Source: Candidatus Parvarchaeota archaeon (GTDB lineage: Archaea > Nanobdellota > Nanobdellia > Parvarchaeales > Parvarchaeaceae). Taken from it: a stretch of 44,685 nt of DNA. The position numbers and the translations under genes were made by a program. Positions 1 through 44,685 of the stretch are shown here, one piece after another; the first letter of the stretch is position 1, and every line of letters begins with the position of its first letter. The DNA lies in assembly GCA_023380585.1 (NCBI GenBank), contig JAMCRN010000014.1:1-44685 (forward strand). Direction: 5' to 3'. The notes under the pieces are model-generated. The model did no database searches. It saw nothing but the letters and a program-made list of their open reading frames with translations, and was not told where the DNA came from.

Positions 1-15
1 GTGCTCTTCCGATCT
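1..15 (+). other. Illumina adapter remnant at contig edge
   Basis: These 15 bases are exactly the 3' end of the standard Illumina TruSeq read-2 adapter/primer (ends GCTCTTCCGATCT). They sit at the very edge of the window and are followed by an in-frame TAG that interrupts the Rad50 reading frame. I read them as untrimmed library adapter joined to genomic sequence, not as archaeal DNA. Base 16 onward may include one or two further artefactual bases. Confidence 0.9.
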
Positions 16-18
16 TAG

Positions 19-774
19 TATTACAAAGACATTAAGGACCTTGAGGACCTGAAAGCTAAGATGGGATATAATGAGGATGACTTTGTAGAAGCAAAGAAAA
101 ATCTTGAGAGAATGAGATTATCAATAAACTCGCTAGAGATAGAAAAATCAAAATTAGAGAAAGAAATCGAGCTTGTAAAGGCAAGGCGCGAAGAGAACGT
201 TCTCCATCTAGATGCCCTTAAGGCTGAGGCAAAAAAACTTGCTTCCATAAACAAGGAAGTGGAAAAAGAGGAACGGACTCTAAAGCTTATTAACAGCCTT
301 AGACAAGACCTAAAATATATAAGAGAGTATGTGAGGAATAAGTTTATTGGCCAATTTAAAGAAGTGTTCAGAGAAAGGTTCACTGACTTAAGAAGCGACC
401 AAGATTACAGCGTTGACATAGACAACGAATACAATGTTACAGTAAACATGAATGGAGAGACTGCAGACGCAAGAATCCTATCCGGGGGAGAAAAGACGGC
501 TGTCGCACTTGCTTATAGATTGGCTTTATCTTCTGTGTCTGCTACGATGGGCGGCGAGATGAGGATAGAGACGCTGGTTATGGATGAGCCGACGTCCGGT
601 TTTGACAGAGAAGACATAAACTCGTTCACGGATGCTATAATGAGGATAAAAGACGTATCTCAGATAATAATAGTCACTCACGAGGAGAATATGAAGAAGA
701 TAGCAGACAATCTAATAGAGATAAATAAAAACCAGAACGGTTCTACGGCAGTCTATTCCAAGAGATACCGATAG
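19..774 (+). CDS. rad50: DNA double-strand break repair ATPase Rad50, C-terminal part (5' truncated)
   Basis: Rad50 is the SMC-like ATPase of the Mre11-Rad50 complex that tethers and resects DNA ends. Only the C-terminal part is present. The frame opens with a Lys/Glu-rich coiled-coil stretch (the descending arm), followed by the ABC C-terminal lobe: signature motif LSGGEKTAVALAY near 478-516, Walker B LVMDEPTSGFD near 571-606, and the switch histidine in IIIVTHEEN near 664-690. The N-terminal Walker A lobe and zinc hook are missing because the contig starts here. The frame is open from 19; the first ATG at 61 is internal, not the true start. In-frame TAG at 16-18 lies at the adapter junction and is probably an artefact. 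SbcC or another SMC-like ATPase is less likely given the archaeal context. Confidence 0.88.
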   Translation, partial: YYKDIKDLEDLKAKMGYNEDDFVEAKKNLERMRLSINSLEIEKSKLEKEIELVKARREENVLHLDALKAEAKKLASINKEVEKEERTLKLINSLRQDLKYIREYVRNKFIGQFKEVFRERFTDLRSDQDYSVDIDNEYNVTVNMNGETADARILSGGEKTAVALAYRLALSSVSATMGGEMRIETLVMDEPTSGFDREDINSFTDAIMRIKDVSQIIIVTHEENMKKIADNLIEINKNQNGSTAVYSKRYR

Positions 775-780
775 ATTTAC

Positions 781-881
781 TGCAGGGGATGGGATTTGAA
801 CCCATGAACCCACAAAGGGAACAGATTTCACGACACGCGTACTTGAGTCTGTCACGTTTAACCAGGCTTCGCTACCCCTGC
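781..881 (-). tRNA. tRNA-Leu(CAA) with 15-nt intron
   Basis: Reading the minus strand, acceptor GCAGGGG pairs with CCCCTGC, discriminator A, no encoded CCA. The T arm is ATGGG-TTCAAAT-CCCAT, and the long variable arm (CCC/GGG) fits a class II tRNA. Anticodon stem ACAGA/TCTGT encloses 22 nt, 15 more than a normal loop. The extra bases sit at the canonical archaeal 37/38 site after CTCAAG and contain a small ACG/CGT hairpin, as expected for a bulge-helix-bulge substrate of the splicing endonuclease. Confidence 0.93.
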
Positions 882-905
882 AGGTGTTCAAATGTGTATA
901 CGCCG

Positions 906-1133
906 CTATTCTTTTTTCTCTTCTTCCTGTTTTATATCCTTAAACAATACATCCACAGCTGCCTGAAGTCTCAATATGCTTTTTTGCAAGCCTTCAAGGG
1001 ATTTCTCAGATGCAGAATGTACATCTTTTATTTTGTCAAAATATATGGAGGCCTTTGGGCTTATGCCCTTCAAATCCTCATAATTTACTCGAAATGAGAA
1101 TGGTATGCCTATAAACACGTCTTTCTCGTCCAT
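906..1133 (-). CDS. Small conserved-looking hypothetical protein (75 aa)
   Basis: Not recognised. The 75-aa acidic/basic protein has a short N-terminal beta-like part (DVFIGIPFSFRV) and a predicted helical, heptad-rich C-terminal half ending in EEEKKE. It looks soluble, without a signal or membrane segment. Evidence that it is real: an ATG start with a good TATA-like box (1155-1163) about 26 nt upstream in the short gap to the ferredoxin gene, and a tight fit between that gene and tRNA-Leu. Function unknown. Confidence 0.6.
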   Translation of the reverse strand: MDEKDVFIGIPFSFRVNYEDLKGISPKASIYFDKIKDVHSASEKSLEGLQKSILRLQAAVDVLFKDIKQEEEKKE

Positions 1134-1154
1134 AACTTTACATGCAAGCCTAAA

Positions 1155-1163
1155 CTTATAAAC
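1155..1163 (-). promoter_or_regulatory. TATA box for the 75-aa protein gene
   Basis: Minus strand reads GTTTATAAG. Its centre is about 26 nt before the ATG at 1133, the usual archaeal TATA-to-start spacing, so the transcript would be nearly leaderless. Confidence 0.5.
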
Positions 1164-1172
1164 CTATCAGGA

Positions 1173-1490
<318 letters not shown>

Positions 1491-1508
1491 CTATTTTAAA
1501 AGTCATTA

Positions 1509-1517
1509 TTTATATAT
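1509..1517 (-). promoter_or_regulatory. TATA box for the ferredoxin gene
   Basis: Minus strand ATATATAAA about 22-30 nt before the ferredoxin ATG. It overlaps the 3' end of the decayed ORF next door. Confidence 0.5.
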
Positions 1518-1677
1518 GTTTCGTCTTTCTTTCCAGAATTTCTTTCAAGACTACTGCTTGATTGTACTCATCATCTACTGCGTTTACGTCCTTTTTTTAG
1601 ACCGCGCGCAGACTCTATCAACTAATATTCTGAAACCATCGCCACCAGGCTCATAGACCAGGTGTATCTCTGTTATA
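1510..1677 (-). pseudogene. Frameshifted small ORF, possible DUF488 remnant
   Basis: On the minus strand two coding-like frames meet at a run of seven A (1592-1598 on the plus strand as T). The first reads ...VYEPGGDGFRILVDRVCAR and then hits TAA; adding one A would join it to a second open frame, KDVNAVDDEYNQAVVLKEIL, ending at 1510. DGFRILVDR resembles the N-terminal DGYRVLVDRLWPRG motif of DUF488 proteins, though much of that family is missing. No ATG start is visible; an in-frame stop lies a little further upstream. Either a decayed gene or a homopolymer sequencing/assembly error. The family assignment is weak. Confidence 0.4.
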
Positions 1678-1728
1678 AAAAATATTATATTAGTATGGGT
1701 TTATTAATCTTTAACAAAAAGTTAAGAT

Positions 1729-2241
1729 ATGATAAAATACTATATACCGAAAAGACCGAGGATATTATTCGTAGGCATAAACCCGCATTTTGGTTCTTTT
1801 TCGAGGGGCGTCCCTTTCTCGAACAACAAGACATTCTGGTACTTATTAAGCAGGGCAGGAGTGATAAGAGAAGATAGAGAATTTTTAAGATCGGATAAAA
1901 ACTTAAGAAAGGTGTATAGGAACGTTGATAAAAAATATAATATCGGGTTTGTAAACATAGTGGATAGGCCTACAAGAAACGTAGCAGACCTTAAGAAAGA
2001 TGAGGAGAAAAAAGGCGCAAGAAGACTTCTGAAGATAATTACTAGCAGGAGACCAAATATAGTATGCTTCATAGGCAAGATAACGTTTCTCAAATTCGCA
2101 GGAAAGAAAACTGCTGAATATGGGAACCACGGCCGTATAGGTTCTTCTATCTTATATGTTATGCGCTTTCCTATAAGGGGCCCGTCTTCTGTAAGAGTAG
2201 ATGAATTGAGGCTTGTGGATTCTTTATCAAAGAAATCATAA
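1729..2241 (+). CDS. mug: Mismatch-specific uracil/thymine-DNA glycosylase (MUG/TDG family)
   Basis: Base-excision repair glycosylase of UDG family 2, removing U or T from G:U or G:T mismatches caused by deamination. The 170-aa protein begins with the diagnostic active-site segment ILFVGINPHFGS: N18 matches the catalytic Asn18 of E. coli Mug. It is followed by the typical F-NNKTFW-LL--AG block. VNIVDRPTRNVADL corresponds to the family's LVDRPT segment. Near the C-terminus GSSILYVMRFPIRGPSSVR fits the second active-site loop (usually NPSG); here Asn is replaced. The gene stands alone between the decayed ORF and tRNA-Leu(TAA). Start ATG follows an AT-rich TATA-like region. Confidence 0.87.
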   Translation: MIKYYIPKRPRILFVGINPHFGSFSRGVPFSNNKTFWYLLSRAGVIREDREFLRSDKNLRKVYRNVDKKYNIGFVNIVDRPTRNVADLKKDEEKKGARRLLKIITSRRPNIVCFIGKITFLKFAGKKTAEYGNHGRIGSSILYVMRFPIRGPSSVRVDELRLVDSLSKKS

Positions 2242-2249
2242 TAAAAAAC

Positions 2250-2371
2250 TGCAGGGGGTGGGATTTGAACCCACGAGGGCGCTAAGCCACAGGATTTCCT
2301 ACATAATCCGAAGACCGTGATCCGCCAAAGTCTTAAGTCCTGCACGTTGGGCCAGACTTCGCTACCCCTGC
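2250..2371 (-). tRNA. tRNA-Leu(TAA) with 36-nt intron
   Basis: Minus strand acceptor GCAGGGG/CCCCTGC with discriminator A, T arm GTGGG-TTCAAAT-CCCAC, and a long variable arm. Anticodon stem CAGGA/TCCTG encloses 43 nt, so about 36 nt is intron after CTTAAG (position 37/38). Acceptor stem and D-arm are almost the same as in tRNA-Leu(CAA) at 781-881. CCA is not encoded. Confidence 0.92.
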
Positions 2372-2497
2372 TCCAGTTATAGATATAGAGATGTAATTAT
2401 TTAAACAAATAATTCGATACAACAATCTTCGGTTTAGTTTTGCAGCTCCACTAAAGGCTTTAATAAAATACTTGATAAACATTAATAAGGTGATATT

Positions 2498-2701
2498 ATG
2501 GGTGAGATAGGAAAAATAACTGAAGTAGTAAGCACGTCGAAGGATAGCATAGAAGACGCAGTATCGAAGGCAATAAAACGGATGGAGAAGGAAGGAGAAA
2601 CAGATATAAGAGGCCTGAAGATAAAAAACGTTTCCGTGTCAGTAAAGGACGGAAAGGTATATGAATGGCGTGTAAACCTGAAAGTCTCCTCCGAGTTTTG
2701 A
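2498..2701 (+). CDS. Dodecin family protein
   Basis: Dodecins are about 67-aa proteins that form hollow dodecamers storing flavins or CoA in the cytoplasm. This 67-aa product matches throughout: KITEVVSTSKDSIEDAVSKA at the N-terminus, and the C-terminal strand pair DGKVYEWRVNLKVS. The aromatic residue that stacks on flavin in classical dodecins (Trp in a DW-E or VW-E context) appears to be replaced in DIRGLKIKN, so flavin binding is not assured and the protein may belong to the Trp-lacking dodecin-like branch. A purine-rich AAGGTGAT lies just before the ATG as ribosome binding site. Confidence 0.88.
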   Translation: MGEIGKITEVVSTSKDSIEDAVSKAIKRMEKEGETDIRGLKIKNVSVSVKDGKVYEWRVNLKVSSEF

Positions 2702-2730
2702 CGAATCAGCGATCTGAGGTAAGCGAGTCT

Positions 2731-2847
2731 TCACGCGTTTCTCTCACGAATAAGTCTTCTCTTTCTCTTTCTCTCTAACATCTTTTTCTTTCTGGTCTTC
2801 CACCTGTCCTTGTGATATTTCTTCCAATTCTTTGAACTTCTTTTCAT
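2731..2847 (-). CDS. Very basic 38-aa protein, possible ribosomal protein eL41
   Basis: A short minus-strand ORF begins ATG AAA AGA (MKRSSKNWKKYHKDRWK) and ends LIRERNA-TGA. Twenty of 38 residues are Lys or Arg; two Trp and one Tyr are the only aromatics apart from His. The C-terminal part, RWK-RKKKM-ERKRKRRLIR, resembles the all-basic helix of eL41 (about 25 residues, KWRKKRMRRLKRKRRKMR type), with an extra N-terminal stretch. It lies 19 nt after the dUTPase-like gene and is probably cotranscribed with it. It could instead be another small nucleic-acid-binding peptide; assignment is tentative, but compositional bias over the whole frame argues for a real gene. Confidence 0.5.
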   Translation of the reverse strand: MKRSSKNWKKYHKDRWKTRKKKMLERKRKRRLIRERNA

Positions 2848-2860
2848 ATCATGTATAATG

Positions 2861-2882
2861 AAAAGGCTAATTTAAGCCTTTT
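2861..2882. repeat. Perfect 8-bp inverted repeat at a gene end
   Basis: AAAAGGCT and AGCCTTTT are separated by 6 nt across the stop codon of the dUTPase-like gene. It could form a hairpin between this gene and the downstream 38-aa ORF and might modulate transcript ends or readthrough; it may also simply reflect coding sequence. Confidence 0.35.
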
Positions 2883-3394
2883 GCACCGGTTACGCCGCCG
2901 CTTTTCTGATACTTTCCTGCGTATGGAGACTCGACTTTAGTCTGAGTTCTGCTTAATACAAGATGGAGGAATCTGGTCCCAGTACCAAGCTCTATAGGTA
3001 CTCCCCCGCCTATTATTAATATAGTAAGGTAGCCACTAAAGCCAGCGTCCACTATAGTGGGTGGTATCGATACACCTAGCCTAGCAAATGTGGAGCGGAG
3101 ATTACAGAAACCGACTATATAATCAGGGATTGTCACTCTCTCTTTTATCTTTACCAAAATACGCTCATTCTTACCTAGGATAAAGCTCTCCTTTGGTGAT
3201 TCCCGTAAGTATACCTTTTCCAAGGACTCCTTTTCTGAGATGTTTACAGGTGCTTCGATCTTATTGAATCTCATTATCTCATCACCGATCCTCAAATCTA
3301 CGCCATTTTCTCTTATAGTATCGTCTGATAGTGGATCGAGTATCAAAGACCCGGATGCTATCTCCTCTCTTATGTCTTTATCGCTTAGTATCAT
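2867..3394 (-). CDS. dCTP deaminase/dUTPase family protein, probably dUTP diphosphatase
   Basis: Trimeric dUTPase-fold enzyme of pyrimidine nucleotide metabolism, keeping uracil out of DNA. Start MILSDKDI (ATG at 3394) is the classical N-terminus of archaeal Dcd; the frame also has an ATG at 3403. Numbered from the longer start, motif 2 is R103-S-T-F-A-R-L-G and motif 3 is VDAGFSG with D119; the C-terminal motif is GKYQKSGG. Dcd deaminases need a Glu in the T-L-E after this Asp loop. Here the segment is GYLTILI, so the Glu is absent, and the pattern is closer to the Pyrococcus dUTPase-like member (GNLTLML). I therefore favour dUTP hydrolysis over dCTP deamination. Followed by the 38-aa basic ORF. 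Confidence 0.82.
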   Translation of the reverse strand: MILSDKDIREEIASGSLILDPLSDDTIRENGVDLRIGDEIMRFNKIEAPVNISEKESLEKVYLRESPKESFILGKNERILVKIKERVTIPDYIVGFCNLRSTFARLGVSIPPTIVDAGFSGYLTILIIGGGVPIELGTGTRFLHLVLSRTQTKVESPYAGKYQKSGGVTGAKGLN

Positions 3395-3456
3395 CTTAAA
3401 CATTTGACTTCATCAATTAAAAAGCTATTTATTTTTTAAAATAACAGTATAAAGTT

Positions 3457-4119
3457 ATGGAATACAAAGGCGTATCGATAGAGTGGGTCAAGCACGATTG
3501 TTTTAGGGTTAAGGGTCGTATGGCAACGATCTACACAGACCCCTACAAAATAAAGAACGAATACGGTGATGCAGACCTAGTTTTGGTAACTCATGACCAC
3601 TATGATCATTTGGACGCGGAAAGCATAAAAAAAGTCATAAAACAGGACGGTGTGATAGTTGCGCCTTCTGATTGCAGAGAAAAACTCTCCCAATTTAACA
3701 ATAAAAAAGTATATATGAAGCCTTTCGAACTTAAGGTAGAGAAGGATGTCACAATAAAAAGCGTACCTTCTTACAATATAAACAAATTCAGAGAGGGGAA
3801 GACGGTTTTCCATCCAAAAGACAAAGGAAATATAGGTTATGTATTCATAGTGGACGGCGTAAGCTTTTACATAGCCGGCGACACTGATTTCATAGATGAG
3901 ATGAGAAGCATAAAGGCGAATATAGCTATGCTGCCAGTAAGCGGGATTTATGTTATGACACCGTCGGAAGCTGCGGAAGCTGCATTAATGATAAAAGCAG
4001 ATATTACAATACCTGCACATTACGGTTCTGGTATAGGAACGAGAAAAGAAGCAGAGGAGTTCACTAGGCTGCTTAAAGACAAGATAAAAACAAATATCCT
4101 AGAACCATTGGAGACTTGA
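3457..4119 (+). CDS. MBL-fold metal-dependent hydrolase (UlaG/UPF0173-like)
   Basis: Metallo-beta-lactamase fold hydrolase, probably two-metal and cytoplasmic; substrate unknown. At 220 aa it is of normal length for UPF0173/UlaG-like proteins. The metal motif THDHYDHLD is at about residues 46-54, GDTDF at about 141 provides the bridging Asp, and IPAHYG near the C-terminus supplies the last His. A near-N-terminal TIYTDPY block is typical of this branch. The gene is divergent from the dUTPase-like gene, with a shared 53-62 bp AT-rich promoter region, and is followed 39 bp later by eS8 with its own TATA box. No sequence feature indicates an RNase (no beta-CASP domain). Confidence 0.85.
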   Translation: MEYKGVSIEWVKHDCFRVKGRMATIYTDPYKIKNEYGDADLVLVTHDHYDHLDAESIKKVIKQDGVIVAPSDCREKLSQFNNKKVYMKPFELKVEKDVTIKSVPSYNINKFREGKTVFHPKDKGNIGYVFIVDGVSFYIAGDTDFIDEMRSIKANIAMLPVSGIYVMTPSEAAEAALMIKADITIPAHYGSGIGTRKEAEEFTRLLKDKIKTNILEPLET

Positions 4120-4128
4120 TTAATAAGA

Positions 4129-4136
4129 TTTATATA
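4129..4136 (+). promoter_or_regulatory. TATA box for the eS8 gene
   Basis: TTTATATA, 23-30 nt before the eS8 ATG at 4159, in the gap after the metallo-hydrolase gene. Predicts a leaderless mRNA. Confidence 0.6.
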
Positions 4137-4158
4137 GTACTCTCTAGATAGAATAAGA

Positions 4159-4545
4159 ATGTCAAAAAGTACCGCCTCTACTTTAAGGAAAAAGAGTGGG
4201 GGACTCAAAGGGAAGAGGAGGGATAAGAGAAAACACGAATCTATAGAAGTACCTACACCGCTTAGGATAGGCGCTAAAAGATTGAAAGAAAAAAGAGTTA
4301 TGGGCGGCGCTGTAAAAATAATGCCCATCGAGCTCAGCGAAGGTAACATGTTTGACCCTGTCTCTAAGAAATTCACGAAAGTCAAGCTTTTAAAAGTAAC
4401 GGAGAATCCTGCGAATCGCTCTTACGCCAGGCGAAACATAATCACTAAAGGCAGCGTAATAGAGACTTCTGAGGGAAGCGCCAGAGTTATAAACAGACCG
4501 GGGCAGAGCGGACAGGTAACACTTATAAAAATAAATAAAGCCTGA
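4159..4545 (+). CDS. rps8e: 30S ribosomal protein eS8 (S8e)
   Basis: Archaeal/eukaryotic small-subunit protein. 128 aa, the usual archaeal length. The basic N-terminus (STLRKKSGGLKGKRRDKRKHE) carries the family's KKSGG / RDKRKHE pattern. The beta-barrel follows with RIGAKRLKEKRVMGG, VTENPANRSYARRNIITKGS, and the C-terminal VINRPGQSGQV motif diagnostic for S8e. It is followed 2 nt later by an MMPL-type transporter gene, so the two are probably cotranscribed, an unusual partner for a ribosomal gene. Confidence 0.96.
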   Translation: MSKSTASTLRKKSGGLKGKRRDKRKHESIEVPTPLRIGAKRLKEKRVMGGAVKIMPIELSEGNMFDPVSKKFTKVKLLKVTENPANRSYARRNIITKGSVIETSEGSARVINRPGQSGQVTLIKINKA

Positions 4546-4547
4546 AC

Positions 4548-6839
4548 GTGCCTCCTTTAAGAAGTATGAAAAGACTAAGACTAGAAGATAAGATACTGTC
4601 CAACAACAAAAAGATCCTCCTTATATGGGGGATCGCTTTCTTTATCATGCTTCCGTTCGCCATACATCTTTTCAGTGTAGTCTCATACAACGTAACAAAC
4701 AGCCAAAATTCTCGAACGGCTGCACAAAAAGGGAACTCGACTCAGATCTTAGTCATAACTGACAAAAACATACTTTCGAATTCTTCTAAATCAGAGATAC
4801 TTAAAATCGGCTCCGAGTTCAAAAAGTCATCTTCCATTTTCTCATACGAAGAAACCATAATAAACTCCACTAGGAATATAATAGATGATTACTATCCAAG
4901 TATACTCTCGAGTCTTTATGAGTTTTATAACACAAACATTTCCTCTGTAAGCAAGCAACTAAATCAGACGATAATAAACCTTACAGCGCTTAAGATACGA
5001 AGCATTCTCCAGAATGACACGAATCATTCTATTGAAATAGGGAAAGACTTTCTAAGCTTTGCCAGTGGTGTAATAAGAGGCTATGGGAATTACAGCACTG
5101 ATTATATCATCTACACAGAAAATTTCTCTGATTACCCTGTTAATGTCAGTTCAGAGATTTTCAACCTATTAGTAAACATTCACCATAACACTACAATAAT
5201 GACTCTGAACGACGTAAATTATTCCAAAGCCTATCCTGTAGTGGAGTCGATATCTAAAGGCTACAACGAGACAGTATATTTCAGTGGAAGCCAGGCTTTA
5301 CAAGACCAGATAAAACAAGAGACTACTACAGGGACTATCCTTGCACTGCTATTTGGTATCATAGCCGCGATAGTGATAACTGGCTTTATATTTAGGTCAT
5401 ATCTTACAGCGTTCGTGCCTATAACGCTATTCGGAGCGGACCTTGTGATAGCTTATGGACTTTTTTATCTGCTTTACAGTTTATTGCACAGTAAACTTTC
5501 CTTCTTTGATCCTGCAATAACATCAATACTGATGCTTGGGCTGGCTACAGATTATTTCGTCTACATAATGTATAGATACAGACAAGAAAGAGTTTACTCT
5601 AAGAAAGACGATGCAGTAAGGATTTCCATGAAAAACGCCGGCCTAGCAGTCCTTGTAAGTGGACTTACTGTCATAAGCGCGTACGCTGTACTCTCTTTAT
5701 TCAATCTTGCGTTCATAGGGAGTTCGGCCATAATAAATACCATAGGTATAAGCGTGGTTCTCCTGTCGGCTCTTACTCTTCTGCCAGCGACTATGAAAAC
5801 CTTTGGAGATAGGATAGTAAAACCCGCCCATAAAAATGGTTTCTCCTTTCATACTATTTTCGAGAAAATAGCCATGTTCGATTTAAAGAACAAGAAGAAG
5901 ATACTTGCGATCTTCTTTATATTTGCACTCGTGTCCGGATATATCTTTATATCCACAAAGCCAGGGTTCGATTTCTTAGGCCTGCTGTCTAATTCCGGAG
6001 CAAAATCCGCTTTCTATGTGGCCACGGGAAATTTCGGTTATGATGTCATAGATCCACTGTTCGTAAATGTGACGAACTCGAGCATAAATCCGCCATTAAT
6101 AGCCAGCCATATATCTGATTTAAACAACGTATACGCTGTCTATTATTCGAAGAAAAATTCTACAGTCACTAGTTTCACGGTTTACCTTAAAAACATGGCA
6201 TTCACTAGAGCGGCTATAAACTCTTATTATGGAATAAAAGATTATCTGTCCTCAGCTGGCTTAAGATACAATGCATACGGGACGCAGGTCTTTCTTGGCT
6301 CTGCTCTTTCTTCAATATCTGGCTCCGTTCCTCCGCTCCTTATAATATTGTCAATCGTGATATTCACAATATTGTTCATACTTCTATATTCGGTCTTTAC
6401 TCCGGTAAGGCTTGTGCTGCTGCTCTTGTCCATAATAATGTTGGCTAATGCTTTTACAGTTTTTCTATTCTACTACGTGTTTTCCCTGCCCTTTATGATA
6501 ATATCCCAAGTCTTCCTCATAACCACCATAATGGGTGTAGGGGTGGACTATGATATATTCATGGTCATGAGAATAAGAGAGCATATAAAAAAAGGAGGAA
6601 CAAACGCGGAGGCTGTAAAGCAGGGTATAATCAAAAGTGGCCCAATAATAATAAGTCTTGGACTTATATTGTCCTCTGTTTTCTTCGCCCTATTGGGCAG
6701 TGGTCAGCCGCTGATAGGACAGGTTGGGCTTATAATAGGCGTCGGGATAATACTGGATTCTGTCTTGTCCGTTATATTTATAGTGCCTTCCTTGATGTTG
6801 ATACTTGATAGATATAATTGGTGGCCTAAAAAGTTCTGA
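4548..6839 (+). CDS. MMPL/RND-family membrane transporter
   Basis: Large integral membrane protein of the MMPL/HAE3 branch of RND transporters, which export lipids or hydrophobic compounds using the proton gradient. The architecture is two-fold: TM1 at about residues 27-49, a large external Asn-rich loop (about 50-260), a sterol-sensing-domain-like bundle of five TMs with GLATDYFVYIMYRYRQE; then a second half with TM, external loop, and a five-TM bundle containing GVGVDYDIFMVMRIREH. The duplicated G-x-D-Y segments are the proton-relay region. Start is either GTG 4548, 2 nt after eS8, or ATG 4566; neither has a clear ribosome binding site. The substrate cannot be told from sequence; it may be connected with the exported proteins nearby, but this is speculation. 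Confidence 0.85.
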   Translation: MPPLRSMKRLRLEDKILSNNKKILLIWGIAFFIMLPFAIHLFSVVSYNVTNSQNSRTAAQKGNSTQILVITDKNILSNSSKSEILKIGSEFKKSSSIFSYEETIINSTRNIIDDYYPSILSSLYEFYNTNISSVSKQLNQTIINLTALKIRSILQNDTNHSIEIGKDFLSFASGVIRGYGNYSTDYIIYTENFSDYPVNVSSEIFNLLVNIHHNTTIMTLNDVNYSKAYPVVESISKGYNETVYFSGSQALQDQIKQETTTGTILALLFGIIAAIVITGFIFRSYLTAFVPITLFGADLVIAYGLFYLLYSLLHSKLSFFDPAITSILMLGLATDYFVYIMYRYRQERVYSKKDDAVRISMKNAGLAVLVSGLTVISAYAVLSLFNLAFIGSSAIINTIGISVVLLSALTLLPATMKTFGDRIVKPAHKNGFSFHTIFEKIAMFDLKNKKKILAIFFIFALVSGYIFISTKPGFDFLGLLSNSGAKSAFYVATGNFGYDVIDPLFVNVTNSSINPPLIASHISDLNNVYAVYYSKKNSTVTSFTVYLKNMAFTRAAINSYYGIKDYLSSAGLRYNAYGTQVFLGSALSSISGSVPPLLIILSIVIFTILFILLYSVFTPVRLVLLLLSIIMLANAFTVFLFYYVFSLPFMIISQVFLITTIMGVGVDYDIFMVMRIREHIKKGGTNAEAVKQGIIKSGPIIISLGLILSSVFFALLGSGQPLIGQVGLIIGVGIILDSVLSVIFIVPSLMLILDRYNWWPKKF

Positions 6840-6840
6840 T

Positions 6841-7587
6841 ATGAGACTCCTCGGTATTTTTGGCAGAAAAGAGAGAGTTCTAAAGACTTGGAAAAGCGGT
6901 AACGACACGATCTCGATCGTAGAAAACGATGAGGAAAGGATACTTAAATTCAACAATGTAGTTTATTCTAAACTAAAAAAAGATTCGTTTTATACCGGCG
7001 CTTATTGGGACTATTTTCTCCCACTTGTATCTATATTTGACAGCCCTGACATATTTATGATAGGGCTCGGTGGAGGGACTATAATCTACCAGATAGAAAA
7101 GCTGTTCCATGTGAATAGTCTAAACGTTGCAGAGATAAACGAAAAGATGATAGAAGCTGCAAAGTTTTTCATAGGACAGGACGTGTCAAAGTACGCCGTA
7201 AAGAAAGACGGACTGGAAGCCATTAGAGACAGCAGGGCCAGATATGACCTTATAATCCTCGATGCGTATAAAGGCGACTCCATACCGGAGCCTTTTCTTG
7301 ACGAGAATTTCGCAAAGGAGGCAGAAAAAGCCCTGAAAACCGACGGGATACTGGCAATAAACTACGCTCTTACCTTCAAGGGCATATTATATATGGAAAG
7401 GTACCTCTCCAAGCTAAGAAAATTCTTCAAAGTCTATACTCTCAACGATCAGCTCATCTCTGGGAATACGATAATAATATGTTCAAAGAAGATGAACAGA
7501 GATGAGATACTATTAAACATAAGACGCAGGTTCAAGACTACCGAGGATTCCATGGCATTGTTTAAAGCTTATTATATGCTTTCTTGA
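6841..7587 (+). CDS. Spermidine synthase-like SAM-dependent methyltransferase
   Basis: Rossmann-fold protein of the spermine/spermidine synthase-like group. The nucleotide-binding loop is MIGLGGGTIIYQIEKL, followed by the acidic residue of strand beta-2 in VAEINEKMIEAAK, and YDLIILDAYKGDSIPEPFL after strand 4. Genuine aminopropyltransferases usually have D-x-x-DP-x-GPA in that last position; the DAY form is typical of related methyltransferase-like proteins with unknown substrate, so polyamine synthesis is not implied. The frame could extend to an ATG at 6805 inside the upstream gene, but ATG 6841 directly after the MMPL stop gives a sensible 248-aa protein. Cotranscribed with the transporter. 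Confidence 0.8.
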   Translation: MRLLGIFGRKERVLKTWKSGNDTISIVENDEERILKFNNVVYSKLKKDSFYTGAYWDYFLPLVSIFDSPDIFMIGLGGGTIIYQIEKLFHVNSLNVAEINEKMIEAAKFFIGQDVSKYAVKKDGLEAIRDSRARYDLIILDAYKGDSIPEPFLDENFAKEAEKALKTDGILAINYALTFKGILYMERYLSKLRKFFKVYTLNDQLISGNTIIICSKKMNRDEILLNIRRRFKTTEDSMALFKAYYMLS

Positions 7588-7627
7588 AATTATCTCCTAT
7601 AAAATTCTTGCGAGCTTATAGAGATAT

Positions 7628-7638
7628 AAGCATAAAAA
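7628..7638 (+). promoter_or_regulatory. TATA box for the rtcB operon
   Basis: AAGCATAAAAA sits about 24 nt before the rtcB ATG (7657) in a 69-bp gap, marking the start of the rtcB-archease-thiI transcription unit. Confidence 0.5.
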
Positions 7639-7656
7639 GTCAAAGACATCCCTATC

Positions 7657-9129
7657 ATGGATATAAAAAATACGTTCAAGGAACCTGAATTTGATAAGAT
7701 ATCCGACCTGGTCTGGGAGATACCGAAAACATTCAAAAAGAAGATGAATGTCCCTGTGAGGGTATATGCGACTGAAAGCCTATTAAAAAGGATGGACCTG
7801 CAGGTCTTCGAGCAGATAACAAATGTAGCCACTCTACCGGGGATAGAAAAATACGCATTTGCTTTGCCTGACAGCCATGCAGGGTACGGGTTCTGTATAG
7901 GAGGAGTCGCTGCTTTCGATATAAACGCCGGCGGAGTCATATCCCCTGGGGGTATAGGATTCGATCAAAACTGCGGCATGCGGCTCGTCGCTACAAACCT
8001 TGATATAAAAGATGTACGACCAAAAATAAAAGAGATAACCGACCTTCTCTTCAAAGAAGTACCGGCTGGGGTCGGCAGTATGAGCAAGCTGAAAATATCC
8101 AGAGACGAATTCCGCGAACTTGCCGAAACAGGGGCCGAGTGGGCTGTAAAAAAAGGATATGGATGGGAAGAGGACCTTGGACACACAGAGCTCGAGGGCG
8201 TAGCGGGATGGGCTGATAGCTCTAAAATATCTGAAAAGGCGGTTTCCAGGGGGATAAAGCAGATGGGCACTCTTGGTTCTGGCAATCATTACCTCGAAGT
8301 TCAGTACATAAAGGAAGAAGACATAAAAGACAGGTACATAGCTAAAAAGTGGGGACTATTCCCTGGCCAGGTAGTGATAATGTTCCATACTGGATCCAGA
8401 GGCGCCGGTCACCAGATAGCCAGCGACTACTTGCAACTCTTTCTAGAGGTGATGGAAAGAAAGTATGGCATAAAGGTCGTTGACAGAGAGCTTGCATGTG
8501 CGCCTTTTCAATCAAAAGAAGGTCAGGATTATTACATGGCGATGGGATGCGGCGTAAATATAAGCTTTGTCAACAGACAGATAATACTAAATAAGATAAG
8601 GGGCGTGTTTTCTACAGTACTTGAGAAAGACCCGGACAAACTCGGTATGACTCAAATCTTCGATATAGCCCATAACAGGGCGTCTTTGGAAAAGCACAGA
8701 GTCGACGGAGAAGAGAAAGAACTGCTTGTACATAGGAAAGGCAGCACAGGATCCTACCCGCCAGGCAAAAAAGAGATACCTGCAGTATTTAGAAAAGACG
8801 GCTCTCCGGTGATAGTCGGAGGTAGTATGGAGACTGGTTCTTATCTTCTCGTAGGCGGCAGCAAAGCTGATGAAACGTTCGATTCCACCGTACATGGAAG
8901 CGGAAGGACTATGAGCAGGGCAAAGGCTAGGGGAATGACTGAAGGGAGAGAACTTTTCAAAAAGATGCTTAAGAATGGTATATATGTAAGAAGTGCTTCT
9001 TGGTCCGGTCTTGCCGAGGAGAGTGGGAGCAGTTATAAGGACATAGATGAGGTTGTCGATATAGTGGACTCTGCCGGTATCTCGAAGAAAGTCTGCAGAT
9101 TCACTCCGGTTTCAAATGTAAAGGGATGA
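7657..9129 (+). CDS. rtcB: RNA-splicing ligase RtcB
   Basis: Joins 2',3'-cyclic phosphate and 5'-hydroxyl RNA ends; in archaea it ligates tRNA exons after intron removal, using GTP and Mn2+. 490 aa, full length, no intein. The metal site motifs are all visible: D103 and C106 in GFDQNCGMRL, GSGNHYLEVQ, FHTGSRGAGHQ, and the guanylylated His in TVHGSGRTMSR; these match D95, C98, H203, H234 and H404 of the Pyrococcus enzyme with an offset of about 8. Its last 4 nt overlap the archease start (ATGA). Three tRNA genes in this window carry introns, so substrates are at hand. Confidence 0.97.
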   Translation: MDIKNTFKEPEFDKISDLVWEIPKTFKKKMNVPVRVYATESLLKRMDLQVFEQITNVATLPGIEKYAFALPDSHAGYGFCIGGVAAFDINAGGVISPGGIGFDQNCGMRLVATNLDIKDVRPKIKEITDLLFKEVPAGVGSMSKLKISRDEFRELAETGAEWAVKKGYGWEEDLGHTELEGVAGWADSSKISEKAVSRGIKQMGTLGSGNHYLEVQYIKEEDIKDRYIAKKWGLFPGQVVIMFHTGSRGAGHQIASDYLQLFLEVMERKYGIKVVDRELACAPFQSKEGQDYYMAMGCGVNISFVNRQIILNKIRGVFSTVLEKDPDKLGMTQIFDIAHNRASLEKHRVDGEEKELLVHRKGSTGSYPPGKKEIPAVFRKDGSPVIVGGSMETGSYLLVGGSKADETFDSTVHGSGRTMSRAKARGMTEGRELFKKMLKNGIYVRSASWSGLAEESGSSYKDIDEVVDIVDSAGISKKVCRFTPVSNVKG

Positions 9130-9572
9130 GGCTGTTTATAATGGGTTACAGATTCCTTGAAGATGTGTCGATAGCGGATGTCGCTTTTATTGCAAAAGCG
9201 GCCGATTTACAGTCTTTGTTCAAGTACTGCTCTGATGCGGTCACAAACACGATGGTAAAGAACATCAAGGATATAAGGCAAAACGTTAAAAAAAAGTTTC
9301 ACATAAAGGCGAAAGATATTGATATGCTGCTTTTCATGTTTATAGAGAAGATCATATATTACAAGGACGTTTACGGTTTAGTGTTCAAAGACATGAGATC
9401 CAGGATAAAAAAGAAGGGAAACCTGTATTTAGGGGAGTTCGAAGCGTCTGGTGAAAAGTTAGATGGCATGAAACATGACCTTTTAGTGGATGTGAAAGCA
9501 GCAACATTTCATATGCTGGAAGTAAAAAAGAGCGGGAAGATGTGGAGCGCTATGGTGGTTCTAGACATATGA
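9126..9572 (+). CDS. Archease, RtcB activator
   Basis: Archease speeds RtcB guanylylation and broadens its nucleotide use. The 148-aa product has the family pattern: MGYRFLEDVSIADVAFIAKAAD-type N-terminus (H/D metal site region), DLQSLFKYCSDAV, LLFMFIEKIIYYKD, and the C-terminal H-x-LLVDVKAATFHML--V followed by KMWSAMVVLDI. Start ATG 9126 overlaps the rtcB stop by 4 nt; a second ATG at 9141 (MGYRF) fits the family N-terminus slightly better. It in turn overlaps thiI by 4 nt. Gene order and overlaps strongly support translational coupling in one RNA-processing operon. Confidence 0.93.
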   Translation: MRLFIMGYRFLEDVSIADVAFIAKAADLQSLFKYCSDAVTNTMVKNIKDIRQNVKKKFHIKAKDIDMLLFMFIEKIIYYKDVYGLVFKDMRSRIKKKGNLYLGEFEASGEKLDGMKHDLLVDVKAATFHMLEVKKSGKMWSAMVVLDI

Positions 9573-10690
9573 AAGAACGAGAGGTCATAAGCATACATTA
9601 CAATGAGATAGCTCTCAAAGGGAAACTAAGGTCAAAATTCGAGTCCTTGCTTATAAAGAACATAGAATATTCCACTGGGATAAGACCGGATAGGCTGCAG
9701 ACGAGGCTCCTGCTTGAAAGCGGGGGAGAAGGGGTCAAAAGGCTTCTGCTCCTTACACCTGGTGTGTCCTGGATCAGCGACGGAAAAATAATCCCAAGGG
9801 ATTTCGATCTGCTGCATGATAACCTACGTGAGATCATATCGAAAGAAGGCAGCGATATAAGCCTGGATGTAAAAAGGATAGATAAGAGTTTCCAGCTTAC
9901 ATCGCTCGATGTTAAGTTGAGACTGGCAAAGGAATTCGGACTTGCCCTGCATTCCGGCAGAAAAAAGCTAAGGATAGAGATAATGAAGGACTCTTTCATA
10001 ATAAACCATTCTGTAGAACACGGTGTCGGCGGATTGCCAGTAGGCAGCGCAGGAAAGGTAATATCTTTGTTTTCGGGAGGGATAGACTCTTCAGTAGCTC
10101 CATTCGAAATGATGAAAAGAGGGTGCAGCGTTGACCTACTGCATGTATACGCTGCAAAGGATGGAGAAAAAGCAATAGACAGCAAAGTAGGGAGGATAGC
10201 CCAACGCATATCAGATGTCTACCCAATTAAGCTATATTTCGTTCCTTTCTACATATTCAGCATGAAAATACTCTCTATAAACCCAAGATATGAACTTGTC
10301 ATGTTCAAAAGGTTCTTGCTGAAATTGGCAGAAAACTTATCAGAAGCACAGGGTTATAAGGGCATCGCGACAGGCGATTCTATATCGCAGGTGGCATCCC
10401 AGACTTTGGATAATATAAATGCGATAAGTTATGGTTTTTCGATCCCTATATTCAGGCCTTTGCTGTCAAACAACAAAGATGAGATAATAAACAAGGCCAA
10501 GTTTTACGGCACGTACGAAGACGCTATTACGCGATATAAGGATTGCTGTTCGATAGTCTCCAAAAACCCGGCTACTTCTGTCAAGCAGGAAAAGGTAAAG
10601 GAACTTGAAGAGATCATAGGACTTGATGAGATCGTGGATAAGACTATGGATATGATGTCGGTCAGAATGTTCGAAAAAAAGACTAGATAG
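9569..10690 (+). CDS. thiI: tRNA 4-thiouridine synthase ThiI
   Basis: Sulfur transferase that makes 4-thiouridine at position 8 of tRNA. From ATG 9569 the protein has 373 aa: an N-terminal ferredoxin-like/THUMP region (YNEIALKGKLRSKFESLL, the KG-NR region) and an adenylating PP-loop domain with SLFSGGIDSSVAP near residue 170. The C-terminal block YKDCCSIVSKNP aligns with the catalytic Cys segment (DYCGVIS in E. coli). No rhodanese domain, normal for archaea. ATG 9569 overlaps the archease TGA, giving the same 4-nt overlap as rtcB-archease; an upstream in-frame ATG at 9542 is less likely. Its 3' end overlaps the convergent OGG1 gene by 8 nt. Confidence 0.93.
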   Translation: MKEREVISIHYNEIALKGKLRSKFESLLIKNIEYSTGIRPDRLQTRLLLESGGEGVKRLLLLTPGVSWISDGKIIPRDFDLLHDNLREIISKEGSDISLDVKRIDKSFQLTSLDVKLRLAKEFGLALHSGRKKLRIEIMKDSFIINHSVEHGVGGLPVGSAGKVISLFSGGIDSSVAPFEMMKRGCSVDLLHVYAAKDGEKAIDSKVGRIAQRISDVYPIKLYFVPFYIFSMKILSINPRYELVMFKRFLLKLAENLSEAQGYKGIATGDSISQVASQTLDNINAISYGFSIPIFRPLLSNNKDEIINKAKFYGTYEDAITRYKDCCSIVSKNPATSVKQEKVKELEEIIGLDEIVDKTMDMMSVRMFEKKTR

Positions 10691-11510
10691 ACCCTGTAGA
10701 ATTATTCATCCTTGAATAGTTGAACATGAACAACTGCGCATAACCAGAATACTGCCCGAAATAATCCCTCATTATCTTGTTTTTGTTTTTGTAGCTTTTT
10801 GCATTGCCGATTATCTTATAGTAGTATTTTGCTATTGTCCTCTGTATCCAGACGTCCATAGGAAAACTAGACAGTTCATGCAGACCGTAAAGCGTTATAC
10901 AATCCAATACTTTTGGCCCGACACCGTCTATCGAAAGCAGGTGTTTCTTTATCTCCTCTAAATCCATACCTTCGTTTATTTCATGTGAATAAAAGTACCT
11001 AGCCGCAGAAAAGACAAATTTCGTCCTGAACCCCAATTTGAACTGTTTAAGGGAGTCATAGCCTCTTTCATATATCCTATCATATTTGGGGAACTGACTC
11101 AGTTCTATACCTGATATGTCTTTCTTTTCACCATAGTATTCAGACATGAGTCTTATTCTCCTTGTTATAAGAGGTATATTTGACTGTATAGAGAGGATGA
11201 ACCCGAGAGTCGACGCCCACAGACCATCTTTTACTATCCTAAGACCTAATGAATAATTTATGGCCTGGTCTATGAATTCATCCTTATTTATTTCTGATTT
11301 TATTCTTTCTATGTCATCGTTAAGACCTAGCATGTCTTTTACCATGTTTTCGGTTGAGCCAGAAAATTCCAACGAGGAATCTGTCTTCTGTGTCACTTTT
11401 ATAGGCCTATCGAAAAATGACACCCATGAATCTCCTACCTTTTTCCACCCAAACGTCTGGCCCGATGAAAGGGTCTTATCCAGCGAAAAATCGTTTACCT
11501 TCACTTTCAT
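10683..11510 (-). CDS. ogg: 8-oxoguanine DNA glycosylase (OGG1 type)
   Basis: Bifunctional base-excision glycosylase/AP lyase of the HhH-GPD superfamily. The N-terminal OGG_N domain motif LSSGQTFGW matches human LASGQSFRW. The helix-hairpin-helix is LLSIDGVGPKVLDCITLYGL with the Schiff-base Lys in GPK, followed by FPMDVWIQR with the catalytic Asp. Together these identify the OGG1 branch, not AGOG or AlkA. Length 275 aa is short of human OGG1 but normal for archaeal Ogg. Convergent to thiI and divergent from tRNA-Ser, with TATA-like ATATTAAAAA near 11540. Confidence 0.9.
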   Translation of the reverse strand: MKVKVNDFSLDKTLSSGQTFGWKKVGDSWVSFFDRPIKVTQKTDSSLEFSGSTENMVKDMLGLNDDIERIKSEINKDEFIDQAINYSLGLRIVKDGLWASTLGFILSIQSNIPLITRRIRLMSEYYGEKKDISGIELSQFPKYDRIYERGYDSLKQFKLGFRTKFVFSAARYFYSHEINEGMDLEEIKKHLLSIDGVGPKVLDCITLYGLHELSSFPMDVWIQRTIAKYYYKIIGNAKSYKNKNKIMRDYFGQYSGYAQLFMFNYSRMNNSTGSI

Positions 11511-11567
11511 AAAGATAATATAAGAAATGCGATGTTTTTAATATGTTTGGTAACGTGTTTAATATAT

Positions 11568-11651
11568 GCTGGGTTAGCCAAGCGGTTACGGCGCCGGCCT
11601 TGAGAGCCGGTTGGCTTCACGCCTTCGCAGGTTCGAATCCTGCACCCAGCG
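11568..11651 (+). tRNA. tRNA-Ser(TGA)
   Basis: Acceptor GCTGGGT/ACCCAGC, discriminator G as in archaeal tRNA-Ser. Anticodon stem CCGGC/GCCGG with loop CTTGAGA, so anticodon TGA. Long variable arm (class II), T arm GCAGG-TTCGAAT-CCTGC. No intron, no encoded CCA. A T-run at 11668-11673 probably ends transcription. Confidence 0.95.
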
Positions 11652-11667
11652 GGTTTTAACGGTTACA

Positions 11668-11673
11668 TTTTTT
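11668..11673 (+). terminator. Poly-T stretch after tRNA-Ser
   Basis: TTTTTT in a T-rich context 17 nt downstream of the tRNA 3' end, consistent with archaeal T-run termination. Confidence 0.4.
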
Positions 11674-11687
11674 CTTTAAAATGAGAA

Positions 11688-12680
11688 TTAAGACAGGTAT
11701 GCTGGGTGGACCCAAAACTGTGTCATTCCGCTGCCTCCACCCATATTATTCCAAGCTATTGCGACTAAATAAAGGCCGGGACTAACACTGTATCTAGCGT
11801 TATAATATGTCGCGCCTTGACCATGCCAAGCGGAGCCGCCGAAAACACTCGTCCAAGAGCCGCCACCAACTGGTCTAAAAAATACCTCCATAGCATCATC
11901 AGTAGTTATATTGAAATTCACTGTATTGCTTACAAAATCATAAACGCCTATTACAGTACTGCCGACCTGCTCTGATGATCCTCCGCAGCCAGTTGGAGAC
12001 CCAAGATTCAATTGCTTTAGATCCGTCGGATAATATCCAACAATGAACCCATTGTAGTTGTTCCCATAATATCCACCGCTACCATACGCGTATCCGTTAC
12101 CAGTCGAATTCGCCGCTGGTAAAAACCCTTGGGCTATTGTAGCAGCTATGTCCTGTGCTATTAAAGGATCAGTAGAAACAGCAGAGTAAGGCTGACAGTT
12201 ACTTATATTCCAACCAGTTATGAACAACTGGTCACTTGTAGCGGTCCCATAAGCGCTTCCAGAAGAGACATAAGGTCCTGGAAGGGGAGATCCGAGTTCC
12301 TTATAAGTAACCACCAATCTATATGAGAAGTGAGAACCAGCTGGAGGACAAAGTACCGGTACATAAAAAGAATACACTTCGGAAGGGCTTATAGTTATAT
12401 TCGGCATAGTTTCCGAAATCGAGGAAACGTTTATCTGGGTTATATTTATAGGATACTGTAGAGAGTCTCCCAAAGTTAATATCAGTCCTCCTCCACCGGT
12501 GCAATCTGCTCCGACGGAGCCTAGACCATAAAAACCTGTAACTGCTCCTGATATTGAAGATGAAGGACTGAATATTCCAAAAGAGTAAAGGACTGCGGCT
12601 ACGATGACTATGATCAGGATAGCCCAGCCATAGGTCATCATGTACTCTAAGGCTGACTGGGATTTGTGCGTCAGACTCAT
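11688..12680 (-). CDS. Type IV pilin-like surface protein (class III signal peptide)
   Basis: Exported protein of 330 aa. The N-terminus MSLTHKSQSALEYMMTYGW has the archaeal class III prepilin signal: short basic leader, Gln at +1, and Glu at +5 of the mature protein, followed by the hydrophobic helix AILIIVIVAAVLYSFGIF. Prepilin peptidase would cut before QSALEY. The rest is Gly/Ser/Tyr-rich with many N-x-S/T sites, few Cys, and a C-terminal beta-rich block with DAMEVFFRPVGGGSW and YSVSPGLYLVAIAWNN that looks like a PA14- or carbohydrate-binding-like fold, unusually large for a pilin. TATA box 12700-12707 gives a leaderless transcript. It may be the major pilin partner of the operon at 26.6-33.9 kb; this is inference. 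Confidence 0.78.
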   Translation of the reverse strand: MSLTHKSQSALEYMMTYGWAILIIVIVAAVLYSFGIFSPSSSISGAVTGFYGLGSVGADCTGGGGLILTLGDSLQYPINITQINVSSISETMPNITISPSEVYSFYVPVLCPPAGSHFSYRLVVTYKELGSPLPGPYVSSGSAYGTATSDQLFITGWNISNCQPYSAVSTDPLIAQDIAATIAQGFLPAANSTGNGYAYGSGGYYGNNYNGFIVGYYPTDLKQLNLGSPTGCGGSSEQVGSTVIGVYDFVSNTVNFNITTDDAMEVFFRPVGGGSWTSVFGGSAWHGQGATYYNARYSVSPGLYLVAIAWNNMGGGSGMTQFWVHPAYLS

Positions 12681-12699
12681 ATAATAGAGAGATAGAGAG

Positions 12700-12707
12700 T
12701 ATATAAA
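12700..12707 (-). promoter_or_regulatory. TATA box for the pilin-like gene
   Basis: Minus strand TTTATATA, ending 20 nt before the ATG at 12680. The remaining gap to the next gene (12708-12909) shows no convincing ORF or RNA. Confidence 0.6.
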
Positions 12708-12909
12708 TAGTTTTTAAGGAAAATGTGGCCGAAAGTCAAATCTGATAGTTTCTATGTATAAATAGGACGGGAAAACAAAGGAGCTGATAATGGCCGGTGT
12801 AGACATGTCCATCACATCTAAAATTTATATTTATCATGAAATATGGTTGTAGCACCAGATCAGATTACGTGTCCTCCTTTATTAGATAAACAGAAGAAAA
12901 TATTGCCAG

Positions 12910-13230
12910 CTAAAATCGTCTTATTATGCTTTTGGAAGAGACCTTTGACTTACTTAATTTGATTCCTTCTGAGATCAGCTTCTTCTTTTTTCGAAGGCTC
13001 GTCTTTGCGTTATTTTTACCATCAAAGGTATAGCCGCCTATGCTTCCGTTTGAACGCACTACTTTATAGCAAGGATACTCATCAGGGTGGTTGTTCTTGC
13101 TTAATATATAGCCGACGTACCTTGGGTTTATTCCTAGCTTTTTTGCAATAGCACCATAAGTAGTGACCTTTCCTTTTGGTATCCTCTTCAGTATCCTGTA
13201 AACTTTATAGTAATTATCATCCTCCATCAA
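12910..13230 (-). CDS. MGMT-domain protein (O6-alkylguanine DNA alkyltransferase-like)
   Basis: Single-domain relative of O6-methylguanine-DNA methyltransferase, with the winged-helix DNA-binding half only (106 aa). Seen: IPKGKVTTYGAIAKKLG (recognition helix region), PRYVGYILSKN with the Arg finger, active-site EYPCYKVV with Cys at residue 54, and GG-TFDG...K-L--EGI. The usual PCHRV reads PCYKV: the reactive Cys is kept but the His of the Cys-His-Glu relay is Tyr. Alkyl transfer is possible but not certain; an alkyltransferase-like sensor role is the alternative. Overlaps the rio1 gene end by 14 nt, so it is the third gene of the lonB-rio1 unit. ATG 13227 is an equally good start. Confidence 0.82.
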   Translation of the reverse strand: MMEDDNYYKVYRILKRIPKGKVTTYGAIAKKLGINPRYVGYILSKNNHPDEYPCYKVVRSNGSIGGYTFDGKNNAKTSLRKKKKLISEGIKLSKSKVSSKSIIRRF

Positions 13231-13912
13231 ACCCTATCATCTCCATTATTTTCTCCTCGGGCATGATTTCTATCTTTCCGAGTTTCTGGAACCACTGGTT
13301 TATGTTCTTTATATCTCTTAGAAGATAGTCCTTTGTAAGGCTTGCCAATTTAAGAGACTGGGAAAAGTCTATAAGATATGGCTCCCCTTCGTTATTAAGT
13401 ATATTATATGGGCTTAGGTCCCCGTGTATCATGCCTACTTTCCCCATTTTTATTATGAAGTCCGTTATCTTATCATACCAGTATCCAGTATCGAAGTCCG
13501 TGTCTTTGTAGGCCATCATTGCCGGCACTCCGTCCTTTCCTATAAAGCTCATTACCATTATATTTTTATAATTCCGTATCGGTTCCGGAGTATTAACGCC
13601 TGCTTCGTTGGCCTTGCGCAAAAGCGAAAATTCGTATCTTGTCCACTCATCTATTCTCTTGAAAAATCCACCAGTCTTGGAGCCTCTAAGTCCAAGATAA
13701 GACGGTATCCCCTTGAAAGCGTTTATGTAGTGCCTGTGTACTTTGACCGCCACTTCTCTGTTGTGGGAATCCTGACTGTAGAAGACATATGATTCTTTTC
13801 CTGACCCTAATACGCCGGAAAGCTCTCCTATATAGCCGTCGCTTCGTAATTTCAATATGGACCTGCTCGTATCCGCATCGAATACGTGAGATAAGGTCTT
13901 ACTTTTTGGCAT
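13217..13912 (-). CDS. rio1: RIO-family atypical Ser/Thr protein kinase
   Basis: RIO kinases/ATPases act in maturation of the small ribosomal subunit. 231 aa. Nucleotide-binding loop GSGKESYVFYS (RIO1 usually STGKEANVY), the catalytic Lys in VAVKVHR, catalytic loop MIHGDLSPYNIL with D and N, and metal-binding IDFSQSLKL in place of DFG. The long insert with R-SKTGGFFKRIDEWTRYEF is the RIO1-type flexible region. RIO1 is favoured over RIO2 because no N-terminal winged helix is present. Overlaps lonB upstream by 14 nt and the MGMT-domain gene downstream by 14 nt. Confidence 0.9.
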   Translation of the reverse strand: MPKSKTLSHVFDADTSRSILKLRSDGYIGELSGVLGSGKESYVFYSQDSHNREVAVKVHRHYINAFKGIPSYLGLRGSKTGGFFKRIDEWTRYEFSLLRKANEAGVNTPEPIRNYKNIMVMSFIGKDGVPAMMAYKDTDFDTGYWYDKITDFIIKMGKVGMIHGDLSPYNILNNEGEPYLIDFSQSLKLASLTKDYLLRDIKNINQWFQKLGKIEIMPEEKIMEMIGFDGG

Positions 13913-15824
13913 AAGGCTTTTTAAGCGCTCTGTTTATCGTGGAGATGAGCTTGTTCCTGTTGTATGACGGCACCATGGCGTTTTTAACGACATCTACTAT
14001 GTTGTCTGCGGTTATTACCTTTATCCCCCTTGGTATAGGTATGGCGATGTCGTCCTTATTCGAAGATGGTATTATTATCCCTTTGACCCCTGCATTTATG
14101 GCCGCCTCTATCTTGGAATTCACTCCGCCTACCGGCAGAACTTCCCCAAGAATCGACAAAGAACCTGTCATCGCGAATGATTGCTTTATTGGTATCCCAG
14201 TCAAAGCTGACAGTATGCTTATAGCGACGCTTATGCTTGCGCTGTCCCCTTCCACGCCGGAATAGGCCTGCAGAAACTGTAAATGTATGTCATAGTCCGT
14301 CAAAGGTTTTTTAGAGTACAGCTTTATGACAGCAGAAACGTTCTTGACGGCTTCCTGAGCTATCTCCCCTAGTTTTCCAGTCGCGATTATCTCGCCGCTG
14401 CCCTTTCGCATGCTCTTAGTTACTATGGACTCTATAGGCAGCATCATCCCTGAATCGGAGTTCTCTATCACGGCAAGGCCGTTGACTCTGCCTACCCTGG
14501 AACCTGTGACCTGTATCACGTCATAATCCTTTTTCTCCTTTATGTATTTAGCGGCTATCTGCTGCTCGAACGACTTGGCGTATCTCTTTGCTTTCCTAAC
14601 GTCTTCCGCAGTCACTATAGTGTGTTTGTTTTCTATGGCAAGATCTCCTGCGACCCTTACTATTCCGCCCAATTCCCTAAGTTTTAATGTAAGGGATTTT
14701 TTCCTGTCAGACTTCCTTCTTGCCTCAGAGACTATCTCTTCTGCTGCTTCCTTTGAAAATGGCGGTATCTTCTTGTCTTTCCTGACTTCCTGCGCTATGA
14801 ACCTCGCGATCTTGTCCCTATTCTCTATAGTATCAGGCATTGTCGTGTTCATATAAACTTCGTAACCATACCCCCTTATCCTTGATCTAAGCGCAGGGCT
14901 CATATTAGACACAGAATTAGGGTTCCCGGCTCCAACCAAAACGAAGTCGCAGGGGGCAAGAGTGGTCTTGACCATCGCGCCGGCGCTTCTCTCGCTTCTC
15001 CCGGTTATGCTGGCCTTCTTTTCCTGCATCGATGTAAGTAATTGTATCTGCATTTCCTGCGACAAGTTTGCTATCTCATCGATGAACAGCACGCCACCGT
15101 TTGCTTTATGTATATCCCCTACCATGACTCTCTCATGCGGTGGAGTGCCTAGACCTCCAGACTGGAAAGGATCATGCTGTACGTCGCCTAAAAGCGCGCC
15201 TTCATGCGCGCCTGTCGCGTCTATAAACGGGGCCTTCTTAAGAGACGAATTATCTAAAAGAAGCTTTGGCGCAGAGACGGTAAGCCTTGTTTTGCTAAGG
15301 CGATACATTACTATGACCAGCAAGAAACCTATAAGCATAGCTATTATGAAGAGAGTGCCAGATATCTGATCCGCTGCAGCAAGAACTGAGTTCTTCTGCA
15401 TAGACACAAATGAGCTTACTATGTAACTTGCTATAAAAAATGCTACTATTATACCGAGGAATATGAGCATGCTGTTGCCGCCGTTTAAAGACGACATGTT
15501 CTTTGCTTTTGCCTGGGCGACTATCTTTTTTCCTTCTCCAGCAGGCACGGTCTTTATTATAGGCTCGTTCTCGTCCTTTGGGTTGGGGAAAGCGAGTATA
15601 TCCATGAGTTTTTCTAATGGCAATAACTCAGACAATGCTATCCCTAGCATGCTCTTTCCGGTGCCTGGCTCTCCTATCAGCATCACGTTTCTTCTCTGTA
15701 TTGCCGCTTTTTTTATTACGTCTACGGCTTCTTCCTGGCCAATCACCTGATCCACTACACGAGTAGGCATCTTTATATCGTCAGTCGTCTTGAACTGTAT
15801 ACTGAAAGTCCTTTCGTCCCCCAT
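13899..15824 (-). CDS. lonB: Membrane-anchored archaeal Lon protease (LonB)
   Basis: ATP-dependent protease, the main membrane-bound housekeeping protease of archaea that lack FtsH. 641 aa, normal for the family. AAA+ module with Walker A GEPGTGKS at about residues 57-64, interrupted by the archaeal-type insertion carrying two TM segments (about 120-145 and 156-180), Walker B GGVLFIDEI, then the sensor region. The protease domain has the Ser-Lys dyad S528 in EGDSAS and K571 in GGVNSKI, 43 residues apart as in the Methanocaldococcus enzyme. First gene of an overlapping unit with rio1 and an MGMT-domain gene. TATA at 15845-15856 supports the ATG. Confidence 0.96.
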   Translation of the reverse strand: MGDERTFSIQFKTTDDIKMPTRVVDQVIGQEEAVDVIKKAAIQRRNVMLIGEPGTGKSMLGIALSELLPLEKLMDILAFPNPKDENEPIIKTVPAGEGKKIVAQAKAKNMSSLNGGNSMLIFLGIIVAFFIASYIVSSFVSMQKNSVLAAADQISGTLFIIAMLIGFLLVIVMYRLSKTRLTVSAPKLLLDNSSLKKAPFIDATGAHEGALLGDVQHDPFQSGGLGTPPHERVMVGDIHKANGGVLFIDEIANLSQEMQIQLLTSMQEKKASITGRSERSAGAMVKTTLAPCDFVLVGAGNPNSVSNMSPALRSRIRGYGYEVYMNTTMPDTIENRDKIARFIAQEVRKDKKIPPFSKEAAEEIVSEARRKSDRKKSLTLKLRELGGIVRVAGDLAIENKHTIVTAEDVRKAKRYAKSFEQQIAAKYIKEKKDYDVIQVTGSRVGRVNGLAVIENSDSGMMLPIESIVTKSMRKGSGEIIATGKLGEIAQEAVKNVSAVIKLYSKKPLTDYDIHLQFLQAYSGVEGDSASISVAISILSALTGIPIKQSFAMTGSLSILGEVLPVGGVNSKIEAAINAGVKGIIIPSSNKDDIAIPIPRGIKVITADNIVDVVKNAMVPSYNRNKLISTINRALKKPYAKK

Positions 15825-15844
15825 AAAAAACCACTGTTCATTTT

Positions 15845-15856
15845 ATTATATAAAAG
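15845..15856 (-). promoter_or_regulatory. TATA box for the lonB operon
   Basis: Minus strand CTTTTATATAAT centred 26 nt before the lonB ATG at 15824. Confidence 0.6.
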
Positions 15857-15880
15857 CATTATAAGATAGACACGCTGTCC

Positions 15881-16159
15881 CTACTGCTGCTCAGGTTCTT
15901 CCAGCTCTGATTGCGATGAGACTATACTTGATATTATGAATATGTCGTCTATAGCCCTCACTAGATTATGCTGTATTATTGCTCCCTTTGCACCCTTTAT
16001 TATCTTTGAAAGGTTGGATGATGATGCGGCTTTTATACGCCATCCTATCACGCGATTGTCCTGTATTATAGCCTCATCAACATCTCCAAAATAGGACCCT
16101 GCGTCTGTGAATACTTTCAATCCAAATGTATCGGTTATATTCTTTAGTTTTAATGCCAT
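15881..16159 (-). CDS. PRC-barrel domain protein
   Basis: 92-aa protein made of one PRC-barrel: ITDTFGLKVFTDAGSYFGDV is the typical opening (G-x-V--D--G---G-V), followed by ADEAII-type strand DEAIIQDNRVIGWRI, then NLVRAIDDIFII near the end. Single PRC-barrels are common in archaea and bind RNA or proteins; the RimM-like and cell-division (CdpB-like) versions share this fold, but the exact role here is unknown. The C-terminus is acidic (EELEEPEQQ-like). Promoter TATTTAAATA at 16177-16189. Confidence 0.82.
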   Translation of the reverse strand: MALKLKNITDTFGLKVFTDAGSYFGDVDEAIIQDNRVIGWRIKAASSSNLSKIIKGAKGAIIQHNLVRAIDDIFIISSIVSSQSELEEPEQQ

Positions 16160-16176
16160 ATTAGAGATTATACTTC

Positions 16177-16189
16177 TATATTTAAATAG
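16177..16189 (-). promoter_or_regulatory. TATA box for the PRC-barrel gene
   Basis: Minus strand CTATTTAAATATA centred 25 nt before the ATG at 16159, inside a 119-bp divergent intergenic region. The plus-strand gene at 16279 has its own AT-rich box near 16248-16258. Confidence 0.5.
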
Positions 16190-16278
16190 TTAACATACTC
16201 AAACACTGTTATAAACCTTTCTCTCTAGATTTTTAGATGGCAGGTAGTATTAAATATTAGTTAGTATCAGGATAAAAT

Positions 16279-16773
16279 ATGGGAAGCGACGTAGAGGACG
16301 CGAAAAACCTATTAAAGAAGAAATTGGCTAGTATCCTTTCCAATACTGATAAGGTGTTGCATGACGTCAATGATATAATAATATCTGCTTCTGTAAAAAT
16401 TGACGAGGACGTGGAAGTACCATCCAAAACCTATTCTTCTTCATATATAACCACGCTTAAGACGGTGGAAAAAAAGGACAGAAACGGCTTTGTTATGCCG
16501 TGCATAAGATACCTGGATTCTGTGTCTGTAAAGACGAAAGAAGGAGCAGCGTCTGTGCTGACCCAGATATACAGTATACTCGATGGCAACGTATATATAG
16601 TGGATCTGAAAAAAGACGAAGTCAATGCGATGGAAGGGCTTAACATCGACAATAAGGGGATATACCACGCACTGAAGAAGTATGACAATGCGCGAAAAAA
16701 CTGTTCAATAGTGTATTCATTGGCAAATACAGTGTTCGGATACGATGAGAAATACAATCACACTTATGTATAG
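16279..16773 (+). CDS. Hypothetical protein (164 aa)
   Basis: Not recognised. Soluble, acidic-to-neutral protein without signal or TM segment. N-terminal part is a Lys/Asp-rich helix (EDAKNLLKKKLASIL), then a beta-rich middle (SVKIDEDVEVPSKTY, FVMPCIRYLDSV) and an alpha/beta C-terminal half with GNVYIVDLKKDEVNAMEG. It stands alone on the plus strand between two minus-strand genes. The composition and codon use are like the neighbours, so it is probably expressed. No function is proposed. Confidence 0.72.
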   Translation: MGSDVEDAKNLLKKKLASILSNTDKVLHDVNDIIISASVKIDEDVEVPSKTYSSSYITTLKTVEKKDRNGFVMPCIRYLDSVSVKTKEGAASVLTQIYSILDGNVYIVDLKKDEVNAMEGLNIDNKGIYHALKKYDNARKNCSIVYSLANTVFGYDEKYNHTYV

Positions 16774-16777
16774 GCCG

Positions 16778-17212
16778 CTATATCTTTATCTCTTTCCATT
16801 CCACTCTTTTTGATTGTATCGCATCCTTTACTTTTTTCTCCGGCTTGCTCAAAGACGAATCGCCGGTCTTAAGTTCTACAAATTTTACAGTTACTGCCTT
16901 GTCATTGCCCTCTCTTGCCTCTGAAAGACCGTCAAAGACTATATAGTCTACCGGGTTTCCTAAAAACCTGAAATCTGAAAGGTTTCCTACATCGTTCTGC
17001 AGTATTGGAAAGATTTGTTCGCCTATCTTTCCTTTTATTACCGCCCTTTGCGATGAAAGCGCATGCGCTATTTCTTTTGGCAGTTCCTTTTCTTTCCATT
17101 TAATAAATTCGTTTTCAGCCATCTGTCTTGAAAGCATTCTGAAAAGGACATAAGAGACTACAGCTGCGACGCCGATCCCGAATATCAATCCGTATACAAA
17201 GCTGGAAACCAT
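16778..17212 (-). CDS. Membrane-anchored Holliday junction resolvase-like endonuclease (COG4741 type)
   Basis: Predicted nuclease of the restriction-endonuclease-like fold, distantly related to archaeal Holliday junction resolvases. 144 aa: one N-terminal TM helix (about residues 5-25), a linker helix, then the nuclease core. Catalytic residues visible: E in GKIGEQIFP, D in NPVDYIVFDGL and the ExK in VKFVELKTGDSSLS, which together give the PD-(D/E)xK signature. The family pattern DFRFLG-PVDYIVFDGL fits COG4741 closely. Biological substrate unknown; the TM anchor suggests a membrane or extracytoplasmic role. Convergent with the 164-aa hypothetical gene, 4 nt apart. Confidence 0.83.
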   Translation of the reverse strand: MVSSFVYGLIFGIGVAAVVSYVLFRMLSRQMAENEFIKWKEKELPKEIAHALSSQRAVIKGKIGEQIFPILQNDVGNLSDFRFLGNPVDYIVFDGLSEAREGNDKAVTVKFVELKTGDSSLSKPEKKVKDAIQSKRVEWKEIKI

Positions 17213-17279
17213 GTCAAGACTGAAACTTCCTTTATATATAGTGTTTTTTCCTCCATATATTTATCCATTTAAGCCGCGT

Positions 17280-17352
17280 TGTCGGGGGGGAGATTTGAAC
17301 TCCCGACCTCTGCCTCATGAGGGCAGCGTACTGACCGCTGTACTACCCCGAC
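17280..17352 (-). tRNA. tRNA with CAT anticodon (elongator Met or Ile2), unusual G37
   Basis: Full cloverleaf on the minus strand: acceptor GTCGGGG/CCCCGAC, discriminator A; D arm GTAC/GTAC; anticodon stem CTGCC/GGCAG with loop CTCATGA; T arm GGGAG-TTCAAAT-CTCCC; 73 nt, no intron. The anticodon is CAT. It lacks the three G:C pairs (GGG/CCC) of an initiator. Position 37 is G, whereas Met and Ile2 tRNAs normally have A37. Assignment between elongator Met and the Ile tRNA that reads ATA (agmatidine-modified) is open; ATA codons are very frequent in this window. Confidence 0.85.
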
Positions 17353-17353
17353 G

Positions 17354-17851
17354 CTATTTCTTATAGCCAATATCCCTTAGAAGTTTATACCTTTTCCTTT
17401 TGTCTTCGTCTTTTTCTACGCCCAAAGGTTTCTTTCCGTCTATTACTCCCAGCACTGCCCTGCCTCCATCTCCATCGTCGTAAACTAAGACCGTCACTGG
17501 GTTCGCGCTTGCTGCGTATATCTTGGCTACTTCATCGACTCTCTTTATCCTGTCCAGCACGTTTATAGGATACGCATTCTCTATCAATATCACAAGAAGA
17601 TGACCGCTGCCTATCTTCATTGCTATATCTATGCTGTCCTTTGTCAACCTTGAATCGTTCCCATCGTGCCTTATCAGCCTGTCACCAGATGCTTCATTGA
17701 AGGCTATGCCGAACTTTATAGATGGAGAAGACGATATCAAAGTCTCGTATACGTCTTCCACCGTCTTTATGAAGTGGGACTGACAAAGTATTATGTTCCT
17801 TCCCTTAAGGTCTATCCTTACTTTCTCTATACTGAATTTGTCTTGTGCCAT
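17354..17851 (-). CDS. Adenosine-specific kinase family protein (DUF355)
   Basis: Member of the small archaeal/bacterial family structurally described as adenosine-specific kinase. Diagnostic blocks: SIKFGIAFNEASGDRLIRHDGND, AMKIGSGHLLVILIENAYPINVLDRIK, AKIYAASANPVTVLV and GRAVLGVIDGKKPLG. From ATG 17851 the protein has 165 aa, normal length. I prefer ATG 17851 over GTG 17860 because a perfect Shine-Dalgarno GGAGGTGA ends 5 nt before it and the GTG lies inside that motif. The Shine-Dalgarno overlaps the stop codon of the 2887-aa surface protein gene, so translation is probably coupled to it, although the functions appear unrelated. Confidence 0.88.
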   Translation of the reverse strand: MAQDKFSIEKVRIDLKGRNIILCQSHFIKTVEDVYETLISSSPSIKFGIAFNEASGDRLIRHDGNDSRLTKDSIDIAMKIGSGHLLVILIENAYPINVLDRIKRVDEVAKIYAASANPVTVLVYDDGDGGRAVLGVIDGKKPLGVEKDEDKRKRYKLLRDIGYKK

Positions 17852-17856
17852 ATAAG

Positions 17857-17866
17857 TCACCTCCTC
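17857..17866 (-). promoter_or_regulatory. Shine-Dalgarno site that decides the DUF355 gene start
   Basis: Minus strand GAGGAGGTGA, overlapping the TGA of the giant surface protein and 5 nt before ATG 17851. Stronger than nearly all other sites in the window, where starts are mostly leaderless. Confidence 0.75.
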
Positions 17867-20800
17867 ATGTCGTTACGCAAGGAACTCTGACCCCAGTGAA
17901 TTTTATGCTCTGAGTGCCGCCGGCAGTCAAAGACCCTGAAGATGGAGACGGTCTGTATTCTGTAGTATCTGTCTGTCCTGAAGAACATGAAAGTAATACA
18001 ATGGGGACACTGAAACTATGTGTGCCTGCAGGGATGCTGGAGAAAGATATAGTGGAAGACGTAGAAGAGTGGGTTTGGAAATCATAGGTAACTGTCCAGC
18101 TATGACCACTTGGAACACCTGTTTCCTTGAAATATGACGTGCATGAGCCTGACCCGCTGAAACTTATCTTCTGTGTGGACCCTGTGCTTAAAGACCCTGA
18201 AGAAGGGGAAGGAGAGTATTTGCATCCTCCTTCTGACACCACAGGGACCAAGAAGCTGTATGTACCTTGTGGTTCTAAAAAGGTTATAGTCCCAGATAAG
18301 GAAGTCTTTTTGACTCCGTCATATGTCACACTCCACTGTGTGTTCAGAATGCCGGATTCGGAGAATACTGCAGAACAATCAGATGAGGCTGAAAATGCTA
18401 TATTTTGAGTGCCGCCGGCAGTCAAAGACCCTGAAGCCGGCGAAGCCACATAACATGTCCCAGAGACTACAAAGCCGGTAGGGACAGAGAATGAATAGCT
18501 GCCGGCAGGGGATTCAACGGTTATAGTAGAAGTGGAAGACAAATTTAATATAGAATCGTAAGTAACGTTCCACTGAGTGCCGGCAGGCAGGCCAGATTCT
18601 GTGAATGTAGTGACACAGCTCGTTGAGTTAGAAAAGTTTATGTTTACGGTTCCGGCGGCTGGGGCTACTCCGGAAACAGGCGAGGGAGTGTATACTGTAG
18701 TGCATCCTGATGAAGAATTCTGCGTATCGAGGACAGTAAAATCGTTGTTCCCATTAGACAACGTATATATCTGGGAGATATTTGAACGGACTATGTTCCC
18801 GCCGTAATCCACTCCCCACTCTGATACGCTCAGGACCTGCTGCGGTATGCCTGTTTCTATGAACGTAGTCGGCTTATATATCGAAAGGAATGAACTGACA
18901 GGGTTTTTTATCTGGTATATTCTTACCGGGACTATATTGTAGCTCTTTGGAGAGACAAGAAGAGTATAACTTATGTTCCATACAGTCGGCAGATTATACG
19001 CACGATAATATTGGGACCTCACGGAATAAGTAGAATTACCAGGACTCTGATATATACAGTTTATAACGTATCCATAAAGAAGGTTGTTGATCTGGTTACA
19101 GCCTTCATCGTAAGTTATATTGAAAGACCAGCTTTTCGTGCGACCAGGATATGTGGATGTAAATATCCTTGGAGAACCGTTAGGGCATGTTGAATTCAAT
19201 TGGACTGCATTAGAAACGCTGTCGAATACTTGGACGGATGGAGGAGAAGTGCTGCCGTTTTCGCTTATGCTGTAGAATTGTATAGCATGAAGGCCTGAAT
19301 TTAGCTGACCCAATGAGAAATATAGACCATTGGAGTACTCAGGTGGCAGTGATTGCCCTGAACAAAGTTGTCCTTCTCCTAGGTTGAATAAACCGTAATC
19401 CCCCTGGAACTTTGAGCCTAGACAGTTCTGAGACGTACCTCCCGTGAATATGTTCATGGCGTAATCGAAAACGCTCCCGTTGACAAAGCCAGGTATTCCG
19501 CTTATCCCGAAATAAGGGTTCTGTAAAAGTATCGTATTCAGCATGTCATACGGATAGAAAGAGGACTCCGACAGGGACTGTTTCTGGTTATTTGATATTA
19601 GCAAGTCTGCCGGATAAAGCTGCGTTACCAAGTTTATAAGCTCCTGTTGTGAGACTGACAGGCTTGTGAAGTAATCATCTCTGACAGGATTGACGAAATA
19701 CCCACTCGGTATCGATACGTTTAATGGCAAAGTAGTGGATATTATACCAAAACCTACACCTGTGTCTAAAGACGTCCTGTTGTCATACTGCACCACAAAT
19801 GAAGCGTTGGTGTTTAATGAAGCCGGATAATGATAAGCTATACATTTATTGGATAAAGTAGGTGGATAATAACCAGGTGATGAAAAGGAGTTGCAGCCTG
19901 TCGGCGTACTGCCGTACTGAGGGCCGCTTACTGTCACGTTATCAGTCGATGAAGTTATGTATATTGCAGTACCCTGGTTTACACAGGAGAAGTCAACGCC
20001 TGTACTTATCGTTCCTGATGCGTAGTTACTGGAACAGGACAATATGCTTCCTGAGTACCCTGTAGGGCAGCTGTAAGTCTGGTAGAACTGACTGTTTCCA
20101 TCTGGATTTGTTGTTATAGTTGGAGCTGTGACGTTGAATGCATCCCTTCCCGCTTCGCAGCCACCTACTTCTGGTATTCCGCTTGGGTTTATAGTATTGA
20201 AGGTCGTGCCAGGCTGCCATGTCCACCCTTCACTCTGCACATTTTTCTCTATGAGAGCAGAAGAATTCCCACACGTATAATTCGACAATAGATAGGTAGA
20301 TTCTGATTGTTTTGTGTTTATGCTGAAATCGCTTATTTCTATGCTGTCTGATTTGACCCCAGAAGCAGTTATAGAACATGTTCCTGTAAGATTGTTCTCG
20401 CTGGAAGATATTGGAGATGAGGAGAAAGAGGCTTCGCAGTTGCCGGATGTGCTGGGATATGTGCATGAAAAACTAGTATTAGTGTTTGACGATGAAACAA
20501 ACCATCCACTGCATGAAAACGAAGGTTGGAGCGGTTTTGTAGGAGCCGAACTGCTGTTGAAAAGATAGCTTGATAATGATACCGAGAGACTGCTTGCTTT
20601 TTTCGGAGAAGAGGAAGAAAACGACAATGTGCCGTTTGTAGGCGCGCATGAATATTGTATATTGTTGATATCTCCTACGAAACAGCCACCGCCTATAGGA
20701 TAATTCGTTCCTGTATACACTCCATTAGAGCTATAATTATAGTTGTTGGGGTTAGATTCTGGTATCGCTTCTATAGAATCATAAGAACCGGCTTGAGGCA

Positions 20801-23800
20801 TAACTGGGGGGGCTGGTTTTATGCAGGATGTATAGTTATATACGCTGTCGTTTATCGGACAGGAATCTATGAATGTCTGGTTAGATGGAAGATATAGTAT
20901 ACTATTTATCCCGATTGAAGCTGTATGGGAGACTATGTAATTCTCACTTGGGTTCGATGATTGGTATTGGACGTAGCTCCCATTCACGAACAATTCAGGT
21001 CCTTCCCCTGGTATAGGAGTCTGGCCTGAAATTGAGCAAGCATCATATAAAGTACCATCGTTTGCTGAGAAGTTGCCTGGCTTGTATAGAAAGCCTACGG
21101 TTTCACCGCTCTGTGCGTTGTAAAGATTCGACGAAGACGTAGCCGGAGAGGAGAATCCTTCGGTATACGTAGGGCTCCCTGAATACAAACAGTACTGCGG
21201 TCCTGCTTTCGGATTTATATCAGAGGAAGTTATGTTTACAAGGCTTTCTGTTCCAGATGTAGTGACAGTCGTAGTGCATGAATTGACAAACGATGGATTT
21301 GGTGCGGTCCCATTCTTTGTATATTCTTTTTGTACTGTCACCGTATTATAGCCCAGGTATCCTACAGAAATAGGAGGGCTTACACTGGCGACTTGCCCTG
21401 TGCTTGCTGCAGCGTATGAAAAGTTATCTATCAAGTTGTTCTGAATGTTGAAGTCTATCGCTGGCCCGGAAGTCTGTATCTGGTCTGTTATTACATTAGA
21501 ACCATCGTATACGCAATAGATACTTACGACGTTTTGGGAAGGACTAGTCGTTTGATAAAGCTTATTTGAATCATAATTTATGTTTCCAAACCCTGTTTCC
21601 TTCCATACCGCTGTCTGGGAGCTAGTATATGAAACATCGAAGCATGCGGCTACAGGGCCGTATCCTGATTCTGATATCACAGGGGATGATGAGGAAACAT
21701 TATTAAATAGCAGAGTGCCTATATCATTTCCATTTATATTAAAATCGCTGATACACGGACCAAAACCGGACTTACAATCCGATTCTATAGTCCCGGAATA
21801 GTTCGAATACGCGAACCCTACGCTGTAAGGGGTCTGGGATAGATTTATCCAGGATACAGAAACGTTCAATGGCGGCGGAGTCCCTTCCAATATCATATAA
21901 TTTGTTACTCCTGGTCTTGAAACAAATACGTAGCTACAGTCACCTTGTATGTTCGGGAGAGTCTGGAACGGCAATTCTGAATAAGGATACGGACTGTTGG
22001 TTACCACTTTTATACCCTGGCATGAATAAGTGCCCTTCGGCATTGAAAACACGACTGGCGCAGGTGGAGATGTATACGGAATGGAGAGATTTTCCTCCGC
22101 CGTCGGGGAATCGGCTGCGGCTGAAGGGTCTATTATTAGGAAAGCTCCTGCAGACGGAGAGGGTATGCTTGGAAGGAATATGTTCTTTGTTATTTCCTGG
22201 CCGCCGGATTCCTGCGTAAAGTTTATAGAATAATTCCCACCTGCTTCTATAGTACACTTCCCCGTATAATTCAAAAAGCCATCGCTTATTACTTGATTAT
22301 ATAAGCCGCAGCCTACGCTTGACTGACCGTATGCGCTTAAGTTAACGTCCTGCGAATTCAGCGGTAGATCGTCTTCTGTTATATATAGTTCATTATTGGC
22401 CTGGCTCTGGACTGCCTGGCCTAGGCCTATGTCTCCGCTTCCGAGATAAGCATTGTTAGAATCGTTGATGAAAACCGCCCTTATAGCCTGAAATGACTTA
22501 TTAAGATAACAGATTATGGTCCCGTTTTCGAGAAGATATTCTCCGTTTGAGACTTGCGAAGCACCGACGTCCGCTATAGGAGTGTTTGGTACGCTGTTTT
22601 CTATATTGCAGGAGAATGGAGTATCATTCAAATAATACAGGAAAAGTTTGGAATCTTTTAAATATCTTGTCGAAGGGGTAAACGAGAACAAAAGCGAAAA
22701 GCCTTTCCCTATGTTACCGCTTATATTCAGAGTAGTAGAATAAGTCCCGCTGCTGCTCGCTATGAAATTAGTTATATTGCTTGAGACAGGTGCCGTCCCG
22801 CCGTAAGTCTCATTTGACAGATTAAGATTTGAGTCATTGTACAGTTCGACATTGAACGGCCCGACCTTTGATGTTATCTTCATTACTGTATTGTTTATGA
22901 CTATGTTGCTTAGGCACCCGGAAGAGCTTATAGACGGCGACAAAGAGTCAGAAGACAGCACTCCTGATCCGTTCGTAGTACCGCTGAAACTGCAACTAGA
23001 CCCATCGCTTAAAGTAACAATTACGGGGTTACCAGAATACGTGCTTGTGTTCTGGAGATTTTGATATCCGACTATCTTTAACAGTGATCTATTGCTGAAG
23101 ATATTAGAGGCCTCCAATGCGAAACCGTAACTGCCTATAGGCACACCACTATATGTCAATGTCACATTCGAGCTTAACGCTGATGAAACGTGGCTAGTGT
23201 TTGACAATATATTATCTAAAGAGCCATTGCCCAGGTATACGAAAGCCTGTCTGTTTGATTCGGCAATAGAACTGTTTATTTCCGGTTTCTCTAATTGGAA
23301 TGACGCTATTGAACTTTGATACGCAGGAATATTGTTGAATGAAAGGCCTACGCTGTCGGAATATGGCATGAACAGAAGACCTCTCCACCTGGTTATTAGG
23401 ATGTTGTCAGGCGTAGAGTTGTAGTTGTAAAAAGCTTGTGTAGCATATTTTATGTTTGGAGAAGAAGCTGCCTGACTTAGCCAGAAGACACTGAAGTCAT
23501 TAAGGTTGTCCTGTGACGCAAAGCACGATACACTTGAGCCACTAAGAGGATTCGGTATCCTAGTCGGATGAGCTTTACATTGACCAGGAAGAGGATTCGT
23601 AGTGCAGTACGGATTCTTACTCTCATATGTAAGATTTACCAGTCCGCTTCCTGTCAAAGCCAATATATCAGTAGAAACTGTCGCCGTTATAGAGTTTTGG
23701 GTGTTGTTAGCGGCGGTCAATGATACGTTGAAATTATTGAAGTATACTGTGCTTGACTGGAAAGGACTTGTACTAAAGTTCGTATTTTCATAACTGACTA

Positions 23801-26528
23801 TGTACTGCCATGTCGGAGAAGGCATACCAGAAGGACTCAGCACCTCGTTGTTGTGGTAATACGAGCCGTTCCTCTGTCCAGATGCGACAAGAGGGTCCAC
23901 TTTGAACCCAGTGCCTATAGTGTTGGTTGGATTGTTAGATACTCCGCTGCCTGAAGCCCATGATACATTGAAGAGATTACCGAAGAAGACGCTCATATTG
24001 AATCTCCCGGCCAAAAGAGCCTCGAATAATGGCATCGGTATCTCTACTGTAAAAGTCGCAGTACCGTTCGGGATTATAAGAGGCAGTTGTGTATTATTCG
24101 AATCGGAATGAACCAAGAACGTATTTGCAGTCCTTATAACGTCTTTGCCTGACGACGGATAATACATCCAGAGGCCAAGAAGCGAATTGTTGTAAGGACC
24201 ATTCTCATAGTATGGAGCTGAGAACAGAGACTGTATCGGTATGGGATTAAGTGGAAATCCTGGCTTATAAACATACATGTCAGTCTGGAATGTCTTATTG
24301 TATCTTACTTCTATAACTCCGGTGGTTTCATGCTGTATCTGGCTTATAAAATCTGTGTACAAACCATAGTTCTGTATCTCAGAGTTCCCACTGTTTGAAG
24401 AATAGAACATCTGCGTAGCGTTCGTGTCTCTAAAAAGTACCACAAGATATGGGTCGTTTATATCCTGCGTACCAACGTTTTTGACAGTTATCACCAGCGA
24501 GGCATAAGAACTGTTAGAGCTGAAGCTCGGACAATCATATGTCTTTTGAAGGAATGTTGTGGAATTCGCCACTGGGTCAGAAAGGCTCTTCTTCCCGTCA
24601 AACAACCCACAGTACTGCCCCGCATTGTTTGCTATGAATATAGAATTTATCCATGCATCTGTCACTTTAGACGTTATCCCACTAGGCGTGCATGCCAGTC
24701 CCGAGGAGAATATACCGTCCTTGAAGTTAAGGAGATTATTATACTGCGGGGAAAAACAGTTAGAGCTGTTGAAGAAAGCGTTGCACTTTCCTATGTCAGA
24801 CGTGTAGTTCTCGGCAGAAGTCGGAGGCACTATCCTTGTATATGAAGGAGGCGTATAGACCCCAGTGACAGTGCTAAAATTCTCCCCGAAGAAACACATG
24901 CTGTCCAAAGCATCCTGCGTAAAGGCATTAAGTTGGCTAGAGTCGTTTGCAGGAGAGAACGGCTGAAGGTCAAGGTAATTAAACTGCAGGTTCTCTGATT
25001 CAGTAGTTGTGGACGGAGAAGTCCTTGTAACTGGAGCGGTTGTCGTGCCCATATTTCCATCCCAGTAGCGCTGGTACGAAACGTGATTTACAGAATTTGG
25101 GTCTTCGAATGTGCAGTTTGAGTAAAAAATGTTCGGAGCAGCTTCTAATCCGCAAAAAGGAAATATGACTCCTGTCTTGAAGTAATCATATAAAAACAAC
25201 CCGTATGTGCCGGTCTGCACTTCTGGATAATAACCTGCGTTTAGATTAGGCAATGTATATCCGCTGACAGAACTGCTCTGTGTCATTTCATTGAATTTTT
25301 GAGTGGTGTCTAATCCGTAATAACCGCTGCCTTGAGGCGGAAGAAAACTCATGACGGAGGTATTGCTTATGTACACGCCGACAGGAGAAGAGCTTGAAGA
25401 ATCGAGCTGCATGTCTATAGACGTATTGAAGAAGGATGAGACGTTTATGTACTGGGAATCTCCAGCATTTCCCGCAGGGAACTTGGCATATCCGATTGCA
25501 GGATTTGTATGCGGTGTCTCCTGTGATAACAATTGCAGTTTATAGACTAAAAATGCGTCATTGGACCATACAGGCCATCCTGCGGACGTAGGCCCAGAAA
25601 GACTGATTATATACGTCGCAAGATAACCCGGATGATCAAATGAAGCGAGGCCGATCGAAGGAGTGAAACCACTAAGCGACTCTATGTAGTATAAACTGTC
25701 AAAGAGAGAATTGTAGTCAGAGGACAGTGGAAACGAACTTCCACATGAAATAGCAGGTATTATTATGGAACTGTCTTTTGCGGCCTGTATTGGTGTATGC
25801 GATGATGTGTACCCGCCGGTATTAAAACTATTATTTATGGCATAGTAATAATTTCCTCCACTCCCAGTATATTTGAACAATGTATTATTTGCACTCCAAT
25901 TAAAGAAGTTTGGGTACGGTGCTGCAGGAGGTAGACAAGTGTATGGTGTCCCGGGAGCCAAAGGCGAGACTACTGCTGATATTATGTTTGGGAAGTCATA
26001 TGTCCCCGAGGGGGGAATCGGATCGTAGCATGTCAATGGTGGTGAAGATTCTGCTACAGGATAGCCGATATATCCGACGACATAGCTGTAATTCTTTGTC
26101 TCGATCTTCCCTGGTTTTTCGCATGGATACGGGATGCCATTGAAGTAACACGTTCCTATATACCCAGAACCTATGTACTTGTCAGAGGAGCAGTAAAATT
26201 GATTCGAATTTTGATACTGAGAGATGTTCCCATACGTAAATTTTTCTTCCAGTTGTAGCTGATTGGAATTAAAGCCGGGGCCTTGGGTTATCTCGTTTTC
26301 CGTTATTAGACTTGAGACTGGCGGAGGAGTAGAACTAAAAGAAGATATCCTACTTGCATCTGTTTTCGGGGAGCTGTATACCTGGAAGAACGGTGCGCTG
26401 GCAGTTATTTGTTGAGCCACATGAGCTTCAGCGCCGGTCCCGCCAGTTAGGATAGCCGTCATCCGGATAGAGAGCCCTAACACAAGGACTAATGCTACAA
26501 AGATCAAAAGCACATCGACTCTATCCAT
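17865..26528 (-). CDS. Giant exported surface protein with C-terminal thermopsin-like repeats (2887 aa)
   Basis: The largest gene in the window. N-terminus MDRVDVLLIFVALVLVLGLS is a TM/signal anchor; there is no C-terminal TM. The rest is Ser/Thr/Asn/Pro/Tyr-rich with very many N-x-S/T sites and scattered Cys, typical of a glycosylated S-layer or stalk-like exoprotein. The last 334 residues hold four tandem units of about 80 aa, at about 2554, 2638, 2718 and 2796, each with an (F/Y)-E-(T/S)-G-(I/L/V) start, W-x-V-x-Y-(D/G), a G(T/S)(Y/H)SF-VP strand and PSPxSGSLTAGGTQ-like end. This pattern occurs after thermopsin-type proteases and in Thermoplasmata surface proteins; no protease domain is recognised here. 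The chain ends at CVTT, the first residues of another unit. Strong Shine-Dalgarno (26532-26541) and own TATA (26571-26578). Confidence 0.85.
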   Translation of the reverse strand: MDRVDVLLIFVALVLVLGLSIRMTAILTGGTGAEAHVAQQITASAPFFQVYSSPKTDASRISSFSSTPPPVSSLITENEITQGPGFNSNQLQLEEKFTYGNISQYQNSNQFYCSSDKYIGSGYIGTCYFNGIPYPCEKPGKIETKNYSYVVGYIGYPVAESSPPLTCYDPIPPSGTYDFPNIISAVVSPLAPGTPYTCLPPAAPYPNFFNWSANNTLFKYTGSGGNYYYAINNSFNTGGYTSSHTPIQAAKDSSIIIPAISCGSSFPLSSDYNSLFDSLYYIESLSGFTPSIGLASFDHPGYLATYIISLSGPTSAGWPVWSNDAFLVYKLQLLSQETPHTNPAIGYAKFPAGNAGDSQYINVSSFFNTSIDMQLDSSSSSPVGVYISNTSVMSFLPPQGSGYYGLDTTQKFNEMTQSSSVSGYTLPNLNAGYYPEVQTGTYGLFLYDYFKTGVIFPFCGLEAAPNIFYSNCTFEDPNSVNHVSYQRYWDGNMGTTTAPVTRTSPSTTTESENLQFNYLDLQPFSPANDSSQLNAFTQDALDSMCFFGENFSTVTGVYTPPSYTRIVPPTSAENYTSDIGKCNAFFNSSNCFSPQYNNLLNFKDGIFSSGLACTPSGITSKVTDAWINSIFIANNAGQYCGLFDGKKSLSDPVANSTTFLQKTYDCPSFSSNSSYASLVITVKNVGTQDINDPYLVVLFRDTNATQMFYSSNSGNSEIQNYGLYTDFISQIQHETTGVIEVRYNKTFQTDMYVYKPGFPLNPIPIQSLFSAPYYENGPYNNSLLGLWMYYPSSGKDVIRTANTFLVHSDSNNTQLPLIIPNGTATFTVEIPMPLFEALLAGRFNMSVFFGNLFNVSWASGSGVSNNPTNTIGTGFKVDPLVASGQRNGSYYHNNEVLSPSGMPSPTWQYIVSYENTNFSTSPFQSSTVYFNNFNVSLTAANNTQNSITATVSTDILALTGSGLVNLTYESKNPYCTTNPLPGQCKAHPTRIPNPLSGSSVSCFASQDNLNDFSVFWLSQAASSPNIKYATQAFYNYNSTPDNILITRWRGLLFMPYSDSVGLSFNNIPAYQSSIASFQLEKPEINSSIAESNRQAFVYLGNGSLDNILSNTSHVSSALSSNVTLTYSGVPIGSYGFALEASNIFSNRSLLKIVGYQNLQNTSTYSGNPVIVTLSDGSSCSFSGTTNGSGVLSSDSLSPSISSSGCLSNIVINNTVMKITSKVGPFNVELYNDSNLNLSNETYGGTAPVSSNITNFIASSSGTYSTTLNISGNIGKGFSLLFSFTPSTRYLKDSKLFLYYLNDTPFSCNIENSVPNTPIADVGASQVSNGEYLLENGTIICYLNKSFQAIRAVFINDSNNAYLGSGDIGLGQAVQSQANNELYITEDDLPLNSQDVNLSAYGQSSVGCGLYNQVISDGFLNYTGKCTIEAGGNYSINFTQESGGQEITKNIFLPSIPSPSAGAFLIIDPSAAADSPTAEENLSIPYTSPPAPVVFSMPKGTYSCQGIKVVTNSPYPYSELPFQTLPNIQGDCSYVFVSRPGVTNYMILEGTPPPLNVSVSWINLSQTPYSVGFAYSNYSGTIESDCKSGFGPCISDFNINGNDIGTLLFNNVSSSSPVISESGYGPVAACFDVSYTSSQTAVWKETGFGNINYDSNKLYQTTSPSQNVVSIYCVYDGSNVITDQIQTSGPAIDFNIQNNLIDNFSYAAASTGQVASVSPPISVGYLGYNTVTVQKEYTKNGTAPNPSFVNSCTTTVTTSGTESLVNITSSDINPKAGPQYCLYSGSPTYTEGFSSPATSSSNLYNAQSGETVGFLYKPGNFSANDGTLYDACSISGQTPIPGEGPELFVNGSYVQYQSSNPSENYIVSHTASIGINSILYLPSNQTFIDSCPINDSVYNYTSCIKPAPPVMPQAGSYDSIEAIPESNPNNYNYSSNGVYTGTNYPIGGGCFVGDINNIQYSCAPTNGTLSFSSSSPKKASSLSVSLSSYLFNSSSAPTKPLQPSFSCSGWFVSSSNTNTSFSCTYPSTSGNCEASFSSSPISSSENNLTGTCSITASGVKSDSIEISDFSINTKQSESTYLLSNYTCGNSSALIEKNVQSEGWTWQPGTTFNTINPSGIPEVGGCEAGRDAFNVTAPTITTNPDGNSQFYQTYSCPTGYSGSILSCSSNYASGTISTGVDFSCVNQGTAIYITSSTDNVTVSGPQYGSTPTGCNSFSSPGYYPPTLSNKCIAYHYPASLNTNASFVVQYDNRTSLDTGVGFGIISTTLPLNVSIPSGYFVNPVRDDYFTSLSVSQQELINLVTQLYPADLLISNNQKQSLSESSFYPYDMLNTILLQNPYFGISGIPGFVNGSVFDYAMNIFTGGTSQNCLGSKFQGDYGLFNLGEGQLCSGQSLPPEYSNGLYFSLGQLNSGLHAIQFYSISENGSTSPPSVQVFDSVSNAVQLNSTCPNGSPRIFTSTYPGRTKSWSFNITYDEGCNQINNLLYGYVINCIYQSPGNSTYSVRSQYYRAYNLPTVWNISYTLLVSPKSYNIVPVRIYQIKNPVSSFLSIYKPTTFIETGIPQQVLSVSEWGVDYGGNIVRSNISQIYTLSNGNNDFTVLDTQNSSSGCTTVYTPSPVSGVAPAAGTVNINFSNSTSCVTTFTESGLPAGTQWNVTYDSILNLSSTSTITVESPAGSYSFSVPTGFVVSGTCYVASPASGSLTAGGTQNIAFSASSDCSAVFSESGILNTQWSVTYDGVKKTSLSGTITFLEPQGTYSFLVPVVSEGGCKYSPSPSSGSLSTGSTQKISFSGSGSCTSYFKETGVPSGHSWTVTYDFQTHSSTSSTISFSSIPAGTHSFSVPIVLLSCSSGQTDTTEYRPSPSSGSLTAGGTQSIKFTGVRVPCVTT
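17911..17941. repeat. 31-bp exact direct repeat, copy 1
   Basis: Identical to 18406-18436, 495 bp away. Encodes SGSLTAGGTQ on the minus strand at the end of the last thermopsin-like unit. Identity at wobble positions suggests recent duplication or gene conversion. Confidence 0.85.
18406..18436. repeat. 31-bp exact direct repeat, copy 2
   Basis: Second copy of the element at 17911-17941, at the end of the second repeat unit. The third unit between them differs. Confidence 0.85.
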
Positions 26529-26531
26529 TTT

Positions 26532-26541
26532 CTCCCTCCTT
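26532..26541 (-). promoter_or_regulatory. Strong Shine-Dalgarno of the giant surface protein gene
   Basis: Minus strand AAGGAGGGAG, a few nt before the ATG at 26528. It shows a leadered mRNA, unlike most genes here. Confidence 0.7.
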
Positions 26542-26570
26542 GCTTAGGCCAATTTTACAAGTCATTTTGG

Positions 26571-26578
26571 ATATAAAT
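26571..26578 (-). promoter_or_regulatory. TATA box for the giant surface protein gene
   Basis: Minus strand TTTATATC in the 64-bp gap after the 1147-aa gene, about 43-50 nt before the ATG. Allows separate transcription of the last surface gene with a roughly 20-nt leader. Confidence 0.55.
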
Positions 26579-26592
26579 TTTTTCATAGATTA

Positions 26593-29500
26593 TCAAGTCA
26601 CCGAAGACCAGCTGTAAAACGGGCCGGACACTCCTATTATATTAAAATCAGGATACAGCGGATTAAAGTTATGATAGAGCGAATCAAGACTGGGTTGCGG
26701 AGGGTACGGAGAATAAGTCGCGTTTAGAATGGTTATTTTAAGGGACGGACTAGTAGTGATGCATGCGAATTGGGAATAGTACTTGGATAACGTAGAATTA
26801 TATACATATGGCGGCTGTGGCTCGAAGTTAGTCAGATTAAGAGAGCCGTCAGAATATGAAGGAGCGTATTTATGCTGGTCTTTTGGGTAGAAAAAGTTGA
26901 AAGCAGTGTTATGAAGAGACGAAGACGAAAAGAATACGGGGAAGACTCCAAGGCCATTGTCTGCCATAGCTCCTGAGTAAGCTGCGCCGTTACCGTATAC
27001 TATGTATACGTAGGATGGCATGTTCTTTGATAAGTTTATCCAAAGGACACCACCATTCTGCATAGGAGTCTGGTTCCACCAGTATAGCTGCTGCACGGAA
27101 CCCGAAGAATAGACTCCGAATACCTTCAAAAATCCATTAGAGAGGGAGCCGAAATTGAAATCTTCGTTAAGTATTACCTCAAGTTGATAGGCGCTAGACG
27201 GTTTGACGCTGCTGTTGATCACTAGTTCATTGTAATAAGTGCCTGCGTCTGTTGACAGTCCAAAAGAAGAGTTAAGGTCTTTATTAAGATTAGAAGCTGG
27301 GTAAGCGGGATATGATATTTTTACAGGATTGTATCCAGGTATCAGATCGTGCACAAACATATAACTGATCATGTCCTCCGCTGTACCGGCTCCGGTCGAA
27401 AAGCCGATAAAACCTGGAGCATTTAAAGGCAGACTGGATGCTAGGTCTCCATTTATACCTGTCTGGTTGATCGAGTTCACGGAGAAATACATTTCACAAG
27501 ATGATGAAGACATGCAGTACTTGTTCAACTGTAAATTCTGGATATGATTTGTAACTGCTCCGCTGTCCGACGCTGATAACAATACCTCTCCGTAATCATT
27601 AGAATAATTATATATTGCATTTGTATCGCCAGATGCAGGAAGCTTTACTATATAGAACGGGTCTGAAAGTGAGCTGTATCTGCTCAAAAGAAGATCGAAG
27701 GACGGAGAAGGGCCGTTTATCTTCACTCCTAAGTCTAAACTGAAGTTCTGACCGACAGGTATTCCACTACCGTTTATGGCTGCGATCGTCCAATTCCGAT
27801 ATGACTCTTTATTCGGCAGAGAGCCGCCACCATATACAGAAATGAACTCATAATTAAGATTGGATGAAGTAAAGTTATCTCCATCTACTACGACATAGTT
27901 CGGGCATGAATTGTCACGTGTTATCCAATTTTGGTACGAGAACCCGTCAAACTTATAATACGGACAGAAATAATATGATGAGCCGCTGACCTTACGACAA
28001 TATTCTCCGTTGAAAGCAGACGCGTTTATAGTCTGCTCTACTGCTTGGTTTGTGGTCTCCAGACTTGAGATGCATGTGCTGTTAAGAAAGATCTTGGATG
28101 TGACTGGGGCGCAGTTTATATAGGCAGTACCGTTCTCCAGAAAAGCCTGATTGAATCCTGGGTACCCTGTGGTGTAAGGAGTGCCTTGCAACCCGCAATT
28201 TTCGGAGGGAGTTAGATTTAGACCGTTTTGGTATGCGAAATTTATGGATATCGGTATGCCCAAAAGCTCGCTTTGCTGCGCGTTGTTTACGGACCTCGTG
28301 CTTACTGAGAAATTATAGCTTACAGAAGAATTGTATTTGGAGTAATCACTGCACGACGGAGCTTCTTCTGCGTGGACTGAGAGATTAAGAACGTTGATGT
28401 TTATAGGAGAACCTGATAAAAACGACAACTCTATCGGCATCTGATGGTTAAACAGGTTATTCAGATCAGACTTTATAGTACTGGACAGAAGGTCCCTGCA
28501 GAAGACTAGATCAGATGAGTTGTATGAACAATTGTATATGTACGTGCCGTCATAGTACTGCCTTACCCTGCTCAACTGTTGTATGATATAGTTCTCTCCG
28601 TTCGGAGAACCTAAACTAAGCAATAAGGAGGAATACCAGTCATATTTTGGCTGGCCGTTTACCGAGACTGTTCTAAGGTTGACACCGTGCACCACATACG
28701 TCAAATAGTCATATAGAGAGTACTGTGGGAATCCGGTTATGTTAGTATCGCCTAACGGAAAGCTCTGGTTGACGAAGGCAGCGCCTAGCTGCATTACCTG
28801 GCTTAAATAATTATTATCGGAAAAGTAGCCAGAAAGACTGAGGCAGTTGCGGAGAGTGAAGGCAGACTCATCATATGACACGCAGATCTGCGGATTGTAA
28901 AGCGGAAACATGGAAACTGACACGTATAGGGGTTTATTGTTTGGGAAGAGAAGGTCCTCAGTACCGGCCTGCTGGAATTGGTTTATTAAGTACTTGTAAT
29001 AGATAAAATTCGGCTGCAGAGGCAAAACCGCAAAGCTTTCCGGCGATATATCAAATATGCCGTTCACAGTAGCCGTCACACTGAAAGTGTAGCTTGTGCC
29101 ATCGAAGACGAACACGGAATTATTGGTCAATGATATCTGCGCCTGCTCCCCTGCAGCGATATCCTGCTTTTCCGCTTGTATAAGAGTGTACACGTTTTGT
29201 GACTGAAGAGGAGTAAGGTAGAAAGCAGTGCCACTTGAGGAGGTATTCGTGTATATTATCCCTGTTTCTCCGTCTGGAAAAGTCACAAGTGCGTATTGCG
29301 AATTCGGGGATTCCCCCGAACCTGCGAAGAAAGCGCTTACAGCTGTTGGTTCCGATATTACTCCTGATATAAGGTCCGCCTCCGGCAGGAAACTGAAAGA
29401 TTTTCCCTCCAATAGAAAATTCACGCCAGTAGGTCCGGAGAAGGATATCAAACTGCCGCTGCCGCAGCTTGGTCCTGTGGAGTTGCACACTGTCACTGAG

Positions 29501-30036
29501 TCATTGGTCCTGTTGTACTCTATAAGGTAAGTGTAGTTTAGAAAAGGCGCGGAAAAATGCGTTGTGAACAGTCCTGTAGGTGATTTTGACATATTGAACT
29601 CAAGGGAAGAAGTTATATCAGAGCTGTTTTCTCCGATGATGGAGAATTGGCTCTGGTTTAGTATATCTGTCAAACCATAAAGTATCTCCTGGTTATCCGG
29701 TAAGCATGTCTGGCCGCTTATCGTATGCCAATAATAGACTTTTGCGACAGGTATGAAGGGCAGTCTTGTAGTAGCGTTTATGTAGCCGCAGTTTATGCTG
29801 GTTGGTGTAAGAGACAGACCGTCGAATAATTGGGCTTTGTCAAACAGATAATGAGATTGCTGGAGAATGTAGTCTTTCAATGCAAGTGTCTGGTAGATGC
29901 TCTTCTGTGCCGTTATGCCTATCTGAGAGCTCATGCTTATGTTCCCTATGTATGTAAAAGCGTTAAGAACGACGAAGATGACTGCTGCTATCATGCCTAT
30001 GACAACGATTATGTTCGCCTGTCCTCTCCTATCCAT
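26593..30036 (-). CDS. Large exported pseudopilin-like protein with DUF2341-like domain (1147 aa)
   Basis: N-terminus MDRRGQANIIVVIGMIAAVIFVVLNAF has a short basic leader with RRGQ before a hydrophobic helix, matching class III prepilin signals; cleavage before Gln is predicted. The long exterior is rich in Ser, Asn, Tyr and N-x-S/T sites. At about residues 935-1045 there is a DUF2341-like unit: YNELVINSSVKPSSAYQLEV..., VFGVYSSGS-QQLYWWNQ and the typical YVYIVYGNGAA strand; DUF2341 occurs in archaeal and bacterial surface proteins and may bind carbohydrate or protein. Starts 1 nt after the 195-aa gene stop. It has no catalytic motif that I can see and is the fourth gene of the surface operon. 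Confidence 0.8.
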   Translation of the reverse strand: MDRRGQANIIVVIGMIAAVIFVVLNAFTYIGNISMSSQIGITAQKSIYQTLALKDYILQQSHYLFDKAQLFDGLSLTPTSINCGYINATTRLPFIPVAKVYYWHTISGQTCLPDNQEILYGLTDILNQSQFSIIGENSSDITSSLEFNMSKSPTGLFTTHFSAPFLNYTYLIEYNRTNDSVTVCNSTGPSCGSGSLISFSGPTGVNFLLEGKSFSFLPEADLISGVISEPTAVSAFFAGSGESPNSQYALVTFPDGETGIIYTNTSSSGTAFYLTPLQSQNVYTLIQAEKQDIAAGEQAQISLTNNSVFVFDGTSYTFSVTATVNGIFDISPESFAVLPLQPNFIYYKYLINQFQQAGTEDLLFPNNKPLYVSVSMFPLYNPQICVSYDESAFTLRNCLSLSGYFSDNNYLSQVMQLGAAFVNQSFPLGDTNITGFPQYSLYDYLTYVVHGVNLRTVSVNGQPKYDWYSSLLLSLGSPNGENYIIQQLSRVRQYYDGTYIYNCSYNSSDLVFCRDLLSSTIKSDLNNLFNHQMPIELSFLSGSPININVLNLSVHAEEAPSCSDYSKYNSSVSYNFSVSTRSVNNAQQSELLGIPISINFAYQNGLNLTPSENCGLQGTPYTTGYPGFNQAFLENGTAYINCAPVTSKIFLNSTCISSLETTNQAVEQTINASAFNGEYCRKVSGSSYYFCPYYKFDGFSYQNWITRDNSCPNYVVVDGDNFTSSNLNYEFISVYGGGSLPNKESYRNWTIAAINGSGIPVGQNFSLDLGVKINGPSPSFDLLLSRYSSLSDPFYIVKLPASGDTNAIYNYSNDYGEVLLSASDSGAVTNHIQNLQLNKYCMSSSSCEMYFSVNSINQTGINGDLASSLPLNAPGFIGFSTGAGTAEDMISYMFVHDLIPGYNPVKISYPAYPASNLNKDLNSSFGLSTDAGTYYNELVINSSVKPSSAYQLEVILNEDFNFGSLSNGFLKVFGVYSSGSVQQLYWWNQTPMQNGGVLWINLSKNMPSYVYIVYGNGAAYSGAMADNGLGVFPVFFSSSSLHNTAFNFFYPKDQHKYAPSYSDGSLNLTNFEPQPPYVYNSTLSKYYSQFACITTSPSLKITILNATYSPYPPQPSLDSLYHNFNPLYPDFNIIGVSGPFYSWSSVT

Positions 30037-30037
30037 A

Positions 30038-30625
30038 TCAAGTCATGACTCCGAATATAGTTTTGGGGGATGATGGATCCGCTGGATTATATACCTGCAA
30101 AGAGCAGACTGCCGTAGGATTTGAGACGCTTGTAGGCACTTGGTTCATAAATACCTCCATACCGATAGCATCCAATGTAAGGGAGTTCGCCGATTTTATG
30201 CTGTCAAATTGGCTCAGAGAGAAGGAATTGAAATATGATATGAAATCATTGAACAGCGAAGAGGAGTTGGATAGGGAGCTTGAAAGAAACGTATAGCTTT
30301 CTGAACAGGATGAGCCGCAATCCAGAGAGAATGACTGAGCTTTACCGGAAACAGCCGTAAGATACTGTGATGGTTGGGTCAGCTCTAGTTGAGTCAGCGT
30401 AGCCAAAGTGTGTACATAGTAAGTGCCATAAAGCGAATCCAGAGCCAGATTGCATGCGTCTATCGTCGGCTGCTGAGTGACTGCCGTCAGTATATGAGCA
30501 GTAGAACTCTGCAGGAAAAATGCCGCCAATATCGACAGAAAAACGGCAGCCAACGGTGCCAGTAGAAGGTCCAGGAAGGTCAGCTGGCCTTTCTTCGATC
30601 TTTTAAGTGAATGGTGATATTCCAT
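30038..30625 (-). CDS. Small pseudopilin-like exported protein (195 aa)
   Basis: N-terminus SLKRSKKGQLTFLDLLLAPL, with a basic leader and KKGQ preceding a long hydrophobic helix (to about residue 42); this looks like a class III prepilin signal with Gln at +1. The exterior is about 150 aa, Ser-rich, with four Cys (DACNLAL, SLDCGSSCSES, AVCSLQVY) that may form disulphides. The start overlaps the end of the 268-aa gene by 23 nt and the stop is 1 nt from the next start, so it is in the same operon. In size and topology it resembles minor pilins such as GspH/I/J, without sequence proof. Confidence 0.75.
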   Translation of the reverse strand: MEYHHSLKRSKKGQLTFLDLLLAPLAAVFLSILAAFFLQSSTAHILTAVTQQPTIDACNLALDSLYGTYYVHTLATLTQLELTQPSQYLTAVSGKAQSFSLDCGSSCSESYTFLSSSLSNSSSLFNDFISYFNSFSLSQFDSIKSANSLTLDAIGMEVFMNQVPTSVSNPTAVCSLQVYNPADPSSPKTIFGVMT

Positions 30626-31409
30626 AGTTAACTGTTACGTAGAGCAGACCGGTGTTTGTAAACATTGGCTGGTCTTCTTCGTTAACAAACTGTATAGTCA
30701 CTGGGAGCTTTTCGGTATATGTCGTTTCGCCGTAAAATAGGTCCGCCGCAGAATATTGCGGCGCTATACTGGAAGGCGTATTCGAACCAAAAGCTAGTAT
30801 AAGATTTACGTTCAGCAGGCCTGCTGTAGCTACCCCTATGGCCGTGCTTATTGCCACGCTTGCTGGGATGGCCACATATTCGGCATCAGTTGCCAGATGG
30901 GCCATGTAATTCCTTACCTCTAAAAATTTGCTCCCATAATTTAATTGATTGTAATTAGAAAGGAATAGAGAACCTGTACCCCCGAGATTTGATGGATCCT
31001 GTGTATCGACCAATCTTGCAGATACGCCAGTTACAGCAGCGAACGACCCTGTGAGTGCTGGAATGTTAGTGGCACCTCCGAAATACATATATTGTATACA
31101 AGAGAGGAAACTGTCTTCGGAGAACTTCCCCAAGTTTATAGTTCCTGGCTCAGTATCATATACTGAATATATAGGTCCACCGGGCGCAGAAGACGAATTG
31201 TCATAGTAGTTCATCGAAAGCTTGTAAGCAAAGCAATTTGGGGACGATACCATCCTTATCCCCAATGAAGACGCGACGGAAGCCGCATTAGCGTACAAAG
31301 CCACGCTGTTTATCTGTGAAACACTGAAAGAAAGTACTATCAGCAACAAGGCAAACGATATAATAAGCACTCCTGTGTTCACAAAAGCCATCAGCTGCAT
31401 CAGTGCCAT
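30603..31409 (-). CDS. Exported pilin-like protein, CFAY motif family (268 aa)
   Basis: N-terminal hydrophobic helix at about residues 10-33 (VNTGVLIISFALLLIVLSF) followed by a helix, SVALYANAASVASSLGIRM. The next block SSPNCFAYK ... GTINLGKF ... FLSCIQY forms a pattern (SPNC-AY, then P-x-I-x-L-x-KF, then a Cys) that I recall in small secreted pilus-type proteins of archaea; this recall is not a database result. The helix lacks the GQ motif, so it may be held by a normal signal anchor. It ends with beta strands YVTVNYGISPFT. Starts 1 nt after the 815-aa gene. Confidence 0.72.
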   Translation of the reverse strand: MALMQLMAFVNTGVLIISFALLLIVLSFSVSQINSVALYANAASVASSLGIRMVSSPNCFAYKLSMNYYDNSSSAPGGPIYSVYDTEPGTINLGKFSEDSFLSCIQYMYFGGATNIPALTGSFAAVTGVSARLVDTQDPSNLGGTGSLFLSNYNQLNYGSKFLEVRNYMAHLATDAEYVAIPASVAISTAIGVATAGLLNVNLILAFGSNTPSSIAPQYSAADLFYGETTYTEKLPVTIQFVNEEDQPMFTNTGLLYVTVNYGISPFT

Positions 31410-31410
31410 A

Positions 31411-33858
31411 TCAACCTACAGAGTAGCCCTTATCCCCGAGCGTTATTGTCGCGTTCACGAACTGCCCGCCTTGAGAATTATAGTTATTGGGATATATACC
31501 AAACAACAGATTATCACTTAAAAACGTTAGACCTATGCTTGTAACTATCCTATGCAACCGCAAAGAAAACGAAGGTATTTTTGTGACTAGGAAAGTCACG
31601 TTTGCATAATCTGTTGGGTAAAAAGACAAGTTATCCGTGGCATAATTCAGCGTGATGGGGGACAAAAGCTGATTTAACAATGACGATTGTAGCGATATCT
31701 GGAACTTCGGGGCCTGCTGTTTTATTATGCCTGCGAACAAAGACGCAATCGGAGAGTCCATACCTGTTTTGAACAGATATAATGGAGAAGGCCCTGTTAT
31801 AAAGTTTTGAGCTGATTTTAGCACCGGATTGAAATCTAAAGCCGTCGTAAGCTCATTGGGGTAGTCCATTATCGGTATCGAGAATCCGATTTCTGACTGA
31901 TTGTTTATGAAAAAACCGTTCGGCGCCAGCTGATTCGGTATGTTTAGAGCGGTCGTAGACGAACCAGTATATGTCGTAGGGAAATTAAGGTTGTAAGTGC
32001 CGTTAGTCAATGCTGTGAGATTGATACAGGATACCGGAGAACCGTATTGTGTGAAGTACTTATTGCTTCCTCCTCCTGCTACGGTTGAGTATTTAGAGAC
32101 TGGATAGCCGTAACCGTTTATAATAAGACGAAACAGGCATAGACTTGCGTCTGAAGAAGAATTCGATATTCCTATCGCATATTCTGATGGGACAAAAAAG
32201 CTTACCTTAGAGACTAAAGCTTTTGAGTTTATTATTTGATCGAAGACGCTCGTTATTGTTTTAGGAAATATTGGATCGTTGGTCTGGCACATTGTATTAT
32301 ATATGCCCTGATTTATGCTGAAAGACATGGAGCCGTTTCCTGCAGGATATATTATAGACTGCAGGTTTGTCCCTGGCTCTGTGCTTGTCTCTGCGATGCC
32401 ACAGGAATCAGACATGTCTGCTATTATAGGCGATTCTGCTACTGTAGGACGGCTGCTGGACTGGCCGTTTACATATACCTCCCCACCATATCCGACAAAG
32501 TAAGTCCCGATGTTTGTTATAACGTTTAGCTTGTCAAAGATGTTCACCATAGATGTAGCGTATCCAAACGTGGATGCAAAATTGCTGACCGTACCGCCTA
32601 CACTGCTATAAGCCTTCGGATTTGTGACCTGTGGCAGATTTCCCAGGCATGCTGCGGTCCTTGCATACGTTAACAGACCTGACTCTGTTGCGAAAGCTAT
32701 ATATCCAAGCAGAGGATCTCCTTTCCCATTTACTTTTACATTTCCTATGAATGAATCTGGGGAAGACAAAGCAGATGGGGCTTCTACACCGCTGTAGGGC
32801 GTTGAATACTGATTTGTATTTGGACTGGGCGATTGACTTAATTCGCCTACAAGGTCTGCCTGCACGCCTTCCTGCTTGGCGATAGATGTTTGGAGATTAG
32901 ATTTCTGTAACCCCGCTGGCAAAGATGATGCTAAGCCAGCAGTGGCCTGTATCTGGGCGATGTGTTGCGTTATGAAAAAAACTCCGCTGTATTGCGGCAG
33001 AAGAGGTTCTCCCGTCAGAAAGACGCTTGCTGCTGTCGATACCGCGGAGGAATCTTTGACTATCGATGAAACCGTATTTACTATTGGAGTCGCAAGCCAG
33101 AACAGAAGTAGAGGCACACCGAAGTTCTGGAATATCCTGCTTTTTAAAATGCGCTTTGCTAACCTTAGACCTAAAGGCAGACCACCATTTTGAGACTGAG
33201 CGACCTCATCTAAGTTAGTAGGTAAACCATTGTCAACAGAAGGCGACGACGTCGAAGAATGATCAAGCTCAGATACCGCGTCTTCCGAAACGCCTTCTTC
33301 TGCGAGCAGGGAAGCGCCTGCTTTTGGTATTAGCTGACCGCCTTCGTATATAAGTTCTCCGTTTGAAAACTTGTCTGCAGTGTCAAAAAATGATGCTATG
33401 GACTCTGGTATGTCTCCGGCTATGGAAGCTGCATCCTCCCCGCCTGTTAGGGCGGTAGAAACGGCGCTGCTCCCTTTGAATATCTTCCCTATCGGAAACG
33501 TGCCGATCATAACGCACAAAGCCCCGCTGAAAATGTTCTTTCCACTGTCTAGAGTCGGCCCTGAAGCATAAGAAACATTATATATTTTAGACCCTCCCGC
33601 ACATGTATACGCATCTATAGCCGAAGACCAGCTGCATAATGATGTGTTTCCAGCGATTGTGACAGACATCGTGGAAGGGGCTTCATAGAGAGCGTTCTTT
33701 GCCGCACCTATGTTATTCGCGAAGATCTGCAGCGAATTCGCGCCGTTCTGAAAGAATATCCCCTGTAGCTGGGCGAAGTATATGCCTACTAAAAGAAAAC
33801 CTGCAGAGAGAATAAGCACTGCGATTCCTATTACTATCTGTCCTCTCTCCATAGACAT
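31411..33858 (-). CDS. Exported pseudopilin-like protein, first of the surface operon (815 aa)
   Basis: N-terminus MSMERGQIVIGIAVLILSAG shows RGQ directly before a hydrophobic helix, a class III prepilin-like signal. After residue 100 the chain is Ser/Gly/Ala-rich; a second hydrophobic segment lies at about 240-265 (FGVPLLLFWLATPIVNTVSS), so the protein may cross the membrane twice or contain a buried helix, which is unusual for a pilin. The C-terminal half is N-x-S/T rich and beta-like, with several Cys. No enzymatic motif is seen. It is the promoter-proximal gene: AT-rich boxes lie at 33873-33895, and the next gene follows after 1 nt. Confidence 0.78.
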   Translation of the reverse strand: MSMERGQIVIGIAVLILSAGFLLVGIYFAQLQGIFFQNGANSLQIFANNIGAAKNALYEAPSTMSVTIAGNTSLCSWSSAIDAYTCAGGSKIYNVSYASGPTLDSGKNIFSGALCVMIGTFPIGKIFKGSSAVSTALTGGEDAASIAGDIPESIASFFDTADKFSNGELIYEGGQLIPKAGASLLAEEGVSEDAVSELDHSSTSSPSVDNGLPTNLDEVAQSQNGGLPLGLRLAKRILKSRIFQNFGVPLLLFWLATPIVNTVSSIVKDSSAVSTAASVFLTGEPLLPQYSGVFFITQHIAQIQATAGLASSLPAGLQKSNLQTSIAKQEGVQADLVGELSQSPSPNTNQYSTPYSGVEAPSALSSPDSFIGNVKVNGKGDPLLGYIAFATESGLLTYARTAACLGNLPQVTNPKAYSSVGGTVSNFASTFGYATSMVNIFDKLNVITNIGTYFVGYGGEVYVNGQSSSRPTVAESPIIADMSDSCGIAETSTEPGTNLQSIIYPAGNGSMSFSINQGIYNTMCQTNDPIFPKTITSVFDQIINSKALVSKVSFFVPSEYAIGISNSSSDASLCLFRLIINGYGYPVSKYSTVAGGGSNKYFTQYGSPVSCINLTALTNGTYNLNFPTTYTGSSTTALNIPNQLAPNGFFINNQSEIGFSIPIMDYPNELTTALDFNPVLKSAQNFITGPSPLYLFKTGMDSPIASLFAGIIKQQAPKFQISLQSSLLNQLLSPITLNYATDNLSFYPTDYANVTFLVTKIPSFSLRLHRIVTSIGLTFLSDNLLFGIYPNNYNSQGGQFVNATITLGDKGYSVG

Positions 33859-33872
33859 AACAAGTAATATAT

Positions 33873-33895
33873 GCTTTTTATAGAGATATATATTT
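33873..33895 (-). promoter_or_regulatory. Promoter region of the surface operon
   Basis: Minus strand AAATATATATC and CTATAAAAAGC lie 15-37 nt before the first ATG (33858). The outer box has the best spacing for a leaderless start. The remaining 33896-34018 contains T-rich sequence and no ORF. Confidence 0.5.
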
Positions 33896-34018
33896 GTCTT
33901 TTTACTAGGGTTAAACTTGAAACAACCCGATTTTTTACGGTACTTTTCAGAGACATTTTATCTTTTTAAGATCTCAGATTCGTATTTTTAAAGACGACGA
34001 TAGCCGACTATCTCAGCC

Positions 34019-34090
34019 CGCCCGGGGCAGGATTCGAACCTGCAACACATTGGTTAACAGCCAATTGCTCTGCCGTTGAGCTACTCGGGC
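34019..34090 (-). tRNA. tRNA-Asn(GTT)
   Basis: Minus strand cloverleaf: acceptor GCCCGAG against CCCGGGC, discriminator G; D arm GCTC/GAGC; anticodon stem ATTGG/CCAAT, loop CTGTTAA (GTT); T arm GCAGG-TTCGAAT-CCTGC; 72 nt, no intron, no CCA. Acceptor pair 6:67 is A-C, a mismatch. Confidence 0.95.
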
Positions 34091-35326
34091 TTATTTCTTC
34101 AATATGCTTGAAGTCGACATATACTGCTTTACTTCGTCCAATATAAATTTTTTTATATCCTTTGTCTTGTATGGCTTATCATAGGATACGAATTCACCAC
34201 ATACATAAGCGCCCTTATGGGCTTTCAAAAAGCGTGACAGGTGGTGCTCGTTCAACCAGACTTTTGGGCCTATTACCCTCATCGTAGATGAAACTGGGAT
34301 TTTCCCTATCTCTAAGAAGAGCTCAGCTTCTTTTTCTTTGTACGATACGTCGTACTGGTATACATCTATGCCCGTCTTTTCCAATCGATGAAGGAGCATA
34401 TTCAGCTGACGGTTATATTTGGAAAGAAAACGGTCCTTTTCCCCAGATATCCTCGTACTCATCTTAAAAAGCATGGTTCCTCTTGCCTTGCTTCTCTTTG
34501 TTATCAGCTTCTCTAAACTGTCCTCCACAAAAAAGGAAAAGGACGGATTTAATAAGAAGCTTTTAACGGCAAAAACGAACCTAGACAGGTTTTCTACGCT
34601 GAGGGAAGCGCATATGTTTCTTTTTGGGTTGGTTGGGTCTATCAGAAGCACTGGAGAAAGATTTGATGAAAACGCAGATATAGCCTCCTCTTTTGACCTG
34701 TATACGTGCGCAGAGTCTATATACACTGTAGGGTTCCATGAAGATACAGCGTTGAAAAGCTGTCTTAAACTACCATAATTTATTATCAAAAGCTCCAGGG
34801 CATACCCTGAAAATCCATGCATGTAAGTCTCTGAGCCATAACACCTGTTGGCACGGCAGAACTTTTTTAGGATTATGATGTCTCTGCGCATGGAAGACGT
34901 CATCTTCTTATTCACATAATCGGCATGAAGTATCGAAAAGTCTATAGAATTTATTACTTTTGATGGGTCTGAGAACCTAACTATAGGTACTATCTCTACG
35001 CTTATACCAGAGACCGTCCCTCTGAAATATACTCTTGTGCCCCTTGTTTCCTTGAAACCATCAGGTGAGATCTTCTTAAGGTATCTTGTTGATTCCTCAT
35101 CATCAAAGACAACGAATATATCTATGTCGCTCTGCCCGCTTATCCACGTGTTCTTTGAGAACGAACCTCCCGGTTTTATTTCTACGTTTATACGTAGTCT
35201 TGAAGCCTTTTTTTGTATCTTCTCCACCACCGCTCCAAAAACAGATTCCATTCTGTCGACCTCCTTCTCGGAGGGAAGGAACTCTTTATAGGCCTTTGAA
35301 ACAATAATATTAAGTCTGTCTTCCAT
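34091..35326 (-). CDS. cca: CCA-adding tRNA nucleotidyltransferase (archaeal class I)
   Basis: Adds or repairs the 3' CCA of tRNA, needed because no tRNA gene in this window encodes CCA. 411 aa, slightly shorter than the usual 430-450. Polymerase-beta-like head: KPGGSFSKNTWISGQSDIDIF, with catalytic D67 and D69. The neck/body continues with ILKKFCRAN-CYGSETYMHGFSGYALELLI, a strong match to archaeal Cca, and a C-terminal tail domain with YKEKEAELFLEIG. It begins 1 nt upstream of tRNA-Asn (same strand) and is divergent from the helicase gene with only 26 bp between the two start codons. Confidence 0.95.
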   Translation of the reverse strand: MEDRLNIIVSKAYKEFLPSEKEVDRMESVFGAVVEKIQKKASRLRINVEIKPGGSFSKNTWISGQSDIDIFVVFDDEESTRYLKKISPDGFKETRGTRVYFRGTVSGISVEIVPIVRFSDPSKVINSIDFSILHADYVNKKMTSSMRRDIIILKKFCRANRCYGSETYMHGFSGYALELLIINYGSLRQLFNAVSSWNPTVYIDSAHVYRSKEEAISAFSSNLSPVLLIDPTNPKRNICASLSVENLSRFVFAVKSFLLNPSFSFFVEDSLEKLITKRSKARGTMLFKMSTRISGEKDRFLSKYNRQLNMLLHRLEKTGIDVYQYDVSYKEKEAELFLEIGKIPVSSTMRVIGPKVWLNEHHLSRFLKAHKGAYVCGEFVSYDKPYKTKDIKKFILDEVKQYMSTSSILKK

Positions 35327-35352
35327 ACTTAGTTTAATATAATCTGGTATTT

Positions 35353-38052
35353 ATGGATGTCTTAAGCGGAAAAATCAAAAAAGCGCTCGAAGAATTAGGA
35401 TATAATGATCTCACAGAGATACAGAGACTGTCAATACCGTTGATAACTCAGGGAAAGAACCTGATAATAGGCGCGCCTACTGGATATGGTAAGACTCTGG
35501 CAGCATTCTTGCCATTCTTAGATAAGATAGAGAGAGAAAACGGTCTCCAACTGCTCTACATAACACCTCTCAGGTCTTTAAACAGGGATATATTCAAAAA
35601 CCTGATAAATCTGGCGAATAAACTTGGCATAGAGATAGACATAAGGCACGGGGATACTACTGCGTATGAAAGGGCTAATCAAGTAAGGCTGCCTCCAAAT
35701 TGCCTTATAACCACTCCAGAGACTTTGCAATCTATGTTTCTGAGCAAAAAACTCATGGAAAAAATGAAACAACTAAGATATGTGATAGTCGATGAGGTAC
35801 AGAGTCTTATGGAATCAAAGCGTGGAACACAGCTAAGCATCGGATTGGAAAGATTAAGGCGAGTGGCCAGCTTCCAAACGGTCGGAATAAGCGCAACGGT
35901 CGCAGATTTTGAGGAAGCAAAACGATTCCTTAAATGTACGGACCACATAAAATTCGAAGGAGAGAAAAAATACAACATAGAAGTCGTATACCCAAAAATA
36001 CAGAAGGAAGACGAGAAGTTCGCGTCTGTTGAAAACATGAGCGAGGTAGTGGCTAATTCTATAAGATATATACAAGGCTTCATAGAGACATCAAAGGCAA
36101 CTATTCTGTTCACAAACACGAGAGAAAGCGCGGAGCTGCTAGGGTCCAGGGTAGTAAAATACCTTAAAGACAAGAAGATGGAGGTTCACCACAGCTCCCT
36201 TTCAAAGGAAGTAAGAACAGAGATAGAAAACCGTTTCAAAGTGGGTGACGTGGACCTTGTGGTTGCTACGAGTTCTTTGGAATTGGGTATAGACATAGGA
36301 GACGTGGACCTTGTCATACAGTATATGTCACCAAGACAGGTCATAAAGCTCATACAAAGGGTAGGAAGGTCCAACCACAGGCAGAGCGGGATAGCGGAAG
36401 GCAAGATAATAACAATAAATCTTGATGATTATCTTGAAAGCCTCGCCATAGAAAAATGCAGGAAAGAAGGCAGACTTGAGGTGATACCTCTACCGAAGGA
36501 CAGCCTTGACATACTTGCTCACCAGATTGTAGGCTGCGTAATAGACGGCATGACGAGACCACAAGAGATATTCGATTTGATAAGGTCATCGTATGCATAT
36601 GAGACCCTAACAAAGTCTAAATTCGATGCGGTCTTAGACTTCTTACTAAAGCATTACATGATAAGATTTTACGGGAGTGATATAATAAGGACAAGAAGGG
36701 GGCTGCTTTTCTACATACAAAGCGTGTCATCAATCCCCAACAAGAAAAGTTACACGGTCATGGACGACCAGCTAAACAAAAAAGTAGGCGTATTAGACGA
36801 AGGATTCGTGGCTGAGCACTGTAAAGAAGGCGAATATTTCATAATGAAAGGAGAAACCTGGAAGATAGTGAAAGTAGAAGACCAGAAAATAAACGTAGTA
36901 AGAAGCAAAAATTCGATGGGTGCAGTGCCGGGGTGGGAGGGCGAGCTAATGCCAGTTTATAGATTTGTGGCTGAGACTGCCGCGGATATGAGAAAAGACT
37001 ATACCGAAGAATTCCCTGCTTTGAAAGAACAAAAAGAAAATTTCTATCTGCCGGACTCTAAAAACGTGCTTATAGAGAAAGTTGAGGGATATGTAATATT
37101 TCACTCCCCATTCGGTAACAAGATAAACGAAGGGATAGCAAAAGCGCTTTCATACCAGATATCGTCTATATTAGGAGAAAGTGTGCTCAGCAAAGTGGAC
37201 CCTTATAGAGTCATGATAAAGACCAGCATCCCGCTCGAGAATATACTTAAGATCCTAGTTTCTATAAAAGACCCTGTTTCCGCGATAAAAGAAAGCATAT
37301 CTCATACTAGTCTTTTCGAGTACAGGTTCCTGAATGTAGCTAAAAGATTAGGCGTAATAAACAAATACGCCGACTTTACTAAGATAAGGCTGCGCTCCGT
37401 AATAGAGATATACAAGGGAAGTATAATAGAGGAAGAAGCGATGAACGAGATATTCAACGACAAGATAGACATCGCCGGCGTGATAGACGTAATAGAGAAA
37501 CTGAAAAATGGGAAGATAAAAATAAACATAAACGATGGAGAGCCATCGCCTCTTGCTTACGAAGGTGTCGACAGCACGTATGGGGGCTCTCTCCTCAAAC
37601 CAGCCGACGCTAAAAAGATGCTAAGAGAACTTGTGATAGAGAGGTTGGAAAATACTAGGATGTTCCTACAGTGCATGAATTGCGGTAACAAGGTAGGGGA
37701 GATGAACGCAGGGGATTCTTATGGGTTGAGATGCCGAAAATGCGGAGCGAGACTTATAGGTTTCTATAAAACGAAATACGCTAAGGAGTATCTAGAGATA
37801 GTCAAAAAGGGGCTTAAAGGCAAGAAACTATCCAAAAATGAAGAAAAGGTGTTTGAGGGGATAAAGCTTAATGCTGGCCTGTACCTAGCATATGACGGAA
37901 AAGCATGTCTAACTGCCGCGTCGTATGGCGTCGGACCAAGGACTGCAAGCAGGATTCTTATGGACTACAATTCCAAAGGGAAAGAAGAGCTAATAGACAA
38001 AATCATAGAGGCGGAGAAAAACTACATAGAAACAAGAGAGTACTGGGATTGA
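35353..38052 (+). CDS. Lhr-family DEAD/DEAH-box helicase with Zn-ribbon
   Basis: Superfamily 2 helicase of the Lhr (large helicase-related) type, implicated in DNA repair and RNA/DNA hybrid unwinding. 899 aa. RecA1: Q-like motif TEIQRLSIPLI, Walker A GAPTGYGKT (residues 40-48), TPLRSLNRD, TTPETLQ, DEVQSL (motif II, Gln in place of His), SATVAD (motif III). RecA2: TNTRESAE, ATSSLELGIDIGDVD, QRVGRSNHR (motif VI). Then the winged-helix and Lhr-specific region. Near residues 775-800 there is a C-x2-C...C-x2-C zinc ribbon (CMNCG, CRKCG), and the C-terminal tail includes a GVGPRTASRIL helix-hairpin-helix-like motif. This tail resembles archaeal Lhr2-like/ASH-type helicases with added DNA binding. 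Confidence 0.88.
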   Translation: MDVLSGKIKKALEELGYNDLTEIQRLSIPLITQGKNLIIGAPTGYGKTLAAFLPFLDKIERENGLQLLYITPLRSLNRDIFKNLINLANKLGIEIDIRHGDTTAYERANQVRLPPNCLITTPETLQSMFLSKKLMEKMKQLRYVIVDEVQSLMESKRGTQLSIGLERLRRVASFQTVGISATVADFEEAKRFLKCTDHIKFEGEKKYNIEVVYPKIQKEDEKFASVENMSEVVANSIRYIQGFIETSKATILFTNTRESAELLGSRVVKYLKDKKMEVHHSSLSKEVRTEIENRFKVGDVDLVVATSSLELGIDIGDVDLVIQYMSPRQVIKLIQRVGRSNHRQSGIAEGKIITINLDDYLESLAIEKCRKEGRLEVIPLPKDSLDILAHQIVGCVIDGMTRPQEIFDLIRSSYAYETLTKSKFDAVLDFLLKHYMIRFYGSDIIRTRRGLLFYIQSVSSIPNKKSYTVMDDQLNKKVGVLDEGFVAEHCKEGEYFIMKGETWKIVKVEDQKINVVRSKNSMGAVPGWEGELMPVYRFVAETAADMRKDYTEEFPALKEQKENFYLPDSKNVLIEKVEGYVIFHSPFGNKINEGIAKALSYQISSILGESVLSKVDPYRVMIKTSIPLENILKILVSIKDPVSAIKESISHTSLFEYRFLNVAKRLGVINKYADFTKIRLRSVIEIYKGSIIEEEAMNEIFNDKIDIAGVIDVIEKLKNGKIKININDGEPSPLAYEGVDSTYGGSLLKPADAKKMLRELVIERLENTRMFLQCMNCGNKVGEMNAGDSYGLRCRKCGARLIGFYKTKYAKEYLEIVKKGLKGKKLSKNEEKVFEGIKLNAGLYLAYDGKACLTAASYGVGPRTASRILMDYNSKGKEELIDKIIEAEKNYIETREYWD

Positions 38053-38061
38053 CTTAGAAGA

Positions 38062-38766
38062 CTATATACCCAAATCAGATATATTGTGGTTCTTTCCGTG
38101 CGACACACAGACAAGGTCAGGATTTATGTCCTTTATCTTCTTTATGCTCGACAGCAGCGAAACGTAATCGTCAAAGAATGGAGGAAGGCGCAATTTATCT
38201 GGTGCGCCGAACAGCAGATCCCCGACTATCACAGTATTTGAATCGACTAGATAGACGGATATGGAATCTTTTGTATGGCCGGGTGTCTCTAATATCTTTG
38301 CATTTATCTTCATCTCTGGAGGGAACACTCCCTCTTTAAGGAGCATATTCGGTTTTACGTACTGGACTCTCAGGAATTTCGACATTATCTTAATTAGACT
38401 GGACTGCAACTTTGCCTTTGGAGACTTAAGATTCTTATGTACCGGTAAGAGGAGCCCTCCGTCCCCATTTATATAATGGACACCGTTCTCGTTTATCGCC
38501 AGATTTGCATTGGAAAGCTTCTTTATGGAAGCTGCGCTGCCGAAATGGTCTATGTGCGCATGCGTTAGCAATATATACTTTATGTCCGAAACGGATTTTC
38601 CTATGCTGTTTATGTACGATATTATCTCTTTCTCTTTTTTCGGCATGCCGGTGTCTACGAGTATAAGGCTGCCGTCGGAAGCCTCTATTAAGAAAGCCTT
38701 TGATCTGCCCAAGTAAAGCTCATGTAAAGAGGGATTTATCCTCTGGCCTATTGGTTTATTGCCCAT
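38062..38766 (-). CDS. MBL-fold metallo-hydrolase
   Basis: Metallo-beta-lactamase superfamily hydrolase of 234 aa, glyoxalase II-like. Metal motif LLTHAHIDHFGS at about residue 70; ETPGHTKDSISVYL with the third His at about 160; IVGDLLFG with the bridging Asp; and SHGKN near the C-terminus with the last His. No signal peptide, so cytoplasmic. It is convergent with the helicase gene (9 bp gap) and there is a TATTTAAATC box just upstream of its ATG. Substrate cannot be inferred. Confidence 0.85.
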   Translation of the reverse strand: MGNKPIGQRINPSLHELYLGRSKAFLIEASDGSLILVDTGMPKKEKEIISYINSIGKSVSDIKYILLTHAHIDHFGSAASIKKLSNANLAINENGVHYINGDGGLLLPVHKNLKSPKAKLQSSLIKIMSKFLRVQYVKPNMLLKEGVFPPEMKINAKILETPGHTKDSISVYLVDSNTVIVGDLLFGAPDKLRLPPFFDDYVSLLSSIKKIKDINPDLVCVSHGKNHNISDLGI

Positions 38767-38863
38767 TTCTTTAGTTTATTCTTTTAATATTTAAATCTAC
38801 CCGCTCAGCAGCTACCCTTTTCATCATTGGTTTTCAGAAGGTGTTCACTTCATCATAGCGGGA

Positions 38864-39442
38864 TCATGGTGGGAGGGGAACGCTCGTACTTGAGCTGCTC
38901 TGGTTCGCAGGGATGAAATATTCAAGCAGATAAGTTACATTATCCCCGTAGATAGACTTAAGGTTTATGCTGTTCAATGAGGAGTAAACTGGCAAAGCCC
39001 TACCCCCAGACAATGACAGAAGCACCCAAAATGTCGGTTGTGTCGGACCTCTGTTGTTTATATTGAAGCATAGAGGTTTTATGAAGTCGTTAGAAACCAC
39101 GCAATTTATACTGCCTCCTGACAGATTGAAAGACATATTCTGGGATTTCAGCATGGCCTCTGTAAGCCCTAACATATTAGAAGAATTAGAAAAGGTTATA
39201 AGATCGGATACCGGTTGTGATAGAAAAGAAGATATTACGGAATAATTGACATTGCTTAGCGTGACCTGCTGGCTTGAGTACAGAGGAGAGCTTGAATTTA
39301 CCAGTACTCTCGGTACAAGTATATAGTAGGTTAAAGGAGTGCTGTTGCCAGTAGTAGGGATAAAAAAGAATATAGACCCTACAAAAGCTATTGCTATCAC
39401 TATAGAAATTATCTGCTTTATTCGTCTATTTACCATATTCAC
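38864..39442 (-). CDS. Exported hypothetical protein (192 aa)
   Basis: N-terminal basic leader and hydrophobic segment (IKQIISIVIAIAFVGSIFFFI, about residues 8-28), then a Ser/Asn-rich external part with several N-x-S/T sites and two Cys (INCVVSN, KPLCFNI). The length and composition resemble the small surface proteins of the main operon, but the (R/K)GQ motif is absent. 12 nt separate it from the permease gene upstream, so the two are probably cotranscribed. Not recognised as a family. Confidence 0.7.
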   Translation of the reverse strand: MNMVNRRIKQIISIVIAIAFVGSIFFFIPTTGNSTPLTYYILVPRVLVNSSSPLYSSQQVTLSNVNYSVISSFLSQPVSDLITFSNSSNMLGLTEAMLKSQNMSFNLSGGSINCVVSNDFIKPLCFNINNRGPTQPTFWVLLSLSGGRALPVYSSLNSINLKSIYGDNVTYLLEYFIPANQSSSSTSVPLPP

Positions 39443-39454
39443 CAGGAGTATAGG

Positions 39455-40756
39455 TTACTTTAACAAAGAATAGCCGATGAGTGAGACTACAAGGATTATA
39501 ACTAGACCTATAAGGAACTCTGCTGGCGTGAGTATTATAAGAGCAAGCAGTAAAAGACCCACAAAAAGTCCGAACAGTATGCGTGCGTTGTCTTTTTTCC
39601 TAGTGTAATAATGCATGTAACCGAAGGCGAAAAATGTGAACGCTGCCGCGAATGCTAGAGCGCTTATTATTATTATAGGTATGTATATGAAAACCCCGGG
39701 GCCCAGCACGACTATGGACGAGAATATAGTTATAAGGACTATAGGCACGGCCACGGAGACCAAAAGCTTTAGATTGTCGTCTTTTACAAGAAATTTAGGC
39801 ATAAGTCCGTCTTTCGCCATGTCAGAAAGCGTATGATTAGACGCATTTATAACCGCGAAAGCCGCAGATAGTATGACTATTATCGATATGCCTACCACTA
39901 ATTCTTGAGTGGCTAAGCTGAATCCTGTGGATATGACATTAGCTGTAAATACGCTGATTGACGAAAGCTGAAGGCTCGTAAGGCTTATACCTGAACTAGT
40001 TTCATAAACGAAAAGTTGTACAAGGGAGTAAATGACTATGGCAGTAAAAATCACAAGTATGACTGCCTTAGCGACTTTTTCTCTGTTTTCTCCTCTATAA
40101 ACTATAGAAGCTCCTTCGAATCCCCCATACATCCATAGAAACAGCAGTAAAGCGAAGGAGAATGGGGCTATTACATAAGAAGGAAAAGAAAACGAAGTCT
40201 GGGTCAGGCGCACGCCGTGCGCAGATAAGGCTATCACCCCTATTACTATAAGCAGTAAGACGAACAGGATCTTCAGCGCACCGGCGAAATTGAGGGAGGC
40301 ACGGGTCTTTTTGTAAAACATTACAATCCACATGATTACAAAAAGTATATCGACCACGGCTATCGACATGTAGAGATTCATACCGAAGAACTGTGTGAGC
40401 TCTCCTACAGAAGCGATGCCTGCAGCGGTTATCGTTATGAGGAAAGATATCAAAAGAAGGAAGCCGAATATAAAAGAATATTCTTTGCTTATCGAATTCT
40501 TTAGAAATGTATAAGGGTCGTGGTTATGGGTTAGGGATATATCGTATATAAGCATGGCCAGAAGCAACGCTATGAAACCTGCAGCTATCACCAGATAGAT
40601 AGAAAACGGTCCGCCGTAGACCAACGATATGAATACAGGTATTACCAGCACTCCTAATCCTATGACCCCTGCCAGACCGTGTAGATACAGTTCAGACACT
40701 GAGTGCTCCTTCCTCTTCACGTTCTTTCTGGCAGTTTTCCTACTTTGCATAATCAT
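39455..40756 (-). CDS. Amino acid permease (APC superfamily)
   Basis: 433-aa membrane protein with about 12 predicted TM helices. TM1 contains LHGLAGVIGLGVLVIPVFI, the APC-type unwound helix with the GxG motif; DPYTFLKN--S---SFIFGFLL and the region GGFEGASIVYRGENR correspond to TM2-3 and TM6-7 of amino-acid transporters. Substrate cannot be told, but uptake of amino acids fits a lineage with reduced biosynthesis. The cytoplasmic N-terminus is very basic (QSRKTARKNVKRKEH). Downstream of the IMPDH-family gene by 24 nt; followed by a secreted protein gene. Confidence 0.85.
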   Translation of the reverse strand: MIMQSRKTARKNVKRKEHSVSELYLHGLAGVIGLGVLVIPVFISLVYGGPFSIYLVIAAGFIALLLAMLIYDISLTHNHDPYTFLKNSISKEYSFIFGFLLLISFLITITAAGIASVGELTQFFGMNLYMSIAVVDILFVIMWIVMFYKKTRASLNFAGALKILFVLLLIVIGVIALSAHGVRLTQTSFSFPSYVIAPFSFALLLFLWMYGGFEGASIVYRGENREKVAKAVILVIFTAIVIYSLVQLFVYETSSGISLTSLQLSSISVFTANVISTGFSLATQELVVGISIIVILSAAFAVINASNHTLSDMAKDGLMPKFLVKDDNLKLLVSVAVPIVLITIFSSIVVLGPGVFIYIPIIIISALAFAAAFTFFAFGYMHYYTRKKDNARILFGLFVGLLLLALIILTPAEFLIGLVIILVVSLIGYSLLK

Positions 40757-40780
40757 TAAAGTAAAAGTCCATATATAAAT

Positions 40781-42169
40781 CTATAAGTATTTGCTTTCAC
40801 GTTTTCCTGCTTCTGTTAACTTTACAAAACGGGCGTTTTTTCTGAATTCTTCTATATTTGCCGCGCCGAGATAAGTCATTGCAGATCGAAGTCCTCCTAC
40901 TAGGTTGTTTATTATCTTTATGGCACTCCCTTTATATGGTATGAGCATCTCCGTGCCTTCCGGAGTATAACCTCCAATGTCTACGTCCTCATCGAGCTTT
41001 AAGGCCTTTGAGGCGAATGCGTTTACAGAAGCCATACCGCGGTAAAATTTGTAGTTGGAATTTGATTTGGTGACTATACTTCCCGGGCTTTCGTCTGTGC
41101 CGGCTATCAGGCTCCCTATCATCACTATGTCTGCGCAGCCGGCCATTGCTTTAGCAAAGTCAGCAGACTTTGTTATCCCGCCGTCCGCTATTATCGGTAT
41201 ACCGCTCTTTGAGCACTCGATTATAGCACTCAGCTGCGGGTAACCCACGCCTGCTACGGTCCTAGTCAAACATGCTCCACCGGGGCCTATGCCTACCTTT
41301 ATACTGTCGGCACCCGCTCGCTTCAGATTTTCTACGCCCTCCTTCGTCGCTACGTTTCCTGCTATGACCTGGACATTAAAGGTCTTCTTTATCGACCTAA
41401 CCGCGTCTGCAGTCTTCTGCAGATATCCGTTAGCCACGTCGACGACTATGAAATCTGCTTCTGCTTCTATGAGGGCTTTTGTCCTTTCTAAATAATCGCT
41501 GCCAATCCCTACTGACGCCCCTACTATCAGTCTCCCATTCTTATCTTTCGAAGCATTGGAATAGCTTTCTGCTATCCTAATGTCCTTTGCGGTCATCATA
41601 CCTACGAGCTTTCCTTTAGAATCCAGCAGAGGGAGTTTTTCTATCTTTTCTCTTGTCAATATCTTCTTTGCATCTTGGATCGATATGCCCACCCTGGCGG
41701 TTATAACATCCTTTGTCATAAGGTCTTTTACTAGCTTTTTTTCGTCTTTCTCGAATTGAAAATCCCTTTTTGTTATTATCCCTACTAGCTTTCCCCTATC
41801 GACAACTGGAAAACTGGTTATGTTTGTCTCATCTACAAACTTCTTTATTTCGGCGAAAGTCGAATAAGGGGAGACAGAATAAGGCCGGCCTATCACCGCG
41901 CTTTGTTCCCTCTTGACCTTTCTTACCTGTTCTGCTTCCTCTTCTATCGTGCTAAACCTATGTATGGCCCCCACCCCTCCGTTCTTAGCCATGGCTATGG
42001 CCATCACTGCTTCAGTAACAGTGTCCATGTTTGAGCTCATTATAGGTATAGATAACCTTATCTCAGGAGTAAGATTCGAGGAAGTATCTACATCTTTACG
42101 AGACGAGACTCGGGATACCCTTGGGACTAAGAGAACGTCATCGAACGTAAAAAGCTCTTTTATATCCAT
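40781..42169 (-). CDS. guaB: IMPDH/GMP reductase family protein with CBS pair, GMPR-like residues
   Basis: TIM-barrel purine enzyme of 462 aa. N-terminus MDIKELFTFDDVLLVPR is typical, and a TATA box at 42199-42205 supports ATG 42169 over the frame's earlier ATG. CBS domains lie at about residues 92-200. The catalytic Cys is C300 in GIGPGGACLTR. By homology it would be called IMP dehydrogenase, but some diagnostic residues favour GMP reductase: DVANGY at 244-249 (IMPDH usually DTAHGH), RSAMTYLGA near 428-436 (GMPR RSACTYVGA), GGYTPEGTEMLIPYKG, and no Arg-Tyr dyad in the flap (SKALKLDED instead of SKDRYFQED). CBS-bearing GMP reductases are known in mycobacteria (GuaB1) and kinetoplastids. The tail KRESKYL is IMPDH-like. 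Confidence 0.83.
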   Translation of the reverse strand: MDIKELFTFDDVLLVPRVSRVSSRKDVDTSSNLTPEIRLSIPIMSSNMDTVTEAVMAIAMAKNGGVGAIHRFSTIEEEAEQVRKVKREQSAVIGRPYSVSPYSTFAEIKKFVDETNITSFPVVDRGKLVGIITKRDFQFEKDEKKLVKDLMTKDVITARVGISIQDAKKILTREKIEKLPLLDSKGKLVGMMTAKDIRIAESYSNASKDKNGRLIVGASVGIGSDYLERTKALIEAEADFIVVDVANGYLQKTADAVRSIKKTFNVQVIAGNVATKEGVENLKRAGADSIKVGIGPGGACLTRTVAGVGYPQLSAIIECSKSGIPIIADGGITKSADFAKAMAGCADIVMIGSLIAGTDESPGSIVTKSNSNYKFYRGMASVNAFASKALKLDEDVDIGGYTPEGTEMLIPYKGSAIKIINNLVGGLRSAMTYLGAANIEEFRKNARFVKLTEAGKRESKYL

Positions 42170-42198
42170 ACAGACCAGAATTACTATGATTTTTTTGA

Positions 42199-42205
42199 TT
42201 AAATA
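42199..42205 (-). promoter_or_regulatory. TATA box for the IMPDH/GMPR gene
   Basis: Minus strand TATTTAA about 30 nt before ATG 42169. Its position inside the upstream extension of the frame argues for the downstream start. Confidence 0.5.
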
Positions 42206-42292
42206 CCTTAATCTTTTATTAGGAATAATGCTAGCGTATATAGCCATTAAAATATTAATTTATATTATACCGGAGGTAGGATAATTTGGGAC

Positions 42293-42380
42293 GGGCCGAT
42301 GGCGCAATTGGCAACGCGCTCCCCTTGCAGGGTATGTCTAAGAACGGGAGAGACTGAGGGTTCAAATCCCTCTCGGTCCA
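42293..42380 (+). tRNA. tRNA-Ala(TGC) with 15-nt intron
   Basis: Acceptor GGGCCGA/TCGGTCC with a G3:T70 (G-U) pair, the major alanine identity element, and discriminator A. Anticodon stem CTCCC/GGGAG encloses CTTGCA plus 15 extra nt and C38, so an intron at 37/38. T arm GAGGG-TTCAAAT-CCCTC. No CCA. Confidence 0.92.
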
Positions 42381-42507
42381 ATAGAAACGTGACTTATTTA
42401 AAAGATTGACGTTTTATAGGTTTCGATGCAGGATCATAAAAATGACTCGATACATTTTAAATAGCTGTACAAAAAAATTTGTCTTTCGCAGACTAGGGTA
42501 TTAAAAC

Positions 42508-42516
42508 GTATAAAAC
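42508..42516 (+). promoter_or_regulatory. TATA box for the 85-aa membrane protein gene
   Basis: GTATAAAAC centred 27 nt before ATG 42539. The gap 42381-42507 is AT-rich with further TTTAAATA-like motifs, but shows no other gene. Confidence 0.5.
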
Positions 42517-42538
42517 TAAGAAAAGCAAAACACCGTAT

Positions 42539-42796
42539 ATGAGAAAATTGACAATAGAACTGATAATATCCGCTATAATCGTGTCATTGGTAGAAGTATA
42601 TTTTCTGATAGCGGTAGGCTTGTTGAGTTTTCAGTCCTACTTCTCTCTTTTTATGATTACAGTAGTCCTTGCAGTCTTAGAGATATTTCTGGTATTTCTG
42701 GTGGAAGAATTGATAGTGCACACTAAAAAGCAAGTAAAAAAGCACATAAAAAGGATAAGACGCGGAATGGCCAAAAGAAAAAGCAGTAAAAGATGA
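42539..42796 (+). CDS. Small two-TM membrane protein with basic tail (85 aa)
   Basis: Two hydrophobic helices (about residues 5-27 and 33-57) separated by a short turn, then a strongly basic C-terminal tail HTKKQVKKHIKRIRRGMAKRKSSKR, predicted to lie in the cytoplasm where it could contact RNA or lipids. Not recognised. It ends 1 nt before tRNA-Ile on the opposite strand. A TATA box with correct spacing supports expression. Confidence 0.65.
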   Translation: MRKLTIELIISAIIVSLVEVYFLIAVGLLSFQSYFSLFMITVVLAVLEIFLVFLVEELIVHTKKQVKKHIKRIRRGMAKRKSSKR

Positions 42797-42797
42797 A

Positions 42798-42871
42798 TGG
42801 ACCGGGGGAGATTCGAACTCCCGGCCTTTCGATTATCAGTCGAATGCTCCGCCTGGCTAAGCTACCGGTCC
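42798..42871 (-). tRNA. tRNA-Ile(GAT)
   Basis: Minus strand acceptor GGACCGG/CCGGTCC, discriminator A; D arm GCTT/GAGC; anticodon stem TTCGA/TCGAA with loop CTGATAA (GAT); T arm GGGAG-TTCGAAT-CTCCC; 74 nt. No intron, no CCA. Confidence 0.95.
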
Positions 42872-42928
42872 TATCCAGAAAGAGGTAATTTTTTTATATA
42901 TAGATGACACGGGTGTTTATTTCAAAGT

Positions 42929-42939
42929 AAATATATAAA
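42929..42939 (+). promoter_or_regulatory. TATA box for the S-adenosylmethionine synthetase gene
   Basis: AAATATATAAA centred 29 nt before ATG 42963, with a purine-rich GAGAGGG just before the start. Confidence 0.55.
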
Positions 42940-42962
42940 TCTACAAAGTTGAGAGGGTTATA

Positions 42963-44153
42963 ATGGCGAAGAATATAATGATCTACAAGACAAAGAAGAC
43001 TCCTGTTAGCGAGCAAAAAGTAGAAATAGTCGAAAGGAAAGGGACTGGACACCCAGATTACATCGCTGATTCTATAGCAGAAAACTTTTCGGTAAGTCTT
43101 TCTAATCATTATATTGAAAACTTCGGGAGAGTGTTGCACCATAATGTAGATAAGTTGGAGGTGATAGGCGGAAAAACAGAGCCTGCCTTCGGAGGCGGCA
43201 AAATCATAAAACCGATATCTGTGCTTTTCTCCGGAAGAGCTACAGATGTAGTGAATGGACAAATGATAAAAGTAAAGGACATAGCGATAGAATCTGCGAA
43301 AGAATGGATAAAGAGGAATATAAGACACATGGACCCCGACTCGATAAAATGGATTTTTGAGACGGGCACAGGGTCTGCAAATCTGACAGAAGCTTTTTCC
43401 AGAAGAAGCAGGATAGGTTCTAACGATACGTCGTTCGGAGTCGGATATGCTCCGCTTAGCGATACGGAAAAGATAGTGCTGGAAACTGAAAGGTTCCTTA
43501 ATTCGGACGGGTTCAAGGCAGAAAACGCATTTTCCGGCGAAGATGTAAAGGTAATGGGTGTAAGAAGAAACAAAAGATTGGAGCTTACTATAGCCATGGC
43601 GTTTATAGATAAGTTAATACCATCCTTGGCAGATTATTTCGAGAAGAAGGACAGGGTCGTATCCATATTAAAAAACAGACTTGAGCAGTACACCGACATA
43701 TTAGACATAGAGATAAGACTAAACTGCATGGATGACAAGAAGGCAGGCATAAACGGATGCTATCTCACAGTTACCGGTACAAGCGCCGAGAATGGAGACG
43801 ACGGTGCGGTAGGGAGAGGGAACAGGGCAAACGGTCTTATAACCCCTAACCGCGTCATGAGTCTTGAAGCTGTAGCAGGGAAAAATCCGGTAAATCATGT
43901 AGGAAAAATATATAATTTATTCGCGATGAAACTGGCTAATGAAATAAATGATGGTTTCGGGATTCCTGTAGAAGTAAAGATGGTGGGAAGGATAGGAACT
44001 CCTTTGAGCGAACCAATAATATTAAGCATAGAGTCCCAAAAAAAGATAGAGACTGAGACCAGAAAGAAGATTATTTCGTTCGTACAAGAAAGATTATCGA
44101 AGATAGAAGACATAACAAGTGATATAATAAAAAGAAGGATAAGCGTTTGCTGA
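42963..44153 (+). CDS. mat: S-adenosylmethionine synthetase, archaeal type
   Basis: Makes S-adenosylmethionine from methionine and ATP. 396 aa, the length of the archaeal MAT family, which is very divergent from MetK. Archaeal motifs are clear: [18 protein letters not shown] at about residues 24-41, [62 protein letters not shown] (the ATP/Met site), and NHVGKIYNL. The following aRF1 gene starts 8 nt after the stop, so the two are probably cotranscribed. The methyltransferase at 6841 would be a consumer of its product. Confidence 0.95.
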
Positions 44154-44161
44154 TACCAGAT

Positions 44162-44685
44162 ATGGACGAATTTGAAACGCTTAATCTTATCAGATACCTT
44201 GAAAATATAAAAGGAAGACACACAGAACTAGTTACTGTATATATACCTGCCGGATTTAGCTTGGACATAATAAGAAGCCAGATACTAGAGGAGAAAAGCA
44301 CCGCCACTAACATAAAGGACAGGAACAACAGGAAGAACGTGGTAGATGCGCTGGAAAAGATAATAAATTCTCTTAAACTCCTAAAACAGACCCCGCAAAA
44401 CGGTCTTGTCGTCTTTGCAGGCAACGTCTCTGACAGAGAAGGCGTTTCAGATATAAAAGTCTGGCAGGTAGAGCCGCCTAAAAAATCCGACATAAGGATG
44501 TATAGATGCGACCAGAGGTTCATAACAGAACCGCTAAAAGATATGTTCCAGAATGAAAACACCTATGGTCTGATAGTCATGGATCATAGAGAGGCTACTT
44601 TCGGCATTCTAAGCGGGTCTAAAATAACCTCTCTAAAACACATAAAGTCTTTCGTCCCAGGCAAGATGTCCAAGGGGGGCCAATC
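44162..44685 (+). CDS. prf1: Peptide chain release factor aRF1 (3' truncated by window end)
   Basis: Class-1 release factor recognising all three stop codons. Start MDEFETLNLIRYLENIKG at ATG 44162. Domain 1 has the NIKS-type codon-recognition segment as STATNIKDRNNRK at about residues 46-58 (Asp in place of Ser), and the YxCxxxF motif as MYRCDQRF at about 118. Domain 2 begins with TYGLIVMDHREATFGIL, and the GGQ catalytic motif appears as PGKMSKGGQ at the very end of the window. The frame is open at 44685, so the C-terminal two thirds of domain 2 and domain 3 are missing. Genes in this window use TAA, TAG and TGA as stops. Confidence 0.93.
   Translation, partial: MDEFETLNLIRYLENIKGRHTELVTVYIPAGFSLDIIRSQILEEKSTATNIKDRNNRKNVVDALEKIINSLKLLKQTPQNGLVVFAGNVSDREGVSDIKVWQVEPPKKSDIRMYRCDQRFITEPLKDMFQNENTYGLIVMDHREATFGILSGSKITSLKHIKSFVPGKMSKGGQ

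What the first reader, a model, noticed from the sequence alone, without database searches (positions are those of the whole stretch)
17865..33858. 16-kb cluster of five exported, pseudopilin-like proteins including a 2887-aa giant
Five consecutive minus-strand genes (815, 268, 195, 1147, 2887 aa) are all exported and have an N-terminal hydrophobic helix. The first four are separated by 1 nt or overlap; the fifth follows after 64 bp. Three start with RGQ, KKGQ or RRGQ directly before the helix, as in class III prepilin signals. The sizes resemble a bacterial minor-pilin set (small tip proteins plus a large adhesin), but at far larger scale. I know of no named archaeal system with this arrangement. 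It could build a surface fibre, stalk or host-contact organelle.
Basis: partly seen in the sequence, partly recalled or inferred. Interest (0 to 1): 0.8.

Follow-up and report, generated by a model that had tools for sequence, protein, structure and literature searches.

The report
Giant-tipped pilus genes in Parvarchaeota archaea
Five neighbouring genes in a tiny, probably host-dependent archaeon most likely encode the tip and adhesive parts of a type IV pilus-like filament, including a sugar-binding-type domain and a 2,887-residue surface protein, and give testable candidates for how these archaea grip other cells.

Summary
Five collinear minus-strand genes encode exported proteins of 815, 268, 195, 1147 and 2887 aa; three carry class III prepilin signals (RG|Q, KKG|Q, RRG|Q). 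The block keeps its order across the Parvarchaeota order (gene 4 found in 25 of 32 genomes; most missing cases I followed up are assembly gaps). Homologues of genes 1-4 occur more widely in the DPANN class. There they sit in one operon with a long T2SSE ATPase, a membrane platform protein and class III pilins. The window's own genome encodes all of these elsewhere, plus an A24 prepilin peptidase; its ATPase is 49% identical to the linked one. Gene 4 is a modular pilin: its model matches ConA-like lectins and the S. sanguinis pilus-tip pilin PilC. The giant is not a pilin: it has a ~2500-aa core and a variable-copy ~80-aa repeat tail, and that repeat also ends gene 4 in two relatives. Best reading: genes 1-4 form a minor-pilin tip complex and gene 5 a PilY1-like non-pilin cap/adhesin of a type IV filament, probably for contact with other cells. 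The filament kind is known and DPANN pilus islands were noted in 2019; I did not find this giant lectin-bearing tip set described.

The parts
31411..33858 (-). Gene 1 (815 aa): class III prepilin-like, MERG|QIVIGIAVLILSAGFLLVG; 8 Cys conserved in number in most orthologues
   Evidence: homologues in L066, L067, L071
30603..31409 (-). Gene 2 (268 aa): pilin-like; predicted 54-residue N-terminal helix then beta strands; signature SPNCFAY...PG...K...C conserved class-wide
30038..30625 (-). Gene 3 (195 aa): class III prepilin-like, KKG|QLTFLDLLLAPLAAVFLSILAA
26593..30036 (-). Gene 4 (1147 aa): modular class III pilin, RRG|QANIIVVIGMIAAVIFV, with beta domains
27277..27804 (-). Gene 4 residues about 745-920: predicted ConA-like/laminin-G-type lectin domain (boundaries inferred from the model and from the Laminin_G_3 match in orthologue L037)
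26932..27090 (-). Gene 4 residues 983-1035: DUF2341-like segment (below Pfam cut-off; 5 of 12 orthologues match at E<=0.1)
17865..26528 (-). Gene 5 (2887 aa): secreted/signal-anchored giant, conserved core about residues 74-2560, 60 Cys, 87 N-glycosylation sequons, no class III motif
17868..18863 (-). Gene 5 residues 2556-2887: four ~80-aa tail repeats, copy number variable between orthologues

Best explanation
The five genes encode the tip module of a type IV filament (T4F). Shown: genes 1-4 are homologues, in the same order, of pilin-like genes that in other families of the class lie in one operon with a T2SSE-type extension ATPase, a membrane platform protein and class III pilins. The window's genome has the same ATPase and platform on another contig, plus an A24 prepilin peptidase and stand-alone class III pilins. 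Inferred: the peptidase trims genes 1, 3 and 4 (gene 2 may stay uncut); the four N-helices pack into a priming complex like bacterial PilHIJK; gene 5 caps it as PilY1 caps bacterial pili; the ATPase and platform then polymerise the QGLPINTI-type pilin beneath, pushing the complex outward. The gene 4 lectin-like domain and the repeat tail of gene 5 then bind glycans or glycoproteins on another cell, most likely the archaeal host or partner these organisms depend on.
For: Order conserved in the order. Class-wide homologues of gene 2 in 71 of 264 genomes; long ATPase in 254 of 264. Outside the family, 16 of 27 genomes with both positions known have them within 30 kb. Direct operons in L072, L100, L101, and L071 with the platform. 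Own C26 ATPase 49% identical over 749 aa to the ATPase in L072; own 703-aa platform 37%/29% identical to L071/L072 platform genes. A24 peptidase above cut-off in own genome, and inside an ATPase-pilin operon in L094. Stand-alone pilins C16 and C17. Gene 4 model matches ConA-like lectins (best E 2.9e-5) and PilC minor pilin 7oa7 (E 1e-3, prob 1.0). Another pilin in the same genome, near a second T4P ATPase, has Laminin_G_3 (5.4e-17) plus DUF2341. The repeat is shared by gene 5, gene 4 of two relatives and other class III proteins. Tip-complex logic from PMC10191384 and PMC9934059.
Against: In this order the five genes are not beside the ATPase (different contigs; 28 kb apart in G006). Genes 1-4 show no sequence similarity to characterised pilins; the gene 2 model (pLDDT 66) has no significant PDB match. 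The gene 4 model is weak overall (pLDDT 54) and its N-terminal part is below 50. The platform matches T2SSF only at E 0.06. Tip location, cleavage, expression and host binding are not shown. Sizes of 815-1147 aa are large for minor pilins.
Confidence: 0.72

Rival explanations
1. The same machine is a short pseudopilus (type II secretion-like) that pushes large proteins, including the giant, out of the cell rather than a long adhesive pilus.
For: Shares ATPase, platform, peptidase and pseudopilins; large secreted proteins sit in the operons in several families.
Against: Archaea lack an outer membrane that would need a secretin-type exporter (general knowledge); lectin-type and repeat modules are fused to or shared with pilin-like proteins themselves, which fits display better than export; major-pilin candidates exist.
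Confidence: 0.12
2. An adhesin/S-layer gene cluster whose N-terminal helices are plain membrane anchors; the resemblance to prepilins is incidental.
For: Gene 2 and gene 5 lack class III motifs here; no pilin fold hit for gene 2; block apart from the ATPase in this order.
Against: Class III motifs (K/R-G/A-Q) conserved in genes 1, 3 and 4 across the relatives aligned and in distant gene 2 homologues; operon linkage to ATPase, platform and pilins elsewhere.
Confidence: 0.08
3. A DNA-uptake (Com-like) pilus serving nucleotide salvage in a host-dependent cell.
For: Com pili are type IV filaments of the same parts list (PMC10191384); DPANN genomes often lack nucleotide synthesis (general knowledge).
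Against: A lectin-type domain and a giant repeat protein suggest surface binding; no competence protein was seen beside the genes; not tested further.
Confidence: 0.05

Closest known systems
DPANN 'dark matter' type IV pili islands (Makarova et al. 2019, PMC6393860, Fig. 2A)
   Same: Secretion ATPase, TadC, surface proteins and unrecognised signal-peptide proteins inferred to be diverse pilins in DPANN genomes
   Different: No description found there of this four-pilin plus giant block, its order, its lectin-type domain or its split from the ATPase in Parvarchaeota (figure itself and supplement not readable here)
Archaeal clade 1 T4P with DUF2341 adhesins (Makarova et al. 2016, PMC4858521)
   Same: Large DUF2341 proteins proposed as PilY-like tip adhesins, several minor pilins, ATPase and platform
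   Different: ATPase here is a ~750-aa form; pilin families show no detected similarity to known ones; giant is 2.5-4 kaa. The paper states that cognate pilins of nanoarchaeal 4F ATPases could not be identified
S. sanguinis PilABC tip complex (PMC9934059)
   Same: Minor pilin PilC is a class III pilin with a grafted ConA-like lectin; matched by gene 4 model (7oa7)
   Different: Bacterial, PilC about 53 kDa; gene 4 is 1147 aa with several beta domains; no sequence homology
Bacterial PilHIJK-PilY1 tip of T4aP and Myxococcus Kil/Tad tips (PMC10191384, PMC12075869)
   Same: Small set of minor pilins capped by or carrying large adhesive domains, used for cell contact
   Different: No detectable homology; the giant here is secreted and non-pilin with tail repeats
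Nanobdellota attachment organelle (PMC11420986, PMC11104419)
   Same: Related DPANN archaea; ~7 nm tube/filament at a host-contact site; protein identity unknown
   Different: No evidence yet that these genes build it; cone and portal have no counterpart identified here

Membership tests
Type IV filament (T4F) superfamily | Extension ATPase of the T2SSE family encoded and tied to these genes | tested here: met
   Own C26 ATPase PF00437 3.6e-20; its homologue lies in the operon with gene 1/2 homologues
Type IV filament (T4F) superfamily | Platform protein (GspF/TadC type) | tested here: inconclusive
   703-aa membrane protein beside the ATPase, 7-8 TM segments, only weak T2SSF matches E 0.06-0.26
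Type IV filament (T4F) superfamily | Prepilin peptidase | tested here: met
   PF01478 over cut-off in own genome and in 27 of 30 genomes of the order
Type IV filament (T4F) superfamily | Subunits with class III signal and long N-terminal helix | tested here: met
   Genes 1, 3, 4 by motif; gene 2 by homology and predicted helix 2-55; gene 5 does not meet it
Type IV filament (T4F) superfamily | Polymeric filament of pilin | not testable with these tools
   Needs microscopy
PilHIJK/PilY1-type tip complex | Homology or fold match to H, I, J, K or PilY1 | tested here: not met
   No Pfam/NCBIfam match over cut-off; gene 2 model no PDB match. Likeness is of layout, not membership
Modular lectin pilin (PilC-like) | Class III pilin with ConA-like lectin fold | tested here: met
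   Gene 4: motif, fold matches, Laminin_G_3 in an orthologue at E 7.6e-4, below cut-off. Carbohydrate binding not testable
Archaellum, Tad, bindosome (ATPase subtype) | ATPase over the curated model cut-off | tested here: not met
   FlaI 127.6 of 550 bits, TadA-type 115.3 of 373, BasE 78.7 of 1000

The most novel reading that the evidence does not exclude
The near-universal long-ATPase type IV filament of this DPANN class, with the giant-tipped pilin set as its Parvarchaeota version, is the genetic basis of the host-attachment apparatus (the ~7 nm tube/filament of the cryo-ET attachment organelle), whose proteins are unknown.
Probability: 0.12. Interest if true: 0.9.

Novelty: new variant of a known kind. 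Interest (0 to 1): 0.62.

Why it matters
How DPANN archaea grip their hosts is an open question: recent cryo-ET papers state that the proteins of the attachment organelle are unknown (PMC11420986, PMC11104419), and a Parvarchaeota genome study found only virB11 and TadC as pilus genes and called cell-contact proteins 'limited' (PMC7779479). A 2016 census could not find pilins to go with nanoarchaeal ATPases (PMC4858521). This set supplies named candidates: pilins, a lectin-type tip pilin, a giant with variable repeats, and their ATPase, platform and peptidase. All can be tested in existing co-cultures or by heterologous expression.

Tried and rejected
Mobile element or virus: rejected. The block lies between conserved core genes (CCA-adding enzyme, Lhr-type helicase, Lon) in the relatives whose flanks were read. 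Real absence in some species: G018 and G028 also lack the flanking CCA enzyme and a close Lon orthologue; G010 and G003 contigs break inside gene 5, so these are assembly or binning gaps; G001 was not resolved. Shared ancestry among the five: no BLAST similarity between them. PDB sequence search with the gene 4 profile: nothing. Fold search of gene 2: nothing significant. Archaellum, Tad and bindosome assignment of the ATPase: below cut-offs. In f7 genome G037 the ATPase and platform have no pseudopilins beside them, so linkage is not universal.

Full report
WHAT IS THERE. The window is contig 14 of a 0.70 Mb, 31-contig genome. The five ORFs are exactly as described. Genes 1-4 are packed with 1-nt gaps or a 23-nt overlap; gene 5 starts 64 nt after gene 4 behind a GGAGG ribosome-binding site. 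Each protein has one strong N-terminal hydrophobic segment. Class III signals precede the helix in genes 1, 3 and 4. No Pfam or NCBIfam model reaches its cut-off in any of the five.

CONSERVATION. Gene 4 is found in 25 of 32 genomes of the order at about 30-55% identity. In the relatives with an intact stretch the order is gene 1-2-3-4-5 with lengths about 806-1286, 262-277, 182-199, 1130-1570 and 2552-4016 aa. The block is flanked by housekeeping genes such as a CCA-adding enzyme, a large helicase and Lon. Apparent absences were followed up: two genomes lack the flanking core genes too, two have contigs that end inside gene 5, and one was not resolved. No loss was demonstrated. The block is therefore an old, vertically kept chromosomal locus.

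WIDER FAMILY. Profiles found distant relatives in other families of the class. Gene 2 is found in 71 of 264 genomes, with a signature N/D-C-F-A-Y, then P-G and a K, then C. In f13 and f19 the same order 1-2-3-4-5 is kept. In f6, f9 and f12 homologues or positional counterparts of genes 1-4 stand downstream of a ~760-aa T2SSE ATPase, a ~700-aa membrane protein and several small class III pilins of the type KAQGLPLNTIVLG. Sequence support there is strongest for gene 2; genes 1, 3 and 4 rest partly on position. In f5 the operon of ATPase, platform and class III proteins also holds an A24 prepilin peptidase above the Pfam cut-off. Outside the window's family, 16 of 27 genomes with both positions known have gene 2 and the ATPase within 30 kb (p about 2e-13 under a simple 6% chance per genome, which ignores phylogeny). 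The ATPase itself is in 254 of 264 genomes.

THE SAME MACHINE IN THE WINDOW'S GENOME. On contig 26 lie an ATPase 49% identical over 749 aa to the operon ATPase of G069, and beside it a 703-aa protein 37% and 29% identical to the operon platform genes. An A24 peptidase is on contig 28. Class III pilin candidates are on contigs 16 (GQGLPINTIILIAIGLLILVF) and 17. So in Parvarchaeota the machine is split into separate loci, and the window carries the large pilin-like and giant part. A second, separate T4P locus exists on contig 9 with a 505-aa ATPase.

DOMAINS. The gene 2 model has a 54-residue N-terminal helix followed by beta strands, the topology of a type IV pilin, but confidence is moderate (pLDDT 66) and no PDB match is significant. 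The gene 4 model is good only in beta domains at about 145-340 and 745-1020. It matches ConA-like lectins (CBM66 2.9e-5, laminin G, galectins) and PilC, the lectin-bearing minor pilin of Streptococcus sanguinis (7oa7, E 1e-3). The tool does not print which residues align. Residues 745-920 are inferred, because an orthologue has a weak Laminin_G_3 match at 735-823 and DUF2341-like segments follow at about 975-1040 in several orthologues. The combination Laminin_G_3 + DUF2341 is clear in another pilin of the same genome (1006 aa, contig 9). DUF2341 proteins of methanogen pili have been proposed as PilY-like tip adhesins (PMC4858521). Giant counterparts in f14 carry FG-GAP repeats.

THE GIANT. 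It has an N-terminal signal anchor without class III motif. A core of about 2500 aa is 35-45% identical between relatives, followed by a variable tail. The tail consists of ~80-aa repeats (four here, none to eight detected in others). The same repeat ends gene 4 in two relatives and appears in other class III pilin-like proteins. This sharing ties gene 5 to gene 4 and to the pilus surface, and the variable copy number is what one expects of an exposed adhesin.

MECHANISM. Type IV filaments start from a tip complex of minor pilins, which in many bacteria is capped by a large non-pilin adhesin, and modular pilins may carry grafted adhesive domains (PMC10191384, PMC9934059; Myxococcus contact-dependent killing uses exchangeable large tips, PMC12075869). 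The layout here (four pilin-like proteins plus one non-pilin giant, with a lectin-type domain on one pilin) fits that plan. Membership of the type IV filament superfamily is well supported. The PilY1-like role of the giant and the host-contact role are inference, the latter from the lifestyle described for Parvarchaeota and from reported pili-like links between ARMAN cells and Thermoplasmatales (PMC5864196).

NOVELTY. DPANN islands with a secretion ATPase, TadC and unrecognised pilins were pointed out in 2019 (PMC6393860), so the kind is known. The conserved four-pilin plus giant module, its lectin-type pilin, its class-wide linkage and the split locus in Parvarchaeota were not found in the papers read. 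A Parvarchaeota study reported only virB11 and TadC (PMC7779479). Whether this filament is the tube of the Nanobdellota attachment organelle (PMC11420986, PMC11104419) is open. It is testable, but I give it low probability, partly because one small family (f7) has the ATPase without adjacent pseudopilins.

Noticed in passing
window 11688-12680 (-): 330-aa protein starting MSLTHKSQSALEYMMTYGWAILIIVIVAAVLYSFGIF, a class III pilin of a different type (SQSALEY), probably belonging to the second T4P system of this genome.
   Followed up: partly
L078:1938-4955 (G000 contig 9): 1006-aa SQSALEY-type pilin with Laminin_G_3 (5.4e-17) and DUF2341, a few kb from a 505-aa T2SSE ATPase with two membrane proteins beside it: a second lectin-bearing pilin locus.
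   Followed up: partly
P0005 residues 2556-2887 (window 17868-18863); L035, L036, L087, L030: An ~80-aa repeat (FTESGLPAGTQWNVTYDG...SPSSGSLTAGGTQ) is shared between the giant, gene 4 of two relatives and other class III proteins, with no Pfam model found; from memory it resembles repeats in Thermoplasmatales surface proteins, which would suggest exchange with hosts, but this was not tested.
   Followed up: partly
window 781-881 (-) and 2250-2371 (-): Two tRNA-like genes found by Rfam but not ARAGORN, 101 and 122 nt long, probably intron-containing tRNAs.
   Followed up: no
L085:5807-6439 and L081, L082: A conserved ~205-aa membrane-anchored protein (FLTIPDTFKVHMQY) directly follows the stand-alone QGLPINTI pilin gene in three genomes and may be a further filament component.
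   Followed up: no
G018, G028: Same-genus genomes listed at 100% and 84% completeness both lack the core CCA-adding enzyme and a close archaeal Lon orthologue, a caution on the completeness values.
   Followed up: partly

What the first reader, a model, noticed from the sequence alone, without database searches (positions are those of the whole stretch)
26593..33858. (R/K)GQ class III-like signals on proteins up to 1147 aa
Archaeal prepilin peptidases cut before Gln in KGQ-type signals, normally on pilins of 60-200 aa. Here the same motif precedes an 815-aa and an 1147-aa protein as well as a 195-aa one. This implies that very large ectodomains are processed and possibly polymerised by the pilus route.
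Basis: partly seen in the sequence, partly recalled or inferred. Interest (0 to 1): 0.55.

Follow-up and report, generated by a model that had tools for sequence, protein, structure and literature searches.

The report
Giant pilin-like subunits in Parvarchaeota
Three neighbouring proteins of a tiny archaeon, two of them very large, carry the membrane-export tag of pilus subunits, and they sit in a gene cluster that in related tiny archaea lies near a pilus-building motor; they are probably the sticky, non-repeating parts of a pilus rather than its shaft.

Summary
Window proteins of 815, 195 and 1147 aa (- strand) begin ..ERGQ..KKGQ and ..RRGQ, each followed at once by a long hydrophobic stretch. 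It is not chance: Gln at +1 is kept in 20/20, 21/21 and 21/21 aligned orthologues. In a sample of the same genome, Gln follows [KR]+small residue in 13 of 22 cases but [KR]+other in 1 of 60. The genome has one A24 prepilin peptidase and two T2SSE ATPases over the cut-offs.

The three genes belong to a five-gene cluster (815-268-195-1147-giant) of Parvarchaeales, with homologues, by profile and gene order, in distant DPANN genomes. In five of six of those examined, it lies 9-14 kb from orthologues of this genome's own C26 ATPase and platform protein. So the cluster is probably the pilin part of a type IV filament system, split up in this lineage. The 1147-aa protein contains a predicted lectin-like fold and a weak DUF2341-like stretch.

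Processing is therefore likely; a shaft polymerised from giant subunits is not. Minor or tip "modular pilins" fit best. Large class III proteins and DPANN pilin islands are already in print; this is a new variant with better-defined anatomy. No cleavage or filament was shown.

The parts
31411..33858 (-). 815-aa class III-leader protein, gene 1 of the cluster
   Evidence: homologues in 27 of 32 genomes of the order
33841..33858 (-). its leader MSMERG; Gln +1 at 33838-33840; hydrophobic stretch to about residue 34
   Evidence: sequence; Gln in 20 of 20 aligned sequences; hydrophobic segment 4-34
30603..31409 (-). 268-aa protein, gene 2: N-terminal hydrophobic stretch, no charged leader in Parvarchaeales; 10 of 12 distant homologues read by eye have a K/R + small-residue leader
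   Evidence: profile link to distant homologues 98.75%, E 1.5e-16 over 100 columns
30038..30625 (-). 195-aa pilin-sized class III-leader protein, gene 3
   Evidence: homologues in 25 of 32 genomes of the order
30587..30625 (-). its leader (13 aa, ..SKKG); Gln +1 at 30584-30586; acid at +6 (Asp19), not +5
26593..30036 (-). 1147-aa class III-leader protein, gene 4
   Evidence: present in 20 of 20 regions of the order that were fetched because they hold the 815 gene
30022..30036 (-). its leader MDRRG; Gln +1 at 30019-30021; hydrophobic stretch to about residue 35
27340..27792 (-). predicted ConA/galectin/CBM66-like beta-sandwich (residues 749-899 of the 1147-aa protein)
   Evidence: AF2 model, VIA-align top Z 15.1, rmsd 2.4, 131 aligned
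26932..27090 (-). DUF2341-like stretch (residues 983-1035), below the Pfam cut-off
   Evidence: E 0.011, 16.6 bits against cut-off 23.4
17865..26528 (-). 2887-aa giant surface protein, gene 5: N-terminal hydrophobic segment without the Gln motif, variable N-terminus
   Evidence: homologue at this place in 18 of 20 regions, the other two contigs end inside gene 4

Best explanation
The 815-, 195- and 1147-aa proteins are type IV pilin-like subunits ('modular pilins') of a DPANN type IV filament. Inferred mechanism: each is inserted by Sec with its charged leader inside; the single A24 peptidase (contig C28) cuts between the small residue and Gln; the hydrophobic helix is then pulled from the membrane by the C26 ATPase and its platform protein. 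With the 268-aa protein they form a few-copy minor-pilin complex, probably at the tip, that carries large beta-rich surface modules (one of lectin fold in the 1147-aa protein) and works with the giant encoded next to it, much as bacterial minor pilins carry PilY1. The shaft would be made of small pilins encoded elsewhere. Shown here: conservation of the motif, presence of peptidase, ATPases and platforms, cluster conservation, and linkage of distant cluster homologues to the orthologous ATPase and platform. Inferred: cleavage, assembly, tip position, adhesion.
For: Gln +1 invariant in all three families while -1 and -2 vary. Gln goes with a small -1 residue: 13 of 22 against 1 of 60; in relatives with the cluster genes left out, 7 of 15 against 1 of 59, the seven alike by eye. 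One A24 peptidase over the cut-off, both Asp motifs aligned with FlaK 3S0X, E 3.4e-4; A24 in 30 of 32 genomes of the order, 29 over the cut-off, T2SSE in 30 of 32. Genes 815-268-195-1147 in this order in 20 of 20 regions fetched around the 815 gene. Positional homologues in distant genomes: hhalign 94.0, 98.75, 93.1 and 99.2% (over 80, 100, 70 and 534 columns) against 0.1-10.3% for four mismatched pairs. In 5 of 6 upstream stretches, orthologues of the C26 ATPase (50-52% identity; 40 and 54% in two blocks in G338) and platform (29-40%) lie 8.7-14.2 kb from the 815-type gene. Other class III-like proteins of this genome carry grafted domains: Laminin_G_3 and sub-threshold DUF2341 (1006 aa), NHL propeller (1107 aa), DUF2341 over the cut-off (443 aa). 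The 195-aa model has one helix from residue 15, just after Gln14.
Against: No experiment. In M. maripaludis FlaK does not process +1 Gln precursors, only the larger EppA does (PMC4371748, passages); the one peptidase found here is nearer FlaK in size and was not compared with EppA. No acid at +5: the 195 family has it at +6, the 815 and 1147 families have none there. The 268-aa protein lacks a leader in the order. In this genome the cluster (C14), ATPase with platform (C26) and peptidase (C28) lie apart. Five of 32 genomes gave no 815 hit; of these G018 (estimated 100% complete), G010 and G028 have peptidase and ATPases. Profile support for distant homology rests mainly on the N-terminal 70-100 residues in three of four families, and some outgroup alignments include the nearer G316 or G102. 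One of the five linked distant clusters (G338) has no 1147-type gene. Structure models are poor (pTM 0.46 and 0.36); residues 1-84 of the 1147 model are nearly all below pLDDT 50; the 195 model matched no pilin. Outside the order +1 is often not Gln.
Confidence: 0.66

Rival explanations
1. Bindosome-like surface complex: the leaders are cut by the A24 peptidase and the helices bundle in or just above the membrane into a binding or adhesion assembly, but no filament is extended.
For: Large class III proteins that are not pilins are in print (substrate-binding proteins, proteases; PMC2910488, passages). Both ATPases have sub-threshold NCBIfam hits to the bindosome ATPase.
Against: Those hits are far below the cut-off (145 and 79 against 1000 bits) and weaker than those to the archaellum motor and TadA. 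Several distant clusters carry small tandem [KR][AS]QGLP-type pilin-like ORFs beside the large ones.
Confidence: 0.17
2. Giant subunits polymerise as the shaft itself, giving thick decorated filaments.
For: The three have the helix and leader needed; no small [KR]GQ pilin other than the 195-aa protein is encoded next to them in the window.
Against: A candidate small pilin exists elsewhere in the genome (145 aa MKRGQAVLELL.., L122). Homologues of the 1147-aa protein outside the order range from 422 to 1083 aa with low identity, odd for a shaft lattice. Domains of lectin type suggest few-copy adhesins.
Confidence: 0.06
3. Uncleaved N-terminal signal anchors; the basic residues only set topology.
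For: The hydrophobic stretches are long; no cleavage data.
Against: Does not explain an invariant Gln next to a small residue in three families, nor the 13 of 22 against 1 of 60 contrast. In-cluster control: the giant's N-terminus conserves no column at 90%.
Confidence: 0.09
4. Ordinary Sec signal peptides cut by signal peptidase I after the hydrophobic stretch.
For: Secreted beta-rich ectodomains; some fifth-gene products of distant clusters show SPI-like ends such as ..VFAAC (by eye).
Against: In the 815 and 1147 families the sequence just after the hydrophobic stretch is well conserved (e.g. FFQNGA.SLQ.FA), not a variable cut site. No signal-peptide predictor was run.
Confidence: 0.02

Closest known systems
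Archaeal clade 1 type IV pili (Methanococci, Methanobacteria, Thermococci) with large DUF2341 proteins (PMC4858521, passages and section 9 read)
   Same: Class III signals, several minor pilins in one locus, large proteins with DUF2341 proposed there as PilY-like tip adhesins; +1 Gln in the Epd pilins (PMC4371748, passages)
   Different: No Pfam or NCBIfam family over cut-off in the cluster proteins; Glu +5 missing; DUF2341 only below cut-off in the 1147-aa protein
DPANN pilin islands of Makarova 2019 (PMC6393860, passages and section 6 read; figure not held)
   Same: Dark-matter genes with signal peptides beside FliI/TadC and surface proteins in DPANN, proposed there as diverse pilins; perhaps the same kind of locus
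   Different: The text names no families, order, leader rule or giant subunits; here four families are linked across genomes by profile and order
Bacterial minor-pilin tip complexes with PilC/PilY1, and modular pilins PilB/PilC of Streptococcus sanguinis (PMC10191384 passages; PMC8179133 search listing)
   Same: Small set of minor pilins plus a large non-pilin surface protein; functional domains grafted on a pilin helix
   Different: Archaeal, larger grafts; homology to them not tested
Kil/Tad pilus tips of Myxococcus, KilL-M-N (PMC12075869, passages)
   Same: Tip made of three pilin-like proteins, one of them large
   Different: Bacterial; homology not tested
EppA/DUF361 QXSXEXXXL proteins of Methanococcus (PMC2910488 and PMC4371748, passages)
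   Same: Gln at +1 after KG or RA
   Different: Ser +3 and Glu +5 pattern absent; one A24 peptidase found instead of two

Membership tests
Type IV filament (minor) pilin | Class III leader: charged n-region, small -1, long hydrophobic stretch directly after the cut | tested here: met
   for the 815-, 195- and 1147-aa proteins; not met by the 268-aa protein in this order
Type IV filament (minor) pilin | Actual cleavage by prepilin peptidase | not testable with these tools
   needs N-terminal proteomics or co-expression
Type IV filament (minor) pilin | Glu at +5 (common in pilins; PMC10191384 says the capping minor pilin lacks it) | tested here: not met
   815 and 1147 families no acid at +5; 195 family Asp at +6
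Type IV filament (minor) pilin | Pilin fold (helix plus beta-sheet head) | tested here: inconclusive
   195-aa model: helix 15-69 and three C-terminal strands, pTM 0.46; best row Z 5.0, top rows not pilins
Type IV filament (minor) pilin | Genetic link to assembly ATPase and platform | tested here: met
   for homologues in 5 of 6 distant genomes examined; not linked in the window genome
EppA substrates (DUF361/Class_IIIsignal) | QXSXEXXXL motif / Pfam PF04021 (accession recalled) | tested here: not met
   no such Pfam hit at E up to 1; no Ser3/Glu5
DUF2341 large pilus-locus proteins | DUF2341 over the curated cut-off | tested here: not met
   1147-aa protein 16.6 against 23.4 bits; met by the 443-aa KKAQ protein of the same genome, 26.0 bits
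A24 prepilin peptidase (C28 protein) | Catalytic Asp pair (D..RE and GGGD) | tested here: met
PilC/PilY1 (for the 2887-aa giant) | PilY1-type domain | tested here: inconclusive
   no Pfam family at E up to 1 for the whole protein; no profile or fold comparison made; analogy by position only

The most novel reading that the evidence does not exclude
The four pilin-like genes plus the giant encode the variable contact tip of a DPANN-wide type IV filament, a host-recognition organelle: a lectin-fold modular pilin and a giant adhesin presented together on a filament that lets these tiny archaea reach and bind their archaeal hosts. The same families would be the 'missing pilins' of DPANN genomes.
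Probability: 0.3. Interest if true: 0.75.

Novelty: new variant of a known kind. Interest (0 to 1): 0.52.

Why it matters
Many DPANN archaea are thought to depend on contact with hosts, and ARMAN cells were reported joined to Thermoplasmatales by pili-like structures (PMC5864196, passage). Yet authors report pilus ATPases and peptidases with no pilins annotated (new Nanohaloarchaeota, and Undinarchaeota as cited there; PMC9563170, passage). This work gives four linked protein families, a leader rule (small residue + Gln in this order) and a link to one ATPase and platform, so candidate pilins and adhesins can be found and tested. It also raises a peptidase question: one A24 enzyme over the cut-off in each of 29 genomes of an order whose putative substrates carry +1 Gln, which Methanococcus FlaK refuses.

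Tried and rejected
Tried without result: Pfam and NCBIfam on the cluster proteins (none over cut-off; the giant was given to Pfam only); PDB sequence profiles of the 1147, 195 and 815 families (0 hits each); genome-contig scan with the single 815-aa protein (58 pattern matches, no relative); PDB fold comparison of the 195-aa model (31 of 668 chains at Z 2 or more, best row 5.0, top rows dynein light chains; poor model, so inconclusive); paper search for the SQSALEY motif (four unrelated papers); a typed regex for the giant's ESGLP repeats in two 1147-aa orthologues (none found, although BLAST links the tails at E 4.7e-6 and 1.7e-5).

Considered and rejected: that the 815-aa protein is clearly polytopic (two further segments reach only KD 1.6-1.7); that absence of the peptidase explains all genomes without the cluster (G010, G018 and G028 have it).

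Caveats on counts: the 20 regions of the order were chosen because they hold the 815 gene. The leader regex takes the last match and misassigns some rows, so the outside-order leader counts in the report were read by eye. Of the 18 non-order genomes other than G316 hit, 11 were fetched (plus G335); the seven weakest (G056, G084, G166, G205, G267, G304, G329) were not read. The 87 of 371 count includes many weak hits (E 1e-14 to 1e-3) that were not inspected. Statements that something was not found in print rest in an open-licence library only.
Full report
1. Observation. The three ORFs exist at the given coordinates on the - strand. The 815-aa protein starts MSMERGQ, the 195-aa protein has ..SKKGQ and the 1147-aa protein starts MDRRGQ; a long hydrophobic stretch includes or follows the Gln in each (segments 4-34, 13-43 and 4-35). 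The 268-aa protein between them and the 2887-aa protein after them have an N-terminal hydrophobic segment but no such motif.

2. More than chance. Orthologues were taken from 20 regions of the same order, chosen because they hold the 815 gene. All 20 hold the 815, 268, 195 and 1147 families in this order (in L082 the 815 gene is cut by the contig start); the giant follows in 18, and in the other two the contig ends inside the 1147-aa gene. With the window, the Gln is invariant in 20 of 20 (L082 dropped), 21 of 21 and 21 of 21 sequences; in the first 70 residues of the giant (19 sequences) no column reaches 90%. Both Gln codons occur in each family; -1 is A16 T3 G1 in the 815 family, G19 A2 in the 195 family, G20 A1 in the 1147 family. 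In 225,055 bases of the window's genome (window plus ten stretches, 236 ORFs), [KR][GAST]X before a hydrophobic 18-mer has X=Q in 13 of 22 cases, [KR][other]X in 1 of 60 (Fisher p=1.4e-8). With the three proteins of the finding removed this is 10 of 19, of which four share one family and one looks false by eye. In relatives without the cluster genes: 7 of 15 against 1 of 59, the seven alike by eye. Background Gln is 2.7%.

3. Organism. The named loci with this cluster are metagenome genomes titled Candidatus Parvarchaeota, Nanoarchaeota archaeon, Candidatus Rehaiarchaeum or archaeon (26 loci); I take the window as Parvarchaeales (DPANN). The genome has 701,970 bases in 31 contigs and is estimated 83% complete.

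4. Machinery in the genome. One A24 peptidase on contig C28 (276 aa) aligns with FlaK 3S0X at both Asp motifs; it was not compared with EppA. Two [KR][AS]Q proteins (303 and 322 aa) lie one gene away from it. Two T2SSE ATPases are over the cut-off: C9 (505 aa, with two T2SSF genes) and C26 (746 aa, with a 703-aa partner that has a sub-threshold T2SSF hit, and a subtilase). In the order, A24 occurs in 30 of 32 genomes (29 over the cut-off) and T2SSE in 30 of 32. The 815 family is found in 27 of 32 and the 195 family in 25 of 32. G018, estimated 100% complete, has peptidase and ATPases but no hit to any of the four families.

5. Reach of the cluster. A profile of the 1147 family finds 14 of 371 genomes of the phylum sample, 13 of the order and G316. 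With G316 added, the 815 profile finds 17 of 371 and the 268 profile 33 of 371; with more distant members the 268 profile finds 87 of 371, in 63 of 259 genera, weak hits unchecked. G316 and twelve further regions around hits were read. The order 815-268-195-1147 recurs in L165, L218, L220-L224, L227 and L228 (in L218 the first and in L224 the last gene is cut by a contig end). L219 shows only the 815-type gene before the contig ends; L225 and L229 lack the 1147-type gene; L226 lacks the 195- and 1147-types and has its large secreted proteins on the other side. The fifth gene is variable: 875 to over 2300 aa in some, 176-291 aa in L220, L221 and L227, two genes in L222.

6. Homology at matching positions is supported by hhalign: 94.0% E 1.4e-7 (80 columns), 98.75% E 1.5e-16 (100 columns), 93.1% E 3.1e-7 (70 columns), 99.2% E 2.4e-19 (534 columns); four mismatched pairs give 1.1, 10.3, 0.1 and 2.5%. 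For three families this covers mainly the N-terminal part, and the outgroup alignments of the 268, 195 and 1147 types include the nearer genomes G102 and/or G316. Sizes outside the order: 815-type 357-821 aa, 195-type 134-211, 1147-type 422-1083.

7. Leaders outside the order, read by eye: [KR]+G/A/S before the hydrophobic stretch in 7 of 12 (815-type), 10 of 12 (268-type), 11 of 11 (195-type) and 8 of 9 (1147-type). +1 is Gln in many but A, S, T, V, Y or E in others. So most distant 268-type proteins have a leader, while Parvarchaeales and G316 have none; there residue 5 from Met1 is Glu in 16, Gln in 4 and Asp in 1 of 21 sequences of the order. Several distant loci also carry two or more small ORFs of the form [KRN][AS]QGLPxxxIV (L223, L225, L227, L228; two related ones in L229), plausible shaft pilins.

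8. Link to an assembly machine. Upstream stretches of six distant clusters were fetched. In five (G173, G193, G253, G338, G065) an orthologue of the window genome's C26 ATPase (50-52% identity over about 745 aa; two blocks of 40 and 54% in G338) and of its 703-aa partner (29-40%) lies 8.7-14.2 kb from the 815-type gene on the same strand; in G062 none was found in the stretch taken. G338 is one of those without an 1147-type gene. Three small membrane proteins on contig C28, about 14 kb from the peptidase, match proteins upstream of that ATPase in L231-L234. The window genome thus has parts of one kind of locus on contigs C14, C26 and C28.

9. What the large parts are. The AF2 model of the 1147-aa protein is poor overall (pLDDT 57.9, pTM 0.36; residues 1-84 below 50), but residues 749-899 (ten-residue means mostly 69-83, some 52-58) match galectins and CBM66 (Z 15.1, rmsd 2.4, 131 aligned for 7trn_B; Z 14.8, rmsd 2.2, 133 aligned for 4azz_A). 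This is a common fold; sugar binding is not shown. A DUF2341-like stretch follows at 983-1035, below cut-off. A similar pair occurs in a 1006-aa KRSQSALEYL protein of the genome (Laminin_G_3 5.4e-17, DUF2341 5e-4 and below cut-off); other [KR][AS]Q proteins carry an NHL propeller (1107 aa) or DUF2341 over the cut-off (443 aa). Surface domains behind a class III-like helix are thus frequent in this genome.

10. Mechanism. Best reading: Sec insertion, cut before Gln by the C28 peptidase, extraction by the C26 ATPase and platform, assembly of 815, 268, 195 and 1147 as a few-copy minor-pilin set, probably at the tip, with the giant. A review says conserved minor pilins form a tip complex capped by a subunit lacking Glu5, that PilC/PilY1 sits there, and that modular pilins carry grafted adhesive domains (PMC10191384, passages). 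The Kil/Tad tips also contain a large pilin (PMC12075869, passages). A transposon screen in M. maripaludis lists insertions in a DUF2341 gene near epd genes among those with transformation defects (PMC10133366, table passage). What is shown is sequence conservation and gene linkage; cleavage, assembly, tip position and binding are inferred. The proteins work like minor pilins on this reading; formal membership stays open, since Glu +5 is absent and the fold test was inconclusive.

11. Prior knowledge. Large class III proteins (PMC2910488, passages), the DUF2341 tip-adhesin proposal (PMC4858521, section 9) and DPANN pilin islands (PMC6393860, section 6) are in print. I found no description of these four linked families or of 815-1147-aa class III subunits in DPANN in the searches, seen as listings plus the passages cited, in open-licence papers only. 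A Parvarchaeales paper reports pilA-type pilin genes in all its genomes (PMC10134863, passage).

12. Verdict. New variant of a known kind, interest about 0.5.

Noticed in passing
window 30603-31409 and orthologues: The 268-aa family has no leader in Parvarchaeales and begins like a mature pilin (MALxE..), with Glu/Gln/Asp at residue 5, while most distant homologues have a KSQ/KAQ/RAA leader.
   Followed up: partly
window 11688-12680; L113:6938-9958; L114:9290-10666; L118:6865-7995; L121:13337-16660: A second class III-like family, [KR]SQSALEYM.TYGWAILII and alike, 330-1107 aa, with different domains behind the same helix (LamG with weak DUF2341, NHL propeller).
   Followed up: partly
L117:1248-4698 (G000 contig C28): The prepilin peptidase gene is divergent from a gene that looks like DphB (by eye), followed by two [KR][AS]Q proteins (303 and 322 aa); similar arrangement in G018 (L166).
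   Followed up: partly
L115:1954-8731 (G000 contig C26): Pilus-type ATPase and platform genes sit directly next to a predicted secreted subtilase (806 aa).
   Followed up: no
L223, L225, L227, L228, L229: Small ORFs of about 100-190 aa, often in tandem, beginning [KRN][AS]QGLPxxxIV or alike, likely shaft pilins of the DPANN system.
   Followed up: no
window 17865-26528, C-terminal part; L080:6833-10543; L082:2328-6017: The giant's tail, with ESG..W.VTYD-type repeats, is similar by BLAST to the tails of the 1147-aa orthologues in two relatives (E 4.7e-6, 1.7e-5), suggesting module exchange; a strict regex did not find the repeats there.
   Followed up: partly
L122:13618-17680 (G000 contig C5): A further run of N-terminal-helix proteins (493, 298, 172 aa) and a 145-aa MKRGQAVLELL pilin candidate; the 493-aa one is similar to a protein in the G173 pilus locus (E about 1e-6).
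   Followed up: partly
L165, L220, L221, L222, L223, L226, L227: The distant clusters lie near genes that look like FKBP-type isomerase, Alba, FtsZ or NusG/L11 (names judged by eye from N-termini), a housekeeping setting.
   Followed up: no
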